From an uncultured Candidatus Pelagibacter sp. (GTDB lineage: Bacteria > Pseudomonadota > Alphaproteobacteria > Pelagibacterales > Pelagibacteraceae), in the NCBI GenBank assembly GCA_905612435.1, contig CAJQRZ010000010.1, positions 62,001 through 126,000 on the forward strand: a stretch of DNA of 64,000 bases. The letters run 5' to 3'. The notes below the pieces were generated by a model that saw only the letters and a list, made by a program, of their open reading frames with translations, was not told the origin of the DNA and did no database searches. How positions within the stretch are numbered: the stretch's first letter is position 1; the number at the start of each line of letters is the position of its first letter. The position numbers and the translations under genes were made by a program. Shown here piece after piece: positions 1 through 64,000 of the stretch.

Positions 1-1203
1 ATTTTTATGACGCTGAAAAAAGGTTAAGTTACCAAAATAATCTGTTTGTTTGTTTGCCCAAGCTAAAGACATTTTATCTAGCAATATTGCAATCAAACTA
101 ATACATAAACCCGCTTCTAATGCTAATCCAATATTCAATTGATTTAAAGCTAACAGTAAATTAAATCCTAATCCTTTGGCGCCTATAAAAGCTGAAATAA
201 CTGCCATAGAAAAACACACCATGATAACCTGATTCACTCCAATTAAAATGTCTCTTCTTGCAGTTGGAATTAATACTTTAAACATAAGCTGTAAATTATT
301 ACATCCACTCATTCTACCAGCTTCTATAACTTCAGGAGATACTCCTCTAAGACCTAACAAAGTTAAAAGGATCATTGGTGGAACGGCAACAACCATTGTT
401 ATAATAACCGCAGCATGATCACCAACACCAAAAAGAACAATTGCAGGAACTAATACTGCATATTGGGGCATAGTCTGCATAACCAGAAGTATCGGATGCA
501 GGGCTTTCTCAACACGTTTACTTTTGAATGCCATGATACCTAAGCTTAAACCAAAAATGAAAGAAAGTGGTGCCGCAACCAATATAAAAGAGAGAGTTTG
601 CATTGAAGGTTTCCATTGACCAAATATAGAAATATAAATCATGACTATACCAGCAAATATAGCAAGACCCTTACCACTCAGTTTGTAACTTAATATTGCT
701 GCACCCGCTGCAACGATTGTCCAAGGTAAACCTGGTAGTTTTGCCCATGGATTTTCACTTATCCAATCCCAACTGGTAAATGCAACAATTGTCTTAACAC
801 CACCTAATAAAATTTCTCTAATTAATTCAATCAAAAAAGTCATAGATGAAGTTAAAGTTCTTGTTATTTGTAAAACTAATGGTCGAGTTTTATATTCTTG
901 AATGTCTTCATTCCAAATTTCAATTGGCATCCAGTCATTCAATAAGAAAAATAAGGAATCATTTATCCAAATAGGTAGCCATCCAAGCAGAGGAGGCAAT
1001 CTCCAAAGAGTATCAAATGCGTAATATCTTACTTCAATACCAAATAGCGTGTAAGTACTTTGATTTGGGTCTTTAATGAATTCAGCTTGACCTCTAATAA
1101 ATTTGTAGGTTTCTGGAACGTCAATCGCAAAACATAAAGTAAAAAATACAACTAACAAAAATAACCACTGAAATAATTTTGGATATCTTTTTAATAATTC
1201 CAT
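1..1203 (-). CDS. proW: Glycine betaine/proline-type ABC transporter permease (partial)
   Basis: Inner-membrane channel subunit of an OpuA/ProU-type importer for quaternary amines. The frame opens at ATG 1203 and is still open at base 1, so about 401 residues are visible and the C-terminus lies outside the window. One hydrophobic helix lies near residues 12-28. A hydrophilic stretch follows, and from about residue 120 onward come several membrane helices. The coupling-loop region reads EAGRMSGCNN, and MQTMPQYAVLVP is typical of ProW proteins. The start follows the ATPase stop codon by three bases, so the two are surely co-transcribed. The matching binding protein is encoded upstream on the same strand, separated by three small genes. 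Substrate is inferred from family and partner genes. Confidence 0.93.
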   Translation of the reverse strand, partial: MELLKRYPKLFQWLFLLVVFFTLCFAIDVPETYKFIRGQAEFIKDPNQSTYTLFGIEVRYYAFDTLWRLPPLLGWLPIWINDSLFFLLNDWMPIEIWNEDIQEYKTRPLVLQITRTLTSSMTFLIELIREILLGGVKTIVAFTSWDWISENPWAKLPGLPWTIVAAGAAILSYKLSGKGLAIFAGIVMIYISIFGQWKPSMQTLSFILVAAPLSFIFGLSLGIMAFKSKRVEKALHPILLVMQTMPQYAVLVPAIVLFGVGDHAAVIITMVVAVPPMILLTLLGLRGVSPEVIEAGRMSGCNNLQLMFKVLIPTARRDILIGVNQVIMVCFSMAVISAFIGAKGLGFNLLLALNQLNIGLALEAGLCISLIAILLDKMSLAWANKQTDYFGNLTFFQRHKN

Positions 1204-1206
1204 AAT

Positions 1207-2238
1207 TTAACCTTTGTTTTTTCTTCCTCCAAAAACAGTATGAATTATTTTTGAAGGATGAAGAGTGCCAACAATTTTATTATTTTCATCAATTACAGTT
1301 ACTGATTTTTCTTGAGTTAAAATCTTTTCAGCTACATTTTCAATTATTTCATTTTTTGAAACTTTTAAATCACTTAAATTTTCATTATTTGGTTTTTCCA
1401 TTACATCTTCTATTTTTAAAACTTTTTCCCTAGGAACTTCTTCTGTAAATTTTTTTACATATTCTGTTGCTGGATTTAATACAATATTGGCTGGTGTATC
1501 TAACTGTTCAATTATTCCATCTTTCATAATAGCTATACGATCTGCAAGCTTTAATGCTTCATCAAAATCATGTGTAATAAACATAATTGTTTTTTGTAAT
1601 TTTTCTTGAAGTCTCAAAAATTCGTCTTGCATTTCTTTTCTAATTAGTGGATCTAGTGCAGAAAAAGGTTCATCTAAAAACCAAATATCAGGTTCAACAG
1701 CTAATGATCGAGCAATACCTACTCTTTGTTGTTGTCCACCAGAAAGCTCTCTGGGGAAATAATTTTCCCTTCCATCAAGGCCGACAAGTTTAACCATATC
1801 CATAGCCTTATTAATGCATTCTTGATCTTTAACTCCTTTAATTTGAAGTGGGAAAGCAATATTTTCCAAAACTGTTTTATGTGGAAGTAAAGCAAAACTT
1901 TGAAATACCATTCCCATTTTATTTCTTCTAAGTTCAATTAGTTCTTTATTTTTTAATGAGAGTAAATCTTGGCCTTCTATGTAAATTTTTCCAGCAGTTG
2001 CATCTGTTAATCTAGAGATACATCTTAATAATGTAGATTTGCCTGAACCTGATAATCCCATCACAACTAACATTTCTCCTTTTGAAACTTCAAAGGAAGC
2101 ATTATTCACGCCTACTATGCATCCATTTTCTTGGAATGTTTTTGCATCCACATTTCCATTTGCTTCTTGGAGCATCTTTTTGGCATTTGTACCAAAAATT
2201 TTATATACAGAATTACATTTAATTACGGTATCGGTCAT
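1207..2238 (-). CDS. proV: Glycine betaine/proline-type ABC transporter ATP-binding protein
   Basis: Cytoplasmic ATPase that drives the ProW-type permease encoded just downstream. The 343-residue protein has the Walker A motif GLSGSGKST (residues 61-69), the signature LSGGQQQR (about 165-172) and the Walker B region WFLDEPFSALDP (about 186-197). After the ATPase core, residues about 280-340 form a short C-terminal regulatory segment with one CBS-like stretch (TVIDENNKIVGTL). It is shorter than the tandem CBS pair of E. coli ProV, so ionic-strength sensing may be reduced. A 73-base gap separates it from the gene upstream. Assignment to the OpuA/ProV family is firm; the exact substrate is inferred from the OpuAC homologue at 3813-4757. 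Confidence 0.94.
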   Translation of the reverse strand: MTDTVIKCNSVYKIFGTNAKKMLQEANGNVDAKTFQENGCIVGVNNASFEVSKGEMLVVMGLSGSGKSTLLRCISRLTDATAGKIYIEGQDLLSLKNKELIELRRNKMGMVFQSFALLPHKTVLENIAFPLQIKGVKDQECINKAMDMVKLVGLDGRENYFPRELSGGQQQRVGIARSLAVEPDIWFLDEPFSALDPLIRKEMQDEFLRLQEKLQKTIMFITHDFDEALKLADRIAIMKDGIIEQLDTPANIVLNPATEYVKKFTEEVPREKVLKIEDVMEKPNNENLSDLKVSKNEIIENVAEKILTQEKSVTVIDENNKIVGTLHPSKIIHTVFGGRKNKG

Positions 2239-2311
2239 AATCTTTTAACAAGTTATACGAAATAAAAATAAAATACACTTTTTATATTATTTATACTGTT
2301 TGCTTTCCTCC

Positions 2312-2869
2312 TTAAAAATTTTTAATAAAATAAACTCTTGTATCAATTCCAGTACTTAAAAAATTTAAAACCTCTCCACTAACAGTAATTTTTTCATTTT
2401 CTCCACTATCAAGGCTTCCACTTAAAACAAAACCAGCAATACATTTGTTATTCTCTTTGTCCCATTTAACAAATGTTTCATCAATTAGATTACCGTTATT
2501 GGTATATATTTGTTTAGCTTTAAAATTTGTTAAATTAGCACCCATAACAGCACGTTGAGGAATAAGTTTTGTTACATTGCAAACTGTTTCATACAGTTCT
2601 TCAGACAATTTATAATGATCAGTTCCTTCATAGAATACTAGAAGACCTGATGGAAGGCTTGAAATCAGTTTACTTAGTTTGTTTGCTTCTGCTATTCTTT
2701 CCTCTTCTTTTTTCATTTTTGCAACTAATTCTTCACCTTGACCAAAAAAAATATTTAAAATAGCAAAAGATAAAATTACGATAACTGTCACAGTAACAAG
2801 GCCACTAAATTGTCTAACTGGTTCGGATAACATTTTTAATTTATTTAAATATCTGTTTTGTGACATCAT
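2312..2869 (-). CDS. Unknown membrane-anchored protein between OpuAC and ProV
   Basis: I do not recognise the family. Starting at the first of two adjacent ATG codons (2869), five bases after the MORN gene stop, it encodes 185 residues. There is one transmembrane helix around residues 22-42 (LVTVTVIVILSFAIL), a charged segment rich in K and E after it, and a C-terminal domain of about 130 residues with two cysteines. An open frame reaches back to a TTG at 2902, but that would overlap the preceding gene by 28 bases. The topology suggests an inner-membrane anchor with a periplasmic domain. It lies inside the importer gene group, but a link to transport is only positional. Confidence 0.7.
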   Translation of the reverse strand: MMSQNRYLNKLKMLSEPVRQFSGLVTVTVIVILSFAILNIFFGQGEELVAKMKKEEERIAEANKLSKLISSLPSGLLVFYEGTDHYKLSEELYETVCNVTKLIPQRAVMGANLTNFKAKQIYTNNGNLIDETFVKWDKENNKCIAGFVLSGSLDSGENEKITVSGEVLNFLSTGIDTRVYFIKNF

Positions 2870-2874
2870 TTTAA

Positions 2875-3249
2875 TTATTCTTGTAATTTGCCGTTTTTCC
2901 AAGTTCCCTTTTTTTCTTTTCCATCAGACCAAATAAACTTTCCTTCTCCATTCATGAAACCTTTGGCCCACTCACCTTCATAATTTGAGCCATCTGGAAA
3001 ATTTAAAATTCCTTGTCCACTCCACTCACTGTTTTTAAATTCACCTTTATAAATATATCCATTGGGCCAAGTTTCAACTCCTTGTCCATGTTTTTGTGTT
3101 TCAACCCACTCTCCTTCGTAAACAGTGTTGTCTGTATAAGTCCATTTACCAAAACCATTTTCACAATTTCCTTCACAACCTGTCTTTCGAGCAGATACTG
3201 AAGTCATAATTAAAAAACTTAAAGTTATATAAAAAAGATATTTTTTCAT
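2875..3249 (-). CDS. Secreted MORN-repeat protein
   Basis: A 124-residue protein with an N-terminal signal peptide (MKKYLFYITLSFLIMTSVSA) followed almost entirely by MORN repeats. About four copies can be seen, each with a Y-x-G-E-[WF] core and a following G-x-G (for example YEGEW, YKGEF, YEGEW and a degenerate KKGTW). MORN repeats form small beta-hairpin stacks that bind lipids or proteins. The signal peptide and the C-E-G-N-C cysteine pair near the mature N-terminus suggest a periplasmic or outer-membrane location. It is tightly spaced with both neighbours, so the three small genes probably share a transcript. The role is unknown. Confidence 0.82.
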   Translation of the reverse strand: MKKYLFYITLSFLIMTSVSARKTGCEGNCENGFGKWTYTDNTVYEGEWVETQKHGQGVETWPNGYIYKGEFKNSEWSGQGILNFPDGSNYEGEWAKGFMNGEGKFIWSDGKEKKGTWKNGKLQE

Positions 3250-3266
3250 TTTTTTATTTTTTTATT

Positions 3267-3710
3267 TTAGCTACATGAATAAAAAGAAATATCCTTTTCT
3301 AAGTTATCACTTTTTAAACCCATTGTAATTTCATGAACTAATTCACCCGATTTTCTATTAATTATACCAGATTCTGAGTAATTCTTTTCTTTATCAAAAG
3401 CTTTAAATAAAACTACGTCTTTATTTACAACTTTGACGTCAAATTTTGCAGTTTTTGAGAGAAACAATGATAATCCATTAATCAATAGTGTTTCTGGTTG
3501 TTTTGCATCAATTTCAAATCTATTTAAATTTTTATTATCTAAATTTTTGGCTAAAAAAGTTTTATAATTATATTCTGAGTTCTTAAGTATTTTTTTTTCT
3601 AACTCGCATACAAAACTAATTTTAATATCTTCTTGTATATTTACATTTTTTGCAAAAGATAAAGTAAAAACTAATAAGCTGAGAGAGATATATATAAAAT
3701 ATTTTATCAT
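3267..3710 (-). CDS. Unknown secreted protein
   Basis: The 147-residue protein begins at ATG 3710 with a signal peptide (MIKYFIYISLSLLVFTLSFA). The open frame reaches a GTG at 3752, but that adds a basic, non-hydrophobic extension in front of the signal peptide and is less likely. The mature part is mixed alpha/beta by eye, with a cysteine near its start (SFVCELE) and one at the very end (FYSCS), which could form a disulfide. No family was recognised. It lies just after the OpuAC terminator, so it is probably the first gene of a transcript continuing into the MORN protein and possibly ProV/ProW. Confidence 0.65.
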   Translation of the reverse strand: MIKYFIYISLSLLVFTLSFAKNVNIQEDIKISFVCELEKKILKNSEYNYKTFLAKNLDNKNLNRFEIDAKQPETLLINGLSLFLSKTAKFDVKVVNKDVVLFKAFDKEKNYSESGIINRKSGELVHEITMGLKSDNLEKDISFYSCS

Positions 3711-3756
3711 TTCATTAATAAGTCTACGTTTAAATCTGTGTGAGGGTACCACCTTT

Positions 3757-3787
3757 AAAAAAAATCTCCCCCAACATTGTTGGGAGA
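3757..3787 (-). terminator. Rho-independent terminator after opuAC
   Basis: On the minus strand a hairpin with arms TCTCCC/GGGAGA and CCAAC/GTTGG (a two-base bulge on one side, three-base loop) is followed at once by eight T residues (bases 3764-3757). It sits 26 bases past the opuAC stop codon and before the next gene, so the binding-protein gene is set off from the ATPase and permease genes. Confidence 0.8.
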
Positions 3788-3812
3788 GATCTTAATTTAT
3801 TAACTTTTATCC

Positions 3813-4757
3813 TTATTTAATAAAAGCTTTCCAAACTTTTTTGTTTTTCTTCAACCATGCTTTAGCTGCGTCTTCGTGGGTCATTTTGTCAAGGTCAACC
3901 ATAGCTGCCATTGCACCTATATGACTTGTAGAAAATGCCATTTTCTTAAACGCTGCTGCTGCTGCTGGATGAGTTTTTGGAAAGTCTGCATTTACAGCCT
4001 TTTTCAAATAACCATCTGGCGATCCACATTTTCCATCACCCCCATCTTCTGGTCTACAACCAGCAGAATATGGCGGGAAGTCTATAAACGTAAAACCAGC
4101 ACCGTCTGTAAAGTTTGGTGTCCAGTTGAATATTATAGTTCCTCTACCTTCTTTTTCAGCTGCTTTTAATTCTGCCCATAATGCATCAGCACTACCAGCA
4201 AATTTAACTGTCCATAGATCGTCTAGTCCAAGCGCAGTCATACGCTGAGGCATTAAATCTTGGTGCCAAGTTTGTGGTCCTTCTAACCAACGACCTTTTC
4301 CACCTGAGTCAGGTGTAGCAAAGTTTTTAGCACAATCAGGATTTTTTAAAGCAGTCCAATCTGGAAGACCTGGACATAATCCTTTTTCAGTAACCCAGTT
4401 TGGATATCCCATATCTTCAAGACTTCTTGCTTCATGATCGCCCCAATCAACTATACCACCTTTTTCAACAGCTGTAGTAAATGATTTACCAAAAGCAGAT
4501 TCCCAAACTTCGTGTGCTAGTGATACATCACCTATACGAATTGATTCGTACACAGCTTGTGAGTCTGTGTTTACATAACTAACGTTATTTCCCATTTCTT
4601 CGAAAATCCCACCAATAACATATGCCATTACAATTTGTGATGACCAGTTATGAGTTGCAATTACGATGGGTTTTTTACTATCTGCTGCGTTAGAAACTCC
4701 AGTTAAACTTACTACTGAAATTATTAGAGCAGATAACAATGATATTATTTTTTTCAT
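3813..4757 (-). CDS. opuAC: Glycine betaine-type ABC transporter substrate-binding protein
   Basis: Periplasmic binding protein that delivers substrate to the ProW/ProV pair. The chosen start, ATG 4757, gives 314 residues. It is preceded by a good ribosome site (AAAGGGG) and begins a clean signal peptide ending near VSNAA. Upstream in-frame starts up to 4820 would overlap the promoter. The mature protein has the OpuAC layout, with early tryptophans (ATHNWSSQ) and later aromatic residues (GPQTWHQDL, FNWTPNF) that in this family build an aromatic cage around trimethylammonium groups. Four cysteines occur in the second half (CPGLPD, NPDCAKN, SAGCRPED, GKCGSPD). It has its own promoter and terminator, which suggests higher expression than the rest of the transporter. 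Substrate is inferred, not shown. Confidence 0.92.
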   Translation of the reverse strand: MKKIISLLSALIISVVSLTGVSNAADSKKPIVIATHNWSSQIVMAYVIGGIFEEMGNNVSYVNTDSQAVYESIRIGDVSLAHEVWESAFGKSFTTAVEKGGIVDWGDHEARSLEDMGYPNWVTEKGLCPGLPDWTALKNPDCAKNFATPDSGGKGRWLEGPQTWHQDLMPQRMTALGLDDLWTVKFAGSADALWAELKAAEKEGRGTIIFNWTPNFTDGAGFTFIDFPPYSAGCRPEDGGDGKCGSPDGYLKKAVNADFPKTHPAAAAAFKKMAFSTSHIGAMAAMVDLDKMTHEDAAKAWLKKNKKVWKAFIK

Positions 4758-4785
4758 TATATTCCCCTTTATTAATTTAAAATTT

Positions 4786-4814
4786 AGTATGTTCTTATTT
4801 AAATTTACAGTCAA
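4786..4814 (-). promoter_or_regulatory. Sigma-70-type promoter of opuAC
   Basis: Reading the minus strand, TTGACT (4814-4809) is separated by exactly 17 bases from CATACT (4791-4786). The first box matches the -35 consensus at five of six positions and the second the -10 at four of six. The predicted start of transcription leaves a short leader containing the AAAGGGG ribosome site before ATG 4757. Confidence 0.6.
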
Positions 4815-4909
4815 TGCCACTTTCTTATATAAATTATACCTATTTTTTATTAATACTCTAATTTACTTAATGAATTAGTGTTGTTAGAATTAAATAATAA
4901 TAATTAAAG

Positions 4910-7234
4910 ATGCCAACAAGTTTAAATATTAAAAATCCTGGATTAAGAATTTTACCACCTGGAGTTGAAAGATATACTGTCAGAGGTGGTGGCCTTACTG
5001 TAATAGAAGTTTCGTCAGAAGATAAAATAGAAATTATCAATGAAGAAGGGAAGCAAATTTGTGAAATAATTGTTTTTAATTCAAAGGGTAAATCTGATTT
5101 ATCAATTTTAAATTTAAAAGAAAAGGCAAACGCAGATTTTTCAAAAAGAACTATTGCCAATGATGAAAAGATTTTAAAACTATTTAAGAAAAAAAACTTG
5201 ACCCTTAGCAAAGCCAAATCATCAATTATTTTTAATGAAGACTGTTTGATGGGTGAAAAAATAACTTTAACTTCAAAAGATAAATGTGTTGTTATGATTG
5301 GTGCACCTGGTGATGCAATGAACGTTCACGAACAAAATCCACCTACGGATCTAACAATTTTAATAAATAAAGCTAAGTTTACAGAAACAGATGAGCAATT
5401 TATTTTACCTGATCCACTTGGCGATCCAATTATTGAGCAACTTGTAAAAAGAAGAACCGCTGAAACATATGAGGTAAAAGCTGGTGAGTATATTCAAATA
5501 ATTGATCCAGGCGGAAGACAGTGTTCTGATTTTTTAGCTTTTGATACACATAAATTAAACGATGGAATTGAAAACATTATAGATGATAAGGCGACTAGAA
5601 CATTCATGGGTAGTGCTTATCCAGGGCCAGGATTGTTTTCAAAATTTTATGATAGTGATCATGAGGCAATGATTGAAGTTGTGAGAGATACGGTTGGGAG
5701 ACATGACACCTTTAATCTTGCTTGTACGTCTAAGTATTATGAAGATATGGGTTATATGGGTCACATCAATTGCACAGATAATTTTAATAGTGGACTAAAT
5801 AAATATGATATTAATTCTCGAAAGAGTTGGTCGGCAATAAATCTTTTTTTTAATACAGCTATTGATGCCAATAATATTGCTAGCTTTGATGAGCCTTACT
5901 CAAGACCAGGCGATTATGTTTTATTTAGAGCATTAAAAGATTTAACGTGCATTTCTTCAGCTTGCCCATGCGATGTAGATGCAGCAAATGGGTGGAACCC
6001 AACTGATATATTTGTTAGAACTTATAGTAAGGAAAAAAAATATTCAAAAGCAATAGCATTTAGAATGAAAACAGACTCAGAACCAAAATTAACTCAAGAA
6101 ACAGGTTTTCATAAAAAAACCTCTGAACTAACAAGAAACTTTATTGAGTATAAAGGTTTTTGGTTAGCAAATAATTTTACTAAATCTGGAACTATAAAAG
6201 AATACACAGCGTGTAGAGAAAGTGCGATAGCAACTGATCTTTCACCTCTTAGAAAATTTGAAATTTTGGGACCGGATGCTGAAAACTTAATGCAATATAC
6301 CTTAACTAGAAATGTTAAAAAATTATCAGTAGGACAAGTTGTTTATACTGCGATGTGTTATGAAAATGGCTGCATGTTAGATGACGGTACGTTATTTAAG
6401 TTGGGACAAGATAATTTCAGATGGATTGGTGGAGATGAGTACAGTGGTGAATGGTTAAAAAAACAAGCTAAAAAGAAAAATTATAAAGTTTGGATAAAAT
6501 CTGCAACAGATCATATTCATAACATTGCAGTCCAAGGACCAAATAGTAGAAAAATTTTAGAAAAATTTGTATGGACACCTCCAATACAGCCGTCAATCAC
6601 TGAGCTAGAATGGTTCAGGTTTAATATTGCAAGAATAGATCGTGAAACAGGAACACCAATTGTTGTTTCAAGAACTGGATATACTGGAGAACTTGGTTTT
6701 GAAATATGGTGTCATCCAAAAGATGCTGCTGAAGTTTGGGATAAAGTTTGGGACGCTGGAAAAGAATTTAATATTACTCCTTTAGGTTTAGAAGCTTTAG
6801 ATATGGTTCGTATTGAAGCTGGTCTTATTTTTTATGGCTATGAATTTGATGACCAAACAGATCCTTTTGAAGCTGGAATTGGTTTTACTGTCCCACTTAA
6901 AACCAAGGAAGATGATTTTATAGGTAAAGAAGAGTTAATTAAAAGAAAAGCCAACCCACAAAAAAAATTAGTTGGTTTAGAGTTAGTTGGTCATGAGCCA
7001 GCAGTAAATGGAGATTGCGTTCATATAGATCGAGGACAAGTTGGAGTGATAACTAGTGGAATGCTATCCCCTAAGCTGAGTAAAAATATTGCACTTTGTA
7101 AAATTGATGTAAAATATTCAGAAATTGGAACTGAAGTTGAAATTGGTAAACTTGATGGACATCAAAAAAGAATTGGTGCAAAAGTTGTTCCCTTTCCTTT
7201 CTATGACCCAACAAAATCAAGAGTGAGAGCTTAA
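4910..7234 (+). CDS. DUF1989-GcvT fusion, putative tetrahydrofolate-dependent demethylase
   Basis: A 774-residue fusion. Residues about 150-390 are a DUF1989 (urea-carboxylase-associated) domain with GEYIQIIDPGGRQCSDF and a cysteine cluster CISSACPCD. Residues 1-120 look like a decayed second copy: GLTVIEVSSEDKIEIIN and GKQICEIIVF align by eye with the first motif. From about residue 400 to the end is a GcvT/DmdA-type aminomethyltransferase domain (RESAIATDLSPLRKFEILG, SRTGYTGELGFEIW, GLEALDMVRIEAG). That fold moves methyl groups from N- or S-methyl compounds to tetrahydrofolate. No FAD oxidoreductase domain is fused, unlike sarcosine or dimethylglycine dehydrogenases. It is divergent from opuAC, so a role in breaking down the imported betaine is likely but unproven. 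No clear ribosome site precedes the ATG. Confidence 0.85.
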   Translation: MPTSLNIKNPGLRILPPGVERYTVRGGGLTVIEVSSEDKIEIINEEGKQICEIIVFNSKGKSDLSILNLKEKANADFSKRTIANDEKILKLFKKKNLTLSKAKSSIIFNEDCLMGEKITLTSKDKCVVMIGAPGDAMNVHEQNPPTDLTILINKAKFTETDEQFILPDPLGDPIIEQLVKRRTAETYEVKAGEYIQIIDPGGRQCSDFLAFDTHKLNDGIENIIDDKATRTFMGSAYPGPGLFSKFYDSDHEAMIEVVRDTVGRHDTFNLACTSKYYEDMGYMGHINCTDNFNSGLNKYDINSRKSWSAINLFFNTAIDANNIASFDEPYSRPGDYVLFRALKDLTCISSACPCDVDAANGWNPTDIFVRTYSKEKKYSKAIAFRMKTDSEPKLTQETGFHKKTSELTRNFIEYKGFWLANNFTKSGTIKEYTACRESAIATDLSPLRKFEILGPDAENLMQYTLTRNVKKLSVGQVVYTAMCYENGCMLDDGTLFKLGQDNFRWIGGDEYSGEWLKKQAKKKNYKVWIKSATDHIHNIAVQGPNSRKILEKFVWTPPIQPSITELEWFRFNIARIDRETGTPIVVSRTGYTGELGFEIWCHPKDAAEVWDKVWDAGKEFNITPLGLEALDMVRIEAGLIFYGYEFDDQTDPFEAGIGFTVPLKTKEDDFIGKEELIKRKANPQKKLVGLELVGHEPAVNGDCVHIDRGQVGVITSGMLSPKLSKNIALCKIDVKYSEIGTEVEIGKLDGHQKRIGAKVVPFPFYDPTKSRVRA

Positions 7235-7582
7235 ATGCAAAAAACAAAAGATTTACTAAATTTCTGGGAAGTACAAATGAAACACTCACATACCTCAAGT
7301 AACTACTTTTTTAGAAAATCACCCTCACACTATCACATGATGCTACTAGTTATGTCAGCATATAAACATGAAGAAAAATTATCGGTAGAAGAACTTAAAA
7401 CAAAACTTTTTAAAACATCGAGGCCAAAATCTGCACTAATAATTAATGAAGCATGTGAAAAAAATTTTTTCTTTCTAGAAAAAACATCAACTGACCAAAG
7501 AAAAAAAAATATTAAACCTACTGTGTCTTTCGTAAAAGAGTTTGAAGAATATATAGAAACTTTAAAAGGTTTGGTTCTTTAA
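7235..7582 (+). CDS. Small MarR-like winged-helix protein
   Basis: The ATG directly follows the stop of the DUF1989-GcvT gene, so the two are translationally adjacent. The 115-residue product is rich in K, F and H. Its middle (LSVEELKTKLFKTSRPKS, then a helix ending in EKNFFFLEKT) followed by a basic turn STDQRKKNIKPT resembles the recognition helix and wing of MarR-type regulators, where D-x-R-x-x-x-I-x-x-T is typical. It is shorter than usual MarR proteins (about 140-160). It may control its own operon or the facing opuAC gene, whose promoter lies in the shared control region; this is an inference. Confidence 0.6.
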   Translation: MQKTKDLLNFWEVQMKHSHTSSNYFFRKSPSHYHMMLLVMSAYKHEEKLSVEELKTKLFKTSRPKSALIINEACEKNFFFLEKTSTDQRKKNIKPTVSFVKEFEEYIETLKGLVL

Positions 7583-7584
7583 AA

Positions 7585-10290
7585 TTATCCGACGTTTTTC
7601 ATGGCGGCAGCAATACCTGCAATTGTGATTAACATTGCATCTTTCAAGTATTTTTTATCTTTTAATTTTGATTTATCCAATTTTTTCATTATATCTGCTT
7701 GCAAGATATTCAATACTTCTGCATAGGTGTTTCTTATTCTAATAGATCTTCTGTATTCTTTTCTTTTTTCTACAATATAATTGGGAATAATTTTTTTGTT
7801 TACTTGTATCAGTGATGATAATTCTTTTCTTAATCTTTCTCCTGTAAATTTTAAACTTTTATCCCCTAAGCATTCTTCATAAAATTTGCTTACTCTTTGA
7901 TCTGTTTTTACCAGCACCATATCTAACATATCCATCTGTGCATTAAAAAAGGGCCATTTAACTACCATTTCTTTTAATAAATTTTTATTTTTCATTCCAA
8001 AACTTAAAGCTTTAAAAGTTCCAAGCCATGCAGTCAAAAGGAAACGTATTTGAGTCCATGCAAATACCCATGGTATTGCTCTTAAACTTTCAATGTCTTT
8101 GGATTTATTTCTTTTTGTTGGTCTTGAACCAATCGATAGTTGTTCTAGTATTTTTTGTGGTGTTATTTTAAAATAGTATTTTAAAAAATCTTTATCATTA
8201 AGATTACTTCGATATTCTTTACTGGAAATTTTACTCATCTCCTCCATTAACTTTCGCCATTTTTTCTGTGGTTTTATTGGCGGAGACAGAGTTGCTTCTA
8301 AAACAGATCCTATATATGTGCCCAAGTTATACTCTGCCAAAGATTCAGTTGCATATTTTTGCTGTATAACTTCTCCTTGTTCAGTTACTCTTGTATGCCC
8401 ATTAACAGTTCCTGGTGGTTGAGATAATAATGCTTCATATATTGGCCCACCACCTCTTCCTACTGATCCTCCTCGACCATGAAATAGAGTTAAATTGACA
8501 TTATATTCATTTGAAACATTTTGTAGTTCCTCTTGAGCGCAGTACTGCTCCCAACTTGCAGCAAGCTTTCCCGCATCCTTACTAGAATCTGAGTACCCAA
8601 TCATAACTTCTTGGTTTTTTTTAAAATATTTTAAATACCAAGAGATATCATAAAGTTGTTTTATTACCTTATTTGCATTTTGAAGATCTAATAAAGTTTC
8701 AAATAATGGAACTGTTCGTAAACAAGATTTAATTCCAGATTTTTTTTGAAGAACTAAAACTGTCAATATATCTGAAACACTTGATGCCATAGAGATAACA
8801 TAAGCACCCATACATTCTTTTGGTAATTTTGAAATCATTTTAAATGTAGCCCACGTCTCGCTATCTTCTTTGTCAAATTTCATAGCTTTTGATATTAAAG
8901 GTCGTTTAGAATTAAATTCATTTGATAAAAAATTATTTTTTTTATCTTCTGACCAATTATTAAAATCTCCAAGGCCTATGTGTTTACAAATACTAGTCAT
9001 CAGTTTCTTGTGTCTGCTAGCTTCTTGTCGTATGTCTAATTTTACAAGATTTAGTCCAAATGTGTGAGCTCTTCTTAATAAATCAAGTATTGAACCATTT
9101 GCGATTGCCTCACATTTAACTTCGCATAATGATTTATAAGCTATTGTTAAAGGGTTAATAATCTCATTAATTGACTGAACAATTAAAGCATTATTTATAG
9201 GTTTTTTTTGATTTAAAAATAATTCAATTTCATTTTGTGTAGTTTTTAATTTATCCCTAATTGGTCTTAAGTAAGCCCTGTAAGGCTCTTGGCTTTTTCC
9301 TGATTTTTTTTTAATAATATTTGAACATTCATGCATAGATAGTTTTTGAATAATTTTAGTAAATTCTTTTTCATATAAATTTGCTGCTTCCCATCTTGAT
9401 AAAAAAATAACTTCTTGAGTAATTTTTGCGGTAACATTGGGATTGCCATCTCTATCACCACCCATCCACGATCCAAATATGAATGGCGAATAATCAATTG
9501 GTAATTTTTTACCAGTATAATCTAGAACGGCTTTATCATAACGAGATATAATTTTTGGAACAGTATTCCACAAACTATCTTCTATTACTGCTAATCCCCA
9601 TTTTGTCTCTTCTACTGGAGTTGGCTTGGATCTTTTTAATTCATCAGTTTTCCAAATTGAAGTAATTTCTTCATGAAGATTTCTCTCTAAAATATTTTTT
9701 TCTTTTATAATATTTTTTATTTTAAATATCCTTGATTTGTTAAATTTTTCTAGGAGATTATTTACTTCTGTATATTTTTGTATAAGTGTTCTTCTTTTTA
9801 CTTCTGTTGGGTGAGCAGTTAAAACTAAATCTACTTTTAAATTTTTGGCACACTTATAAAATTCTTCTTTTGATATAGATTTTTTTTTTAACAATTTTTC
9901 AATTGCATCTTCTAAAATAATAAATGAATCTGATTCTTGTTTTTTTTGATTTTTTCTTTCGTCAATCTTGTGAACGTTATCAAGAGACTCAGCTAAATTT
10001 GAAAAGTTTAAAAACTTACTAAATGAACGAGCTATTATTAAGGATTCTTTAGAGCTTAATTTATTAATACTTGATATTAGTTGCCGAAATTTTTTTGTTT
10101 CATTTAATTTAATTTTTTTTTTATTTTTTGCACCTCTACTGGCTTTGGATAAAAACCTTATTTGCTCTATCTTATTATAAAGTTTAATTCCTTCTTGTTC
10201 TTTAACAACTTTACCTAAGATATTTCCCAGTAAACTTATATTTTTTGAAAGTTCTATATTCCTTATCTTATAATCAATTTTTTTTACCAT
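7585..10290 (-). CDS. ppc: Phosphoenolpyruvate carboxylase
   Basis: Cytoplasmic enzyme that adds bicarbonate to PEP to give oxaloacetate. The 901-residue length fits the family. The catalytic histidine lies in VLTAHPTEVKRR (His160). The substrate-site motif GSWMGGDRDGNPNVT is present, as are YSDSSKDAGK and the glycine-rich loop FHGRGGSVGRGGGP. The C-terminus ends MKNVG, a variant of the usual asparagine-threonine-glycine end. The start overlaps the end of mtkB by 17 bases, making it the last gene of the mcl-mtkA-mtkB-ppc unit. In serine-cycle organisms this enzyme feeds oxaloacetate to malate for the malate-CoA ligase, so the neighbourhood points to that use rather than general anaplerosis alone. 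Confidence 0.97.
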   Translation of the reverse strand: MVKKIDYKIRNIELSKNISLLGNILGKVVKEQEGIKLYNKIEQIRFLSKASRGAKNKKKIKLNETKKFRQLISSINKLSSKESLIIARSFSKFLNFSNLAESLDNVHKIDERKNQKKQESDSFIILEDAIEKLLKKKSISKEEFYKCAKNLKVDLVLTAHPTEVKRRTLIQKYTEVNNLLEKFNKSRIFKIKNIIKEKNILERNLHEEITSIWKTDELKRSKPTPVEETKWGLAVIEDSLWNTVPKIISRYDKAVLDYTGKKLPIDYSPFIFGSWMGGDRDGNPNVTAKITQEVIFLSRWEAANLYEKEFTKIIQKLSMHECSNIIKKKSGKSQEPYRAYLRPIRDKLKTTQNEIELFLNQKKPINNALIVQSINEIINPLTIAYKSLCEVKCEAIANGSILDLLRRAHTFGLNLVKLDIRQEASRHKKLMTSICKHIGLGDFNNWSEDKKNNFLSNEFNSKRPLISKAMKFDKEDSETWATFKMISKLPKECMGAYVISMASSVSDILTVLVLQKKSGIKSCLRTVPLFETLLDLQNANKVIKQLYDISWYLKYFKKNQEVMIGYSDSSKDAGKLAASWEQYCAQEELQNVSNEYNVNLTLFHGRGGSVGRGGGPIYEALLSQPPGTVNGHTRVTEQGEVIQQKYATESLAEYNLGTYIGSVLEATLSPPIKPQKKWRKLMEEMSKISSKEYRSNLNDKDFLKYYFKITPQKILEQLSIGSRPTKRNKSKDIESLRAIPWVFAWTQIRFLLTAWLGTFKALSFGMKNKNLLKEMVVKWPFFNAQMDMLDMVLVKTDQRVSKFYEECLGDKSLKFTGERLRKELSSLIQVNKKIIPNYIVEKRKEYRRSIRIRNTYAEVLNILQADIMKKLDKSKLKDKKYLKDAMLITIAGIAAAMKNVG

Positions 10291-11167
10291 TTAAAACTTG
10301 TTTTACCGTATCTCCCATTATTGATGGATTTTTTGAAATTATTACACCACACTCTTGCAGGAGTTCAACTTTTTCCACTGCACTTTCTCCATACGCAGAA
10401 ACTATGGCACCTGCATGCCCCATAACTCTTCCTTTAGGAGCTGTTAAACCAGCTATGTATGCAACAACAGGTTTTGTCATATTTTCTTTAGCAAATTTAC
10501 CTGCAGCAACTTCTTGGGGGCCACCAATTTCACCTATCATTAAAATAATTTCAGTATTTTTATCTTCTTCAAATTTTTCAATAATATCTTTAAATGAACT
10601 TCCATTAATAGGATCTCCTCCAATTCCAACGCTTGTAGAAATTCCTATTCCTAAATTTTTTAATTGTTGTGCCGCTTCGTATCCAAGAGTTCCTGATCTA
10701 CCAATGATTCCTACACTACCTTCTTTATAAATGTGCCCAGGCATTATACCTAATAGAGCTTTACCAGGGCTAATAACTCCAGCACAATTTGGTCCTATAA
10801 GAGTCATTTTTTCTGATTTTGAATATCTTCTCATATAGCGTTTTATTTTAATCATATCGTGAGAAGGAATTCCGTCAGTAATTGCAACACATGTTTTAAT
10901 ACCGGCATCAGCAGCTTCCATAGCAGAGTCTGCTGCAAATGCTGGTGGGACAAATAATACTGATGCACACGCCCCTGTATTTTTTACCGCATCTTTTACT
11001 GTGTTAAATACTGGAAGACCTAAATGAGTTTGTCCACCTTTTCCAGGTGTCACTCCTCCAACAATATTTGAACCATATTTTATCATTTCATCTGAATGAA
11101 AAGATCCTATTTTACCAGTAAAACCTTGAACTATTATTTTTGTTTTTTCGTCAATTAATATTGTCAT
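10274..11167 (-). CDS. mtkB: Malate-CoA ligase alpha subunit
   Basis: Alpha subunit of malate thiokinase, which makes malyl-CoA from malate, CoA and ATP; it is homologous to SucD. The 297-residue protein has the N-terminal CoA-binding fold (VQGFTGKIGSFHS), IGPNCAGVISPG, and the phosphorylated histidine in VMGHAGAIVS (His251). It is separated from mtkA by two bases and overlaps ppc by 17. Sequence alone does not fully separate MtkB from SucD; the assignment rests on the malyl-CoA lyase and PEP carboxylase in the same operon and on the MtkA-like beta subunit. Confidence 0.9.
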   Translation of the reverse strand: MTILIDEKTKIIVQGFTGKIGSFHSDEMIKYGSNIVGGVTPGKGGQTHLGLPVFNTVKDAVKNTGACASVLFVPPAFAADSAMEAADAGIKTCVAITDGIPSHDMIKIKRYMRRYSKSEKMTLIGPNCAGVISPGKALLGIMPGHIYKEGSVGIIGRSGTLGYEAAQQLKNLGIGISTSVGIGGDPINGSSFKDIIEKFEEDKNTEIILMIGEIGGPQEVAAGKFAKENMTKPVVAYIAGLTAPKGRVMGHAGAIVSAYGESAVEKVELLQECGVIISKNPSIMGDTVKQVLNGKKN

Positions 11168-11169
11168 GG

Positions 11170-12342
11170 TTATTTTGTTAATTCTTTTAAAGCTTTTACA
11201 GCTTTATTTGCAGCATCTTCTAAAGTTGTTGCTTCAATATAATTAATTTTACTTTCTTTTAAAATTTTATTTCCTTTTTCAACATTGGTTCCTGCTAAAC
11301 GTATTATAAGTGGCATGTTAATTTCTATTTTTTGTAAAGCTTGAATTATTCCTTCAGCTACCCAATCACATCTATTAATGCCTGCAAAAATATTAACTAA
11401 TATAACTTTTACTTTTTTATCCATTAATATTAATTTAAATGCTTTAACAATTTTTTCAGGTGTAGCACCTCCACCAACATCAAGAAAATTTGCTGGTTCA
11501 CCACCTGCTAATTTAATCATGTCCATTGATGCCATGGCTAAACCTGCACCATTAATTATATTTCCTATATTACCATCAAGACTTACGTAGTTAAGGCCTC
11601 TATCAGATGCATAAACTTCATTTACATTTTCTTGTGTTTTGTCTCTAAGTTCTGAAACTTGGTTTCTTCTAAATAAAGCGTTGTTATCAAAGCTCATTTT
11701 ACAATCTAAGGCTAAAATTTGCTCTTGTTCTGAAATAACCAAAGGATTTACTTCAACCATAGTTGCATCTAATTCACTAAATGCTCGATAACATCCTATT
11801 ATAGCATCTGCTGTTCTTGATATTAGTTCTGGTTTAATTCCTAATCCAAAAGCTATTTCTCTTGCTTGAAACTTTTGCATACCAACTGCGGCTTCTATTT
11901 TTGATCTGATTATACTTTCTGGTTTTTTTTGTGAGATTTCTTCCACACTCATTCCTCCTTCAGTTGAAGCAACAACCATTATACATTCAGAGCTTCTATC
12001 AAAAACTAATCCTAAATATAATTCTTTCCTAATATCTGTTGCTTCCTCAATATAAACTCTATTAACAATTTTTCCCTCCGGACCAGTTTGATTTGTAACT
12101 AATTTTTTTCCAAGAAGTTTATCTGTTGCTTGAGCAACTTCTAAAGAGCTATTACAAACTATAATTCCCCCAGCCTTACCTCTTGCTCCTGAATGAATTT
12201 GTGCTTTTACTACCCATTTTGATCCACCTATTTCTCTTGCTTTGTTTTCAGCATTTTCTGAACTATAAGCAATTCCTCCTCTGGGAATTTCAACGCCAAA
12301 ACCTGAAAGTATTTTTTTTGCTTGATATTCGTGTATGTCCAC
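11170..12342 (-). CDS. mtkA: Malate-CoA ligase beta subunit
   Basis: ATP-grasp beta subunit of malate thiokinase (390 residues), homologous to SucC. Seen motifs are MDIHEYQAKKILSGFGV at the N-terminus, AQIHSGARGKAGG (nucleotide loop), VEVNPLVI, NNALFRRNQVSELRD, and FLDVGGGATPEKI with AGINRCDWVAEGI near the C-terminus. The phrases around FRRN and NRCDWVAEG match what I remember of methylotroph MtkA better than of SucC. It starts one base after the mcl stop codon. Product malyl-CoA would be split by the lyase encoded upstream into acetyl-CoA and glyoxylate. Confidence 0.9.
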   Translation of the reverse strand: MDIHEYQAKKILSGFGVEIPRGGIAYSSENAENKAREIGGSKWVVKAQIHSGARGKAGGIIVCNSSLEVAQATDKLLGKKLVTNQTGPEGKIVNRVYIEEATDIRKELYLGLVFDRSSECIMVVASTEGGMSVEEISQKKPESIIRSKIEAAVGMQKFQAREIAFGLGIKPELISRTADAIIGCYRAFSELDATMVEVNPLVISEQEQILALDCKMSFDNNALFRRNQVSELRDKTQENVNEVYASDRGLNYVSLDGNIGNIINGAGLAMASMDMIKLAGGEPANFLDVGGGATPEKIVKAFKLILMDKKVKVILVNIFAGINRCDWVAEGIIQALQKIEINMPLIIRLAGTNVEKGNKILKESKINYIEATTLEDAANKAVKALKELTK

Positions 12343-12343
12343 T

Positions 12344-13282
12344 TTAATTCCCTTGAATAAGTTTATTTATATTCACAATATTTTCTGCCATACGAGCTGA
12401 AGCTGCATCAATCATTCTTCCATCTAATTGTGCAGCACCTTTTCCTTCTTTTACTGCTTTCTCAAGTTCTTCAAGAATTCTTTTGGCTTTGTTTACTTCA
12501 GTCTCCGGTGGTGAAAAAACTTTATTTGCAAGTTCAATTTGTGAAGGATGAATTGCCCACTTGCCCTCTATACCAATTGCTGCAGCTCTTTTTGCTGAAG
12601 CAACATATGCGTCAGAATCATTAAAATCTCCAAAAGGTCCATCAATTGCTCTTAAGCCATAAGCTCTACAAGTCATAACAAGCTGTGATAAACCATGATG
12701 CCATTGATCTCCTGGGTAATTAGAATTTAACCCCCCTATCACAACTGTTCGTGCTCTTAAACTTGCAGCATAATCAGCTACACCAAAGTGAAGCGCCTCT
12801 AGCCTGTTGCTAGACTTTGCAATTTCTTTAATGTTAGACATACCTAGTGCTGTTTCAATTAGACACTCTATTCCAATTTTATTTTTAAATTTTTTATTAG
12901 TTTCTATTTGTGTCAAGAGACAGTCAACCATATACACATCACTAGCTGTTCCAGCTTTTGGAATGAGTATAGTGTCAATTTTATCACCTGCCTGTTCAAC
13001 AATTTCAATCAAATCGCTATACATATAGTGTGTATCGAGACTATTAATTCTTACAGAAATAGTTTTCCCTCTCTCTCTCCAATTTATTTCTTTAAGTGCT
13101 TTAATTACATTTTCTCTAGCTGAAATTTTATCATTAGGTGAAACCGCATCTTCAAGATCTAAAAAAATATAGTCTGCACTTGAGTTAAGCGCTTTTTCAA
13201 ACATTTTAGGTGATGATCCTGGAACGGCTAATTCACTTCTTTGTAATCTTGGTCGTGCAGGTATATAAAATTTATGACTCAT
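12344..13282 (-). CDS. mcl: Malyl-CoA lyase (HpcH/HpaI/CitE family)
   Basis: A 312-residue lyase that would cleave malyl-CoA to acetyl-CoA and glyoxylate. CitE-type motifs are clear: RSELAVPGSSPKMFEKAL near residue 16, the metal-site segment DYIFLDLEDAVSPNDK, TILIPKAG, IGIECLIETALG (metal-binding glutamate), LHFGVADYAASL and KWAIHPSQIELAN. It is the first gene of the mtkA-mtkB-ppc operon. The GGAG ribosome site four bases before the ATG lies in the arm of a small hairpin (see 13283-13352), which suggests translational control. Its nearest alternatives, beta-methylmalyl-CoA lyase or a CitE-like protein of other function, are less likely in this setting. Confidence 0.92.
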   Translation of the reverse strand: MSHKFYIPARPRLQRSELAVPGSSPKMFEKALNSSADYIFLDLEDAVSPNDKISARENVIKALKEINWRERGKTISVRINSLDTHYMYSDLIEIVEQAGDKIDTILIPKAGTASDVYMVDCLLTQIETNKKFKNKIGIECLIETALGMSNIKEIAKSSNRLEALHFGVADYAASLRARTVVIGGLNSNYPGDQWHHGLSQLVMTCRAYGLRAIDGPFGDFNDSDAYVASAKRAAAIGIEGKWAIHPSQIELANKVFSPPETEVNKAKRILEELEKAVKEGKGAAQLDGRMIDAASARMAENIVNINKLIQGN

Positions 13283-13352
13283 TTTTCTCCAAATTTATTT
13301 GGAAAAAGAGTGATAATACACTTCACAACAAGAGGAATTCACTCTTTTTTCC
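13283..13352 (-). promoter_or_regulatory. Structured leader of the mcl operon
   Basis: On the minus strand a long stem can form between bases 13352-13339 and 13313-13301 (GAGTGA paired with TCACTC, extended by A/T pairs and GG/CC, one bulged A) around a 25-base loop. Directly after it, TCCAAA (13303-13298) can pair with TTTGGA (13293-13288), which contains most of the GGAG ribosome site. Both structures want the same TCC, so they may be alternatives. As DNA it is also an inverted repeat between two divergent operons and could be an operator. No known riboswitch class was recognised. Confidence 0.45.
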
Positions 13353-13381
13353 TTTATACTCTCAAGTTACAGAAATTTTAA
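13353..13381 (-). promoter_or_regulatory. Possible promoter of the mcl-mtkA-mtkB-ppc operon
   Basis: On the minus strand TTAAAA (13381-13376), a 17-base spacer and TATAAA (13358-13353) make a plausible sigma-70 site immediately upstream of the structured leader. In such AT-rich DNA chance matches are common, so this is tentative. Confidence 0.3.
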
Positions 13382-13493
13382 AATGAATTAAATATTATTT
13401 AATATAAGCATTAATAAATGATATTTTATATTATTAAAAATTATATATAAAAAAAATATGTGACTATTTTTAAATATAAATTAGATTTACTGT

Positions 13494-14669
13494 ATGACAA
13501 AATCAAACACATACAAAGCAGGAAGACATTTTTTATCTGTTCCAGGACCAACAAATATACCCGATAGAGTTCTACAAGCTATGGCTTTTCCTGCTATGGA
13601 TCATAGAGGTCCTGATTTTCAAAATTTATCAACTAATATATTAAAAAAAATTAAATTAATTTTTAAATCTGAAGACCCTGTTGTTATTTTTCCAAGTGCT
13701 GGAACGGGTGCAATGGAAGCTTCTCTCGCTAACACATTAAGTGAAGGTGATAAAATTTTAATGTTTGAAACCGGACATTTTGCTACTGAATGGTGTCAAG
13801 CTGCACGTAGATATAGATTAAATGTTGATTTTGTTCCAGGTGATTGGCGAACAGGAGCTGATCCAAAAATTGTAGAAAAAAAATTAAGAGAAGATAAAAA
13901 TCATGAAATAAAAGCTGTGTTAGTCACTCATAATGAAACATCCACAGGAATTAAAAGTCAAGTTGAAGAGATTAGAAAAGCAATTGATAGTACAAATCAT
14001 CCTGCTTTATTTATGGTTGATACTATTTCTTCATTAGGTTCTTATAATTATGACCATCAAAAGTGGAAAGTTGATGTTACAGTTGGCGGTTCTCAAAAAG
14101 GTTTAATGAGTCCTCCAGGTTTATCTTTTAATGCAATAAGTCCTAAAGCTTTAGACACTTATAAAAAATCAAACCTTACCAAGTCATACTTTGATTGGGG
14201 TCAAATGTTAGAAAATAATAAAAATGGATTTTACCCTTACACACCTGCAGTAAATTTATTTTATGCTTTAAATGAAGCAATTGACATGTTGTTAGAAGAA
14301 GGTTTGGAAAATGTATTCAAAAGACACAAAAGACATGCCGATGCTACAAGAATTGCTGTTGAAACCTGGGGTCTTGAAATATTAGCTAAAAACCCAATTG
14401 AAAGATCAGATTCCATAACTGCCATCATGGTTCCTGATGGACATGATTCAGATAATCTTAGAAAAATAATTTATGATAATTACAACATGTCTTTAGGCAC
14501 TGGTCTTAATAAAGTAAAAGGCAAAATATTTAGAATAGGTCACATGGGTGATTTAAATGATTTAACATTAGCTGGAACCTTATCTGGAGTTGAAATGGGC
14601 TTAAGACAATCTGGGATACCTTTTAAAAAAGGAGGCATAATGGCCGCACTAGATTTCCTTTCTAAATAA
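13494..14669 (+). CDS. sgaA: Serine-glyoxylate aminotransferase
   Basis: PLP enzyme that transfers the amino group of serine to glyoxylate, giving hydroxypyruvate and glycine. The 391-residue length fits. Motifs include FLSVPGPTNIPDRVLQAM, AMDHRGPDF, FPSAGTGAMEASL (PLP phosphate region), FMVDTISSLGS, and the PLP lysine in VGGSQKGLMSPPGL (Lys202); the C-terminal half has FRIGHMGDLN. It is divergent from the mcl operon with 211 bases between the starts. Together with glyoxylate made by Mcl this gives a way to recycle glycine, the acceptor of one-carbon units. No ribosome site is evident before the ATG. Confidence 0.94.
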   Translation: MTKSNTYKAGRHFLSVPGPTNIPDRVLQAMAFPAMDHRGPDFQNLSTNILKKIKLIFKSEDPVVIFPSAGTGAMEASLANTLSEGDKILMFETGHFATEWCQAARRYRLNVDFVPGDWRTGADPKIVEKKLREDKNHEIKAVLVTHNETSTGIKSQVEEIRKAIDSTNHPALFMVDTISSLGSYNYDHQKWKVDVTVGGSQKGLMSPPGLSFNAISPKALDTYKKSNLTKSYFDWGQMLENNKNGFYPYTPAVNLFYALNEAIDMLLEEGLENVFKRHKRHADATRIAVETWGLEILAKNPIERSDSITAIMVPDGHDSDNLRKIIYDNYNMSLGTGLNKVKGKIFRIGHMGDLNDLTLAGTLSGVEMGLRQSGIPFKKGGIMAALDFLSK

Positions 14670-14711
14670 TATGATAGGTTTTCCTAATATTTTTACTAAC
14701 ATAAAGTATGT

Positions 14712-14748
14712 AAGTGTTTTTATTAATAAAAAAAATACTTTTATTATT
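14712..14748 (+). terminator. Weak AT-rich hairpin after sgaA
   Basis: AAGTGTTTTT and AAAAATACTT can form a ten-pair stem with one G-T pair around a nine-base loop, followed by TTATTATT. It lies between the sgaA stop and the next gene on the same strand. The stem holds only one G-C pair, so it is a tentative terminator. Confidence 0.3.
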
Positions 14749-14785
14749 CAAAATTTTTAGTTATTGATCAATAGAAAAAAATAAA

Positions 14786-16114
14786 ATGTCTAATTTACCA
14801 AAAAAAGCAAAAATAGTAATTATTGGTGGTGGTATTCACGGTCTAAGTACGGCTTGGAAACTTTCTGAAACTTACAAAAATGAAAATGACATTGTTGTAT
14901 TAGAAAAAAAAGATATTGCAGCTGGTGCAAGCGGAATAGCTTGTGGTGTTGTTAGAAATAATTATTTCCAACCTGCGATGAGAGAATTAATGGCTCATTC
15001 AGTATCGGTATGGGAAAGTGATCCAAAAGCATTTAAATATAATTCTGTTGGTTATATGCAAATATCACCAGAAGTTATGCATGAAGATGTTACAACAATT
15101 TACGAACAACAAAAGGCTATTGGGTATAAATCAGAATTTATAGAAGGCAAAGACGACTGCATGAAATATATGAAAAATATGTTTGATGATTGGCAAGCTC
15201 AAGAAATCACGTCTATTCTTCACGAAAAAAGAGGTGGCTACGCATTTAACAAAGATTCCATCAAGGCCCTTGAAAACAAAGCAACATCAAATGGTGTTAA
15301 AGTTATTAAAGGTGTAAAAGTCACAGGATTTAAAAGAGGAAGCAACAGTAAGGCCGTAACGGGTGTTGAAACTGACAAAGGTTTAATTGAATGCGATCAG
15401 GTTGTTGTTGGCGCTGGCCCTTGGGTTAGAGATTTTTGGAATATGTTAGAACTTCCAAAAACAACTAGTATTAAAGATAAAGATGGTAAATTTCATGAAA
15501 CAGAAATGTGGAAATATTGGATGCTTCAAGAAGGTGTTATCGGTGTTGATAAAGATTTTTTAAAGATGAATGATGGTGGTCAGCCGCCTGTTATTCACGT
15601 AGATTCTACAGCACCATTGTATTCTGACAGAGATAAAAAACTAATTACAGATAAAATTTGGGGTATCTATTACAAGCCAGACATTGAAGGTTTAGGTGTT
15701 CAAGGTGGGACTTCTCCTTATATTGTTGATAAACATTTTGATAAAGTGAACGTTGACCCTTATGGACTTGAGTCCCCTGAGTTTCAAACTACAGATGCTT
15801 TCAATGACATGTGGTGTTCTGCTTTAGCACATTGCCAAAAAAGATTTGAGGGAAAATCAAACCTATATAGAAAGGGACCATCAGGCGGCCTTGGATGTAT
15901 GACACCTGATGCATTTCCAATCTTTGATAGATTTTTAGAAAATGTTTATATGATTGCAGATGCTAACCATGGTTATAAAATGATTGGTGTTGGAGAACTT
16001 GTTGCGAAAGAAATTCTTGGAACTGAAAGTGATTTATTAAAACCTTTTAGATTCAACCGTTACGAGAAAGGTGAACTTCACCCTACTTCGAACAGTCCGT
16101 TCCCTTGGAGTTAA
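14786..16114 (+). CDS. SoxB-like FAD-dependent amine oxidoreductase, candidate N-methylglutamate dehydrogenase
   Basis: A 442-residue member of the DAO/sarcosine oxidase beta family, which oxidises N-methyl amino acids. The N-terminal dinucleotide fold is clear (IIGGGIHGLSTAWKL, residues 12-26, then VVLEKKDIAAGASGIACGV). VVGAGPWVRDFW falls mid-protein and IADANHGYKMIGVGELVAKEI at the C-terminus closes the FAD site. It lies directly upstream of gmaS and mgsABC, which make N-methylglutamate from methylamine, so it is the obvious candidate to release formaldehyde or methylene-tetrahydrofolate from it. The usual partner subunits (SoxA/MgdC-like, SoxD-like, SoxG-like) are not in the window. Sarcosine or another N-methyl substrate remains possible. 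Confidence 0.8.
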   Translation: MSNLPKKAKIVIIGGGIHGLSTAWKLSETYKNENDIVVLEKKDIAAGASGIACGVVRNNYFQPAMRELMAHSVSVWESDPKAFKYNSVGYMQISPEVMHEDVTTIYEQQKAIGYKSEFIEGKDDCMKYMKNMFDDWQAQEITSILHEKRGGYAFNKDSIKALENKATSNGVKVIKGVKVTGFKRGSNSKAVTGVETDKGLIECDQVVVGAGPWVRDFWNMLELPKTTSIKDKDGKFHETEMWKYWMLQEGVIGVDKDFLKMNDGGQPPVIHVDSTAPLYSDRDKKLITDKIWGIYYKPDIEGLGVQGGTSPYIVDKHFDKVNVDPYGLESPEFQTTDAFNDMWCSALAHCQKRFEGKSNLYRKGPSGGLGCMTPDAFPIFDRFLENVYMIADANHGYKMIGVGELVAKEILGTESDLLKPFRFNRYEKGELHPTSNSPFPWS

Positions 16115-16137
16115 TTTTATAACCACTAGTTATAAAA
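16115..16137 (+). terminator. Perfect AT-rich hairpin after the SoxB-like gene
   Basis: TTTTATAAC and GTTATAAAA form a nine-pair perfect stem around the loop CACTA, beginning one base after the stop codon. There is no long T run behind it, so it could be a weak terminator, an mRNA-end stabiliser or a protein-binding site ahead of gmaS. Confidence 0.35.
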
Positions 16138-16153
16138 ATTATATATATTTATT

Positions 16154-16159
16154 ATAATC
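16154..16159 (+). promoter_or_regulatory. Possible -10 element for gmaS
   Basis: A perfect TATAAT lies 70 bases before the gmaS ATG. At 17 bases upstream only TATAAA is seen, a poor -35 box. The gmaS start itself is supported by a strong ribosome site (AAAGGGAG, six bases before the ATG). Confidence 0.3.
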
Positions 16160-16229
16160 AAGAAACCTAGACACAAATAAATTTATCAGTTAACGTTCAT
16201 TTAATAAAAATTCATTAAAGGGAGAAACA

Positions 16230-17699
16230 ATGACTGACTTAGAAAAACATGTAGCTCAACCTGGTAGAGATAAATTAGTAAAACAAGTTAGAGCTAAAAT
16301 TAATGAGCTAGGTGTTGAGTATATATTTTTTCAATTTATTTCTGTAACTGGAAGAGTTGTAGGTAAAGGTATCCCTACTGATCATTGGGAAAGAACTTGT
16401 GAAAAAGGTTTTCAATTAGTTTACGGAGCAACAGCAAACTTGTTTGTTGATCGTCATGGTGATTATATTGGCTATGGACCAGAAGCAAAAGAGTTGGTTG
16501 GTATACCTGATCCTGAAACTTTTTGTCAACTCCCTTGGGATAAAAAAGTTGCAAGAGTATTTGTTACTTGCTTTAGAAATAGAGAAGAAAGAGAAAATCC
16601 AGGCGCACATCTAACTTCAGATTGTCGTGGAAATTTAAGATTACATGCTCAAGAATTTAAAAAGAAACATGGTTACCAATTAAGAGTTGGAACAGAGCCA
16701 GAAATGATGTGGTTAACCAAAAATGAAGATGGTTCACCAACAGGTAAAGGTTACTCTAAACCTTATTGTTATCATATAGATCAATTTGAATCTCTAAGAC
16801 CAGTTTTCATGAAAGTTTTTGAATACGCTAGAGCAATGGGTTTTGATATGATTCAAGGTGATCATGAAGATGCACCAGGACAATTAGAATTAAACTGGAT
16901 GTATGATGATGTTTTAAGAAATGCAGATAGACTTTCTACTTACAGACAAATTTGTGCACAAGTTGCTAGAGAATTTAATTTAATAGCCTGCTTTATGACT
17001 AAACCATTTATGGGTGTTTCTGCAAGTGGTTGTCACACTAATATGTCTTTATGGACAGGTGGAAAAGATGTGATTAATAAATTACACCACAAGTCTTTAC
17101 CTGCTATGGATGAAGTATTTACTTATGTTGAGGGTGGAACAAATACTTTTATGCCTGATACTAAAGATATTCAATTACCAGGTAAAATTGGTTTAAAAGC
17201 TATTGGTGGAGTAATGAAGCATTTAGGTGCTTTAACTGCAATAGGTTCTTCTACTGTGAACTCGTACAGAAGATTATGGGATACGGGATTCTGGGCGCCT
17301 GTTTATGCTGACTGGGGATTTCAAAACAGAACTTGTGGATTAAGAGTATCTGCTCCAGGAAGGTTTGAATATCGTTCAGTTGATTCAATGCACAATCCAT
17401 ATTTAATGGGTTCTGGGTTATTAAAATGTTTTGAAGACGGGATAACAAATAATATTGATCCAGGAAAACCTGAATCTAGAAGTATGTATGAAGCTCAAGC
17501 TGCTGGGAAAAAGGTTAAAAAATTACCAATGAGTCTTGGTGAAGCATTAAATCGTTTAGCAGAAGATGAAGTTATCAAATCAGCTATGCCGGATGAAATG
17601 TATAAAGTTTTCCATTGGTATAAAAATGATGAATGGGAAAAATTTTTAGGTGCAACAACTCAATGGGATCTAGATACTTATCTAGACTGTCTACCATAG
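16230..17699 (+). CDS. gmaS: Gamma-glutamylmethylamide synthetase (glutamine synthetase family)
   Basis: ATP-dependent ligase joining glutamate and methylamine to gamma-glutamylmethylamide, the first step of the N-methylglutamate pathway. The 489-residue protein carries the glutamine-synthetase catalytic motifs: RVGTEPEMMWL (metal glutamate), GDHEDAPGQLELNW, SGCHTNMSLW, STVNSYRRLW and GRFEYRSVD. It is longer than GlnT of the second cluster (441 residues) and, unlike it, keeps the conserved early segment FQFISVTGRVVGKGIP. It is followed after 25 bases by mgsA. The mgsABC neighbours are the main reason to call it GmaS and not an ordinary glutamine synthetase. Confidence 0.9.
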   Translation: MTDLEKHVAQPGRDKLVKQVRAKINELGVEYIFFQFISVTGRVVGKGIPTDHWERTCEKGFQLVYGATANLFVDRHGDYIGYGPEAKELVGIPDPETFCQLPWDKKVARVFVTCFRNREERENPGAHLTSDCRGNLRLHAQEFKKKHGYQLRVGTEPEMMWLTKNEDGSPTGKGYSKPYCYHIDQFESLRPVFMKVFEYARAMGFDMIQGDHEDAPGQLELNWMYDDVLRNADRLSTYRQICAQVAREFNLIACFMTKPFMGVSASGCHTNMSLWTGGKDVINKLHHKSLPAMDEVFTYVEGGTNTFMPDTKDIQLPGKIGLKAIGGVMKHLGALTAIGSSTVNSYRRLWDTGFWAPVYADWGFQNRTCGLRVSAPGRFEYRSVDSMHNPYLMGSGLLKCFEDGITNNIDPGKPESRSMYEAQAAGKKVKKLPMSLGEALNRLAEDEVIKSAMPDEMYKVFHWYKNDEWEKFLGATTQWDLDTYLDCLP

Positions 17700-17724
17700 T
17701 CTTTAATAATAAAAGGGGAAATAT

Positions 17725-18669
17725 ATGTGCGGAATTGCAGGGTTAATTCATAGAGGAAAATCTTCCAACGTAGGGAAAGAGCTTCAAGGTATGCTTCAAG
17801 CATTAAAACATAGAGGAGAAGACTCAACTGGTTACGCTTTATATGGTGATACTGATGGTAAAAACTTTATCATGCGTTTTAAAGTTGGTGAAAATGTTGG
17901 TGAAGGAAGTTCGTCAGTAATGGAAGAGACTTCTGTTTATGATGAAAGGAAAAAAATAGTTGATCAATATCTCTCTGAATTGGGAGCTAGAATAGTTAAA
18001 GAGGAAAGAATTTTACCCTACTCTTTAAGATATGAAATCGCTTACGATACAAAAGACTTATTAGAATTTTCACAAAAAATTGAAAGTATTCCAGGAGTTG
18101 AAATTCTTTCTATGGGAAAATCATTAGAAGTAATTAAAGACCTAGGTAATGCTAAAATGGTTTGCGATAGATATAATCTAGACAAAGTTGTTGGAACTCA
18201 TGCAATTGGTCATGCTAGAATGGCTACAGAGTCTGGTGTTGATATTAAATCAGCTCATCCTTTCTGGGGTTATCCTTTTAGTGATGTATCGGTAGTTCAT
18301 AATGGACAATTAACTAACTATTGGAACAACAGAAGATTGTTGGAAAATAAAGGTATGAGATTTATGTCTGAATGTGACTCAGAGCTAATAGCTGTATACA
18401 TAGCTCAAAAAATGAGAGAGGGAGCTAGTCTTGAAGAAGGCATGAGAGCTTCTTTAACGGGTCTTGATGGAGTGTTTACATATTTTGTTGCAACAAAAGA
18501 TTCATTAGGAATGGCAAAAGATACTATGGCGGCAAAACCTTTGGTTCTTTATGAATCAGATGATTTGGTGGCAATGGGTTCAGAAGAAATCGCGATCAGA
18601 TCAATTCTTCCACAGGAAATTGATACATATGATCCATTTGATGGAGAGGTAAAAGTATGGCAAATCTAA
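17725..18669 (+). CDS. mgsA: N-methylglutamate synthase subunit A (glutamine amidotransferase type II)
   Basis: Subunit related to the N-terminal glutaminase domain of glutamate synthase. It starts MCGIAGLIHRG, with Cys2 as the nucleophile after removal of methionine, and has GTHAIGHARMATES, VVHNGQLTNY and ECDSELIA, all typical of class II amidotransferases. The 314 residues contain an insertion near residues 55-145 relative to simple GltB amidotransferase domains. It is preceded by a strong ribosome site (AAAAGGGGAAA). The mgsB start lies inside its end, overlapping by 13 bases. In the NMG pathway it would strip methylamine from gamma-glutamylmethylamide and pass it to the synthase site. Confidence 0.9.
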   Translation: MCGIAGLIHRGKSSNVGKELQGMLQALKHRGEDSTGYALYGDTDGKNFIMRFKVGENVGEGSSSVMEETSVYDERKKIVDQYLSELGARIVKEERILPYSLRYEIAYDTKDLLEFSQKIESIPGVEILSMGKSLEVIKDLGNAKMVCDRYNLDKVVGTHAIGHARMATESGVDIKSAHPFWGYPFSDVSVVHNGQLTNYWNNRRLLENKGMRFMSECDSELIAVYIAQKMREGASLEEGMRASLTGLDGVFTYFVATKDSLGMAKDTMAAKPLVLYESDDLVAMGSEEIAIRSILPQEIDTYDPFDGEVKVWQI

Positions 18670-19511
18670 AAACAACTGACAAAAAATCTAAATCACAGTC
18701 AATGGGTATGCACACAGAGGTGCTTACAGGTAGAACGCAACAAAAATTTTTTAACCCCTCTGAGGCAGAAAATTTTTACTATTTTGGTACTTATGATGTT
18801 GATTTCAATAAAAGAACTGAACTTGATGTTAAAGAAATGACAGCACCTGAAGCTAATAAAAAAATTGATAATTTAATGAGCCAAGGCTATGGAACGATTG
18901 TTATAAAAAACCCTCAAGGAAAACATAGTTTAGGTGTTGGTATTTTAAACAAACTAAACTTAATTTTTGAAGGAAGTTTGGGTTATTTTGGTATGGGCTC
19001 TTGTGATGGTCCTACTGTTAGAATTAATGGAAGAGTTGGTTGGTCTTGTGCAGAAAATTTAATGGCTGGAAAAGTTGTTATAGAAAAAAATGCTGGCTCA
19101 TGTTTTGGTGCTGCCATAAGAGGTGGTGATTTAATTTGTAAAGGAAGTGTTGGTGCAAGAACTGGTATAGACATGAAAGGTGGAACTATCATTGTTGGTG
19201 GTGACGCTGGTGCATTTACAGGTTTTATGATGCAAAGAGGAAGAATTATTATTCTAGGAGATGTTGGGATAAACTTGGGAGACTCTATGTATGATGGCAC
19301 AATATTTATTGGTGGAAAAATAGGATCATTTGGAAGTGACGCTGTTCCTGGAGATTTAACTTCTAATGACCAAGATTGGTTAAAGAGAAAATTAAAAGTT
19401 GCAGAAATCGGTGAAAAATTTGATGTTAGTAAAATGACAAAAATAGTATCTGGTAAAAAACTTTGGAATTATGATAATTTAGAACCTACAGAAAAAAAAG
19501 GAGCAATTTAA
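18657..19511 (+). CDS. mgsB: N-methylglutamate synthase subunit B (GltB C-terminal-like domain)
   Basis: A 284-residue protein corresponding to the GXGXG beta-helix domain of glutamate synthase (GltB C-terminal domain). The repeated glycine pattern is plain: GSLGYFGMGSCDGPTVRING, AGSCFGAAIRGG, VGARTGIDMKGG, GDAGAFTGFMMQRG, GDVGINLGDSMYDG. It has an extra N-terminal segment of about 50 residues compared with its paralogue at 24274. It overlaps mgsA by 13 bases and shares one base with mgsC (TAATG), so the three are translationally coupled. The domain is structural within the synthase complex. Confidence 0.9.
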   Translation: MANLKTTDKKSKSQSMGMHTEVLTGRTQQKFFNPSEAENFYYFGTYDVDFNKRTELDVKEMTAPEANKKIDNLMSQGYGTIVIKNPQGKHSLGVGILNKLNLIFEGSLGYFGMGSCDGPTVRINGRVGWSCAENLMAGKVVIEKNAGSCFGAAIRGGDLICKGSVGARTGIDMKGGTIIVGGDAGAFTGFMMQRGRIIILGDVGINLGDSMYDGTIFIGGKIGSFGSDAVPGDLTSNDQDWLKRKLKVAEIGEKFDVSKMTKIVSGKKLWNYDNLEPTEKKGAI

Positions 19512-20923
19512 TGGCTAAGAAAAAAACCAAAAAAAATATTAAAAAAAATGGTAAAGTTGGTGGAAAAGCTGACGTACATATAAATGAAGATGGTAGTAGA
19601 AATAAAAGTTTACTTGGCCGAAATGCAATTTTTACTCCTGAAGTCATAGATGATATCCACATTAAAGCTCAGTTAGGAAGATATAGAATGCGTGGAATGG
19701 CATTGATGAAAAAAATCCCAACATTTGATGACTTGGTATTTTTACCAGGAACTCTTACTAGGTTTGTAATTGAAGGATATAGAGAAAAATGTGAAACAAA
19801 AACTATCATTGGTCCAAATTGTGAAAACCCAATTGAACTTGATATACCAGTTTATATTACAGGTATGAGTTTTGGAGCGCTTTCTTATGAAGCAAAAACT
19901 GCCTTAGCAAGAGGTGCAACAATGGCTGGAAGTGCTACTTGTTCAGGAGAAGGTGGCATGATACCTGATGAACGAAGATATTCTGAAAAATGGTATTACC
20001 AATGTATTCAGTCAAGGTATGGTTTTAACCCACACCATGCACAACTTGCTGATGCAATTGAAGTATTTATTGGTCAAGGACAAAAAGTTGGAATGGGTGG
20101 ACATTTAATGGGTCAAAAAGTTACTGATCAAGTTGCAGAAATGAGATCTTTACCTTCTGGTATTGATCAAAGATCTCCAGCAAGACACCCCGATTGGTTG
20201 GGACCAGATGATTTAGCTTTAAAAGTTCAAGAGCTAAGACAATTAACAAAAAATAAAGTTCCAATTCAATTAAAATTAGGTGCTTCAAAAGTTTATGATG
20301 ATGTTCGTATGGCTGCAAAGTGTGATCCTGACTCAATCTTTTTAGATGGAATGGAAGGTTCAACTGGAGCCGGACCTCACATAGCTGCTGCAAATACTGG
20401 TATTCCAGGGATTGCTGCAATCAGAGAAGCAAGAAGAGCTATCGATGATGTTGGTAAAACTGGAAAAGTTACATTGATTTATGCTGGTGGTGTTAGAGAC
20501 GGTGCGGATATGGCAAAAGCTTTGGCATTAGGAGCTGATGCAATAGCAATTGGAACTGGTGCTTTAATAGCTTTGAACTGTAACAAAGATATACCAGAAG
20601 CAAACTTTGAAAAAGAAATGGGTGTTAAAGCCGGTGATTGCTATCACTGTCATACTGGACGTTGTCCAGTTGGTGTTGCTACACAAGATCCTAAATTAAG
20701 ATCTAGATTGAACCCTGATGATGCTGCTTTAAGAGTTTACAACTACTTACATGCGATGACATTAGAGGCTCAACTTTTAGCAAGAGCTTGTGGTAAAACT
20801 AACATTCACTCTTTAGAGCCTGAAGATTTAGCTGCATTAACAATGGAATCTTCAGCATTAGCTAAAGTTCCTTTAACAGGAACTAACTACACTGTTGGTG
20901 TTGATAACTTTCACAAAATATAA
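19511..20923 (+). CDS. mgsC: N-methylglutamate synthase subunit C (FMN-binding glutamate synthase domain)
   Basis: The catalytic subunit of N-methylglutamate synthase, homologous to the FMN/2-oxoglutarate domain of GltB. Motifs seen in the 470 residues: ITGMSFGALSYEAKTALARG, CSGEGGMIPDER, RSPARHPDWLGPDDL, PIQLKLGAS, IFLDGMEGSTGAGP, IYAGGVRDGADMAKALALGADA and the cysteine-rich DCYHCHTGRCPVGVATQDP, which resembles the iron-sulfur region of glutamate synthases. The first 25 residues are a lysine-rich tail (KKKTKKNIKKNGK) absent from the paralogue at 24960. The adjacent unknown gene at 20933 has a similar tail. Confidence 0.9.
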   Translation: MAKKKTKKNIKKNGKVGGKADVHINEDGSRNKSLLGRNAIFTPEVIDDIHIKAQLGRYRMRGMALMKKIPTFDDLVFLPGTLTRFVIEGYREKCETKTIIGPNCENPIELDIPVYITGMSFGALSYEAKTALARGATMAGSATCSGEGGMIPDERRYSEKWYYQCIQSRYGFNPHHAQLADAIEVFIGQGQKVGMGGHLMGQKVTDQVAEMRSLPSGIDQRSPARHPDWLGPDDLALKVQELRQLTKNKVPIQLKLGASKVYDDVRMAAKCDPDSIFLDGMEGSTGAGPHIAAANTGIPGIAAIREARRAIDDVGKTGKVTLIYAGGVRDGADMAKALALGADAIAIGTGALIALNCNKDIPEANFEKEMGVKAGDCYHCHTGRCPVGVATQDPKLRSRLNPDDAALRVYNYLHAMTLEAQLLARACGKTNIHSLEPEDLAALTMESSALAKVPLTGTNYTVGVDNFHKI

Positions 20924-20932
20924 GGGGTAATT

Positions 20933-21343
20933 ATGGTTAAGAAAAAAACAAAAGCAAAAGTAAAAAAAGAAAAAAAAATAAAACTTGGTGGTAAATCTAA
21001 AGAAACCGCTAGAGAAAAAATGATTGGGCAACATATTGGTTATAGGTATGATGTTAACTTATTGCCTGATTATAAAAAAATTACTCCATTTTTAAAAAAA
21101 TATGTTGAAGCGATGGGTTGGGATGATCTTAACTGGTTAGAAGATGTACATATGGGATATGAAGAAGATAAACCTGCTGTATTTTGTAGAAATGCTAATG
21201 GTTGGGTTACTATTCCAAAATCAATTAAGCTACCTAACAACCAACAAGATAGAGATATGATAGCTAGAGAACTTTTAGTTAAATTTCAAATGTCTCCAAA
21301 GCATCCACTTGTTGATTTAAAAAAAGCATACTTAAAATTTTAA
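20933..21343 (+). CDS. Conserved-looking unknown protein of the N-methylglutamate operon
   Basis: I do not recognise this 136-residue protein. It follows mgsC after nine bases, with a ribosome-like AAGGGG before the ATG, and ends the gmaS-mgsABC run. The first 30 residues are extremely lysine-rich (KKKTKAKVKKEKKIK), much like the tail of MgsC. The rest is compact, with aromatic and acidic residues (MGWDDLNWLEDVHMGYEED) and one cysteine (AVFCRNANGWVTIP), and no signal peptide or membrane helix. It could be an accessory or assembly factor of the synthase; only its position supports this. Confidence 0.7.
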   Translation: MVKKKTKAKVKKEKKIKLGGKSKETAREKMIGQHIGYRYDVNLLPDYKKITPFLKKYVEAMGWDDLNWLEDVHMGYEEDKPAVFCRNANGWVTIPKSIKLPNNQQDRDMIARELLVKFQMSPKHPLVDLKKAYLKF

Positions 21344-21523
21344 TTTAAACTTTTAAGATATTCAATTAGAGGTTGTTATTTTTTTTATAACTTTAAGCTT
21401 CTTTCTATTTTCCGCGTAATTATTAGTTTTTTTATTAACAATTTTTTATATATATAAATTTTATTATTGTTTGTCGCACCCAATTTATTTAGTCTTTTTG
21501 AAAAATAAATATAGGGAGAGATT

Positions 21524-22924
21524 ATGACAGATCAATTAGGGGCTCTTACAGTTATATTTACAGAATTTTACTACTGGGTAACAGTGGTATTGATGTTTTT
21601 AATTCACGTCGGATTCTGTATGTATGAAGTTGGAGCTTCACGTTATAAGCATCACCAACATACTTTAATGAAAAATACCATGTTAATACCGCTAGTAACG
21701 GTCACTTGGTTTTTCTTTGGTTGGTGGATTTACTGGGCATTCCCAACAGGACCGGGAATAGCTCCTTCAATAATGAATGAGAGTGCTGCGCTAATTATGG
21801 ACGATAGTACTTTTAGTGCGAAATGGTATGCGCCAAATACTGAATTTATGGCGGTTAACTTAGGTGACCACATAAGTGGAGTATTCTGGGCTGCGTTCTT
21901 ACTATTCTCATGGACGGCTGCTTCAATCGTTTCTGGAGCAATCATTGAAAGAATTACAACTTTTGCATTTGGAATTTTAGCCATTGCAATAGGTTCATTT
22001 TTCTGGGTGATTGATGCTGCTTGGGGATGGCACTTTGATGGATGGATGCTCAAAATTTTAGGATATCATGACGCTTATGCATCAGGAGTAATTCATGCAA
22101 TTGCGGGTGGATTTGCTTTAGGTGTTCTAATCGTTTTAGGACCTAGAATTGGAAAATTCTCATCAAGTGGTGAACCAAGAAATATAGGACCAAGAAATCC
22201 TTGGCTAGTTACAATTGGATTATTTTTAATCTATACTGGTTTCTGGGGATTTTATGCGGCATGTAATATACCGATATTTGATCTTGGACCTGAGTATGGA
22301 ATGGAAGGCGTAACATACTGGACAGCTACAAACATATATGTAACCCCTACTACACTGAGTGGTATAACAATGAACTTCTTGATGTCATTATCAGGTGGAT
22401 TATTGGCTGGATACGTGGTCGCCAAAGGTGATCCTTTCTGGACTTACTCAAGTGGACTGGCAGGTATCATCTGTGCATCGGCAGGTAATGATTTGTATCA
22501 CCCGATACAAGCAATGCTTATTGGTGCGATCGGTGTTGTGATTGCATACAAACTACATTACTGGGTTGAACGTAAGTTCAAAATCGATGATGCAGTTGGT
22601 GCGGTAGCAGTACACGGTTACGCAGGAGTTGCTGGACTTATAATTTGTGGATTTGTTTTAAATGGCTATCCTTCATCTGGATACAGTGTTGGAGCTATGT
22701 GGGACGGATCAACTTATGCATCAATCAACCCATTAGGGCAATTTCTAGGAGCAATTATAATGTTCGTAGTTCTTGGACTAATACCAGGCTATGTCTTGGC
22801 TAGAATACTAAACGGATTTGGTAAATTAAGAATACCACGTGAAGTAGAAATAGCTGGACTAGACTATGAAATGATGGAGGACGATAGAGATGCTGAAAAA
22901 GCGGTCGCCTCTTCAACTAGGTAA
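21524..22924 (+). CDS. amtB: Ammonium/methylammonium transporter (Amt family)
   Basis: An inner-membrane channel of 466 residues with about eleven hydrophobic helices. Both pore histidines of the family appear to be kept: GVIHAIAGGFALG in mid-protein and VAVHGYAGVAGLI near residue 370. The N-terminal helices resemble a divergent Amt branch (MFLIHVGFCMYEVGASRYKH). Codon use and a somewhat higher local GC content set it apart from the neighbours, perhaps from selection on an abundant protein. It sits between the methylamine operon and the second glx set, so methylammonium uptake is as likely as ammonium. A good ribosome site (AGGGAGAG) precedes the ATG. The 180 bases upstream hold only A/T-rich sequence and no clear promoter. 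Confidence 0.93.
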   Translation: MTDQLGALTVIFTEFYYWVTVVLMFLIHVGFCMYEVGASRYKHHQHTLMKNTMLIPLVTVTWFFFGWWIYWAFPTGPGIAPSIMNESAALIMDDSTFSAKWYAPNTEFMAVNLGDHISGVFWAAFLLFSWTAASIVSGAIIERITTFAFGILAIAIGSFFWVIDAAWGWHFDGWMLKILGYHDAYASGVIHAIAGGFALGVLIVLGPRIGKFSSSGEPRNIGPRNPWLVTIGLFLIYTGFWGFYAACNIPIFDLGPEYGMEGVTYWTATNIYVTPTTLSGITMNFLMSLSGGLLAGYVVAKGDPFWTYSSGLAGIICASAGNDLYHPIQAMLIGAIGVVIAYKLHYWVERKFKIDDAVGAVAVHGYAGVAGLIICGFVLNGYPSSGYSVGAMWDGSTYASINPLGQFLGAIIMFVVLGLIPGYVLARILNGFGKLRIPREVEIAGLDYEMMEDDRDAEKAVASSTR

Positions 22925-22936
22925 AGGAGAAAATAT

Positions 22937-23161
22937 ATGGCTACAGTTACAAACTGGATAGATCATTTAAGTGCAGAAGAAGTTGTCGGAGCAGTTTATC
23001 CGGGAGCAGGATCCACTGAAACTTTACTAGTTATTCTTGGTGTAGTTTTTTGGATTGGCTGGCATGTCATCACAGCTAGATCTGAAAGTGAAAAACTTTC
23101 AAGGTTAGCTAAAAAAAGACATGGTGCTAATGATCATAAAAGCAATGTTACCGAATGGTAA
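22937..23161 (+). CDS. Small single-helix membrane protein next to AmtB
   Basis: A 74-residue protein starting 12 bases after amtB, with its own ribosome site (AAAGGAGA). It has an acidic N-terminal part, one hydrophobic helix at about residues 29-46 (LLVILGVVFWIGWHVITA) and a basic, polar C-terminal tail. No family was recognised. It ends just before a strong terminator, so amtB and this gene form a two-gene unit. An auxiliary role for the transporter is a reasonable inference from co-transcription only. Confidence 0.75.
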   Translation: MATVTNWIDHLSAEEVVGAVYPGAGSTETLLVILGVVFWIGWHVITARSESEKLSRLAKKRHGANDHKSNVTEW

Positions 23162-23177
23162 TATAAATTAAAGATTT

Positions 23178-23210
23178 GGGCGCTACTTGATTGTGGCGCC
23201 CTTTTTTTTT
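23178..23210 (+). terminator. Strong rho-independent terminator after the amtB unit
   Basis: GGGCGC (23178-23183) pairs with GCGCCC (23196-23201), extended by a T-G and an A-T pair around an eight-base loop, then nine T residues follow. It is one of the most GC-rich spots in the window and closes the amtB transcript. Confidence 0.93.
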
Positions 23211-23224
23211 ATAAAATTTAAAAA

Positions 23225-23377
23225 ATGACTGAAAATAACAACGAAGATCAAAGACCAAGTAAGATGATAGGTGTAGTATTTCCAAAAGCTAAATATGGTG
23301 TAATAACGGCTATTATCATCATTGTGGTAGTTAATCTTATCTATTATAAAGATTTCTTAATATCTTTAATAAAATAA
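23225..23377 (+). CDS. Small 50-residue membrane protein before glxB
   Basis: The ATG at 23225 opens a 50-codon frame ending with TAA at 23375-23377, twelve bases before the glxB ATG. The first 24 residues are polar (MTENNNEDQRPSK), then one hydrophobic helix follows (VITAIIIIVVVNLI) and a short tail ends IKDF-like residues. It starts 15 bases after the amtB terminator, so it would lead the glxBCD-glnT transcript. There is no clear ribosome site. Clear hydrophilic-to-helix topology and position support a real gene, but no family is known to me. Confidence 0.55.
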   Translation: MTENNNEDQRPSKMIGVVFPKAKYGVITAIIIIVVVNLIYYKDFLISLIK

Positions 23378-23389
23378 ACCTAAAAAACT

Positions 23390-24274
23390 ATGTGTGGAAT
23401 TGTTGGCATCTATCTCAAAACTAAAAAATTTGAAAAGAATTTAGGTAAGATGTTATCTGTAATGTTAAATAACATGGAGTCTCGTGGACCTGATAGTGCT
23501 GGTTTTGCTATATATAAAAATGAAAGTAAAAAAATTTATAAATTTTCTTTATGCATTAATGATTTAAACTTCATTAACTTTAAAAAAGAAATATCTAAAA
23601 AGATCAAAAAAGCTAAATTAAATCAAATTTCTGATCATGTAATTCTTAAAACTCAGTTGCAACCAAAAAAAGTAATTGAAATAATAAATTCAAATTTTCC
23701 TAAAGTATCAATAGTTGGATATGGGCGATCAATAGAGATATTTAAACAAGTTGGTAAACCTAAAGATGTGGTTAAAAAATTTAAGTTAGATAGTTTTAGT
23801 GGAACACATGGAATAGGTCATACTAGAATGGCTACTGAGAGTGCAATCACTACAGATGGATCTCACCCCTATTCTACTGGTGAAGATGAATGCTTAGTTC
23901 ATAATGGTTCTTTATCTAACCATAATAATTTAAGAAGAGAACTTACTAAAAAGGGCACTATTTTTAATTCAGAGAATGACACTGAAGTAGCAGCTGGATA
24001 TGTATCTCATAATTTATCAAATAATAAATCTTTAAAGGATACTCTTACTTCTGGTCTTAAAGATTTAGATGGTTTTTATACTTTTATTGCAGGTACTAGA
24101 AAAGGATTTGCAGTAGTTAGAGATGAAATAGCATGTAAGCCTGCAGTGATAGCTGAAACAAAAAATTATGTTGCAATAGCTTCAGAGTTTCAAGCTATGG
24201 CTCATTTACCAGATGTAAATAATGCAAAAATTTTTGAACCTGAACCTGGTATTGTCTACTCTTGGGGAAAATAA
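23390..24274 (+). CDS. glxB: GlxB-type glutamine amidotransferase (second set)
   Basis: Class II amidotransferase of 294 residues, paralogous to MgsA at 17725. It starts MCGIVGIYLKTKK with the nucleophile Cys2 and keeps GTHGIGHTRMATES, CLVHNGSLSNHNN and ENDTEVAAGY. It is the first enzyme gene of a glxB-glxC-glxD-glnT order that matches the Rhizobium glx-glnT cluster as I remember it. Its stop codon shares a base with the glxC ATG. The natural amide substrate is unknown; a gamma-glutamyl amide made by the neighbouring GlnT is the likely one. Confidence 0.88.
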   Translation: MCGIVGIYLKTKKFEKNLGKMLSVMLNNMESRGPDSAGFAIYKNESKKIYKFSLCINDLNFINFKKEISKKIKKAKLNQISDHVILKTQLQPKKVIEIINSNFPKVSIVGYGRSIEIFKQVGKPKDVVKKFKLDSFSGTHGIGHTRMATESAITTDGSHPYSTGEDECLVHNGSLSNHNNLRRELTKKGTIFNSENDTEVAAGYVSHNLSNNKSLKDTLTSGLKDLDGFYTFIAGTRKGFAVVRDEIACKPAVIAETKNYVAIASEFQAMAHLPDVNNAKIFEPEPGIVYSWGK

Positions 24275-24957
24275 TGAAATTAGATTTAAAAAAAAAAAAA
24301 TTAAGAGAAATAAACAATACTTTACAAAATTTAGATATTAAAAAAAATGAGAGAGAATTCACGATTATAAATCCAGAAGGAAGTCATGCTTTATGTGCCG
24401 GACTAAACCAAGAAATGAAAATTTTAATTAAAGGACATGTTGGTTATTACTGTGCTGGAATGAACCAAAAAGCTCATGTAACTATTGATGGAAATGTTGG
24501 AACAGGTGTTGCTGAAAATATGATGTCTGGAATAGTTCATGTAAAAGGTAATGCTTCACAGTCTGCTGGAGCTACTGCTCATGGTGGTTTACTAATAATT
24601 GATGGAGATGCTAGTTCTAGGTGTGGTATTTCAATGAAAGGAATTGACATTGTAGTTAAAGGTTCGGTTGGGCATATGTCAGCGTTTATGGCACAAGCTG
24701 GAACAATGATAGTTTGTGGTGATGCAGGCGAAGCTCTAGGTGATAGCCTATATGAGACAGACATATTTGTTAAAGGATCTGTTAAATCTTTAGGTTCAGA
24801 CTGCATAGAAAAAAAAATAGAAAAAAAACATATAGATAAAATTTCTATACTTTTAAAAAAAAGTGAAATTAAAAATGTTAGACCAGAAAGTTTTAAGAGG
24901 TATGGTTCAGCAAGAAAATTATATAATTTTAACATCGATAATGTATCAAGTTATTAA
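24274..24957 (+). CDS. glxC: GlxC-type GltB C-terminal domain protein
   Basis: Beta-helix subunit paralogous to MgsB, 227 residues from the ATG at 24274. An in-frame TTG at 24262 adds four residues, but the ATG overlaps the glxB stop by one base (TAATG), the same coupling seen at mgsB-mgsC, and is preferred. The glycine repeats are visible: GHVGYYCAGMNQK, GNVGTGVAENMMSG, GDASSRCGISMKG, GDAGEALGDSLYE. A run of 13 A residues at 24288-24300 encodes lysines 6-9 and is a possible slippage site. The end lies two bases before glxD. Confidence 0.87.
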   Translation: MKLDLKKKKLREINNTLQNLDIKKNEREFTIINPEGSHALCAGLNQEMKILIKGHVGYYCAGMNQKAHVTIDGNVGTGVAENMMSGIVHVKGNASQSAGATAHGGLLIIDGDASSRCGISMKGIDIVVKGSVGHMSAFMAQAGTMIVCGDAGEALGDSLYETDIFVKGSVKSLGSDCIEKKIEKKHIDKISILLKKSEIKNVRPESFKRYGSARKLYNFNIDNVSSY

Positions 24958-24959
24958 TA

Positions 24960-26288
24960 ATGTCAGGAAATAAAAAAACTCACCCTCGTATTTCTTGGAC
25001 TTTTGATGAATACACAAACTCAGAAATAAGACGTGCAGCTGAAACAGGAATTTATGACATTAGAGGAGGTGGCTCAAAAAGAAAACTTCCTCATTTTGAT
25101 GATTTACTTTTTCTTGGTGCATCAATGTCTAGATATCCATTAGAAGGATATAGGGAAACTTGTAATACAAAAGTAACTTTAGGAACACGGTATGCAAAAA
25201 AACCTCTAGAACTAGATATACCAATAACAATTGCAGGAATGAGTTTTGGAGCTTTATCAGGAAGGGCCAAAGAAGCGTTAGGTCGTGGAGCTAGTATGGC
25301 TGGTACATCTACAACTACTGGTGATGGTGGAATGACTCCAGAGGAAAGAGGTCAATCTAAAAACTTAGTTTATCAACTTTTACCTTCTAGATATGGAATG
25401 AATCCAAATGACTTAAGAAAAGCTGATGCTATTGAAATTGTTATAGGACAGGGTGCTAAACCAGGTGGTGGTGGAATGTTATTAGGTCAAAAAATTAGTG
25501 ATCGTATTGCAGAAATGAGAACTTTACCCAAAGGCATAGATCAAAGATCAGCATGTAGACATCCAGATTGGACTGGACCTGATGATTTAAAAATTAAAAT
25601 ATTAGAATTAAGAGAAATAACAGAATGGAAAGTTCCGATTTTTATTAAAATAGCTGGAGCAAGACCATACTATGACACTGCTTTAGCTGTTAAAGCTGGA
25701 GCTGATGTAGTCGTTCTAGATGGTATGCAAGGAGGAACCGCTGCTACACAAGAAGTATTTATTGAAAATGTTGGCCAACCAACTTTGGCTTGTATCAGAC
25801 CCGCTGTAGATGCACTTCAAGATTTAGATCAACATCGAAAAGTTCAACTAATTATTTCTGGCGGGATTAGAAACGGAGCTGATGTTGCAAAAGCAATGGC
25901 TCTTGGTGCTGATGCTGTTTCAATTGGATCTGCTGCTATGATTGCACTAGGAGACAATGATCCTATGTGGGAAAAAGATTATAATAAATTAGGAAGTACA
26001 GCTGGAGCATACGATGATTGGCATGAAGGTAAGGACCCAGCAGGAATTACCACTCAAGATCCTGAATTAATTAAGCGTTTTGATCCAATAGCAGGTGGCA
26101 GACGTTTGTCTAATTATTTAAAAGTTATGACACTTGAAGCACAAACAATTGCAAGAGCCTCGGGTAAAAATGATTTACATAATTTAGAACCCGAAGACTT
26201 ATGTGCATTAACAGTTGAATCTGCAGCCATGGCCAGAGTTCCCCTTGCAGGAACTAGCTGGATACCGGGAATAAAAAATAAAAAATAA
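24960..26288 (+). CDS. glxD: GlxD-type FMN-binding glutamate synthase-like protein
   Basis: Catalytic subunit of the second synthase set, 442 residues, paralogous to MgsC without the lysine tail. Motifs seen: IAGMSFGALSGRAKEALGRG, TTGDGGMTPEERGQ, RSACRHPDWTGPDDL, VVLDGMQGGTAATQ, IISGGIRNGADVAKAMALG and the C-terminal LEPEDLCALTVESAAMARVPL. The cysteine-rich segment DCYHCHTGRCPVG of MgsC is replaced here by AYDDWHEGKDPAGITTQDP, so the cysteines expected for an iron-sulfur centre are missing. That difference suggests another electron route or another substrate. glnT follows after 44 bases. Confidence 0.88.
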   Translation: MSGNKKTHPRISWTFDEYTNSEIRRAAETGIYDIRGGGSKRKLPHFDDLLFLGASMSRYPLEGYRETCNTKVTLGTRYAKKPLELDIPITIAGMSFGALSGRAKEALGRGASMAGTSTTTGDGGMTPEERGQSKNLVYQLLPSRYGMNPNDLRKADAIEIVIGQGAKPGGGGMLLGQKISDRIAEMRTLPKGIDQRSACRHPDWTGPDDLKIKILELREITEWKVPIFIKIAGARPYYDTALAVKAGADVVVLDGMQGGTAATQEVFIENVGQPTLACIRPAVDALQDLDQHRKVQLIISGGIRNGADVAKAMALGADAVSIGSAAMIALGDNDPMWEKDYNKLGSTAGAYDDWHEGKDPAGITTQDPELIKRFDPIAGGRRLSNYLKVMTLEAQTIARASGKNDLHNLEPEDLCALTVESAAMARVPLAGTSWIPGIKNKK

Positions 26289-26332
26289 TATTGTAGAGAT
26301 TAGCTAACAATAGTAAATTAAAATTATAAATT

Positions 26333-27658
26333 ATGCCTAAAAATTTATCTAAAATAGCTAAAGCTAAAAAAATTAAGTATTTTCTAATAAGTTTTGTAGA
26401 TTTATTTGGGGTGTTAAGATCAAAATTAGTTCCAGCACAAGCTATTAGTGATATGCAAAAAAATGGTGCTGGCTTTGCTGGTTTTGCAACGTGGCTTGAT
26501 ATGTCTCCAGCAGATACCGATATGTTTGCAATTCCAGATCCAGATAGTCTTATTCAACTTCCTTGGAATAAAGAAATAGGATGGTTAGCTTCAGATTTAT
26601 GGATGGGTGGAAAAACTGTTAAAGCATCGCCAAGAGTGATGCTTAAAGAGCAGATCAAAGAATTAAACAAAAAGAATTTAACCATGAAATCTGGTGTTGA
26701 ATGTGAATATTTTTTAATTTCAGAAGATGGTAGTAAAATTGCTGATGCTCGAGATACTCAATCAAAACCTTGTTATGATCAATCTGCTTTAATGAGAAGG
26801 TACGACTTGATTAAAGAAATATGTGATAGCATGATTACGATGGGATGGAATCCATACCAAAATGACCATGAAGATGCTAACGGTCAATTTGAAATGAACT
26901 GGGATTACACAGATTGTCTAATTACTGCTGATAGGCATGTTTTTTTTAAATACATGGTTAAATCATTGTCTGAAAAGCATGGATTAAGGGCAACATTTAT
27001 GCCCAAACCTTTTGGAAATTTAACTGGAAACGGATGTCATGCTCATATTTCTTTATGGAATGAAAAGATAAATAAATTTTTAGATAATGGAGATAAATTA
27101 GGTTTAAGTAGGTTGGCATACAATTTTTTAGGTGGTATCATGAAGCTTACTCAACCTTTAACTGCTTTTTTTAACCCAACAATTAATAGTTACAGAAGAA
27201 TAAATGCACCCCCAACAAAATCAGGAGCTACATGGTCACCAAGTAGTATTTCTTATACAGGAAATAACAGAACTCACATGATAAGAGTACCAGATAAAGG
27301 TAGATTTGAATTAAGACTAATGGATGGTGCTGTAAACCCATACTTGCTTCAAGCTGGAGTAGTTGCTGCTGGTCTACATGGAATAAATAATAAAATAGAT
27401 CCTGGTGAACCTTTGTCTTGTAATATGTACACTGATCATAAAAATTATCCAAATCTAAAAAAATTACCTAACACAATTGAAGATGCTTTAGAACAATTAG
27501 AAAACAGTAAAGAAATTCGAGAAGCGTTTGGTGATAATACTATTAATAGTTATTTAAAATTAAAAAAATCAGAAATTGAAAATTTTAACCAAGAAGAAAC
27601 TTTCGATAAAGAAAACCCAGTAACTGAGTGGGAAAAAAATAACACTCTTGATTGTTAG
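26333..27658 (+). CDS. glnT: Type III-like glutamine synthetase GlnT
   Basis: A 441-residue glutamine-synthetase-family ligase. Motifs: SGVECEYFLISEDG (metal glutamates), NDHEDANGQFEMNW, NGCHAHISLW, NSYRRINAP, NRTHMIRVPDKGRFELRLMDG. The length and motif wording resemble rhizobial GlnT (about 435 residues), which lies downstream of glxBCD in the same order. It is clearly paralogous to GmaS at 16230 and the protein at 46835. The acceptor amine is uncertain. The following gene begins within a few bases of its stop, so an amino acid derived from the product may be handled by that PLP enzyme. Confidence 0.85.
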   Translation: MPKNLSKIAKAKKIKYFLISFVDLFGVLRSKLVPAQAISDMQKNGAGFAGFATWLDMSPADTDMFAIPDPDSLIQLPWNKEIGWLASDLWMGGKTVKASPRVMLKEQIKELNKKNLTMKSGVECEYFLISEDGSKIADARDTQSKPCYDQSALMRRYDLIKEICDSMITMGWNPYQNDHEDANGQFEMNWDYTDCLITADRHVFFKYMVKSLSEKHGLRATFMPKPFGNLTGNGCHAHISLWNEKINKFLDNGDKLGLSRLAYNFLGGIMKLTQPLTAFFNPTINSYRRINAPPTKSGATWSPSSISYTGNNRTHMIRVPDKGRFELRLMDGAVNPYLLQAGVVAAGLHGINNKIDPGEPLSCNMYTDHKNYPNLKKLPNTIEDALEQLENSKEIREAFGDNTINSYLKLKKSEIENFNQEETFDKENPVTEWEKNNTLDC

Positions 27659-27663
27659 TTTTG

Positions 27664-28806
27664 ATGAAAACAATCATAGAAAATGCTAATTGGTCAATAC
27701 CTTCATTAATAGAAAATAAAAATTATAAATTTAATAAAAAAAAAATATTAACATCTCTTCCTGAAAAATTTATTGATGAGGCAATTCAATCTATTTCAAA
27801 ATGGGAAACTTACGCACCCACACCACTATGCAAACTTAATAAATTAAACGATGAGCTAGGATTTAAAGAAATTTATTACAAAGATGAAGATAAAAGATTT
27901 AATCTAAAATCATTTAAGGCGCTTGGAGGAGCATTTGCAGTTAATAAAATAGCAGATGAAAAAAATAATGTAACTGTTGCTACTGCTACTGCGGGAAATC
28001 ATGGAAGATCAGTCGCATGGGGTGCTCAAAGACTTGACTTAAAATGCAAAATTTTTATTAGTGAATTTGTAAGTGAAACTAGAGCTGAGGCAATGAGAAA
28101 TCTAGATGCTGACGTTATAAGAGTTAGAGGAAACTACGATGCATCCTTAAGAGAATGCATCAAACAATCAAAACAAAATAATTGGGAAATTGTTCAAGAT
28201 GTTTCGTGGGAAGGATACAAAGAAGTTCCAAAATTAATTATGGCTGGGTACACAATTATGATTAAGGAAATTATAGACCAAATTAAAGATAGTTCATTTA
28301 CTCATGTCTTTTTACAGGCAGGCGTAGGTGGTATGGCTGCAGCTATGATTGCTGGGTTTGCTAAATTTTCCAATAATATTCCAAAATTTATTATCGTTGA
28401 ACCACAAAATGCGAATTGTGTTTTTGAAAGTATAGCAAACAACAAGCCAACAACTGTTGATATTATTAATGAGACAATAATGGGTGGAATGTCATGTGGT
28501 GATGTTTCAACCGTAGCTTGGGAAATATTAAAAGATACTACTAATTACAGTTTAACCATAACAGATGATGAAATATCCACTGTGGTTGCAATGTTGGCAG
28601 AAGCTAAACTTTCTAATAAAAAAATAATTGCAGGTGAATGTGCTGTTCCAGGAATTATTGCGTTAATTGGCCTATTTAAAAACAAAGAATATTTTAATAA
28701 GTTAAACTTAAATTCAGATTCTAGAATTTTATTATTTGGTTGTGAAGGATTAACTGATGCAGCGATGTATAAAAAATTATTAGATGATGGATTAAAAAAA
28801 ATCTAA
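27664..28806 (+). CDS. Diaminopropionate ammonia-lyase-like PLP enzyme
   Basis: A fold-type II PLP enzyme of 380 residues from the ATG at 27664; an in-frame TTG at 27652 would overlap glnT and is less likely. The PLP lysine is in NLKSFKALGGAFAV (Lys85). Other motifs are ATATAGNHGRSVAWGAQ (asparagine-glycine phosphate region), QAGVGGMAAAM (glycine loop) and GGMSCGDVSTVAWEIL, which fit diaminopropionate ammonia-lyase better than threonine dehydratase. That enzyme releases pyruvate and ammonia from 2,3-diaminopropionate. EutB of ectoine catabolism is a related alternative, and the window also holds EutA- and EutD-like genes. Confidence 0.8.
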   Translation: MKTIIENANWSIPSLIENKNYKFNKKKILTSLPEKFIDEAIQSISKWETYAPTPLCKLNKLNDELGFKEIYYKDEDKRFNLKSFKALGGAFAVNKIADEKNNVTVATATAGNHGRSVAWGAQRLDLKCKIFISEFVSETRAEAMRNLDADVIRVRGNYDASLRECIKQSKQNNWEIVQDVSWEGYKEVPKLIMAGYTIMIKEIIDQIKDSSFTHVFLQAGVGGMAAAMIAGFAKFSNNIPKFIIVEPQNANCVFESIANNKPTTVDIINETIMGGMSCGDVSTVAWEILKDTTNYSLTITDDEISTVVAMLAEAKLSNKKIIAGECAVPGIIALIGLFKNKEYFNKLNLNSDSRILLFGCEGLTDAAMYKKLLDDGLKKI

Positions 28807-28813
28807 ATTTAAT

Positions 28814-30247
28814 ATGACAAAAAAAGCAGTTGTTTGGATCAGAGAAGATCTTAGAGTAGAAAATAACCCAGCCATATCATATGCGAGCAAAAATCATGAA
28901 GCTGTAAGTGCACTATATATTTATAATAACAAATATTTTGATAAAAAAAGAGAAGCTCAAAAATGGTGGCTATCTAAATCACTTGAGTTTTTTAAAGATA
29001 GTCTTAAAAAATTTAATATTTCTTTAGAAATAGTCTCTGGTGATGAAATAGACATATTTTCGAAAATTAAAAAAAATGATGATATCACTATTTACTGGAG
29101 TAAAGTTTACGAACCAGATGTCATTGCAAAAGGTAAGAAGATTAGAGATATATTTATAAAAAATGGAATTAATTATAAATATTTTAAAGGGAATATATTA
29201 ATTGAATTTCAAGATGTAATCAAAGATGATGGTACACCTTTTAAAGTGTTTACTCCTTTTTGGAAAAATGCTGAACAAAAATATTTAAATAAAGTACCCT
29301 CAAAAATATTTAAAATAAAAAAATTAGATAAAGAATTTAGTCACTTTAAAAAAACTATTTCTCCTAAGGAAATATTACCAAAAAAAAATTGGTTTAAAAA
29401 ATTTGAAAAATATTGGAAACCCTCTGAAAGTGAAGCTAAAAAATATTTGCAGGAATTAATTAAAAATAGAATTACTGATTATGGCAACACTAGAGATATA
29501 CCTGGAGTAAATGGCACTTCAAAATTATCTCCTTTTTTGAAATTTGGTCAGATACATGTTGAAACTATATGGAGCAAATGTGATGAAGTAGCAAATAAAA
29601 GTAAAGGTTACAGAAAATATGTTAACGAACTTGGCTGGAGAGAGTTTTCACATAGTTTGATAAACAACTTTCCTGAAATGCTTAAAGGAAATCTTAGAAA
29701 AAACTTTGATAGTTTTCCTTGGGTTGAAAATGAAAAGTTCCTAAAAAAATGGAAAAAAGGAATGACAGGATATCCAATTGTTGATGCGGGGATGAGAGAG
29801 CTTTATGAAACTGGCTGGATGCACAATAGAGTTAGAATGGTAGTGGCATCTTTTTTAGTTAAACACTTAAGAATTCATTGGATGGAAGGTGAAAAACATT
29901 TTAAGAATCATCTTATTGATTATAATGAGGCAAGCAACGTTGCTCAATGGCAATGGGTAGCTGGCTGTGGTGCTGATGCTGCCCCATATTTTAGAATATT
30001 TAATCCAATTCTACAGGGATTAAAGTTTGATAAAGATGGCATTTACACAAAGAAATGGGTTCCAGAACTGCAAAATATGCCCATCAAATTTTTACATAAA
30101 CCATGGGAGTTAGAGAGCAAATACCAAGAACAAATTAAAATTATTATTGGTAAAGACTACCCTGAACCCATTGTCGTTCACGAAGAAGCTCGTGCAGCAG
30201 CATTAAAAGCTTTTCAATCAATAAAAAAAAAAAATAATTTTTATTAG
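28814..30247 (+). CDS. phrB: Deoxyribodipyrimidine photolyase
   Basis: Light-driven DNA repair flavoprotein, 477 residues, of the class I CPD photolyase/cryptochrome family. The N-terminal antenna domain starts AVVWIREDLRVENNPA. The FAD domain shows KLSPFLKFGQIHVETIW, YVNELGWREFSHSL, GYPIVDAGMRELYETGWMHN and EASNVAQWQWVAGCGADAAP, with the tryptophans used in electron transfer. It follows the PLP enzyme after seven bases. Its stop overlaps the stop of the facing zapE gene. Photolyases are common in surface-water bacteria, which fits the proposed habitat. Confidence 0.95.
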   Translation: MTKKAVVWIREDLRVENNPAISYASKNHEAVSALYIYNNKYFDKKREAQKWWLSKSLEFFKDSLKKFNISLEIVSGDEIDIFSKIKKNDDITIYWSKVYEPDVIAKGKKIRDIFIKNGINYKYFKGNILIEFQDVIKDDGTPFKVFTPFWKNAEQKYLNKVPSKIFKIKKLDKEFSHFKKTISPKEILPKKNWFKKFEKYWKPSESEAKKYLQELIKNRITDYGNTRDIPGVNGTSKLSPFLKFGQIHVETIWSKCDEVANKSKGYRKYVNELGWREFSHSLINNFPEMLKGNLRKNFDSFPWVENEKFLKKWKKGMTGYPIVDAGMRELYETGWMHNRVRMVVASFLVKHLRIHWMEGEKHFKNHLIDYNEASNVAQWQWVAGCGADAAPYFRIFNPILQGLKFDKDGIYTKKWVPELQNMPIKFLHKPWELESKYQEQIKIIIGKDYPEPIVVHEEARAAALKAFQSIKKKNNFY

Positions 30248-31284
30248 GAAGTTATCTCGTACAATCTGCTAGAAGTTCGCTTAAATGCCACAAACAAACT
30301 ATTTGTAGAAGTTAAATCTTGCAAACTAGAGGCACTGCTAATTGCTAAGGGTATTTTTTTTTCATAGATAATATCAATTAGTGTAATAAATCTTTGTTGC
30401 TGATTTGAATTATCATCATTAAAAATTGGAACATTTTCTATAATCATAAAATCACATATTTCTGTAATTTTTATATAATCCTCTGCACCAATATTTTTGT
30501 TACATAAATCTTTAAAATCAAATCTAGCAATACCCTCATAATAATTTTTGATATTAAATTTTCTTCCTTTGATTAATAAAATTTTTTCTTTGCCAATCTT
30601 ATCTTTAGTCAATTTTCTAAAAAGTTTATTAATCTTGAAATTGGTTGCTTCATTTAAAGGAGAAAAATATCGTTTATTTGTATTTTTTTTAGATTTACGA
30701 TAATCTTCTTTAATAATAAGAATTTCTTCATAACACATATTCTTCATTGTCTTTATAAATGGTAGAAACTGATCTCTTTGAAGGCCACCTTTATAAAGGT
30801 TATTAATTTTAATGTTAGAAGAAAAAATAACTTTTATATTTTCCTCAAATATTTTTTTAAATAAATTTCCTAATATCATCGCATCTACAATGTTGGTAAC
30901 TTGAAATTCATCAAAATAAATTAACTTATATTTTTTCTTTAATCTATTTACAAAATTATCTATAACATTAACTTTTTTGTTGTCTTTGTTTTTCAATACA
31001 AAATCATGAAAACTAATCATAAATTCATTAAAATGCAGTCTTTGCTTAAATTGATCAAAATTTTCATAAAAAAAATTTAAAATCATGGTCTTACCTACCC
31101 CTACATCTCCATGTAAGTAGAAACCATTTTTGCATTTTTTTTTTGAAAACAAATTTGATAACAAAGAATTATTAAAGTTTACTTGGTAAAATTTATTGAT
31201 CAACTCAACTATATTAACCTGACAATCATTGATTTCTAATCCATTAGTTTTACAGTGATCTAAAAATAATTTTTGAAAATTCAT
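30244..31284 (-). CDS. zapE: AFG1-family ATPase (ZapE-like)
   Basis: AAA-type P-loop ATPase of 346 residues. Walker A is LHGDVGVGKTMILNF (near residue 58-72), Walker B KLIYFDEFQV, and the later segment contains RFDFKDLCNKNIGAEDYI and FITLIDIIYEKKIPLAISS, all typical of AFG1/ZapE. Family members affect cell division or respiratory-complex turnover. It is the last gene of the csaA-to-zapE run, overlaps the upstream cupin gene by four bases, and overlaps the photolyase tail-to-tail. Confidence 0.9.
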   Translation of the reverse strand: MNFQKLFLDHCKTNGLEINDCQVNIVELINKFYQVNFNNSLLSNLFSKKKCKNGFYLHGDVGVGKTMILNFFYENFDQFKQRLHFNEFMISFHDFVLKNKDNKKVNVIDNFVNRLKKKYKLIYFDEFQVTNIVDAMILGNLFKKIFEENIKVIFSSNIKINNLYKGGLQRDQFLPFIKTMKNMCYEEILIIKEDYRKSKKNTNKRYFSPLNEATNFKINKLFRKLTKDKIGKEKILLIKGRKFNIKNYYEGIARFDFKDLCNKNIGAEDYIKITEICDFMIIENVPIFNDDNSNQQQRFITLIDIIYEKKIPLAISSASSLQDLTSTNSLFVAFKRTSSRLYEITS

Positions 31285-31709
31285 TTCTTTTTTTTAAAAT
31301 AAATTCCATATTTAGATCTTGGTCCTTTTCTAAGGCCAAATGGTCCTGATATAAATAGTGTTAATGGTTTTGTTCCTTCTTTTAAGTCAACACGGTGCAA
31401 GTTATTTGCTGTTCTAAACCCAACATATCCAGGTGACCTCCAAAACTTACCTGATTTTAAAGTTTCCCAATAACCTCCTCTTAAAATTATTGTGATATAG
31501 GGAAATGTATGGTTGTGAATGCCTTCACCATGATCATTAGCTAACATTTCATGCATCAAAATATTAAATGGAAACCATTTGGGCCTATGTCTTAGTAGTA
31601 AATAATACCTATTCATCCAAGGTTTTGCTTGATTATACTTTGGATGAGTTGAGCCCCTATCGAGAACTATTTTTTTTCGTCCTAATTTATCTAGGATTTT
31701 TAAAAACAT
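31281..31709 (-). CDS. Cupin-like protein
   Basis: A 142-residue protein with a single cupin-type barrel signature: HGEGIHNHTFPYITIILRGG contains an H-x-H metal pair followed by the expected beta-turn glycine, and FRTANNLHRVDL supplies the third histidine. This arrangement would bind an iron or other divalent metal, as in small cupin dioxygenases, but I cannot name a substrate. It has no signal peptide. It overlaps zapE by four bases and lies two bases after bamB, so it is part of the housekeeping run. Confidence 0.75.
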   Translation of the reverse strand: MFLKILDKLGRKKIVLDRGSTHPKYNQAKPWMNRYYLLLRHRPKWFPFNILMHEMLANDHGEGIHNHTFPYITIILRGGYWETLKSGKFWRSPGYVGFRTANNLHRVDLKEGTKPLTLFISGPFGLRKGPRSKYGIYFKKKK

Positions 31710-31711
31710 TA

Positions 31712-33088
31712 CTAATCTAATTTAATAATAGAGTTATCTTTAATTATAAATAAGCTTTGATTTAAAACAAATGGTCTTGATATTTTTTCATTATCAATTT
31801 TAAGAATGGAAATAAGTTTTCCATTTTTTATATCTATCACAAGTAACCTTCCATGGTCAGTTGTTAAATATATATTTTTTAAACCAACTATAAATCCTAC
31901 CGGTTCAATTTTATTTTTAATTTTTAAAGAAGTACCATCAGAAAAATAATTATCCATATTTAAGCTTCCTAAGCCCCTTTTTTTAAATATTTTTTTTTTT
32001 TTTAAAGTTTTAAAAATATTTGTAATTCTGATAATATTGCCTGTTCTATTATCTGTTAATACTAAATATCCCTCATTTGATATTGAAATAATTGTATTTT
32101 CTACCAATGTAGATCTCGAACTAGAGTTAATTTTTTGTTTCCATCTTATAGTTCCATTTTTAACATCTAAAGAAAAAAATTCATTTCTGTTGTTGGAAAA
32201 TAAAACAGAATCATTATTAGCGATTAAATCTGATGTTTTTAAGAAAAATGAATCTTCGTATATAGAGCTACTTTGAGTTGGTGTTTGCCAAATTAAAGTT
32301 CCATTATTAATGTCAACTGCAGTTATATCCCCAATCGAGTTATTAAATATAACTTTTCCATTAACTATAATTAATGTTAGCTTTTTTTGCGATTTTATAA
32401 ATGATTGATCAGTTTTATAATTCCATAATTCTGAACCATCTTTTAATGAGAAGCATCGTAATATATTTTGAAAATCGACAACAAAAAATCTATCTTTAAA
32501 AACTTTTACTTGTGAGTTAAATGGTGAAGAGTTATTTTTTGACCACAATAGATCACCTGTGTTTAAATTTACTGCATAATACTTTGCGATACTATCTGCT
32601 ATAACTAATTTATCTTTATCAATTCCAAAAAATAAAATTGGTTTTGATTTTTTTTCATATTTTGTATAATAATTTCTTTTCCATATTTTTTTTGAAAAAT
32701 TATCAAATTTTAAAATTGATCCTTTGTTATCAAAAAATATAACATTATTATTGTTAAATACTATTTCTGGCTCATACTGGTTAAAATTTTTGATCTTAGA
32801 AAATTTAAATCTTGAAGTTTTTTTTAGATTTCCGTTATAGTTAGTTTGTCCATTATTATTATTTAAATTATTTATAAAACTATTTTTGATTAATTTTCCT
32901 GGTAAATTTACTTTTAAGTTTGGATTTAATTCTGATTTAAATACAGTTTCTTCTTTAAATTGCTCTTCAATTAATATTTTTTTTTCTTTTACTATTTTTT
33001 CAGTTTTCGTCCAAAGTCCAGTTTTTGTATCCATCGAGCAGCTAGTTACAAAAAATATTATTAAAAAAATTCTTAAGATATTATTCAT
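31712..33088 (-). CDS. bamB: Outer-membrane assembly lipoprotein BamB (PQQ-repeat beta-propeller)
   Basis: A 458-residue lipoprotein with a lipobox FFVTSC (lipidated Cys17). The rest carries repeated propeller blades of the PQQ-like type: ILKFDNFSKKIWKRN, YAVNLNTGDLLWSKN, CFSLKDGSELWNYK, AVDINNGTLIWQT, SLDVKNGTIRWKQK and VIDIKNGKLISILK. BamB helps the Bam complex insert outer-membrane proteins. It overlaps the gene for a YfgM-like protein by eight bases. The common pairing with the GTPase gene der downstream is not seen here; a cupin and zapE follow instead. Confidence 0.9.
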   Translation of the reverse strand: MNNILRIFLIIFFVTSCSMDTKTGLWTKTEKIVKEKKILIEEQFKEETVFKSELNPNLKVNLPGKLIKNSFINNLNNNNGQTNYNGNLKKTSRFKFSKIKNFNQYEPEIVFNNNNVIFFDNKGSILKFDNFSKKIWKRNYYTKYEKKSKPILFFGIDKDKLVIADSIAKYYAVNLNTGDLLWSKNNSSPFNSQVKVFKDRFFVVDFQNILRCFSLKDGSELWNYKTDQSFIKSQKKLTLIIVNGKVIFNNSIGDITAVDINNGTLIWQTPTQSSSIYEDSFFLKTSDLIANNDSVLFSNNRNEFFSLDVKNGTIRWKQKINSSSRSTLVENTIISISNEGYLVLTDNRTGNIIRITNIFKTLKKKKIFKKRGLGSLNMDNYFSDGTSLKIKNKIEPVGFIVGLKNIYLTTDHGRLLVIDIKNGKLISILKIDNEKISRPFVLNQSLFIIKDNSIIKLD

Positions 33089-33725
33089 TAAAATCTCTGT
33101 TTAATTTCTTTTGAGCTTCTAATTTTATCTTTTTATTACTTTTTTCAAGAACAACAATTTTATTAAAAAATTCTTTAGATTTTTGTTTTTCATTTTTGCT
33201 ATAAAAATATTCTCCCATTAAGTATAGGGCATGAGATTTCCATATACTTTCTGAATTAATAAGAGGGTTTAAAATTTTAATTAAATTATTTTCAGTCTCA
33301 AACTCGGAATTATACAAAGCTTTTTTATAAATTAATAAATTTTTTATCTCTGTTTCTAACTTTGTCTCATTTATAACAATATCAAATAAAAAGTTTAATT
33401 TATTTTTTTCTGTAATTATATTATTATCTATTAAAAAATATAAAGCCAATGGCGAGTATGTTTTATCTTTTTCTTTTATTATTTCAATTAATTGATTTTC
33501 AACATTAGTTTGATCTCCAGAAATAAAATTAATTGTTAAATAATTATATTTTTCAGCTAATTTAATCTTATTTTTATTTTTAAAATCTTGGTAAATAAAA
33601 AAACTAAAAGTTAAAAGAATTAAAAAAGAAATAGATATTATTAATTTTTTTCTATTTTTAATAAAAAAATTTTTAATCTTTTCATTTCTTGTATTTGTAT
33701 TTATAATTGATATTTCTTCATCCAT
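33081..33725 (-). CDS. YfgM-like membrane-anchored TPR protein
   Basis: A 214-residue protein with a cytoplasmic N-terminus of about 27 residues, one helix at about 28-46 (LIISISFLILLTFSFFIY), and a periplasmic helical part with TPR-like pairs (SPLALYFLIDNNII, HALYLMGEYFYSKNEKQK). This matches the layout of YfgM, which lies upstream of bamB in many proteobacteria and acts with periplasmic chaperones. It is coupled to bamB by an eight-base overlap and starts two bases after acnA. Strong lysine bias and weak repeats limit certainty. Confidence 0.75.
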   Translation of the reverse strand: MDEEISIINTNTRNEKIKNFFIKNRKKLIISISFLILLTFSFFIYQDFKNKNKIKLAEKYNYLTINFISGDQTNVENQLIEIIKEKDKTYSPLALYFLIDNNIITEKNKLNFLFDIVINETKLETEIKNLLIYKKALYNSEFETENNLIKILNPLINSESIWKSHALYLMGEYFYSKNEKQKSKEFFNKIVVLEKSNKKIKLEAQKKLNRDFNE

Positions 33726-33727
33726 AA

Positions 33728-36397
33728 TTAAATCATTTTTCTTAAAACATATTGAAGTATTCCACCATTTTTATAGTATTCTAGTTCATTTTTGGTATCA
33801 ATCCTGCATAAAGTATTAATCTTTTTAATGAGTCCTGAAGTGTATTTTATTTCTACTTTCACTTGATCTGATGGATTAATACCTTTTTCTAAATTAATTA
33901 TACTGATTAATTCTGAACCAACTAAATTAATATTAGTTCTATTCATACCTTCTACAAATTGTAAGGGCAAGATACCCATTCCAATTAAATTTGACCTGTG
34001 AATTCTTTCAAAACTTTCAGCTATGACAACTTTTACACCAAGCAACTTAGTTCCTTTTGCTGCCCAATCTCTTGATGAGCCAGTACCATATTCTTTTCCA
34101 CCTATAACAACTAAATCTGTTCCTCTTTTTTTATATTCAATTACCGCATCATATACTGGCATTATTTTTTCTTCAGGGTGTAATTTTGTTAATCCACCTT
34201 CAGTACCTGGGGCCATTTCATTTCTAATTCTTATATTTGCAAATGTCCCTCTCATCATCACTTCATGATTTCCTCGTCTAGATCCGTATGAATTATAATC
34301 TTTCGGTAAAATTTGGTGTTTCATAAAATACTCACCTGTCGGACTCTCTTTTTGAATATTTCCTGCTGGAGAAATGTGATCTGTAGTTACCATATCACCT
34401 AGAATTAATAATGGTCTAGCATCTTTTATTTTTTTAAAACCTTCTGGTAGATCTGGTAAGTTATCAAAAAAAGGTGGTTTCTTTACATAAGTTGAGCTTG
34501 AATCCCAATTGTAGATACTTGTATTTTTAGTTTTAATTTCTTGCCATTGTTTAGGTCCTTCTGAAACATTTGAGTATCTCCTAATAAACATTTCTGCATT
34601 TAAAGCTTTTCTTAATGTGTCTTCAATTTCTTTATTTGAAGGCCAAATATCTTTTAGGTAAACATCATTACCATCTTTGTTTTTTCCTAAAGGTTCTTTG
34701 TAAAGATCAAATTCCATATGGCCTGCCAGTGCATAAGCCACAACAAGTGGAGGTGATGCCAAGTAGTTTGCTTTAATGTGGGGAGATATTCTTCCTTCGA
34801 AGTTTCTATTACCAGATAAAATTGACACTGAATAAATATTTTCTTTTTGTATTGCCTTAATAATATTATTAGGTAATGGACCTGAGTTACCTATACATGT
34901 TGTGCAACCGTAACCTACTAAGTTGAAACCTAATTTATCTAAAAATATATTTAAACCTGCTTTAGCTAAATAATCGGTTACTACTTGTGACCCTGGTGCT
35001 AAAGATGTTTTTACCCAAGGTTTAGTTTGTAAGCCAAATTCTACAGCTTTTTTAGCCAACAAGCCCGCACCAATTAAAACATTTGGATTAGATGTGTTTG
35101 TACAAGAAGTTATTGCTGCAATTAATATTGAACCATCTTTAATTGCATAATCTGCTCCATTAACTTTAGAAATTTTTTTTTCTTTTCTATCTGTTGCATC
35201 TTCAAAAACTTTTTTAAATCCTGTTGAAGCTTCTGTAAGTAAAACTTTATCTTGTGGTCTCTTTGGTCCTGATATTGTTGGAACAACTGTTGACATGTCT
35301 AATGATAAAGTGTCTGTAAATTCAATTTCATCACTAACCCACAAACCTTGTTCTTTTGCATAGCTCTCAACTATTGCAACTGTTTTTTCATCTCTTCCAG
35401 AAAATCTTAAATATTTTAATGTCTCATCATCAACTGGAAAGAAACCACATGTTGCTCCATATTCAGGAGCCATATTTGCAATAGTTGCTCTATCAGCAAG
35501 TGTTAAATTCTTTAAACCTTCACCATAAAACTCAACAAATTTTCCAACAACACCCTTGTCTCTTAACATTTTAACAACAGTTAAAACTAAGTCTGTTGCT
35601 GTTGTGCCTTCTGGCATTTTATTGGTTACTTTAAATCCAATTACTTCTGGAATTAACATTGAAATTGGTTGGCCCAACATACCTGCTTCCGCCTCTATTC
35701 CTCCAACACCCCAACCAAGAACTGATAATCCATTAACCATAGTGGTATGACTATCTGTTCCAACTAATGTGTCAGGAAATAAATAGTCTTCGCCTTTAAA
35801 TTTTTCTGACCAAACGACTTTTGATAGATACTCTAAATTAACTTGATGACAAATTCCTGTTCCTGGAGGAACTATTCTAAAATTATTAAATGCTTGTTGA
35901 CCCCATTTTAAGAATGAATATCTCTCAGCATTTCTTTGAAACTCAATATCAACATTCTTTTCAAAAGAATCTGCTGTAGCAGATTTATCTACCTGAACAG
36001 AATGATCTATGACTAGATCTACAGCTGATAATGGGTTTATTGTATTTGGGTCTTTATTTTTTTCTTTGACAGCTTCTCTCATAGCTGCAAGGTCAGCAAC
36101 CGCTGGAATTCCAGTATAATCCTGTAACAAAATTCTAGCAGGTCTGTAGGCTATTTCAGTTAATGATTTTTTTGTCTTCAGCCATTCTTTAATTGCTTTT
36201 ATTTGGATTTTAGTAACAGACAGATCATCTTCATATCTTAATAAATTTTCTAATAAAACTTTAAGTGATTTAGGAAGTTTTGAAATTCCATCTAAACCAT
36301 TTTTTTCTGCTTCAGTTAAAGAGTAATATTTGTATTCTTTATTATTAATATTAATAGACTTTAAAGAATTATAAGAATTTTTATTTCCTGGTTTCAT
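33728..36397 (-). CDS. acnA: Aconitate hydratase A
   Basis: TCA-cycle enzyme converting citrate to isocitrate; 889 residues, the usual length for AcnA/IRP1-type aconitases. The [4Fe-4S] cysteines are visible in AAITSCTNTSNPNVLIGAG and YGCTTCIGNSGPL. Other motifs are GTDSHTTMVNGLSVLGWGVGGIEAEA, the swivel-domain KEYGTGSSRDWAAKG and ESFERIHRSNLIGMGILPL. It is flanked by lysE and the YfgM-like gene with only a few bases between, in one long minus-strand unit. Confidence 0.97.
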   Translation of the reverse strand: MKPGNKNSYNSLKSININNKEYKYYSLTEAEKNGLDGISKLPKSLKVLLENLLRYEDDLSVTKIQIKAIKEWLKTKKSLTEIAYRPARILLQDYTGIPAVADLAAMREAVKEKNKDPNTINPLSAVDLVIDHSVQVDKSATADSFEKNVDIEFQRNAERYSFLKWGQQAFNNFRIVPPGTGICHQVNLEYLSKVVWSEKFKGEDYLFPDTLVGTDSHTTMVNGLSVLGWGVGGIEAEAGMLGQPISMLIPEVIGFKVTNKMPEGTTATDLVLTVVKMLRDKGVVGKFVEFYGEGLKNLTLADRATIANMAPEYGATCGFFPVDDETLKYLRFSGRDEKTVAIVESYAKEQGLWVSDEIEFTDTLSLDMSTVVPTISGPKRPQDKVLLTEASTGFKKVFEDATDRKEKKISKVNGADYAIKDGSILIAAITSCTNTSNPNVLIGAGLLAKKAVEFGLQTKPWVKTSLAPGSQVVTDYLAKAGLNIFLDKLGFNLVGYGCTTCIGNSGPLPNNIIKAIQKENIYSVSILSGNRNFEGRISPHIKANYLASPPLVVAYALAGHMEFDLYKEPLGKNKDGNDVYLKDIWPSNKEIEDTLRKALNAEMFIRRYSNVSEGPKQWQEIKTKNTSIYNWDSSSTYVKKPPFFDNLPDLPEGFKKIKDARPLLILGDMVTTDHISPAGNIQKESPTGEYFMKHQILPKDYNSYGSRRGNHEVMMRGTFANIRIRNEMAPGTEGGLTKLHPEEKIMPVYDAVIEYKKRGTDLVVIGGKEYGTGSSRDWAAKGTKLLGVKVVIAESFERIHRSNLIGMGILPLQFVEGMNRTNINLVGSELISIINLEKGINPSDQVKVEIKYTSGLIKKINTLCRIDTKNELEYYKNGGILQYVLRKMI

Positions 36398-36403
36398 TTA
36401 GTT

Positions 36404-36991
36404 TTAGATGTAGAACCCTATTATACAAACGATAAGTAGCAATGACATAGCATAATTAAATCGTTTAATATAATTATTATTTGTAGCAAAATTTCGCAAA
36501 AACTTACCAAAAAAAGCCCATGTAATAATACTTGTAAGAGCTGTTAAAGAGCAAACTACTAAAACTGTCAAAGAGCTGTTTAAATAATCATCTTCTATTA
36601 CAAATTTTGAAATTAGAGTAATTGCTGCCATTACACCTTTGGGATTCAGGAATTGAAATATAAAAGTGTCAATAAATTTTACAGGATTGGTTTTTTTATC
36701 TTCTTTGGATAATGATGAAAATGAAATTTTGTAAGCTAAATATAATAAAAAAAAGGTTCCTAAAATTTTAATTGTTTCTTGTATAATTGGATATTTTATA
36801 AAAGTAGATATCAATACAAAATTAATCAAAATAACTAATATTGTATATCCTAACCAAACTCCTAATATTAATGGTATTGTTTTTTTGATACCAAAATTAA
36901 AACCTGAAAAAGATGCGATAGCATTATTTGGACCCGGTGTGTAACCTAGGGAGCAAGAAATTCCAATTAACAAAAATAATTCTGGATGCAT
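36404..36991 (-). CDS. LysE/RhtB-family amino-acid exporter
   Basis: An inner-membrane protein of 195 residues with about six helices. The N-terminal GYTPGPNNAIASFSGFNFG is the LysE/RhtB signature (G-x-x-P-G-P), and QFLNPKGVMAAITLISKFV is the second conserved segment. Such proteins export amino acids or related metabolites; the substrate cannot be told. It is six bases upstream of acnA and five bases after csaA. Confidence 0.88.
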   Translation of the reverse strand: MHPELFLLIGISCSLGYTPGPNNAIASFSGFNFGIKKTIPLILGVWLGYTILVILINFVLISTFIKYPIIQETIKILGTFFLLYLAYKISFSSLSKEDKKTNPVKFIDTFIFQFLNPKGVMAAITLISKFVIEDDYLNSSLTVLVVCSLTALTSIITWAFFGKFLRNFATNNNYIKRFNYAMSLLLIVCIIGFYI

Positions 36992-36996
36992 AAAGA

Positions 36997-37338
36997 TTAA
37001 GCTATAGAAAGACCATTCTCAGATTCTTGTGATGGATGAAGCAATATAACTTTTCCTTCTTTGTCAATTGATCCTAAAATGAGAACCTGCGAAATAACTC
37101 CTGCAATATTTTTTTCAGGAAAATTACAAACACCAACAACTTGCTTTCCCTTTAGATTTTCTTCATTATAATAATGAGTTATTTGAGCTGAAGACTGCTT
37201 AATTCCAATTTCTTTTCCAAAATCTACCTCAATAACCAAAGAAGGTTTTTGAGCTTTTTCATTTTTTTTTACAGATATTACAGTGCCCACCCTAATATCT
37301 ACTTTATCAAAAATATCATAGGTTATTTGTTCTTTCAT
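36997..37338 (-). CDS. csaA: CsaA-like tRNA-binding-domain protein
   Basis: A 113-residue OB-fold protein homologous to the tRNA-binding domain of methionyl-tRNA synthetase. Motifs: FDKVDIRVGTVISVKKNEKAQ, LVIEVDFGKEIGIKQSSAQIT, GKQVVGVCNFPEKNIAGVIS and ILLHPSQ at the C-terminus. CsaA acts as a chaperone or tRNA-binding factor in other bacteria. It is the first gene of the minus-strand run and lies 27 bases from the divergent argE-like gene. Confidence 0.92.
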   Translation of the reverse strand: MKEQITYDIFDKVDIRVGTVISVKKNEKAQKPSLVIEVDFGKEIGIKQSSAQITHYYNEENLKGKQVVGVCNFPEKNIAGVISQVLILGSIDKEGKVILLHPSQESENGLSIA

Positions 37339-37365
37339 ATATTTAATATATAATAGAACTTATTT

Positions 37366-38556
37366 ATGAGTACAGAAAATAGTTCAGATCAATTATTCAA
37401 CAATTCAATTAAAATTTTGACTGATTTAATTGGCTTCAAAACAATATCTGGAGAAGATAATAGCTCTTTAATTAACTACTGTGATGAAATTCTAAAAAAA
37501 CTGGGTGCTACATCATTTAAAACTTTTGATGATGAAAAAAAAAGAGTTAATCTTTTTGCGACATTAAAAGCTAAACACTCTAGTGATAAAAAACCAATAA
37601 TTTTATCTGGTCACACAGATGTAGTTCCTGTTTCAAAAGGATGGAGTACAGATCCATTTGTAGCAACAATAAAAAATGATAAACTCTTTGGTAGGGGTGC
37701 TTGCGATATGAAAGGCTTCATAGCTTGCACATTGGCATTTGCACCAATTTACGCAAAAGCTAATTTAGATAGAGATATCCATTTTTCTTACACTTTTGAT
37801 GAAGAGACTGCATGCATAGGTGCTCCAATTCTAATTGAAGAATTAAAAAAAAGAGGAGTAAAAGACGGAATTTGTATTATAGGTGAGCCAACTAATATGA
37901 AAATCATAGACGCCCATAAAGGGTGCTATGAATACACAACTTATTTTGAAGGTTTAGCTGGGCATAGTTCTGCTCCACATAAAGGTGTTAGTGCTGTTGA
38001 ATATGCTTCTAGATATGTAAGTAAATTAATTGAATTAAGGGAAAAACTAAAAGAAAGAACTCCTAAAGACTCAATTTTTGATCCACCACACTCTACTCTT
38101 TCAATAGGTGGCATTTTTGGTGGTATAGCACATAATGTGATTGCGGATAAATGTCATGTTAACTGGGAAACGAGACCAGTTGTTAAAGAAGATGGTATAT
38201 TCTTAAATTTAGAATTAGATAAATTTGCAAATGAAGTACTCTTGCCTGATATGAAAAAAATTTTTCTAAACTCTTCTATTAAAAAAAATATCATTGGCGA
38301 AGTTGTAGGTTTTGATAGAGATGAAAAATCCAATGCATGTGAATTAGTTTCAAGTCTGACCGGTGACAACACAAGAGAGGTTGTTTCTTTTGGAACTGAA
38401 GCTGGACTATTTCAAGAAATTGGGATTAGCACTGTTGTTTGTGGGCCTGGTTCAATTGAACAAGCTCATAAAATTGATGAATTTATAATTCTTGACGAAT
38501 TAAAAAAATGTTTAAATTTACTTAAGGGAATAAAAAATAATTCTGTTGTGAACTAA
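37366..38556 (+). CDS. argE: ArgE/DapE-family acetylornithine deacetylase-like peptidase (M20)
   Basis: Zinc-dependent amide hydrolase of 396 residues. The metal and catalytic segments are readable: LSGHTDVVPVSKGWSTDP, LFGRGACDMKGF, TFDEETACIGAP, GEPTNMKIIDAHKG, WETRPV and GPGSIEQAHKIDEFI. These fit acetylornithine deacetylase most closely. It stands alone on its strand, overlapping the end of the facing aldehyde dehydrogenase by four bases. Because the region also handles agmatine- and ectoine-like compounds, a catabolic N-acetyl-diamino-acid deacetylase is a possible alternative. Confidence 0.88.
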   Translation: MSTENSSDQLFNNSIKILTDLIGFKTISGEDNSSLINYCDEILKKLGATSFKTFDDEKKRVNLFATLKAKHSSDKKPIILSGHTDVVPVSKGWSTDPFVATIKNDKLFGRGACDMKGFIACTLAFAPIYAKANLDRDIHFSYTFDEETACIGAPILIEELKKRGVKDGICIIGEPTNMKIIDAHKGCYEYTTYFEGLAGHSSAPHKGVSAVEYASRYVSKLIELREKLKERTPKDSIFDPPHSTLSIGGIFGGIAHNVIADKCHVNWETRPVVKEDGIFLNLELDKFANEVLLPDMKKIFLNSSIKKNIIGEVVGFDRDEKSNACELVSSLTGDNTREVVSFGTEAGLFQEIGISTVVCGPGSIEQAHKIDEFIILDELKKCLNLLKGIKNNSVVN

Positions 38557-39989
38557 TCGTTCCAACCGCTTACAACTTTAACTTCTAAATATTCTTCTAA
38601 ACCTAATTTACCAGCTTCTCGACCAATTCCTGAATGTTTGTAACCACCAAATGGGGCATCAGGAGCTAAACCAGCACCATTAATATCAACCATTCCTGAT
38701 CTTAATTTTCTAGCAACTCTATTGGCTTTTTCTTGATCTTGAGTTTGAATAAAGTTTAATAGTCCATAAGGAGTATCATTAGCAATAGCGATAGCTTCTT
38801 CTTCTGTTTCAAAAGGTATAATTGATAAAACAGGACCAAATATTTCCGTTCTTGCAATTTGCATTTTATTGTTAACGTCTGCAAATGCAGTAGGCTTAAC
38901 AAAATAACCTTTGTCTAATCCATCAGGTTTTCCTGTTCCACCAGCAACTAATTTAGCACCTTCATCAATACCTACTTGAATTAATGTTTGAATTTTATCG
39001 AATTGTGTTTTTGAAACTACAGGTCCAATGTGGTCACCTTCTTTTGTAGCAACATCAACTTTCATTGAATTTGCGAAATTTTTTACTCTTTCTACAGTTT
39101 CATCATAAATAGATTTTTCAACCAACATTCTTGTTGGTGCATTACAAGATTGGCCTGTATTTCTAAAACATCTTAAAGCGCCTCTTTCAACTGCTTCAGC
39201 ATCCGCATCTTTAAATATAATGTTTGCTCCTTTTCCACCAAGTTCAAGACTAACTCTTTTAAAGTCACTTGCTGCATTTTGAGAAATTAAAGCACCTGCC
39301 CTAGTTGATCCTGTAAATGAAATCATATTTATATCAGGGTGACTTGTTAATGCATTGCCAGTAACTGCTCCATCCCCATTAACTAAATTGAATACACCTT
39401 TTGGTAATTTAATTTCATCAATCATCTCTGCTAATATTATTGATGATAGTGGTGCTATTTCAGATGGCTTAAGCACCATTGTGCAACCAGCTGCTATTGC
39501 TGGAATTACTTTTAAACAAGTTTGATTCATTGGCCAATTCCATGGTGTAATTAATGCACAAACCCCTTTTGGCTCACGGATAATATTATTATTAAGAGCG
39601 TGTTCTCCTAATTTTGCTTCAAATGTGTATTCTTTTAAAACTTTTATATAAGACTTTATGTGACTTGCTCCAGTTCCTGCTTGTAACTGTGTTGAAAAAT
39701 CAATAGGTGATCCCATTTCAAGAGAAATAGCTTTAGCCATATCTGCCCATCTTTTTTTATAAACTTCATACAAATCTTCTAGGTATTTTAATCTTTCTTC
39801 TTTTGTTGAAAATGCCCAAGTTTCAAACGCTTTTTTTGCTGCACTGACAGCATCATTTACATCTTCAACTCCACCTAAGGATATAACTGCACACTCCTCT
39901 TCTGTTGAAGGATCTATTACTTTTAAATCGTTTGGTTTTTTTGGAGAAACCCATTCACCATTAATGTAAAATTTTTTCTTATCTAACAT
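38553..39989 (-). CDS. NAD(P)-dependent aldehyde dehydrogenase
   Basis: A 478-residue aldehyde dehydrogenase. Motifs: ITPWNWPMNQTCLKVIPA (cofactor site), SFTGSTRAGALISQNA, LELGGKGANIIF (general base glutamate), RNTGQSCNAPTRM (catalytic cysteine) and EIFGPVLSIIPF. It starts 15 bases after the agmatinase-like gene on the same strand, so a pathway such as oxidation of guanidinobutyraldehyde followed by removal of urea fits well. It is a close paralogue of the enzyme at 61108-62538; the two share long stretches. Confidence 0.93.
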   Translation of the reverse strand: MLDKKKFYINGEWVSPKKPNDLKVIDPSTEEECAVISLGGVEDVNDAVSAAKKAFETWAFSTKEERLKYLEDLYEVYKKRWADMAKAISLEMGSPIDFSTQLQAGTGASHIKSYIKVLKEYTFEAKLGEHALNNNIIREPKGVCALITPWNWPMNQTCLKVIPAIAAGCTMVLKPSEIAPLSSIILAEMIDEIKLPKGVFNLVNGDGAVTGNALTSHPDINMISFTGSTRAGALISQNAASDFKRVSLELGGKGANIIFKDADAEAVERGALRCFRNTGQSCNAPTRMLVEKSIYDETVERVKNFANSMKVDVATKEGDHIGPVVSKTQFDKIQTLIQVGIDEGAKLVAGGTGKPDGLDKGYFVKPTAFADVNNKMQIARTEIFGPVLSIIPFETEEEAIAIANDTPYGLLNFIQTQDQEKANRVARKLRSGMVDINGAGLAPDAPFGGYKHSGIGREAGKLGLEEYLEVKVVSGWND

Positions 39990-40004
39990 TTTTAAATAAT
40001 TATA

Positions 40005-40970
40005 TTATCTTTTAACTTTTGCAAACAAATTAGTTAATTCATAAACAATCGTTGCTGCTGCTAAAGATGTAACTTCAGCATGGTCATATGCTGGAGAAAC
40101 CTCTACAACATCTGCTGAAATTAAATTTAAACCAGATAAGCCTCTTATTACATTAACCATTTCTCTAGTTGTCATACCTGCTATTTCTGGAGTGCCCGTT
40201 CCTGGTGCAAAAGCAGGATCTAGAACATCTATATCTATTGATAAATAAAGTGGATTGTTGCCCACTCTATTTCTAATTCTTTCTGCGATTTTATCTGTTC
40301 CTTGTGTTTCAAATTCATCGCAGTGAATAATTTTAAAACCAAATTCTTCATCATTTTTAATATCATCCCTACTATAAAGAGGTCCTCTAATCCCAACATG
40401 CATCGAGGCATTATCTAAAAATAGATTTTCTTCTCTTGCTCTTCTAAAAGGCGTTCCGTGTGTATATGGAGCACCAAAATATGTATCCCATGTATCTAGG
40501 TGTGCATCAAAATGCACTAAAGCAACTGGACCATTATTCATTTTGTTTATGGCTCTTAATAATGGAAGGGCAATTGTGTGATCCCCTCCTAAACTAATAA
40601 TACCTCCAACTTTATTAAGAAGTTCTGTTGCTCCTACTTCAATTTGTTTTATAGCTTCATTTATGTTAAATGGATTACAAGTAATATCTCCAGCATCTGC
40701 AACCTGCTGAACTTTAAAGGGTTCAACATCATAACTCGGATGATAATTAGTTCTTAAATGTCTTGATGCTTGTCTAATACTCATTGGGCCAAATCTTGCA
40801 CCAGGTCTATAGCTAGTGCCAGCATCAAAAGGGATTCCAACAATTGCAACGTCACAACTTTCAACATCTCTTAATTCAGGCAATCTTGCAAATGTAGATG
40901 GTCCTGCAAATCTTGGGACTTTAGTTCCACTAACAGGTTGAACTGGATTTTTATTTCTTTCTTTTTTCAT
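40005..40970 (-). CDS. speB: Agmatinase/guanidinobutyrase-type ureohydrolase
   Basis: Binuclear manganese hydrolase of 321 residues that releases urea from a guanidino compound. The metal-binding motifs are complete: SLGGDHTIALPLL, ALVHFDAHLDTWDTYF and LSIDIDVLDPAFAPGTGTPE. YRPGARFGPMSIRQASRHLR near residue 56 is typical of the agmatinase/guanidinobutyrase branch and not of arginase. It sits directly upstream of an aldehyde dehydrogenase gene, and a polyamine-type importer is encoded at 54027-58526. Agmatine and 4-guanidinobutyrate cannot be told apart by eye. Confidence 0.9.
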   Translation of the reverse strand: MKKERNKNPVQPVSGTKVPRFAGPSTFARLPELRDVESCDVAIVGIPFDAGTSYRPGARFGPMSIRQASRHLRTNYHPSYDVEPFKVQQVADAGDITCNPFNINEAIKQIEVGATELLNKVGGIISLGGDHTIALPLLRAINKMNNGPVALVHFDAHLDTWDTYFGAPYTHGTPFRRAREENLFLDNASMHVGIRGPLYSRDDIKNDEEFGFKIIHCDEFETQGTDKIAERIRNRVGNNPLYLSIDIDVLDPAFAPGTGTPEIAGMTTREMVNVIRGLSGLNLISADVVEVSPAYDHAEVTSLAAATIVYELTNLFAKVKR

Positions 40971-41026
40971 TTATAAATAAAATGTACCACATTCCTTTAA
41001 TTTGGAATAACATCTATATTTAATAG

Positions 41027-41749
41027 ATGGGATTATTTAGAGTTATTTTGCTGGTTTTTATTTTAATTTTGCCTGTTAAGGCAAATACAATCTACTATCT
41101 AATTAAAATCCCTAATCTAGAAATTTACGATTTAAATACTCCTAATAAACTTAAATATTTTTATGCTGTAAAATCTTTTAGGCTTGGTACTGAAAAAAAC
41201 ATAGTTTGTTTAAAAGCAGATAAAAACATTTTGGATGAAAAATATAAGATAATTCAAGAAAATTTAAACAAATACTCAACAAAATTTTTAAAAAAAATAA
41301 ATCTTAAATATATTGTTTTGTGTGAAAATTTATCAATATCTGGAATTAATACAGCTGGCATTCCGGATAATAAAATGAAAACTTTAATACTTGATATTGG
41401 GTTTGATAAGAATTATTTCCAAAGAGTAATACATCATGAAATATTTCACATTATTAATGGCAGTCATAAAACACTCTTTAATGAAGAGGTATGGACAGGA
41501 TTCAACCATAAAGACTTTAAATATGCAGAATGTTCAACTTGTTCTACAAGATTAAACCTTAATACGTACAATAACACTAATGGATTTTTAACAGAATACT
41601 CAAAATCAACTGCCTCAGAAGATATGGCAGAAGTATTTTCACACTTAATTTTTAATATAAAAAAATCGAATTATGATCCAATTCTAAAAAAAAAAAAAAC
41701 ATTTATAAAAAAAAATATATTGAAAATAGATAATAATTTTAAATTTTAA
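41027..41749 (+). CDS. Secreted zinc-metallopeptidase-like protein
   Basis: A 240-residue protein with an N-terminal signal peptide (residues 1-19, ending PVKAN). The motif RVIHHEIFHIINGSH contains H-E-x-x-H (His137-His141), and TASEDMAEVFSHLIF downstream could supply the third, acidic ligand, as in gluzincin-like peptidases. A C-S-T-C-S motif lies between them. The C-terminus is a run of lysines coded by A tracts. No named family was recognised. It is followed after three bases by a membrane-anchored cyclophilin, hinting at a shared periplasmic folding or turnover role. Confidence 0.7.
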   Translation: MGLFRVILLVFILILPVKANTIYYLIKIPNLEIYDLNTPNKLKYFYAVKSFRLGTEKNIVCLKADKNILDEKYKIIQENLNKYSTKFLKKINLKYIVLCENLSISGINTAGIPDNKMKTLILDIGFDKNYFQRVIHHEIFHIINGSHKTLFNEEVWTGFNHKDFKYAECSTCSTRLNLNTYNNTNGFLTEYSKSTASEDMAEVFSHLIFNIKKSNYDPILKKKKTFIKKNILKIDNNFKF

Positions 41750-41752
41750 TTA

Positions 41753-42400
41753 ATGATTAAAAAAATCAAAGCATCAAAATCAGAAAAAATTACTTTAATC
41801 CTTTTAATTATATTAGGAATTTGTTTTGTAGCTTTTTTTGTAACTATTAAAAATAAATGTTTATTTGTTAAAAATTCTAGCCCAGAAAAAATTAAATTTA
41901 AAAATCCTGAAAACATTGTAATTCTAAATGCTCCCTGTGGTAACGTAATTATTGAACTTTATCCTAATATTTCTCCTAATGCGGTTGAAAGATTTAAAAC
42001 TCTAATAAAATCAAATGCATATGATAATATTGCTTTCCATAGAGTAATAGAAAATAAATTAGTACAAGCTGGTGATTTGGAATTTGGAAAAAAAAATAGA
42101 TTAGACTATGGAAAAATAGGTACTGGAAAATCAGGGCTAGGAACTATTAAATCTGAGCTTGATGGAGTGTTTAAATATACTCGTGGGAGTGTTGGTTTGG
42201 CCAGAAATTTTGAAAATAACACTGAAGACAGTCAATTTTTTGTAATTCTTCAGGACGAACCACTATTTGAAGGTGAATATACGCCTGTTGGTAAAGTTCT
42301 TTACGGTCTAAAAGTTTTGCACAAGATTAAGTACTTAAGAAACACAGAATATATTTTAAGGCCAGATTTTATTAATACTTTTAAAATGATGAATCAATAA
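41753..42400 (+). CDS. Membrane-anchored cyclophilin-type peptidyl-prolyl isomerase
   Basis: A 215-residue protein with an N-terminal helix at about residues 13-32 (ITLILLIILGICFVAFFV) and a periplasmic cyclophilin domain. Domain motifs: GNVIIELYPNISPNAVERFKTL, YDNIAFHRVIENKLVQAGDLE, KYTRGSVGLARNFENNTEDSQFFVIL and YTPVGKVLYGLKVL. It would speed up folding of exported proteins. The last seven bases overlap the end of the facing dehydrogenase gene. Confidence 0.92.
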   Translation: MIKKIKASKSEKITLILLIILGICFVAFFVTIKNKCLFVKNSSPEKIKFKNPENIVILNAPCGNVIIELYPNISPNAVERFKTLIKSNAYDNIAFHRVIENKLVQAGDLEFGKKNRLDYGKIGTGKSGLGTIKSELDGVFKYTRGSVGLARNFENNTEDSQFFVILQDEPLFEGEYTPVGKVLYGLKVLHKIKYLRNTEYILRPDFINTFKMMNQ

Positions 42401-43422
42401 CCTAAAATTTTATCAATTTTATTTTCTAATTCTTTATTTTCTAAAAATAATTTTAAATTTTTAATAAATAACTCAAGAGTCATTTTTACATAGTTTCCAT
42501 TATCATCTGAAGATATATGGGGTGTGATTATAAGGTTTGGCGTATGCCAAATTTTAGAATTTTTTTCTATTGGTTCATTTGTAAAAACATCAAGTATTGC
42601 TCCTGATAACTCTTTATTATTAAGTTTTTTACATAAAGAGTCATAATCCAAAACTGATTGACGTCCGATATTTACAATTCCACACGATGGTTTAAGCATA
42701 TCTAATCTTTTACGATCAATTAAATTTTTAGTTTCTGAAGTTTCTGGCAGTGCAAGATACAAAATATCTGCTATTGGTAGGATTGAATCAATTTTGTCAA
42801 TAGTTAGAATTTTAGAACAACCCTCAACAGGTCTTCCTTTTTTATTAACACCTATAATATTTGCGCCAAGTGGTTCCAAAAGTTTTGCCATTGAAGATCC
42901 TAATGAACCTGTGCCAACAAGTATAATATTTTTTCCTGCTATGGGATTGCTAAATAAAGACACAAACTCTTTATTTTTTTGATTTGTAATAATTTTTGGC
43001 ATATGATTTTGAAGCATTAAGACACTCATTAAACCATACTCACCTGCTTTCTTTGCATGAACCCCACTACTATTTGTTATTACTAATTTATCAAATGACC
43101 AGGTAAAAGGTGATAAATGTTCAACACCTGCCGCGGTACAATGAATCCACTTTAAATTAGGAGCAATTTTTTTAAGATTTGAGGTTGGAAAATCATAAGT
43201 AAGCAGAATTTCCGATCTAAACATAGATGCGTTGAAATTATCTTCATCCCAATCAATAAAAAACTCAACTTTTTCTTTAATACTAGGTTCAGTTTCCAAA
43301 GCTTCTTCAAAGTGTTCTTTGGTTATAGTAAAGTTTTTTTCACCTTCTAAGTCACATGGAAAAGTGCCAGGACGTCCATGGTTATTTTTAATATGAATTT
43401 TAATTTTTTTAGTATTTATCAA
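42394..43422 (-). CDS. D-2-hydroxyacid dehydrogenase
   Basis: NAD(P)-dependent reductase of 342 residues in the D-isomer-specific family. Motifs: ILVGTGSLGSSMAKLLEPLG (nucleotide binding), the catalytic arginine in VNIGRQSVLDYD, the glutamate in DVFTNEPIE and the histidine in NLIITPHIS. The layout is close to glyoxylate/hydroxypyruvate reductases, which would suit the serine-cycle genes in the window, but it is far from them. Its start overlaps the end of the upstream Rieske oxygenase gene by 14 bases, so the two are co-expressed and the substrate is probably a product of that oxygenase. Confidence 0.85.
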   Translation of the reverse strand: MINTKKIKIHIKNNHGRPGTFPCDLEGEKNFTITKEHFEEALETEPSIKEKVEFFIDWDEDNFNASMFRSEILLTYDFPTSNLKKIAPNLKWIHCTAAGVEHLSPFTWSFDKLVITNSSGVHAKKAGEYGLMSVLMLQNHMPKIITNQKNKEFVSLFSNPIAGKNIILVGTGSLGSSMAKLLEPLGANIIGVNKKGRPVEGCSKILTIDKIDSILPIADILYLALPETSETKNLIDRKRLDMLKPSCGIVNIGRQSVLDYDSLCKKLNNKELSGAILDVFTNEPIEKNSKIWHTPNLIITPHISSDDNGNYVKMTLELFIKNLKLFLENKELENKIDKILGY

Positions 43423-44770
43423 AAATTCCTTTCTTTTCCATTTTAGATAAATTGTTTATAATATGAGTATCTCTCTCTTTAACTGACATATTCTCTAGAT
43501 CAAATTGCATTTTCATAATAGCTGATCCTATCGACTTGATAAATTTACGGTCATCTATATTTCTTTTCGGTACTCTTAGTATTGTATCTTGACCATTTGT
43601 TTTTACTATACCTCCCTTTATTTTTTTTGGTTGTGGTGGCTCATTACCTTTTTCTAAACTTTTTACTAAGTTTCTAATTCTACGTCTATAAATCATAACT
43701 CCTTTGTCTGTTGGCATTAAATGCTCACCTTTGTGAGTACTGATAGAGCCCATTCCCTCTACTGCTTCTGCATCACCTGGATTTTTTTGCTTTTCTTCAA
43801 AAGTTCTGTTCATGATTTCACCAGCTTCAATTTTTTCACAGCCTTCTTTATTATTGTATTTAATTGGGTCTCCTCTTTCTCCAAAATTTCCCCACGCTAA
43901 AGCTATACAATGATGATCATCGACTGGCACCACCCATCTTGTAAAAGAACTTCGACCAAAATATCGAGTTTTAGTGCCATCAGCTGCAAAAGCTGCTCCT
44001 GCTTGTGTAAAATTTGGTAGAATTAATTCATTTACTCTTACCCAAACATTATCATTTATACGACGTGTATTACATCCAAGATATTGAATTCCTCTTTCAA
44101 AAAATTCTATCTCTCCTACTTCAGCAAAACCCTCTGAAAATTGTATTCCAGAACTTTGACCGTGTAGAAAAGAAGTGTGAACAGGATCCATAATGGCATC
44201 AAGAACTTGAATCCAATTACAATTATATTCTATACGATATGGTCTTGTTATATTACCAGGAATTTCAAATGCATCATAATGAGGAAACTCTGGTATCTTA
44301 TCCATTGGACCTAAATAAGAAAATATTAATCCATTAAATTCAATAACAGGATAAGCTCCAAGTTTAAATGTTTTTCTTAACTTGGTTGCTTGCTTTGAAT
44401 TAGAATCTTCACCTGGTGTTTCAAGAATTTCTCCATCTGTAGAAAATAACCAACCATGATAACAGCATCTGATCCCTCTTTCTTCAGTTTTACCGTATAC
44501 CAAGGAAGCTCTTCTATGGGGACATGCTTTATGAACTAATCCAATATTATTTTTACTTGTTTTAAAAATTACTAACTCTTCACCAAGAATTCGAATCTCT
44601 TTTGGTGTCTCACTAACTTCAGAGGTTAATGCTACTGGGTGCCAGTATCTTCTTAGGTATTCCCCGCAGGGTGTGTTTGCATTTGTTTGAACTATGTCTT
44701 CATCTATTTTCAATATAGCTGTTTGATTATATCCTCTAAAACCTTCTTTTTTAAAATTAGATTTATTCAT
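43409..44770 (-). CDS. Rieske non-heme iron oxygenase, phthalate-dioxygenase-like
   Basis: Oxygenase alpha subunit of 453 residues. The Rieske [2Fe-2S] ligands are Cys83 and His85 in KACPHRRASL and Cys102 and His105 in RCCYHGWLF. The mononuclear-iron site is suggested by LDAIMDPVHTSFLHG. The N-terminal phrase CGEYLRRYWHPVALTSEV and the long C-terminal region are typical of the phthalate 4,5-dioxygenase branch, whose members attack aromatic acids and ether or amine groups. No ferredoxin or reductase gene is adjacent. It faces away from a second, unrelated Rieske gene, with 91 bases between the starts. Confidence 0.9.
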   Translation of the reverse strand: MNKSNFKKEGFRGYNQTAILKIDEDIVQTNANTPCGEYLRRYWHPVALTSEVSETPKEIRILGEELVIFKTSKNNIGLVHKACPHRRASLVYGKTEERGIRCCYHGWLFSTDGEILETPGEDSNSKQATKLRKTFKLGAYPVIEFNGLIFSYLGPMDKIPEFPHYDAFEIPGNITRPYRIEYNCNWIQVLDAIMDPVHTSFLHGQSSGIQFSEGFAEVGEIEFFERGIQYLGCNTRRINDNVWVRVNELILPNFTQAGAAFAADGTKTRYFGRSSFTRWVVPVDDHHCIALAWGNFGERGDPIKYNNKEGCEKIEAGEIMNRTFEEKQKNPGDAEAVEGMGSISTHKGEHLMPTDKGVMIYRRRIRNLVKSLEKGNEPPQPKKIKGGIVKTNGQDTILRVPKRNIDDRKFIKSIGSAIMKMQFDLENMSVKERDTHIINNLSKMEKKGIFDKY

Positions 44771-44861
44771 TAAAATTTATACAACTGCTCGTTTAAAACT
44801 ATTAGATTGTAAATCTTAATATTCTAAATTAGGCTTTTCAATATAAAAAATAAAATTAATC

Positions 44862-45986
44862 ATGGGTGACTTAATTAAAATTAAAAAACCAAAGAATAGT
44901 AGCACTGTATTTGGCTTACCTGCTAAATCTTATACTGATAAAAAATTTTGGGAAAAAGAATGTGATACAGTTTTGTCTAATGGTTGGTTATTTGTTGGTT
45001 TTGTTCATGAGTTTAAAGATAATGGCGATGTAATACCAATACATATTGCTGACAAACCAATACTGCTTATAAAAAATAATGATAGTAAAATTGTAGCATT
45101 CCACAATGTATGCAGTCATCGTTGTCTTAAACTTGTTGATGAAAAAAAAAATATTGGAAAAATTATTCAATGCCCTTATCATTCTTGGACTTATGACCTC
45201 GATGGCAATTTAAAAGGTGCCCCACATATAGGTGGAACTAATCAACATAAGCCTAAAGGGTTTAATTTTTCTGATCATGGGTTAAAATCAATACGTGTTC
45301 ATGTTTGGCATGACTGGATATTTATAAATTTAAATAATAATGCTAAAAAATTTGAAGATTATGCAAAACCACTTATTGCAAAATTTCAAGATATAGATCT
45401 TAAAAAATTAACATATGCCACTACTTTAGATTTTGGAAAAATAAACACTAATTGGAAATTTCTTATAGAAAACTTTATCGAACCTTATCACGTTCAATTT
45501 GTTCATAAAACTACAACTAATCAACCACTTAAAGATCACTATACAGTTGTTGATGGCCTCTGTTATGGTAGCGGTGTTGATGTTAAAGAGGAAGATAATA
45601 AAAATAATAGTGCTTTATCTGTTACATCACGTTACTTATCTCTTTTCCCTAATTTTATAATAGGAACCTATTTTCCAAATCAAATAGGTGTTTATTTAAA
45701 TGTGCCATTAACTCCAAGCCTAACAACACAGAAGAGGGTTATTTATACTACAGATGAAAAAACCATGTCTGAAGATGAAATAAAAGTTACCAAAAAAATT
45801 TGGTGGAGTGTACACAAAGAGGATCATGAAATGTGTGAAAGATTACAAGAAGGAAGATCTTCACCTGCATCTAACGAAGGTGGGCTTTTATCTCCTCATT
45901 GGGAAAAAGGTGTTCAAGCATTTCAAAAACTTATAATAGATTCGACAATGAAATCAAAAACAATAAAAAGGAAAAAAAATGTCTAA
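44862..45986 (+). CDS. Rieske oxygenase, choline/glycine-betaine monooxygenase-like branch
   Basis: A 374-residue oxygenase subunit. Rieske ligands are Cys84 and His86 in NVCSHRCLKL and Cys104 and His107 in QCPYHSWTYDLDG. The iron site is ENFIEPYHVQFVHKTT with two histidines. The opening GLPAKSYTDKKFWEKE and the overall length match the branch that includes GbcA, choline monooxygenase and CntA, which act on quaternary amines. It is the first gene of a five-gene rightward run (VOC protein, cupin, glutamine-synthetase-like ligase, alpha/beta hydrolase). The next gene overlaps it by eight bases. No reductase partner is nearby. Substrate is unknown. Confidence 0.9.
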   Translation: MGDLIKIKKPKNSSTVFGLPAKSYTDKKFWEKECDTVLSNGWLFVGFVHEFKDNGDVIPIHIADKPILLIKNNDSKIVAFHNVCSHRCLKLVDEKKNIGKIIQCPYHSWTYDLDGNLKGAPHIGGTNQHKPKGFNFSDHGLKSIRVHVWHDWIFINLNNNAKKFEDYAKPLIAKFQDIDLKKLTYATTLDFGKINTNWKFLIENFIEPYHVQFVHKTTTNQPLKDHYTVVDGLCYGSGVDVKEEDNKNNSALSVTSRYLSLFPNFIIGTYFPNQIGVYLNVPLTPSLTTQKRVIYTTDEKTMSEDEIKVTKKIWWSVHKEDHEMCERLQEGRSSPASNEGGLLSPHWEKGVQAFQKLIIDSTMKSKTIKRKKNV

Positions 45987-46398
45987 AGAAATTAATCTAG
46001 ATGGATATAGACTTGCACACACAATGATAAGAGTTAAAAATCTCGAAGCATCTTTTAATTTTTACTGCAAAACTTTAGGAATGAAAGTTTTGAGAAAAAC
46101 AGATTATCCAGAAGGTAAATTTACAAATGCTTTTATTGGTTATGGGCTTGAGACAGAATCTCCATGTCTAGAACTTACTCATAATTGGGATCAAAAAGAC
46201 GATTACGATAAAGGTAATGGATGGGGACATATATGCATTGAAACACCTAATGTTTACAAAGCTTGTGAAGACCTTGTTAAACTTGGTATAAATATTACTC
46301 GTAAACCAGGTCCTATGAAGCATGGAACAAGAGTTATAGCATTCTGTGAGGATCCAGATGGATATAAAGTAGAGTTAAACGAACCAATAAAAATATAA
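45979..46398 (+). CDS. VOC-family protein (glyoxalase I-like)
   Basis: A 139-residue vicinal-oxygen-chelate protein close to lactoylglutathione lyase: LAHTMIRVKNLEASFNFYCKTLGMKVLRKTDYP at the start, ELTHNWDQ, KGNGWGHICIETPNVY and FCEDPDGYKVELNE, including the metal-type H and E residues. Glyoxalase I removes methylglyoxal as the glutathione adduct. In this run, between a Rieske oxygenase and a cupin, a dedicated role in the same catabolic pathway is as likely as general detoxification. The ATG overlaps the upstream gene by eight bases. Confidence 0.88.
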   Translation: MSKEINLDGYRLAHTMIRVKNLEASFNFYCKTLGMKVLRKTDYPEGKFTNAFIGYGLETESPCLELTHNWDQKDDYDKGNGWGHICIETPNVYKACEDLVKLGINITRKPGPMKHGTRVIAFCEDPDGYKVELNEPIKI

Positions 46399-46416
46399 AA
46401 CTGAAAGGAAATACAA

Positions 46417-46812
46417 ATGTCAAAAAAACCACAATTATATAAATTTAAAGATATTGAAAATAGACTGCATACATTAGAGCCTGGTAAGAGCTACATTAAA
46501 CCATTTGTAACTAGTAAAGTAAGTAACACTATGTGTGGCGGATTAAATTTTTTAAACAAAGTTTCTGTACCATGGGATTTAACTTGTGATGAAATCATCT
46601 ATTGTATGGAAGGAACTTTTCGTCTGACTTGTGATGGAGAGTCTTTCATTTGCAACCCTGGAGATGTACTTTATGTTCCAAAAGATAACCATATAGCTTA
46701 CGAATGTGATAAAAAATGTGTAATATTTTATGCTGCTTATCCTCATGATTGGAAGCAACAAGCAGGTATAACATTTGTTCCAGGAATAGATCCTGAGGAT
46801 ATGCCAAAATAA
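46417..46812 (+). CDS. EutQ-like cupin protein
   Basis: A 131-residue single-domain cupin with a good ribosome site (AAAGGAAA). The first motif reads PWDLTCDEIIYCMEGTFRLTCDG and the second NPGDVLYVPKDNHIAYEC. The H-x-H pair of metal-binding cupins is replaced by T-x-D, as in EutQ-type proteins, while the glutamate and one histidine remain. Six cysteines in so short a protein is unusual for this genome. It might bind a small amine or act as an isomerase or lyase in the pathway of its neighbours; this is speculative. Confidence 0.8.
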   Translation: MSKKPQLYKFKDIENRLHTLEPGKSYIKPFVTSKVSNTMCGGLNFLNKVSVPWDLTCDEIIYCMEGTFRLTCDGESFICNPGDVLYVPKDNHIAYECDKKCVIFYAAYPHDWKQQAGITFVPGIDPEDMPK

Positions 46813-46834
46813 TAAGGAATTAAAGGAGATCAAT

Positions 46835-48256
46835 ATGAACAAAAATGAAAAGATTTATTATGAAAACTTTAAAGATGCAGTTGAACGTAATAGAAAAAAA
46901 TTACCTGCTGTTCATAAAAAACTAAAAAGCGCTGGTGTAAAATATGTTTTATCAAGCTGGATTGATCTCCACGGCATTCCAAAATCAAAACCTGTTCCAA
47001 TGAGTGATTTTGAACCTTTATGCTTAGGAAAAGGACCTCAGTTTGCTGTTCATTCTATTTCTTTTGTTCCAGAACTTACTCCCGCAGATTCTGATCAAAT
47101 AATGTTACCTGATTTAGATGCAATTTATATTTGTCCATGGGATAAAACGACTGCAATAATTTTTGCTGATCTTTTTTGGGAGGATAAACCTTATAATGTT
47201 TGTCCTCGGCAAGCTTTAAAGCGTGCCATGCAAAAAGCTCAAGATGCAGGATATAAAGGAATGGCTGGCATAGAACCAGAGTTTATTGCAATGAAGTATG
47301 ATGAAAATGGTGAACCTGTTAAAGCCATTGATAATGATCCAGCTAAAGGTATTAGGCCGAGACGACAAGCTTTTGGTTATGATGTGGAACACACATTAGA
47401 TTCTATGCATTTTTTAAAAGAACTTATAGACATTTTAAATGATCTAGGTTGGATGATACATGATGTTGTTGCAGAAGGTGCTTACTCTCAATTTGAACTA
47501 GATTTTCACTACACTAACCTTTTAGAGATGGCAGATAGATTAGTTTTTCTTCGAATTCTTTTAAAAGAAATAGCAAAAAAAAATAATATGTTCATTACTT
47601 TTATGCCTAAACCAACAATAGGAGATTGGAGATCTGGAGCTCATATAAATTTTTCAATGATTGATAAAAATGGAAAAAATATTTTTGATGGTGGAAATAA
47701 ATTTTCCAAAGAATGTATATTTGCAGTAGGAGGATTAATGAAACACTCAGAAGCTCTAACTTCAATTACTTGCTCAACTGTAAATTCATATAACGGTTTA
47801 GTCCCTAGAGTTGGAGGTTTTGAAGGTGGAACGGTTACTTGGGCACCAACAAATATTACTTATGGACATAACAATAGATCTGCACAATTTCGATTACCTC
47901 AAAACAGATATTGTATTGAAAATAGAGCAGCAGATATGACAATGAATGTGTATCTAGCGCTTTCAATGACAATTTCTGCAGCTATTGAAGGAATTGAAAA
48001 AAAAATACATCCAGGTGAACCAACGGATCAAGATTTGTATAATATGTCAGAGAGTGAGTTTAAAAAACTTGGAATTAAAAGACTACCAAGAAATTTACTA
48101 TTAGCGATTGAAGCTCTTAAAAATGATAAACTAACTGATGAAGTTTTAGGGCCTGTTATGAAAAAATCATTACTTGCATATAAGAATGATGAGTGGGAGA
48201 GATATCATCAAGCTGTTACCGACTGGGAAGTAAAAGAGTATCTTAGACTTTATTAA
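46835..48256 (+). CDS. Glutamine-synthetase-like gamma-glutamyl ligase (third paralogue)
   Basis: A 473-residue member of the GlnT/GmaS group, preceded by AAAGGAG. Catalytic motifs: MAGIEPEFIAMKYD, VAEGAYSQFELDFHYT (in place of E-D-A-x-G-Q-x-E), RSGAHINFSM, STVNSYNGLVPR, and NRYCIENRAADMTMN in place of the usual G-R-x-E-x-R. Compared with the other two copies, the arginine pair after NSY is changed (YNGL for YRRL), which probably alters substrate choice. It shares one base with the following hydrolase gene (TAATG). It most likely glutamylates the amine on which the Rieske oxygenase cluster works. Confidence 0.87.
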   Translation: MNKNEKIYYENFKDAVERNRKKLPAVHKKLKSAGVKYVLSSWIDLHGIPKSKPVPMSDFEPLCLGKGPQFAVHSISFVPELTPADSDQIMLPDLDAIYICPWDKTTAIIFADLFWEDKPYNVCPRQALKRAMQKAQDAGYKGMAGIEPEFIAMKYDENGEPVKAIDNDPAKGIRPRRQAFGYDVEHTLDSMHFLKELIDILNDLGWMIHDVVAEGAYSQFELDFHYTNLLEMADRLVFLRILLKEIAKKNNMFITFMPKPTIGDWRSGAHINFSMIDKNGKNIFDGGNKFSKECIFAVGGLMKHSEALTSITCSTVNSYNGLVPRVGGFEGGTVTWAPTNITYGHNNRSAQFRLPQNRYCIENRAADMTMNVYLALSMTISAAIEGIEKKIHPGEPTDQDLYNMSESEFKKLGIKRLPRNLLLAIEALKNDKLTDEVLGPVMKKSLLAYKNDEWERYHQAVTDWEVKEYLRLY

Positions 48257-49266
48257 TGAAAAAGTTTCAAGAGTTTAACTTAGGAGGAGTTAAACTTTTA
48301 TCTGGTAAAATTCTAAAGTCAGCCAAATTAGTTTACCAAACTTATGGTAAATTAAATAAAAACTGCTCAAATGTAATTGTACTTCCAACATTTTATACAG
48401 GAACTCATATTCGTAATGAAGGTTTTATTGGTAAAAATAGAGCTTTGAATCCAAATAAATATTTTATCATTTCAATAAATATGTTTGGTAACGGTCTATC
48501 TTCTTCACCAAGCAACACAGCTAGATTACAACATGGTTCTCAATTCCCAGAAATAACACTTTGGGATAATATTCATTGTCAGCACAAACTAATAACTGAA
48601 AAACTTAAAATAAAAAAAATTGCATTAGTAACAGGTTGGTCTATGGCTGGTTGTCAATCATATCAATGGGCAGCTCAATATCCTAATGTGGTTAAAGCAA
48701 TTCTTCCCTTTTGTGCATCATCCAAAACCTCAATACACAATCATGTTTTTTTAGAAGGTGTAAAAGCTGCTTTGATAACTGATAAAAATTGGAAGAACGG
48801 TAAATATAAAAAACAGCCTGTTGCAGGCTTAAAAGCTTTTGGTCGTGTATATGCAGGTTGGGCTTTTTCTCAAGATTTTTATAGGGAAAAACTTTATAAA
48901 AAAATTGGGTACAAGAATGTAAAAAATTTACTAGATGATTGGTCAAATGATCATGCAAAAAATTGGGACGCTAACGATCTTTTATGCAAATTAAAGACTT
49001 GGCAATTAAACGATATAAGCATTGGTCCAATTTATAAGGGTAACTATATAAAAGCTCTTAAGTCAATTAAAGCAAAAACAATTATAATGCCCTGCAATCA
49101 AGATTTATATTTTAGAACAAAAGATAATGAGTATGAAAAAAAATTTATTAGAAGATCTTCTTTAAGATCAATTGATTCACCTTATGGACACTGTGCAGCA
49201 AATCCTGGCAATGATAAAAACTTTCAAAATAAATTAGATAGAAATATTGTTGAATTATTAACTTAA
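48256..49266 (+). CDS. MetX-like alpha/beta hydrolase
   Basis: A 336-residue alpha/beta hydrolase of the homoserine O-acetyltransferase family. The nucleophile elbow is VTGWSMAGCQSYQWAAQYP, the acid lies in MPCNQDLYFR and the histidine in DSPYGHCAANPG, giving a complete Ser-Asp-His triad. The early segment IVLPTFYTGTHIRNEGFIG stands where MetX proteins have a conserved oxyanion/substrate loop, and differs from it. Translational coupling to a gamma-glutamyl ligase suggests it may work as an amide hydrolase or acyltransferase in the same route and not in methionine synthesis. That is an inference. Confidence 0.82.
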   Translation: MKKFQEFNLGGVKLLSGKILKSAKLVYQTYGKLNKNCSNVIVLPTFYTGTHIRNEGFIGKNRALNPNKYFIISINMFGNGLSSSPSNTARLQHGSQFPEITLWDNIHCQHKLITEKLKIKKIALVTGWSMAGCQSYQWAAQYPNVVKAILPFCASSKTSIHNHVFLEGVKAALITDKNWKNGKYKKQPVAGLKAFGRVYAGWAFSQDFYREKLYKKIGYKNVKNLLDDWSNDHAKNWDANDLLCKLKTWQLNDISIGPIYKGNYIKALKSIKAKTIIMPCNQDLYFRTKDNEYEKKFIRRSSLRSIDSPYGHCAANPGNDKNFQNKLDRNIVELLT

Positions 49267-49369
49267 TTAAACAAAAAATAGGAAAAAACGATCTTTTAAA
49301 TTGTGAGTTGAATCCAATTTAGTAACAATAAAGCTTTTGATATAGCTCAAAATCTATCATAATAATTAT

Positions 49370-50536
49370 ATGAAAAATCAACTTAAGAAAAAGCTTAAGA
49401 AGGTTAATAAAAATTTTAGTAGTCAAAAAATAATTAAAGAACCGTTAGAACTATTTAAAAAAATAAATTTAAAAAAATTTGGAAAAGTTACTACAGATTC
49501 TTTAGTTAATTTAACTAAAACATACAAAAACTTTAAAAAAAAACAGAAACTAAAAGAAATAAAAAAAATTAATCTTGAAAGAAAAGAAAAGATTAATGCA
49601 ATCAAGAAAGAGAAATTAAAACAACAACAACAAAAATTAAGTGAAGAAAAACAAATAAAAAAAGATTATTTAAATAAATTGAAAGAAGAGAAACAAAAGA
49701 TTGAAAACCAAAAAAAACAAAGGTTAAAAATTGAAAAACAACACCGACAAAATGAAAGACAAAAAATTAAGATCAAAGAACAAAGATTAAAAGCAGAAGA
49801 ACAAAAGTTAAAAGACCAAAAAGAAAAAAAACTACGAGAAGATGATCTAAAATTGAAAGAAGAAAAATTAAGATTAGAATTCTTGGAAAAACAACGGATA
49901 AGACAAGAAAAACAAAAATTAAAAGAAGAAGAACAAATAGAAAAAAATTTAGCAAAAGAAAGAACTAGGGAAGAAGAGCAGAGAATAATAGCAGAAAAAC
50001 AAAAATTAAAAGATTTGGAGATTCAAAAACAAAAAGATGAAAATCATAAATTACAAGAAGAAGAACATAAATTAAAATATGAAGAACAAAGATTAAAAGA
50101 AGCTGAACAAAAAATAAGGGAAAAAGAAACTCAGAGATTAAGAGAAAATGAAATACAAATATTAAAGGAAGAAGAAGAGCTAAGGACAAAACAAGAAGCA
50201 TTTAGATTAAAAGAACAAGAAGAAATAGCAGAATTAAAAGAATTAAAACTAAAAGAACAACTACATAGAAAAAAAGAAGAAGAGTTTAAGCTAAAAGAAG
50301 AAGAACAAAAATTAAAAGATTTAGAAGAACAGAAAGTAATAAATGCTAAAATTACAGAAGAAAATAGAATCAAAGAAGAAAATATAAGAATAAAAGAATG
50401 GGAAAGAACATTTGATGAAGAACAAAAAAAAAAAGAAGAAGAGCTTATAAGAAAATTCAGTGAAGAAAAAATTAAAGATGAAGATGAAGATGAAAAATTA
50501 AATGATGAAGATGAAAAAATAAAAAACGAAGAATAA
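49370..50536 (+). CDS. Long lysine/glutamate-rich coiled-coil protein
   Basis: I do not recognise a family. The 388-residue protein has no signal peptide or membrane helix. Residues about 60-350 are almost pure K, E, Q, L and R in heptad-like order, with a loose recurring unit such as LKEEEQKLK, EEQRLKEAEQK and EKQKLKDLE, ending in an acidic tail (DEDEKLNDEDEK). This predicts one long charged coiled coil or single alpha-helix. The coding strand is extremely A-rich and nearly free of C and T runs. It stands alone between convergent or distant genes, with about 100 bases upstream that hold no firm promoter. A structural or filament role is possible. Confidence 0.75.
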   Translation: MKNQLKKKLKKVNKNFSSQKIIKEPLELFKKINLKKFGKVTTDSLVNLTKTYKNFKKKQKLKEIKKINLERKEKINAIKKEKLKQQQQKLSEEKQIKKDYLNKLKEEKQKIENQKKQRLKIEKQHRQNERQKIKIKEQRLKAEEQKLKDQKEKKLREDDLKLKEEKLRLEFLEKQRIRQEKQKLKEEEQIEKNLAKERTREEEQRIIAEKQKLKDLEIQKQKDENHKLQEEEHKLKYEEQRLKEAEQKIREKETQRLRENEIQILKEEEELRTKQEAFRLKEQEEIAELKELKLKEQLHRKKEEEFKLKEEEQKLKDLEEQKVINAKITEENRIKEENIRIKEWERTFDEEQKKKEEELIRKFSEEKIKDEDEDEKLNDEDEKIKNEE

Positions 50537-50546
50537 TAAAAGATTA

Positions 50547-52769
50547 TTAATTAATTAAAGGTTTTCCAGTTGCCAAGGTATATTTAATTCTTTCTTGTGT
50601 TTTTTTGTTTTTTATTAATCTCATGAAAGAGTCTAATTCTAATTTAAATAAATAGTCTTCAGATAAAGTTTTGTCGATTGTAGTATCTCCCCCACTTAAA
50701 ACATTAGCTAACTCTTTTCCCACTTCAATCCCATGGTCAAAAATTAATTTATTATTATAAAGTTTTTCTAAAATTTTAATCATTTCATCTTTAACTATTT
50801 TTCCTGGTAGATTAAATTTTTTTTCATTTGGAGACTTAAAATCTCTATTTTCTTCTAAAATTTTCCTTGAAACTCCTAATAAACTATTTCTATTCATTAT
50901 TTTTTTATCTTTTACTTTTAGATACTTTAGAGGCTCTGCTTCAACTGGTGATGTGGCAGTTTTGGCATAGCCAATAATATCAAAAACCTTTAAAGGAGCA
51001 TAATGTGGATTTTTTTTAGCTTCTTCGGTATCTAACCATCTTGCGAGCATCTCTTTACACCCACCACCAGCTGGAATTAATCCAACTATCGTTTCAACTA
51101 GTCCAACAACAATATTTGTATGAGAAACTACAAAATTACTTTGTACCATAACCTCAAAACCGCCACCAAGCGTTAAGCCTGATGGAGCAGAAATAACTGG
51201 GTGATCAGAGTATTTAAGATGTTTACAAGTTATTTGAAAATATCTAATAAATTTTTCTATAGATTTAAAATCATTTTTATCAGCAAAATCCATTGTATAA
51301 TTTAAGTTAACTCCTGCAGAAAATTGCATACTTTCATTAATAATTATTAAAGGTTTGTCTGTAGCCTTCTTTAAAGCATCCATTGAATCATAATCAAGAG
51401 CATTTGCTTTGGTTGTAAATTCAACAATGTTATAATCTTTAAATCTATAAATTTCCGCAGAACTATTTCCATCTACACTTACAGCTGTTTTTTTAACTTT
51501 TCCTAAAGTTTCAATTTCAGTATATTTTTGTCTTTCACCATAAAATTTCTCATCTTTTGTTTTTGCCAGATTCTCTAAAAAATTATTACCTTTATAATCT
51601 TCAACTTTATTAAAAAAGTTAACTACACCAATTTCTTCGAGCATCTCAAAGGGGCCTTTGGTCCAGTTAAAACCCAATCTCATAGCTTCATCTATATCAT
51701 TAAACTCTTTGGTAATTTCCGGAACTAAAGATGATGCATATTTGATTATTTTTGAAATGACTGACCAAGCATACTTACCATATTTATCATTTCTATTAAT
51801 TAAAGATTTAAGATCAACTTTTTCAGATTTAATATTAATTTTTTTACTTGGTAAATATTCACCAGTTTCAAGGTTTAATGCTTCCATTACCTTTTTTCCA
51901 TCAGATTTATTAACTCGGTAAAAACCACCTTTTCCTTTTCGACCAGTATATCCTGTTTCTATTAATTTTTTTACTAACGGAATTTCTTTTGCAACATCAT
52001 GGAAATTATCAGTTTTTGGCAACTCTTTAATAAAACTTTTAAGGACATCGGCCATTAAGTCTATTCCGATAAGGTCATAAAGACCAAATACTCCTGTTTT
52101 AGGAATTCCCATAGGTCTACCAAATATTGCGTCAGCTTCTTCAATTGAAAGATTCTCTTTAAATGCTTCTGTCATTGCAATTTGCATTGCATAAACCCCC
52201 ACTCTATTTCCTAAAAATCCCGGTGTATCATTACAGATGATTGCACCTTTCCCTAATTCATTTTCGCAAAAATTTTTTAAAGAATTAATTTTATCTAAAT
52301 CGTTATTTTCATTTTTAACAATCTCTAGGAGGCCCATATATCTAACAGGATTAAAAAAGTGAGTTATGCAAAAGTCTTTTTTTTCATCATCTGATAGATT
52401 TTGAGATAAAACTTTGATAGGAATTGATGAAGTGTTTGATGATACTATTGCTCCATTTTTTCTTTCCTTAAATATCTTTTTATAAATATCATGCTTAACG
52501 TCTATTCTTTCAACAACAGCTTCTACCACCCAGTCAGCATCCTTAACTGTATTGAAGTCATCTGAAATATTACCAACTTTAATATTATTTATTTTTGATT
52601 TATCTAATAAAAGTGGTGGTCTTGATTTATAAATTCTATCTCTAGCTTGTTTGCTTATTTCTGTTTTTAAATCAAGTAAAGTGACTGGAATATTGGCATT
52701 ACATAAATGAGCTGCAATACCACTACCCATTGTTCCTGAACCAATAACTACTACTTTTTTAATTTCCAT
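50547..52769 (-). CDS. Bifunctional 3-hydroxyacyl-CoA dehydrogenase/enoyl-CoA hydratase (FadN-like)
   Basis: A 740-residue beta-oxidation enzyme with the dehydrogenase first and the hydratase last, the reverse of E. coli FadB. The NAD site is VVVIGSGTMGSGIAAHL at the N-terminus, followed by ITHFFNPVRYMGLLEIV and CNDTPGFLGNRVGVYAM. The crotonase part shows SAGVNLNYTMDFADK and VISAPSGLTLGGGFEVMVQSNFVV. It is divergent from a thiolase gene 128 bases away. The two would complete the last steps of fatty acid or related acyl-CoA breakdown. Confidence 0.92.
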   Translation of the reverse strand: MEIKKVVVIGSGTMGSGIAAHLCNANIPVTLLDLKTEISKQARDRIYKSRPPLLLDKSKINNIKVGNISDDFNTVKDADWVVEAVVERIDVKHDIYKKIFKERKNGAIVSSNTSSIPIKVLSQNLSDDEKKDFCITHFFNPVRYMGLLEIVKNENNDLDKINSLKNFCENELGKGAIICNDTPGFLGNRVGVYAMQIAMTEAFKENLSIEEADAIFGRPMGIPKTGVFGLYDLIGIDLMADVLKSFIKELPKTDNFHDVAKEIPLVKKLIETGYTGRKGKGGFYRVNKSDGKKVMEALNLETGEYLPSKKINIKSEKVDLKSLINRNDKYGKYAWSVISKIIKYASSLVPEITKEFNDIDEAMRLGFNWTKGPFEMLEEIGVVNFFNKVEDYKGNNFLENLAKTKDEKFYGERQKYTEIETLGKVKKTAVSVDGNSSAEIYRFKDYNIVEFTTKANALDYDSMDALKKATDKPLIIINESMQFSAGVNLNYTMDFADKNDFKSIEKFIRYFQITCKHLKYSDHPVISAPSGLTLGGGFEVMVQSNFVVSHTNIVVGLVETIVGLIPAGGGCKEMLARWLDTEEAKKNPHYAPLKVFDIIGYAKTATSPVEAEPLKYLKVKDKKIMNRNSLLGVSRKILEENRDFKSPNEKKFNLPGKIVKDEMIKILEKLYNNKLIFDHGIEVGKELANVLSGGDTTIDKTLSEDYLFKLELDSFMRLIKNKKTQERIKYTLATGKPLIN

Positions 52770-52897
52770 AAGATTTAAAATGATGATTTTTATATTAGAA
52801 TTATAATAATTAAACTAAATAGAAATGCAATTATATAGTCTTTACCATTTCTAAAATAAGAAATATGTATAAGGTGTAATTTTAAGGATTAAATTAA

Positions 52898-54022
52898 ATG
52901 TATAAAGCAGTTATAGCAGGTTATTCTAGGTCTCCGTTCACAATGGCAAAAAAAGGAGAGTTAATTGACATTAAGCCTATTAATTTATTGGCAGAAGTTA
53001 TAAAGAATCTTATTTCTAAATCTAAAGTTAATCGAAATTCTATTGAAGATATTGTTATTGGCTGCGCTTTTCAAGTTGGTGAACAATGTTTTAATATAGG
53101 AAAGTTGGTAACTTTTTTAACTGGAATGGATATCAAAACCTCAGGTATGACAGTAGATAGATGGTGCGGATCATCTATGGAAGCAATACATATTGCTGCT
53201 GGAAAAATTGCAATGGGATCAGGCAAAGCGTTTATTTGTGGAGGAGTAGAAAGCATGACACGTGTAACAGCAGGATTCGATCCTATGCCTTTTCCTTATT
53301 CAGAAACAGAAAATCCAAATGTTTATTTTTCAATGGGTATTACCGCTGAAAATGTTGCAAGAAAATATAATTTAACAAGAAAAGAACAACAAGAATTTGC
53401 AATATCCAGTCATCAAAAAGCATTTAATGCTCAGTCAAAAGGTAATTTTGACAATGAAATTACTACTATAGGTAATTGTTCTAAAGATGGAAATATAAGA
53501 CCAAAAACTAATCTAGAAATTTTAGATGGTTTAAAACTTGCGTTTGATCAAAATGGTACGATTACTGCTGCAACATCATCTCCATTAACCGATGGTGCTG
53601 CTGCTACTTTAATTTGTGAAGAACAATTTGCCAAAGATAATAATTTAAATATTTTAGCTAGAATTGTTTCTACTGCTGTTCAAGGTTGTGTGCCAGAACT
53701 AATGGGTTTAGGACCAATTGGAGCTTCTAAAAAAGCATTAAAGAGAGCCAATTTAACAATTGAAGACATTGATATCGTAGAACTCAATGAAGCATTTGCT
53801 TCACAATCTTTAGCTTGCATTAAAGATTTAGGTATTGATAAAAAAAAAGTAAATTTAGACGGAGGCGCCTTAGCTCTTGGACACCCTCTTGGAGCAACAG
53901 GTGCTAGAATTACTGGTAAAGCAGCTGAATTGTTAAGAAGAGAAAATAAAAAATATGCTCTAGCAACTCAATGTATTGGTTTAGGAATGGGTATTGCTAC
54001 AGTTATTGAGTCAGTAAATTAA
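52898..54022 (+). CDS. Acetyl-CoA acyltransferase (thiolase)
   Basis: A 374-residue thiolase, slightly shorter than the usual 390. The acylated cysteine is Cys90 in TVDRWCGSSMEAIHIAAG. NEAFASQSLACIKDLG, GGALALGHPLGATGARI and CIGLGMGIATVIE near the C-terminus give the other active-site residues. Here the final motif has L instead of the common G after C-x-G. Pairing with the FadN-like gene suggests a degradative 3-ketoacyl-CoA thiolase (FadA-like), though an acetoacetyl-CoA thiolase cannot be excluded. Confidence 0.93.
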   Translation: MYKAVIAGYSRSPFTMAKKGELIDIKPINLLAEVIKNLISKSKVNRNSIEDIVIGCAFQVGEQCFNIGKLVTFLTGMDIKTSGMTVDRWCGSSMEAIHIAAGKIAMGSGKAFICGGVESMTRVTAGFDPMPFPYSETENPNVYFSMGITAENVARKYNLTRKEQQEFAISSHQKAFNAQSKGNFDNEITTIGNCSKDGNIRPKTNLEILDGLKLAFDQNGTITAATSSPLTDGAAATLICEEQFAKDNNLNILARIVSTAVQGCVPELMGLGPIGASKKALKRANLTIEDIDIVELNEAFASQSLACIKDLGIDKKKVNLDGGALALGHPLGATGARITGKAAELLRRENKKYALATQCIGLGMGIATVIESVN

Positions 54023-54026
54023 TTAA

Positions 54027-54881
54027 TTAATTGTTAATACCTCTTAGTCTTTCAGATCTTCTTCTTAAAAGTTCTGCGGTAACCAAAATTAAAGTGGACA
54101 TTATAATTAAACATGTTGCTACTGCCATTATTGTTGGACTTAACTGTTCTCTTAATCCAACCCACATTTGAATAGGTATAGTTGTGTTGTCAAGTCCTGC
54201 TAAAAATAACACAACAACAACTTCATCAAATGATGTTACAAAAGCAAATAATGCACCAGATATTACACCTGGTAAAATTAATGGTAATGTTATTTTCATA
54301 AAAGTATTTACAGGATTACTACCTAAGCTTGCGGCTGCTCTTGTAACACTGTGATCAAATCCAGTTAATGTTGCTGTAACCGTAATTACAACAAAAGGTG
54401 TTCCTAAAACGATGTGTGCTAAGATAATACCAGTGTGTGTTGCTGATAATCCTACTTTTGCCATAAAAAAAAATATTGCTGTTCCTGAAATAATCAATGG
54501 AACAATCATTGGTGAAATTAATAAAGCCATGACTGCTGCTTTGTAGGGCATATGTCTACTACTTAAGCCTAATGCAGCAACTGTTCCAAGTATAGTTGAT
54601 CCAATTGTTGCAAAGAAAGCAATAATGATACTGTTTTTAGCTGCTAATCCCCAAGGATTTTTAGTTCCCCAAATCATATCCTTATACCATCTTAATGAAA
54701 AACCTTCTGGATCTAATGCTAACATTTTTGCTGAAAAGTGAATGTATTGTTCGGCATTAAAAGAAAGTGGCAAAATTACAAATAATGGTGCTATTAAAAA
54801 GAAAAACACTAAACCGCAAATAGTTAAATAGGTGTAATGCCATATTCTATAATTTAAAGATGTGTATTTTGGTAATGACAT
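54027..54881 (-). CDS. potC: Polyamine-type ABC transporter permease PotC
   Basis: Inner-membrane permease of 284 residues with six hydrophobic helices. The coupling loop is TRAAASLGSNPVNTFMKITLP, the PotC/PotI form of the EAA motif. The N-terminal helix LTICGLVFFFLIAPLFVILPLSF is followed by a periplasmic loop that includes RWYKDMIWG, usual in this family. It starts four bases after potB. Substrate would be a polyamine or a related amine; related SAR11 systems are thought to have broad specificity. Confidence 0.94.
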   Translation of the reverse strand: MSLPKYTSLNYRIWHYTYLTICGLVFFFLIAPLFVILPLSFNAEQYIHFSAKMLALDPEGFSLRWYKDMIWGTKNPWGLAAKNSIIIAFFATIGSTILGTVAALGLSSRHMPYKAAVMALLISPMIVPLIISGTAIFFFMAKVGLSATHTGIILAHIVLGTPFVVITVTATLTGFDHSVTRAAASLGSNPVNTFMKITLPLILPGVISGALFAFVTSFDEVVVVLFLAGLDNTTIPIQMWVGLREQLSPTIMAVATCLIIMSTLILVTAELLRRRSERLRGINN

Positions 54882-54885
54882 AATT

Positions 54886-56133
54886 TTATCCTAATTTAAT
54901 ATTATCTATTCCTACTAGTTTATTATAAATCCAGTAAATAGTTAAAACACCAACCAACAACATCGCACCTAGTGCTGATGCAAAAGCCCAATCTAGAGAG
55001 CTCTTCATATGATACGCAATTGTATTGCTTATTAACGATCCGCTAGCACCTCCTACTAAAGCTGGTGTAATATAATAACCAATCGATAGAATAAAAACTA
55101 ACAAACATCCGGCGCCAATACCTGGCACAGTTAATGGGAAATAAATTTTGTAAAATGATATTAGAGGTGTGCCACCTAATGATTTTCCTGCTCTCATTAA
55201 ACTTGGTGATATAGTTTTCATCACACTGTAAAGAGGTAACACCATAAAAGGTAATAAGATTTGTGTCATTGCAACAAAAGTCCCAATTACATTGTACATC
55301 AGTTCCGGCCTATTATCATTTGCAGCAAAACCAAGCAATACAATTAAATCATTAATTGGTCCTTGTTGTTGAAGCAAAACCATCCAGCTTGAAGTTCTTA
55401 CAAGTAGTGAAGTCCAAAAAGGCAACAACACACAAATCATTAATAAATTACTATACTTCATAGGTAAAGTGGCCAATAAATGTGCAATCGGATATGCGAG
55501 AACAAAACAAAATATAGTCACCCAGAAAGCCACATTAATTGTTCTCATCCATAAAATTTTGTGAATTCTTCTATCTTCTGGAACTTGAACTATTTCTCTC
55601 TCTTGATTAAATTTTAGATCAACTCCTTTTAAATATTTTGCATAAGACCATGCGGGGGCTGTATTTTTTAGAGCACCCATAAACTCCATTTGTCCCCATC
55701 TTTTATGAACTTCAATAAATTGTTCTTTATAGTTTCCCTGTTCAAACTTATTAAGTTTTCTAACTGTTTTTTTAATTAAGCTACTAAAACCAGATTTTTC
55801 ATAATTTAATCTTGCTATAATTTGTCCATAAGTTTTATTCTCTTTTAAATATGACAAATCTTCATATAGTGCTGCATAAACTGGTTCTTTTGGTAAGTCC
55901 TTAGCATCCCATTTTTCCATTGCTGTAAAAGTTTTTGGAAGCATTCCTGAAATTTTTCGATCATCAATACTTCTAAACAACATTTCACCAATTGGAAAAA
56001 CATAAATGATTAAAATAAATAAAAATAATGGAGCAACAAGAAGTACTGCTCTTATTTTGTTTCTTCTTTCAGCTTTTTTTAAACTAACTTCTAAAGGTAT
56101 TCCGTCTGAAGATAATATTTGTTCTGTACTCAT
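54886..56133 (-). CDS. potB: Polyamine-type ABC transporter permease PotB, with large periplasmic insert
   Basis: Permease of 415 residues, well above the 275-320 usual for PotB. The extra length is a charged segment between the first helix (residues about 29-50) and the second (about 205-225), predicted periplasmic. The coupling loop is RAGKSLGGTPLISFYKIYFPL. The start codon lies only eight bases after the stem of a strong terminator hairpin, and no ribosome site can fit between, so translation may depend on an unusual mechanism or a low rate. Together with PotC it forms the channel. Confidence 0.92.
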   Translation of the reverse strand: MSTEQILSSDGIPLEVSLKKAERRNKIRAVLLVAPLFLFILIIYVFPIGEMLFRSIDDRKISGMLPKTFTAMEKWDAKDLPKEPVYAALYEDLSYLKENKTYGQIIARLNYEKSGFSSLIKKTVRKLNKFEQGNYKEQFIEVHKRWGQMEFMGALKNTAPAWSYAKYLKGVDLKFNQEREIVQVPEDRRIHKILWMRTINVAFWVTIFCFVLAYPIAHLLATLPMKYSNLLMICVLLPFWTSLLVRTSSWMVLLQQQGPINDLIVLLGFAANDNRPELMYNVIGTFVAMTQILLPFMVLPLYSVMKTISPSLMRAGKSLGGTPLISFYKIYFPLTVPGIGAGCLLVFILSIGYYITPALVGGASGSLISNTIAYHMKSSLDWAFASALGAMLLVGVLTIYWIYNKLVGIDNIKLG

Positions 56134-56167
56134 AATAAAAAAGGGCGGTTATAAAATAACCGCCCTT
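56134..56167 (-). terminator. Strong hairpin terminator between potD and potB
   Basis: On the minus strand AAGGGCGGTTAT and ATAACCGCCCTT (56167-56156 and 56152-56141) form a perfect twelve-pair stem with a three-base loop, followed by TTTTTTATT directly before the potB ATG. It sits after potD, so it should end most transcripts there and allow limited read-through into the two permease genes. Confidence 0.9.
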
Positions 56168-56201
56168 ATAATATAATAAAAACTTAATCTATAAAACTAA
56201 A

Positions 56202-57326
56202 TTATAGACCAGCCTTCATAGCTTCCCATTTTTCACCAATTTCATCTTGGTTATCAGCCCAAAAATTTGGGTTCATAAGCATGTATTTTTTAGTGTTAGC
56301 AGGTGCTGTTGGCATATGTGGTACCATATTAGTCGTACCATCTTTAAACCAAGGTTCTCCAGCTTCCATAACAGCTATTGAAGATTTTCTCCAAGGAGCG
56401 TAAGCAATATACTTAGCACTTCCTGCTAGACCTTCAGTACTTGTCATTTCTCTAAGCACTTTCAAAGCGCTACCATCAGCATCTCCTGGTCCACCTTTAA
56501 CCATAGCGAAATACTCATAGTCAAGAATTTGTGAATCCCAAACTTGTACTATTGGAGTACCTTCTATTTGCGCGTTAAAGAATCTACCATTCCAACCAGT
56601 AGCCATAACAACTTCGCCATTAGCTAATAATTCTGGTGGCTGAGCTCCTGCATTCCAAAATACACATCCGCCTTTTGGATCAGTACAAAGTTTCTTAATC
56701 GCAGCAATAGCTTTGTCTACTCCTCCTTCTTTTTCAAGAGCATCCCAAACTTTACCGTTACCTTTACCTGGATTAACTTTTAATGCACCAACTGTAGCAA
56801 GTTCTATACTAGACATTGCACCTTTATATATTGCTCTTTTACCAGGAAACTTTTTAGTATTAAAAAAGTCTTTGGCAGTTTTAGGTTTTTTCTTCCCTAT
56901 AGTGTCATTGTTGTAAGCAAAGTTCCATGAATACAGAATGTTTCCAACTGCACATTTAGAAGGCATGCTAGTAAAAAAGTCATCAGAAGCTTTTGTTCCA
57001 TCTGGAGCAGGAGCAAAGTCTTTGTCAAAATCGAATTCAACAAAAATTCCTTCGTCGCAACCAATGATAGTGTCTTTTGCATACACATCAATGATATCCC
57101 ACGTAATTGCACCAGCTTCTTTTTGTGCTTTAATCTCTGATAATCCACCTGTGTAGTCTACCCAATTAACAGGTATTCCCAATTTCTTAGCAGTAGGATC
57201 ACCGTACCCTAATTTTTGACTTTCAGTATAAGCACCACCCCAAGACGCAACAGTAACTGCGAATGCTGAAGTTGTGATAGAAAGTACAAAAGAAAGAGCT
57301 AGTAATAATTTACTTAATTTTCTCAT
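56202..57326 (-). CDS. potD: Polyamine-type ABC transporter substrate-binding protein PotD
   Basis: Periplasmic binding protein of 374 residues with a signal peptide ending TTSAFA (about residue 23). The mature start TVASWGGAYTESQK, IDVYAKDTIIGCDEGIFVEFD, YSWNFAYNND and ATGWNGRFFNAQIEG belong to the PotD/PotF type of bacterial binding protein. Three cysteines occur in places not typical for E. coli PotD. It has a strong ribosome site (CGGAGGA), a consensus-like promoter in the 111-base gap after potA and its own terminator, suggesting high expression. Polyamines are the family default, but other amines such as taurine-like or methylated compounds are possible. Confidence 0.93.
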   Translation of the reverse strand: MRKLSKLLLALSFVLSITTSAFAVTVASWGGAYTESQKLGYGDPTAKKLGIPVNWVDYTGGLSEIKAQKEAGAITWDIIDVYAKDTIIGCDEGIFVEFDFDKDFAPAPDGTKASDDFFTSMPSKCAVGNILYSWNFAYNNDTIGKKKPKTAKDFFNTKKFPGKRAIYKGAMSSIELATVGALKVNPGKGNGKVWDALEKEGGVDKAIAAIKKLCTDPKGGCVFWNAGAQPPELLANGEVVMATGWNGRFFNAQIEGTPIVQVWDSQILDYEYFAMVKGGPGDADGSALKVLREMTSTEGLAGSAKYIAYAPWRKSSIAVMEAGEPWFKDGTTNMVPHMPTAPANTKKYMLMNPNFWADNQDEIGEKWEAMKAGL

Positions 57327-57360
57327 TTATCCTCCGTTAACGTTATTTTTTAAAAAAAGA

Positions 57361-57389
57361 AGTAAAACAATATCGCTCAGATGTGTCAA
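57361..57389 (-). promoter_or_regulatory. Sigma-70-type promoter of potD
   Basis: On the minus strand a perfect -35 box TTGACA (57389-57384) is followed after 17 bases by TTTACT (57366-57361), four of six matches to the -10. The start of transcription would fall about 28 bases before the potD ATG, and the GGAGG site lies inside this leader. The promoter is downstream of potA, so potD can be transcribed alone. Confidence 0.7.
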
Positions 57390-57437
57390 CAGCTGATTCA
57401 ACCATATTTTCTTTTATTTATGTGATTTTTTAATGCG

Positions 57438-58526
57438 CTATTTTGGATCTAAAGCTCTACTGTCTTTACTATTCCAACCAACATTAATATCATTTCCTAA
57501 TTTAATGTCTAGGTTAGACGTACTATTTGGAATTTTTAAAATAAATTGATCATTACCCAATAGATTAATTCTAACTCTTGTATGATCGCCATGATAAATA
57601 ACTTCTTCGATTTTTCCTTTATGATTATTGTCCATTTTATCTTTTGGATTAATCAAAGCTCTTTCTGGTCTCAAAGATACAGTAGTTTTTTCTCCCTTGG
57701 CCTTAACTGAAATTGGATTTGCCAAAATTTCAGTACCATTATTTAATTTAACTTTGCAAGTATCGCCTGAGATATCACTAACTATTCCATCAAATATATT
57801 ATTTTCTCCAATAAATCCTGCTACAAACGAATTAACAGGTCTTTCATATAGTTCGTCTGGGCTCGAAAGTTGTTGAACTTTTCCATCATTAAAAACTGCA
57901 ATACGATTTGACATCGTTAAAGCTTCAGTTTGATCATGAGTTACATATACAACTGTTACACCTATGCTTTCATGAATATGTTTAATCTCGTACTGCATGC
58001 TTTCTCTTAAATTTTTATCTAATGCTCCTAATGGTTCATCCATAAGAACAACTTGAGGATCAAATACTAATGATCTTGCAACTGCTACCCTTTGTTGTTG
58101 ACCTCCAGATAATTGCATTGGCATTCTTGCTTCAAAACCTTGAAGTGCTACCATTGATAAAGCTTTATCAATTTTTTTATCAGCTTCATCTTTTGGAATT
58201 TTTCTTACTCTCAATGGAAATGCTAAATTTTCATATACAGTCATATGAGGGAATAAAGCATAATTTTGAAAAACCATTCCAATTCCTCTTTTATGAGGTG
58301 GAATATTTGAAATTGCATTACCGTCTAAATAAATTTCTCCATGAGTTGGAGTTTCAAAACCTGCCAACATCATTAAACAAGTTGTCTTACCAGAACCAGA
58401 GGGTCCTAACATTGTTACAAATTCACCTTCAGCAATATCAAGTTTTAGACCTTTAACGACTAAGATTTTTCCATCATAGCTCTTGTCTACATTATCAAAT
58501 TTTACGAATTCACTGTTTTTTGACAT
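57438..58526 (-). CDS. potA: Polyamine-type ABC transporter ATP-binding protein PotA
   Basis: ATPase of 362 residues. Walker A is LGPSGSGKTTCLM (about residue 40-52), the signature LSGGQQQRVAVARSL and Walker B VVLMDEPLGALDKNLR; the switch histidine lies in VTHDQTEAL. From about residue 245 comes the TOBE-type regulatory domain (VSLRPERALINPKDK). It lies 44 bases after the 2OG oxygenase gene on the same strand and 111 bases before potD. It may therefore be transcribed with the upstream catabolic genes. Confidence 0.95.
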   Translation of the reverse strand: MSKNSEFVKFDNVDKSYDGKILVVKGLKLDIAEGEFVTMLGPSGSGKTTCLMMLAGFETPTHGEIYLDGNAISNIPPHKRGIGMVFQNYALFPHMTVYENLAFPLRVRKIPKDEADKKIDKALSMVALQGFEARMPMQLSGGQQQRVAVARSLVFDPQVVLMDEPLGALDKNLRESMQYEIKHIHESIGVTVVYVTHDQTEALTMSNRIAVFNDGKVQQLSSPDELYERPVNSFVAGFIGENNIFDGIVSDISGDTCKVKLNNGTEILANPISVKAKGEKTTVSLRPERALINPKDKMDNNHKGKIEEVIYHGDHTRVRINLLGNDQFILKIPNSTSNLDIKLGNDINVGWNSKDSRALDPK

Positions 58527-58570
58527 CGAGGATTTAAAACATTAGTTGTGTTATTTTTCAAGAACTTTTA

Positions 58571-59101
58571 TTATATAGTGTTTATATTGATTATATACCT
58601 TGCAGATGCGTCTGTTTGAACAACGCTACAATGTTTTTTTTGCCCATTAAATATAACTAATTGATTTTCTACAGAATGAACCTTTTTCTCATTTTCAAAC
58701 ATAGTACAACCATTATTGGTGTTTAAATAATATATACAAACTGTATGGGGAAAGTCATAATCAACATGAAAAGGGTCTGGTTTCTGGACATCTCTTCTTG
58801 GATACAATGAAGACCTAATTCTTAAAATATTTTGATACTTTATTTTTTCTTTAATTTTATTCATTAATTTTGACATTAATGAAAAATTTGGGCTTTCTGG
58901 AAATCTATCAATAAATGTTTTGGGATGACAATCTTTAAAACTATGAATAAAATATCCATCTCTATCTTGATCCCTGCCATCTTTATGAGCAATAAAATTT
59001 ACATATCTCCACTGACACCTTGGAGACATAATAAAATTTTTTACTTCCAGAAAGTCTTCAGAATCTAAGAAATTATCAATTATTTCAAGATTATTTGACA
59101 T
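58571..59101 (-). CDS. 2-oxoglutarate/Fe(II)-dependent oxygenase, prolyl-hydroxylase-like
   Basis: A 176-residue protein from the ATG at 59101; an open frame extends to 59140 but would overlap the preceding gene by 50 bases. The iron ligands are suggested by PDPFHVDYDFPH (H-x-D) and the distal histidine in NGQKKHCSVVQTD. The arginine of DASARYIININ would bind 2-oxoglutarate. This order fits the P4H-like double-stranded beta-helix oxygenases. Its ATG overlaps the M24 gene end by 11 bases. The substrate is unknown, but the position between an ectoine-hydrolase-like gene and an importer suggests a small imported amine or amide. Confidence 0.82.
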   Translation of the reverse strand: MSNNLEIIDNFLDSEDFLEVKNFIMSPRCQWRYVNFIAHKDGRDQDRDGYFIHSFKDCHPKTFIDRFPESPNFSLMSKLMNKIKEKIKYQNILRIRSSLYPRRDVQKPDPFHVDYDFPHTVCIYYLNTNNGCTMFENEKKVHSVENQLVIFNGQKKHCSVVQTDASARYIININTI

Positions 59102-60257
59102 ATATATCTTTTGACATATTGCAGAATAACTCACTTCCATTTTCTGTAACTCTCACAGATTCTGATGCTTCCACTCCCCAGTCACCAAATTGCATGACTG
59201 CGATCATATGAAATGTAACATTTGGATGTAGAGTAGTTTTGTCTCCTTTTGATATATTTAAAGTATGCTCTCCCCAATCTGGAGGATAGCCAATTCCTAT
59301 TGAGTATCCAGTTCTAGACTCTTTTTTAATATTATATTTATCCAAAACTTTCCAAAACTTTTGTGCTACATCATCAGCTGTATTGCCGGGTTTTATTGCA
59401 GATATTCCGGCCTCTAAAGCTTCAATTGTTGCCTTCATAGCGTCTATTTTTTTTTGTTCTGCTTTACCCAGCTGAACTGTTCTCGCCATTGGCACATGAT
59501 ATCTTTTATGAACACCCGCTAACTCAATAATGGTTGCCTCTCCTGTAACAAACTTATCTTGTGTATGTGTTAAATGGGAAGCTGAAGTACCTTTACCAGT
59601 TGGTAGCAAGGTTGCAATACTGGCATAATCCCCACCATACTCTGGAGTGCCACTAAATAATGTTTTTTGAATATTTGCTACAGCATCACATTGTCTTATG
59701 CCTGGATTGATAGAATCAAATGCTGTATTCATTGCTTTTTCAGAAATCAAAGCAGCCGATTTCATTAAATTTATTTCTGCATCTGATTTAATAACTCTTG
59801 CCCAATTTACTAATCGTTCGCAGTCTTTGAGTTTAGCGTTCGGTAAGCCTTGTTTAATTTTTTCGTAACAATATGCTGTAAAATAATGACTATCCATCTC
59901 AAGGCCAATATTTAATCTATCCCATTTTTTTTCTTTAAATAATTCAACTAAACGATCATAAGGATGAAGAGGCCATGCATGAATATACTTTTCTTCATAA
60001 ACAATAATATTTTCATTTTTTAAATAAGTTTTTATATAAGCACCTCCTGCATCTTGAGCTCTTACAAAACAAATTGGTTCATCAGCATTAACATGAACTA
60101 TAACGCATTGTGCATAATAAAATGACCAAGCATCATAACCAGTTAAATAATTCATATTAGAAGTATCTTGAGAAATAAGTAGCTCGATGCCTTTTTTTTG
60201 CATAGAGTTTTGTACTTTTTTTAATCTTTTTTTGTATTCTTTTTTTGTAAATAACAT
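59091..60257 (-). CDS. doeA: Ectoine hydrolase-like M24 enzyme (DoeA/EutD)
   Basis: A 388-residue member of the creatinase/M24 amidohydrolase-peptidase family. The N-terminal domain has MNYLTGYDAWSFYYAQ and GLEMDSHYFTAY. The catalytic domain shows GGDYASIATLLPTG, ATIIELAGVHKRYHVPMART, YSIGIGYPPDWGEHTLN and FGDWGVEASESV. These phrases agree with ectoine hydrolase as I remember it and are unlike creatinase or Xaa-Pro aminopeptidase. DoeA opens the ectoine ring to N-alpha-acetyl-diaminobutyrate. The later ectoine enzymes (DoeB/EutE deacetylase, DoeD aminotransferase) are not in the window. It starts two bases after the EutA-like gene. Confidence 0.82.
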   Translation of the reverse strand: MLFTKKEYKKRLKKVQNSMQKKGIELLISQDTSNMNYLTGYDAWSFYYAQCVIVHVNADEPICFVRAQDAGGAYIKTYLKNENIIVYEEKYIHAWPLHPYDRLVELFKEKKWDRLNIGLEMDSHYFTAYCYEKIKQGLPNAKLKDCERLVNWARVIKSDAEINLMKSAALISEKAMNTAFDSINPGIRQCDAVANIQKTLFSGTPEYGGDYASIATLLPTGKGTSASHLTHTQDKFVTGEATIIELAGVHKRYHVPMARTVQLGKAEQKKIDAMKATIEALEAGISAIKPGNTADDVAQKFWKVLDKYNIKKESRTGYSIGIGYPPDWGEHTLNISKGDKTTLHPNVTFHMIAVMQFGDWGVEASESVRVTENGSELFCNMSKDIYVK

Positions 60258-60259
60258 AA

Positions 60260-61006
60260 TTAATTTCCTGATAACAACTTTCCAAATCCTAGAATAGAGT
60301 CAGTTTTTCCAATACTTTGTAAAGTATCCCAAATTAAAACTTGATTGCTGCATAAAACAATTTTATTTAATTTTTTTTCAAGTTTATCAATAATTGAGAG
60401 TGCCGGTAAATTTGTGCAAGAAAGAAAAACTGCTTCAGCACCTTCCAATTCCATATTCGAAATAACATTAAATAAGTGATCTGGATCAATTTTAGCAATA
60501 TCGCCATCAATTGAAATATCAAAATATGAATTTGAAGTTACAATAAAATCTTCTTTTTTAAAATAATCAACTACTTCATCATTTAATTCTTTTGAATAAG
60601 GTGTAAAAATTGCAACTTTACTTATATTTAATTTTTTTAAAGCATTACTAGCTGCAGTACTTGGTGTCGTAACTTTTGCTTCTGGTTTAGCTAATTCAAT
60701 TTTTTTTTTTATTGAATCATAGCCTACTGCAATCGTTCCAGATGTACATCCATATACTACACAATCTAATTTTTCATCAGGCAAGATATCACTTGAAACT
60801 TCAGTTACTGTTTTAGACATTTTAATTAGATTTTCACTAGTTAGAGGTGAATAACAATGAATACGGTTAACAAAAAGATCAATATTCATATTTCTGGTTA
60901 CATTAATAAAGTCTTTTTCAATCATAAAATCAGTAGCTAAAGCAATTAATCCTACTTTGGGATTAACACTAGAGTTATATTTTGGTTCTATTTTTATTGA
61001 ATGCAT
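60260..61006 (-). CDS. eutA: EutA-like Asp/Glu racemase-superfamily protein
   Basis: A 248-residue protein of the arylmalonate decarboxylase/maleate isomerase/EutA group. The two catalytic cysteines of the superfamily are in CVVYGCTSGTIAVG and AVFLSCTNLPALSI, about 100 residues apart. TTPSTAASNALKKL and VAIFTPYSKELNDEV complete the pattern. In ectoine utilisation clusters eutA precedes the genes for EutB, EutC and the hydrolase EutD; here only the hydrolase follows, two bases away. Its role in those clusters is not well settled. It is the first gene of the minus-strand unit leading into potABCD. Confidence 0.8.
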   Translation of the reverse strand: MHSIKIEPKYNSSVNPKVGLIALATDFMIEKDFINVTRNMNIDLFVNRIHCYSPLTSENLIKMSKTVTEVSSDILPDEKLDCVVYGCTSGTIAVGYDSIKKKIELAKPEAKVTTPSTAASNALKKLNISKVAIFTPYSKELNDEVVDYFKKEDFIVTSNSYFDISIDGDIAKIDPDHLFNVISNMELEGAEAVFLSCTNLPALSIIDKLEKKLNKIVLCSNQVLIWDTLQSIGKTDSILGFGKLLSGN

Positions 61007-61107
61007 TTTTAAAAATAAAATATATCATAGCCTTTTTACTTTTCACTAAAATTAAAAAAAATGAAAACTAGAGATATTAAATCTAATTAATATGTTAATA
61101 ATATTTT

Positions 61108-62538
61108 ATGCTTGATAAAAGAGACTTTTATATTAATGGTAAATGGAGCAAACCATCAAAAAAAAATGATTTTGAGGTTATTAACCCTTCAAATGAAGAA
61201 CCTTTTGCAACAATCTCTTTGGGACATGAAGAGGATACTAATGCAGCTGTAAAAGCAGCTAAAAATGCTTTTGTTAAATGGAAAGAAGCCTCGAAAGAAG
61301 AGAGAATAGAACTTTTAGAAAAGCTACTTAAAATCTATAAAAAAAAATTTAACGAAATGAGCAATGCAATTTCAATGGAAATGGGTGCCCCTATTGATTG
61401 GTCATCTTCTGCTCAAACTACTTCTGGGCAATCTCATTTAGAAGACTTTATCTTAAGATTAAAAAATTTTAATTTCGAGGAACATTTTGACTCAAAATCA
61501 AATAACTACATATGTTATGAACCAATAGGAGTGTGTGGATTGATTACTCCATGGAATTGGCCAATTAATCAAATAGCACTAAAAGTAGTACCTGCATTAG
61601 CGACAGGTTGTACAATGATACTAAAACCTTCTGAGATAGCACCTATCTCTGCAATGTTGTTTGCTGAAATGATTGATGAAGCAGGTTTTCCATCTGGAGT
61701 TTTTAATTTGTTAAACGGAGATGGAGCTGGTGTTGGAACTCAATTATCCAGTCATCCTGATATTGATTTAATTTCGTTTACAGGGTCAACAAGAGCTGGA
61801 AAGTTAATTTCAAAAAATGCAGCGGATACAATTAAAAAAGTTTGTTTAGAACTCGGTGGAAAAGGTGGAAATATTGTTTTTGCTGATTCTTACCCTAATG
61901 CAATTAGAGATGGAATTAGAAATGTAATGAGCAATTCTGGACAATCATGTGATGCACCAACAAGAATGTTAGTTGAAAAATCTATTTATGAAAGAGCTAT
62001 TAAAGAAGCGGCAGAAGAAGCAAATCTTATAAATGTTGATCTAGCATCAAAGAAAGGTAGTCACATAGGTCCTGTAGTTTCTAAAATGCAATATGATAAA
62101 ATTATCAATCTTATTGAAAGTGGAATTAAAGAAGGTGCTACGTTAGCAGCAGGTGGACCTGATCTACCGAATAATTTAAATAAAGGTTATTTTATCAAAC
62201 CAACAATTTTTACAAATGTTAGAAATGATATGGAGATAGCAAAAAAAGAAATTTTTGGACCAGTTCTATCTATAATTCCATTTGAAACAGAAGATGAAGC
62301 AATAAAAATTACTAATAACACCGAATATGGTCTTGGAAATTATTTGCAAACTGAAGATAAGGAAAAGGCTCACAGAGTAGCAAAAAAATTAAGATCAGGT
62401 TGTGTTTATATAAATGGTAACGCAGCTGACCCAGGAACTCCCTTTGGAGGATACAGGCAATCAGGAAATGGACGCGAAGGTGGAGTTTGGGGTTTAGAAG
62501 AATACCTCGAAGTTAAAACCATCACTGGCTGGAAATAA
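61108..62538 (+). CDS. NAD(P)-dependent aldehyde dehydrogenase (paralogue)
   Basis: A 476-residue enzyme with ITPWNWPINQIALKVVPALA, SFTGSTRAGKLISKNA, LELGGKGGNIVF, SNSGQSCDAPTRM (catalytic cysteine) and EIFGPVLSIIPF. It is a close relative of the enzyme at 38553-39989, sharing the opening MLDK..FYING and most motif blocks. Divergent placement beside eutA-doeA makes an aspartate-semialdehyde dehydrogenase role (DoeC-like) plausible, while the other copy sits with a ureohydrolase. The start is 101 bases from the eutA start; no convincing promoter is visible in that gap. Confidence 0.93.
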   Translation: MLDKRDFYINGKWSKPSKKNDFEVINPSNEEPFATISLGHEEDTNAAVKAAKNAFVKWKEASKEERIELLEKLLKIYKKKFNEMSNAISMEMGAPIDWSSSAQTTSGQSHLEDFILRLKNFNFEEHFDSKSNNYICYEPIGVCGLITPWNWPINQIALKVVPALATGCTMILKPSEIAPISAMLFAEMIDEAGFPSGVFNLLNGDGAGVGTQLSSHPDIDLISFTGSTRAGKLISKNAADTIKKVCLELGGKGGNIVFADSYPNAIRDGIRNVMSNSGQSCDAPTRMLVEKSIYERAIKEAAEEANLINVDLASKKGSHIGPVVSKMQYDKIINLIESGIKEGATLAAGGPDLPNNLNKGYFIKPTIFTNVRNDMEIAKKEIFGPVLSIIPFETEDEAIKITNNTEYGLGNYLQTEDKEKAHRVAKKLRSGCVYINGNAADPGTPFGGYRQSGNGREGGVWGLEEYLEVKTITGWK

Positions 62539-62559
62539 ATTAATATCTCAATTTAAATC

Positions 62560-63201
62560 ATGCATCTAATTCACAGAGGTATATTAAACAAAAGTTACAA
62601 AGAGAATAATTTAAAATCATTTAAGGCATCATTCAAAAAAGGTTATGGAATTGAAACAGATATACATGCTACAAAAGATAACAAATTTATATGTTTTCAC
62701 GATTTTACTTTAAAAAAAATATTTAAAATAAACAAAAGTATAAAAAACTTAAATTACAAAGATCTAAATAATATCAGCAAAAATAATAAAGTTGAGATAC
62801 CTCTTTTAAAAGATTTATTAATATCATCTAAAACAAAACATTATTTATTCATCGAAATAAAACCTTTATTTTCAAAAATTCTATTAGAAAAACTATTAAA
62901 AGAAACAAATAAATTTAAAAAATGTGTGTTTATATCTTTTAAAGAAAAAAATATTTACGATTTATTGAAAATTAAAAAAGTAACGAACGTAGGTTTATCT
63001 TTTCCCTCAAATATAAGTGTAAAAACAATTATTAAGAAATCTAAAAATAAAAATGTGAACTGCTTAATTTTGGATAAATATTTTATTAATAATAAAAAAA
63101 TACAAGAAATTAAAAAAAATAAATATTTTTACACAATTAAAAGTAAAAAAGAATTTTTTAAATATAGTAAAAAAAATAATTTAATTTTTGAAAACTTGTA
63201 A
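62560..63201 (+). CDS. Glycerophosphodiester phosphodiesterase
   Basis: A TIM-barrel phosphodiesterase of 213 residues that would release glycerol-3-phosphate and an alcohol such as choline or ethanolamine from phosphodiesters. The family motifs are present: HLIHRGILNKSYKENNLKSF (H-R-G and substrate asparagine), YGIETDIHATKDNKFICFHD (E-x-D and H-D) and LFIEIKP. It has no signal peptide and is somewhat shorter than the usual 240-250. Lysine content rises strongly toward the C-terminus. It follows the aldehyde dehydrogenase by 21 bases. Confidence 0.85.
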   Translation: MHLIHRGILNKSYKENNLKSFKASFKKGYGIETDIHATKDNKFICFHDFTLKKIFKINKSIKNLNYKDLNNISKNNKVEIPLLKDLLISSKTKHYLFIEIKPLFSKILLEKLLKETNKFKKCVFISFKEKNIYDLLKIKKVTNVGLSFPSNISVKTIIKKSKNKNVNCLILDKYFINNKKIQEIKKNKYFYTIKSKKEFFKYSKKNNLIFENL

Positions 63202-63203
63202 GC

Positions 63204-64000
63204 CTATTTTTTAAGAAAATTTAATCTTCCTAAAATTTCATCTCTATCCATGTAATACCCTTGTAAATGTCGATGACCAGAATTTGGATCAAAAGCAGTT
63301 CTTCCATGGAGGGCCCTTCTGTTATTAAATGAAAAAATATCGCCTGGCTCTAATCTAAATTTAATTTGAAATTTATCATCATGTAAAAGATTTCCAAATC
63401 TACGATGTGCTTCATACACCTTGTTCATAATATTAGGATGACAATCTAATGTGTCCATAGTAGCTACACTAAATCTTATATCGTTATAATCTCCATCTTT
63501 AGTTAATGAAATCGCAGTCGCATGAAAGCCTCTAATTAATTCTTGAGTATAATCTTTATCTTTAAATTTTATTGGAACATTCACTAAAGTTTCAAAAATA
63601 TCTTTTTCGTTTCTTCTTAAATAATCAGCTACCGCAAATCCATCTACGGATGAAGAATTTCCCCCTTCTGCAGAGTTAATTAGGCAATGAAGAAATTGAT
63701 ACCCCGGTGGTGTTTCAAACCAAGGTAAGTCCATATGATTTTTTAGAGCATGCGCTGTATACGCTGAATTATTTGGTTTTGGTATATTAATAACTTCAAA
63801 AGGTGTGTTAAAAAAAGTTTGCCTAGTATGACTTATTCTATTTAAAACTGGAAATGCTGACTCTTTTTCAAGTGGAGTATTCTTTACAATTGCAATTCCT
63901 TTATAATGTAAAAGTTCTAGCCATTTAATTAGACCTTCTTCACTATTTAAAATTTCATCATGTCCTATACTTATGGAATTTAAATTTTTTTCTAAAGAGC
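63204..64000 (-). CDS. Gamma-butyrobetaine dioxygenase/TauD-family oxygenase (partial)
   Basis: A 2-oxoglutarate/Fe(II) oxygenase read off the right edge of the window; 265 codons are visible and the start lies beyond base 64000. Iron ligands are the H-x-D of KNHMDLPWFETPPG and the late histidine in NNRRALHGRTAFDP. Arginine of SGHRHLQGYY would bind 2-oxoglutarate. LLHYKGIAIVKNTP near the visible N-terminus and HCLINSAEGGNSSSVDGF are typical of gamma-butyrobetaine hydroxylase, which makes carnitine. The related trimethyllysine dioxygenase or another betaine-acting enzyme is possible. It ends two bases from the facing phosphodiesterase gene. Confidence 0.85.
   Translation of the reverse strand, partial: SLEKNLNSISIGHDEILNSEEGLIKWLELLHYKGIAIVKNTPLEKESAFPVLNRISHTRQTFFNTPFEVINIPKPNNSAYTAHALKNHMDLPWFETPPGYQFLHCLINSAEGGNSSSVDGFAVADYLRRNEKDIFETLVNVPIKFKDKDYTQELIRGFHATAISLTKDGDYNDIRFSVATMDTLDCHPNIMNKVYEAHRRFGNLLHDDKFQIKFRLEPGDIFSFNNRRALHGRTAFDPNSGHRHLQGYYMDRDEILGRLNFLKK

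Follow-up and report, generated by a model that had tools for sequence, protein, structure and literature searches.

Rieske oxygenases of the GbcA/CntA type work with a dedicated FAD/2Fe-2S reductase, and much of the nitrogen that plankton release in small molecules is taken up by SAR11 bacteria and roseobacters. The closest described relatives of the ligase discussed below are the gamma-glutamyl ligases GmaS, GlnT and PuuA, with which the IpuC and aniline ligases presumably belong. Reportedly, a 2026 paper in Nature Microbiology describes a homarine operon (homABCDER) consisting of five genes and a regulator and occurring in Rhodobacterales, SAR11 and SAR116; the term homABCDER was absent from the 25 papers listed out of 166. 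PMC13390433 refers to that paper for an involvement of N-methylglutamate dehydrogenase in the catabolism of homarine. Glutamate binding by RhGmaS involves Gly231 and Arg288 (PMC7948447).

The window analysed here (i.e., the whole stretch of 64,000 nucleotides from an uncultured Candidatus Pelagibacter sp.) contains, from 44862 to 49266, the five intact plus-strand ORFs described in the earlier note, two neighbouring pairs of which overlap, by 8 bases and by 1 base, while the other two are spaced 18 and 22 bases apart, as the note had stated. A GbcA/CntA-like Rieske oxygenase (RIE; 44862..45986; PF00355 and PF00848), a glyoxalase I-type VOC metalloprotein (45979..46398; 149.2 bits on TIGR00068, cut-off 120) and an EutQ-like cupin (CUP; 46417..46812; PF06249) constitute module A, and are followed by a core of a GS-fold ligase with an altered acid pocket (GS; 46835..48256; PF00120, 1.1e-86) and an alpha/beta hydrolase of the PRK07581 type (MTX; 48256..49266). 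This five-gene run proved to be conserved as a unit, but its extent had been drawn too narrowly, overlooking two divergent genes on the minus strand (42394-44770) that make up module B, i.e., a second, phthalate 4,5-dioxygenase-like Rieske oxygenase (RIE2; 43409..44770; PF00355; PDB 7fhr) and a D-2-hydroxyacid dehydrogenase (2HAD; 42394..43422; PF02826). By their coordinates, RIE2 and RIE are separated by 91 bases (44771..44861), and this divergent intergenic region is presumably the site of both promoters. The unit has a G+C content of 31.1% (vs. 30.9% for the window) and thus shows no anomaly in base composition.

Since the genes flanking the unit abut one another in nine of 13 congeners, and one congener carries the identical seven-gene set at exactly that site, the unit was defined as these seven genes; in locus L164, 2HAD lies within the inserted unit. 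It is probably a movable seven-gene catabolic cassette that was inserted as one block and whose carriers include SAR11 and roseobacters. Cultured carriers are Ca. Pelagibacter ubique HTCC9565, Ruegeria, Leisingera and Roseovarius, and its presence in cultured strains provides a direct way to assign the catabolic route. The agmatinase within the window (40005) might suggest a guanidino or arginine-derived substrate, with the unit feeding agmatinase-type ureohydrolases, as might the roseobacter plasmids, where a speB agmatinase lies near the unit in three out of three cases and arginase-family and 5-guanidino-2-oxopentanoate decarboxylase genes in two out of three. However, whether or not the unit is present, orthologues of the adjoining agmatinase and ALDH are in place in 12 of the 13 stretches compared from congeners (the remaining contig stops short of this position), so that a functional link between these two genes and the unit was rejected. 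Moreover, agmatinase-type neighbours were seen in only six of the 36 representative loci, and we regard a guanidino substrate as very improbable.

The five genes were found together elsewhere as well, as the earlier note had proposed to examine, i.e., in all four relatives that the order sample yielded from its 146 other genomes and in all 42 SAR11-titled loci with flank (window included). More broadly, among the 67 loci with enough flank (window counted in; relatives retained were the best 80 of 345), the ligase and hydrolase occurred together in 65, RIE and the glyoxalase-type VOC in 59, and RIE2 with 2HAD in 37; this co-occurrence and that in the order sample rule out chance clustering of the five genes. 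At E 1e-150, none of the 397 other genomes in the phylum sample carried the unit, which was recovered from its own genome only. An order search around G225 comprised G225 alone, and one around G423 revealed three carriers out of 11. Outside SAR11, oxygenase modules are swapped around a constant ligase-hydrolase core, and an Lrp/AsnC regulator is a frequent addition to the unit there, both of these features lying beyond the reach of the earlier note; an Lrp gene stood beside the unit in none of the 42 SAR11 loci with flank. As for phages, 16 records carried GS homologues, all of them less than 60% identical.

The earlier note inferred a scheme in which the ligase protects an amine by converting it to its gamma-glutamyl amide, which the Rieske enzyme then oxidises and from which the hydrolase frees glutamate. 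Like GmaS, GlnT and PuuA, the ligase has the GS fold and its ATP and metal residues (E147, E149, E214, H270, R353, E362 and R364, conserved in 93/93), while the catalytic Glu186 and Arg312 of GmaS correspond to E221 and R348, again conserved in 93/93; its constant pairing with the hydrolase would also suit a cap-and-release device. Asp177 of GmaS is replaced by Val212, but since E. coli PuuA, a glutamate-putrescine ligase, has this same Val, its loss was discarded as an argument against amine ligation, and the shared residue makes an amine a possible nucleophile. In contrast, the glutamate pocket is rebuilt throughout: V212, W265, R266 and G321 are invariant in 98/98 aligned ligases, with Trp265 situated in the pocket, Arg266 replacing Gly and Gly321 replacing Arg, whereas E. 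coli PuuA, E. coli GlnA, the GmaS-type window paralogue 26333 and 15 of 16 outgroup ligases retain the Gly and Arg. By our own mapping on the alignments, these two positions correspond to Gly231 and Arg288 of RhGmaS, which are thus exchanged for Arg and Gly in all 98. The ligase also scores below the cut-offs for type III glutamate-ammonia ligase (357.4 vs. 469.6 bits on TIGR03105, on which 26333 reaches 614.1 bits) and for gamma-glutamylputrescine ligase. Although the relocated Arg might still hold the glutamate carboxylate, the gamma-glutamyl amide as originally formulated found no support in these comparisons, and we consider this route unlikely. It is possible, if doubtful, that the enzyme is a new ATP-dependent ligase acting with a non-glutamate acid, which together with the hydrolase would form an activate-and-release core fitted with at least two Rieske modules (RIE-VOC-cupin and RIE2-2HAD) in different bacteria, and would thereby open a route, as yet undescribed, for some abundant metabolite of the ocean. 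The chemistry known for the GS family would become wider with a GS-fold ligase whose pocket arginine has been relocated.

The hydrolase had been labelled MetX-like, and a plain homoserine acetyltransferase would have spoken against the proposed pathway. With 157.3 bits on the MetX model TIGR01392 (cut-off 500) vs. 425 bits on PRK07581 (cut-off 332), this identity was rejected and the label changed to PRK07581 type. The family calls of the earlier note otherwise broadly hold, with further corrections by profile score, and of its interpretation the single conserved unit and the hydrolase being other than MetX were retained. S129 and D283 are present in 81/81 aligned hydrolases and H312 in 80/81, the remaining row being gapped; these Ser-Asp-His residues are common to the esterase-like PRK07581 subfamily (5e4y, 5d6o), from which the present enzyme is set apart by its pairing with a ligase. 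We take 5e4y, named homoserine O-acetyltransferase in the structure table, to be MekB, on which a literature search found no paper.

Within module A, residues C84, H86, C104 and H107, H210, H215 and D321, and E207 of RIE are invariant in 78/78, and presumably correspond to the Rieske ligands, the 2-His-1-carboxylate iron ligands and the bridging Glu, respectively. The top match in a fold search was CntA (6y9c; Z 28.9, rmsd 3.8 over 336 residues), which leads other Rieske folds by about 1.4 Z units at most, with stachydrine demethylase entries at Z 27.1 and 26.9 and other Rieske folds close. Among the top PDB sequence matches, CntA 6y9c gave the longest coverage (3.6e-24, residues 14-347) and salicylate 5-hydroxylase the best E-value (5e-26, residues 19-216). 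RIE thus has the fold, Rieske and iron-ligand residues and bridging Glu in common with GbcA, CntA and stachydrine demethylase, but differs in its score on the GbcA equivalog (144.6 bits, far below 670) and in having no adjoining reductase. No electron donor or CntB-type reductase was found in the unit, and PF00175 and PF14759 were unmatched in eight genomes of the genus, five of which are carriers; Fer2 proteins are present in all five carriers. The VOC protein has four predicted metal ligands (H14, E65, H84 and E132, presumed as such and invariant in 80/80) and passes the glyoxalase I model, making this activity putative, while its scores stay under the thresholds of two more specific lactoylglutathione lyase models. 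The cupin has a predicted cupin fold, which in a fold search matched generic cupins with Z scores of about 10.6 to 12.3, and the classical HxH motif was absent by eye. In module B, RIE2 has 7fhr as best PDB match (1.4e-42) and is invariant at C83, H85, C102, H105, D195, H198 and H203 in 48/48, and 2HAD at R254, E283 and H302, which we take to be its catalytic residues, in 46/46 aligned rows.

CntA being the top fold match of RIE would also fit a carnitine/gamma-butyrobetaine pathway, in which trimethylamine would be set free by the CntA-like enzyme, leaving malic semialdehyde to be processed by the unit. BKACE and L-carnitine-dehydrogenase-like genes (labelled by sequence appearance) indeed lie near the unit in 15 and 16 of the 42 SAR11 loci with flank, respectively. 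However, they mark one of several insertion contexts, the window has different neighbours, none of the 25 non-SAR11 loci with flank matches them at ≥60% identity, and the lack of a CntB-type reductase in the unit and of PF00175 and PF14759 matches in eight genomes of the genus argues against this pathway as well, which we therefore deem quite improbable.

Other neighbours bear on the substrate too. ProV/ProW-type (glycine-betaine family) transporter genes directly follow the hydrolase in Pontibaca (L113) and Roseovarius (L120) and lie near the unit in L132 and L143. Transporter types vary between genomes, and in five there is a different ABC type, whose binding protein is NMT1/TauA-like by eye; the same appearance led us to reject a polyamine (Pot) type for the transporter genes that Leisingera has between the ligase and the hydrolase. 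Eleven loci from three lineages (eight L105-like, L115 and L043/L044) have a gmaS gene, with 53-74% identity to 26333, no more than 10 kb from the ligase, accompanied in the locus by mgsC in eight and amt in nine. SoxA-type genes were dropped as a test for homarine, and their presence in carriers is uninformative, because 122 of the 147 order-sample genomes have them.

Taken together, the unit probably lets its carriers degrade a small nitrogen compound of plankton, perhaps homarine, via an unusual glutamine synthetase relative. Our leading reading, held tentatively and at somewhat short of even chances, is that the cassette is movable and serves the catabolism of a small zwitterion of marine plankton, N-methylated or quaternary (betaine type), with homarine as the likeliest substrate, since the six-gene operon homABCDER as reported would fit, and with the five-gene part possibly being that operon. 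The link to homarine comes from what is reported of this operon and from gene context. We counted in favour of this zwitterion reading the conservation of the unit, its exact insertion, the CntA likeness, the conserved catalytic sites, the ProV/ProW and gmaS neighbours and the cited tie of N-methylglutamate dehydrogenase to homarine, and against it the varied transporters, the guanidino and carnitine neighbours, the small CntA lead, the lack of a SAR11 Lrp gene and that of an electron donor. The gene complement and its conservation, the insertion of the unit as a whole, the conserved residues of the catalytic sites and the altered ligase pocket are direct observations, from which the chemistry can be sketched conditionally. 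RIE would attack the substrate at or next to an N-methyl or ring nitrogen, yielding a hydroxy- or oxo-aldehyde that the VOC protein could convert to a 2-hydroxyacyl thioester; the hydrolase would split an ester, thioester or formyl bond, and 2HAD would oxidise the resulting hydroxy acid. The ligase may use ATP on an acid, either a non-glutamate one or glutamate held differently, and homarine breakdown leaves its role without explanation. Nitrogen might be passed on to the GmaS/NMG pathway in the form of methylamine or N-methylglutamate. Elsewhere, RIE2 and 2HAD, or perhaps a desaturase-type oxygenase, would replace the first module around the ligase-hydrolase core.

Compared with homABCDER as reported, i.e., five structural genes and a regulator in Rhodobacterales, SAR11 and SAR116 with a link to N-methylglutamate metabolism, the present locus likewise has five genes (RIE, VOC, CUP, GS and MTX) plus, where it occurs, the Lrp regulator. 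It differs from that operon, as reported, in the additional RIE2 and 2HAD and in SAR11 copies being without an adjacent Lrp gene. Should the five-gene part indeed be the homarine operon, what is new here would be the exchange of modules, RIE2-2HAD as a partner, the altered pocket of the ligase and the evidence from the insertion site.

A search of 61 genomes of the genus sample for the right-hand neighbour of the gene run (50547-52769) gave matches in 49. Flanking sequence was retrieved for 14 of them, and 13 of these stretches were compared (that of L175 being too short). In nine of the 13 congeners the orthologue of 50547-52769 directly abuts that of 41753-42400 with nothing in between, while in L164 (whose contig is as long as that of locus L052, making it probably the same carrier) seven genes corresponding to 42394-49266 lie at exactly that site. 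Because of these abutting flanks and this exact placement, 42394-49266 behaves as a single inserted unit at a variable site. In two further congeners (L169 and L170) this site is occupied by other genes, among them ORFs of 2003 and 2100 residues; another (L177) is without the two left-hand neighbours. Elsewhere among SAR11 genomes, the unit was found in other places, e.g., with carnitine-type genes alongside or choline-dehydrogenase-like genes close by (labels by sequence appearance). Its base composition is not unusual. Since agmatinase and ALDH orthologues occur nearby in congeners with or without the unit, they are uninformative on its function. Immediately to the right, 49370-50536 encodes a Lys/Glu-rich repetitive ORF of 388 residues (22% G+C, no Pfam match), a counterpart of which (55% identity) also adjoins the unit in locus L034.

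The earlier note had described five of these genes (44862-49266), and a coordinate check bore out all of its ORFs, strands, overlaps and gaps. On the plus strand, module A (44862-46812) encodes a Rieske oxygenase (RIE), a VOC protein and a cupin, followed by a core of ligase (46835-48256) and hydrolase (48256-49266). On the minus strand, module B encodes a second Rieske oxygenase (RIE2, 43409-44770) and a D-2-hydroxyacid dehydrogenase (2HAD, 42394-43422). A family scan found RIE to be GbcA/CntA-like by sequence (144.6 bits with the GbcA model vs. a cut-off of 670), VOC to belong to the glyoxalase I family (TIGR00068, 149.2 bits, above the cut-off of 120) and the cupin to be EutQ-like. The ligase has a glutamine-synthetase fold (type III model 357.4 bits, below the cut-off of 469.6), and the hydrolase, of alpha/beta type, belongs to the PRK07581 subfamily (425 bits, above the cut-off of 332) and scores 157.3 bits with the MetX model (cut-off 500). 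Its nearest solved structures are 5e4y (E 4.3e-58) and 5d6o (1.5e-56), with 2pl5 more distant (2.6e-22); all three are labelled homoserine O-acetyltransferase in the structure table, and we take 5e4y to be the ester hydrolase MekB.

Conserved co-occurrence was followed in 92 loci mapped first, and gene counts were then made by tblastn in 94 loci, obtained by removing L034-L037 and including the window plus five loci identified later. Of those removed, L034, L035 and L036 have contigs as long as L050, L058 and L072 and are taken as their copies; L037 was removed along with these. Counting was restricted to the 67 loci whose contigs extend 5 kb or more upstream and 3 kb or more downstream of the ligase, and all counts are conditional on the ligase as bait and on identity thresholds. 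The co-occurrence for which the earlier note proposed a search was recovered: ligase and hydrolase occur together in 65/67 loci (no hydrolase being nearby in L118 and L039), RIE and VOC in 59/67 (42/42 SAR11-titled, 17/25 others) and the cupin in 55/67. Counted among the SAR11-titled loci are the window and L114, which has the gene order of the L105-like loci. RIE2 and 2HAD were found in 37/67 loci (32/42 SAR11-titled, 5/25 others). An Lrp/AsnC regulator was present in 14/25 other loci and in 0/42 SAR11 loci. Each module was found without the other, i.e., module B alone in L113, L120, L040 and the short contig L045, and module A alone in L111, L115, L125 and others. The module B genes of L109 and L040 are co-stranded with the core. 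Two roseobacter plasmids (L132 and L143) carry the core and regulator with neither module; ferredoxins, a desaturase-family protein and an annotated C-terminal binding protein are encoded in that region too. In L049, the hydrolase gene is seemingly split into two ORFs from 11419 (74% and 70% matches), possibly by a frameshift.

Residues with catalytic or ligand roles, which we take from the respective families, are well kept in alignments that omit L034-L037 and fragmentary or over-long ORFs. These comprise the Rieske and iron-ligand residues and bridging-position Glu of RIE (78/78), the four metal ligands of VOC (80/80), the hydrolase triad (S129 and D283 in 81/81, H312 in 80/81 with one gap), the Arg-Glu-His of 2HAD (46/46) and the ligands of RIE2 (48/48). 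The predicted RIE structure (pLDDT 73.4 on average, below 50 in several active-site stretches) best matched the CntA fold (Z 28.0-28.9), with other Rieske folds from 27.5 and stachydrine demethylase entries at 27.1 and 26.9; by sequence, the best E-value was to salicylate 5-hydroxylase. No reductase gene lies within the unit, and Pfam NAD_binding_1 and Reductase_C had no match in the eight genus genomes searched (five of them carriers), while Fer2 proteins were present in 5/5 carriers.

For the ligase, a study on RhGmaS names Gly231, His235, Arg288 and Arg327 among the residues binding a glutamate analogue, with Asp177 acting as base towards methylamine (PMC7948447). By alignment, these correspond to Arg266, His270, Gly321, Arg364 and Val212, respectively. 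Val212, Trp265, Arg266 and Gly321 are invariant in 98/98 ligases (at least three of which are copies of the same contigs), and 93 aligned sequences all retain the metal- and ATP-site residues. Gly and Arg are retained in the controls, i.e., the window's GmaS-type paralogue at 26333 and E. coli GlnA and PuuA, and both occur in 15/16 outgroup ligases (35-39%); paralogue 16230 has Ala and Arg. Judged by sequence, the acid site of the ligase is rebuilt, and glutamate might still bind in another pose. Val212 is no evidence against amine ligation, since PuuA also has Val there. The family forms one side of a 100/100 branch, with long outgroup branches. The remaining outgroup protein, a GS-like ligase of L024 at 38%, has the same Arg/Gly swap as the family.

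The genome containing the window spans 1.1 Mb (estimated completeness 71.5%). Beyond this genome, the order sample (146 genomes) contained four ligase orthologues (89-95%) and the class sample (384) a further eight (60-76%, next best 39%); the phylum sample (397) had none. A named collection yielded 345 stretches with a relative (E of 1e-3 or lower), of which the top 80 (73-95% identity) were retained. Pelagibacteraceae form the majority of these 80, including Ca. Pelagibacter ubique HTCC9565, next to Ruegeria, Leisingera, Roseovarius, Pontibaca, Pelagibius and uncultured alphaproteobacteria. Three plasmids, all from Rhodobacterales, carry the ligase. Short contigs assigned to Bacteroidetes, Marinimicrobia and Gammaproteobacteria bins (L069, L108 and L122) also carry a ligase gene; these assignments likely reflect mis-binning, at least for L069 given its 90% identity to the SAR11 window.

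In 11 loci, representing three lineages (eight L105-like loci, L115, and L043/L044), a gmaS gene lies no more than 10 kb from the ligase; a rough reckoning (20 kb of a 1.3-4 Mb genome, ca. 14 lineages) puts the chance expectation below one lineage. The same loci carry mgsC in 8/11 and amt in 9/11 cases; three L105-like loci have no mgs, a contig end accounting for two. These neighbours fit methylamine or N-methylglutamate as product. In L113 and L120, ProV/ProW-type genes directly follow the hydrolase. The window itself holds two GmaS/NMG-synthase-like gene sets (16230-20923 and 23390-27658). A second divergent GS-like ligase (16230-17699), which has Ala in place of Gly231 and keeps the Arg, adjoins an mgs-like set and scores below the GS-type cut-offs tested. 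A trimethylamine N-oxide demethylase is encoded at 4910-7234 (NF053776, 1161.3 bits, above the cut-off of 1100).

Going by enzyme classes, Rieske attack would yield a hydroxy- or oxo-aldehyde, which a glyoxalase-type conversion would turn into a thioester; thioester hydrolysis and D-2-hydroxyacid oxidation would follow. Among the papers searched, none was recognised as an account of this gene set. A 2026 Nature Microbiology paper on homarine, which PMC13390433 has among its references, reportedly describes an operon homABCDER, and there is a substantial chance that the five-gene part has already been published as this homarine operon. For homarine, the scheme does not explain the ligase but would account for the one ring carbon lost en route to N-methylglutamate.
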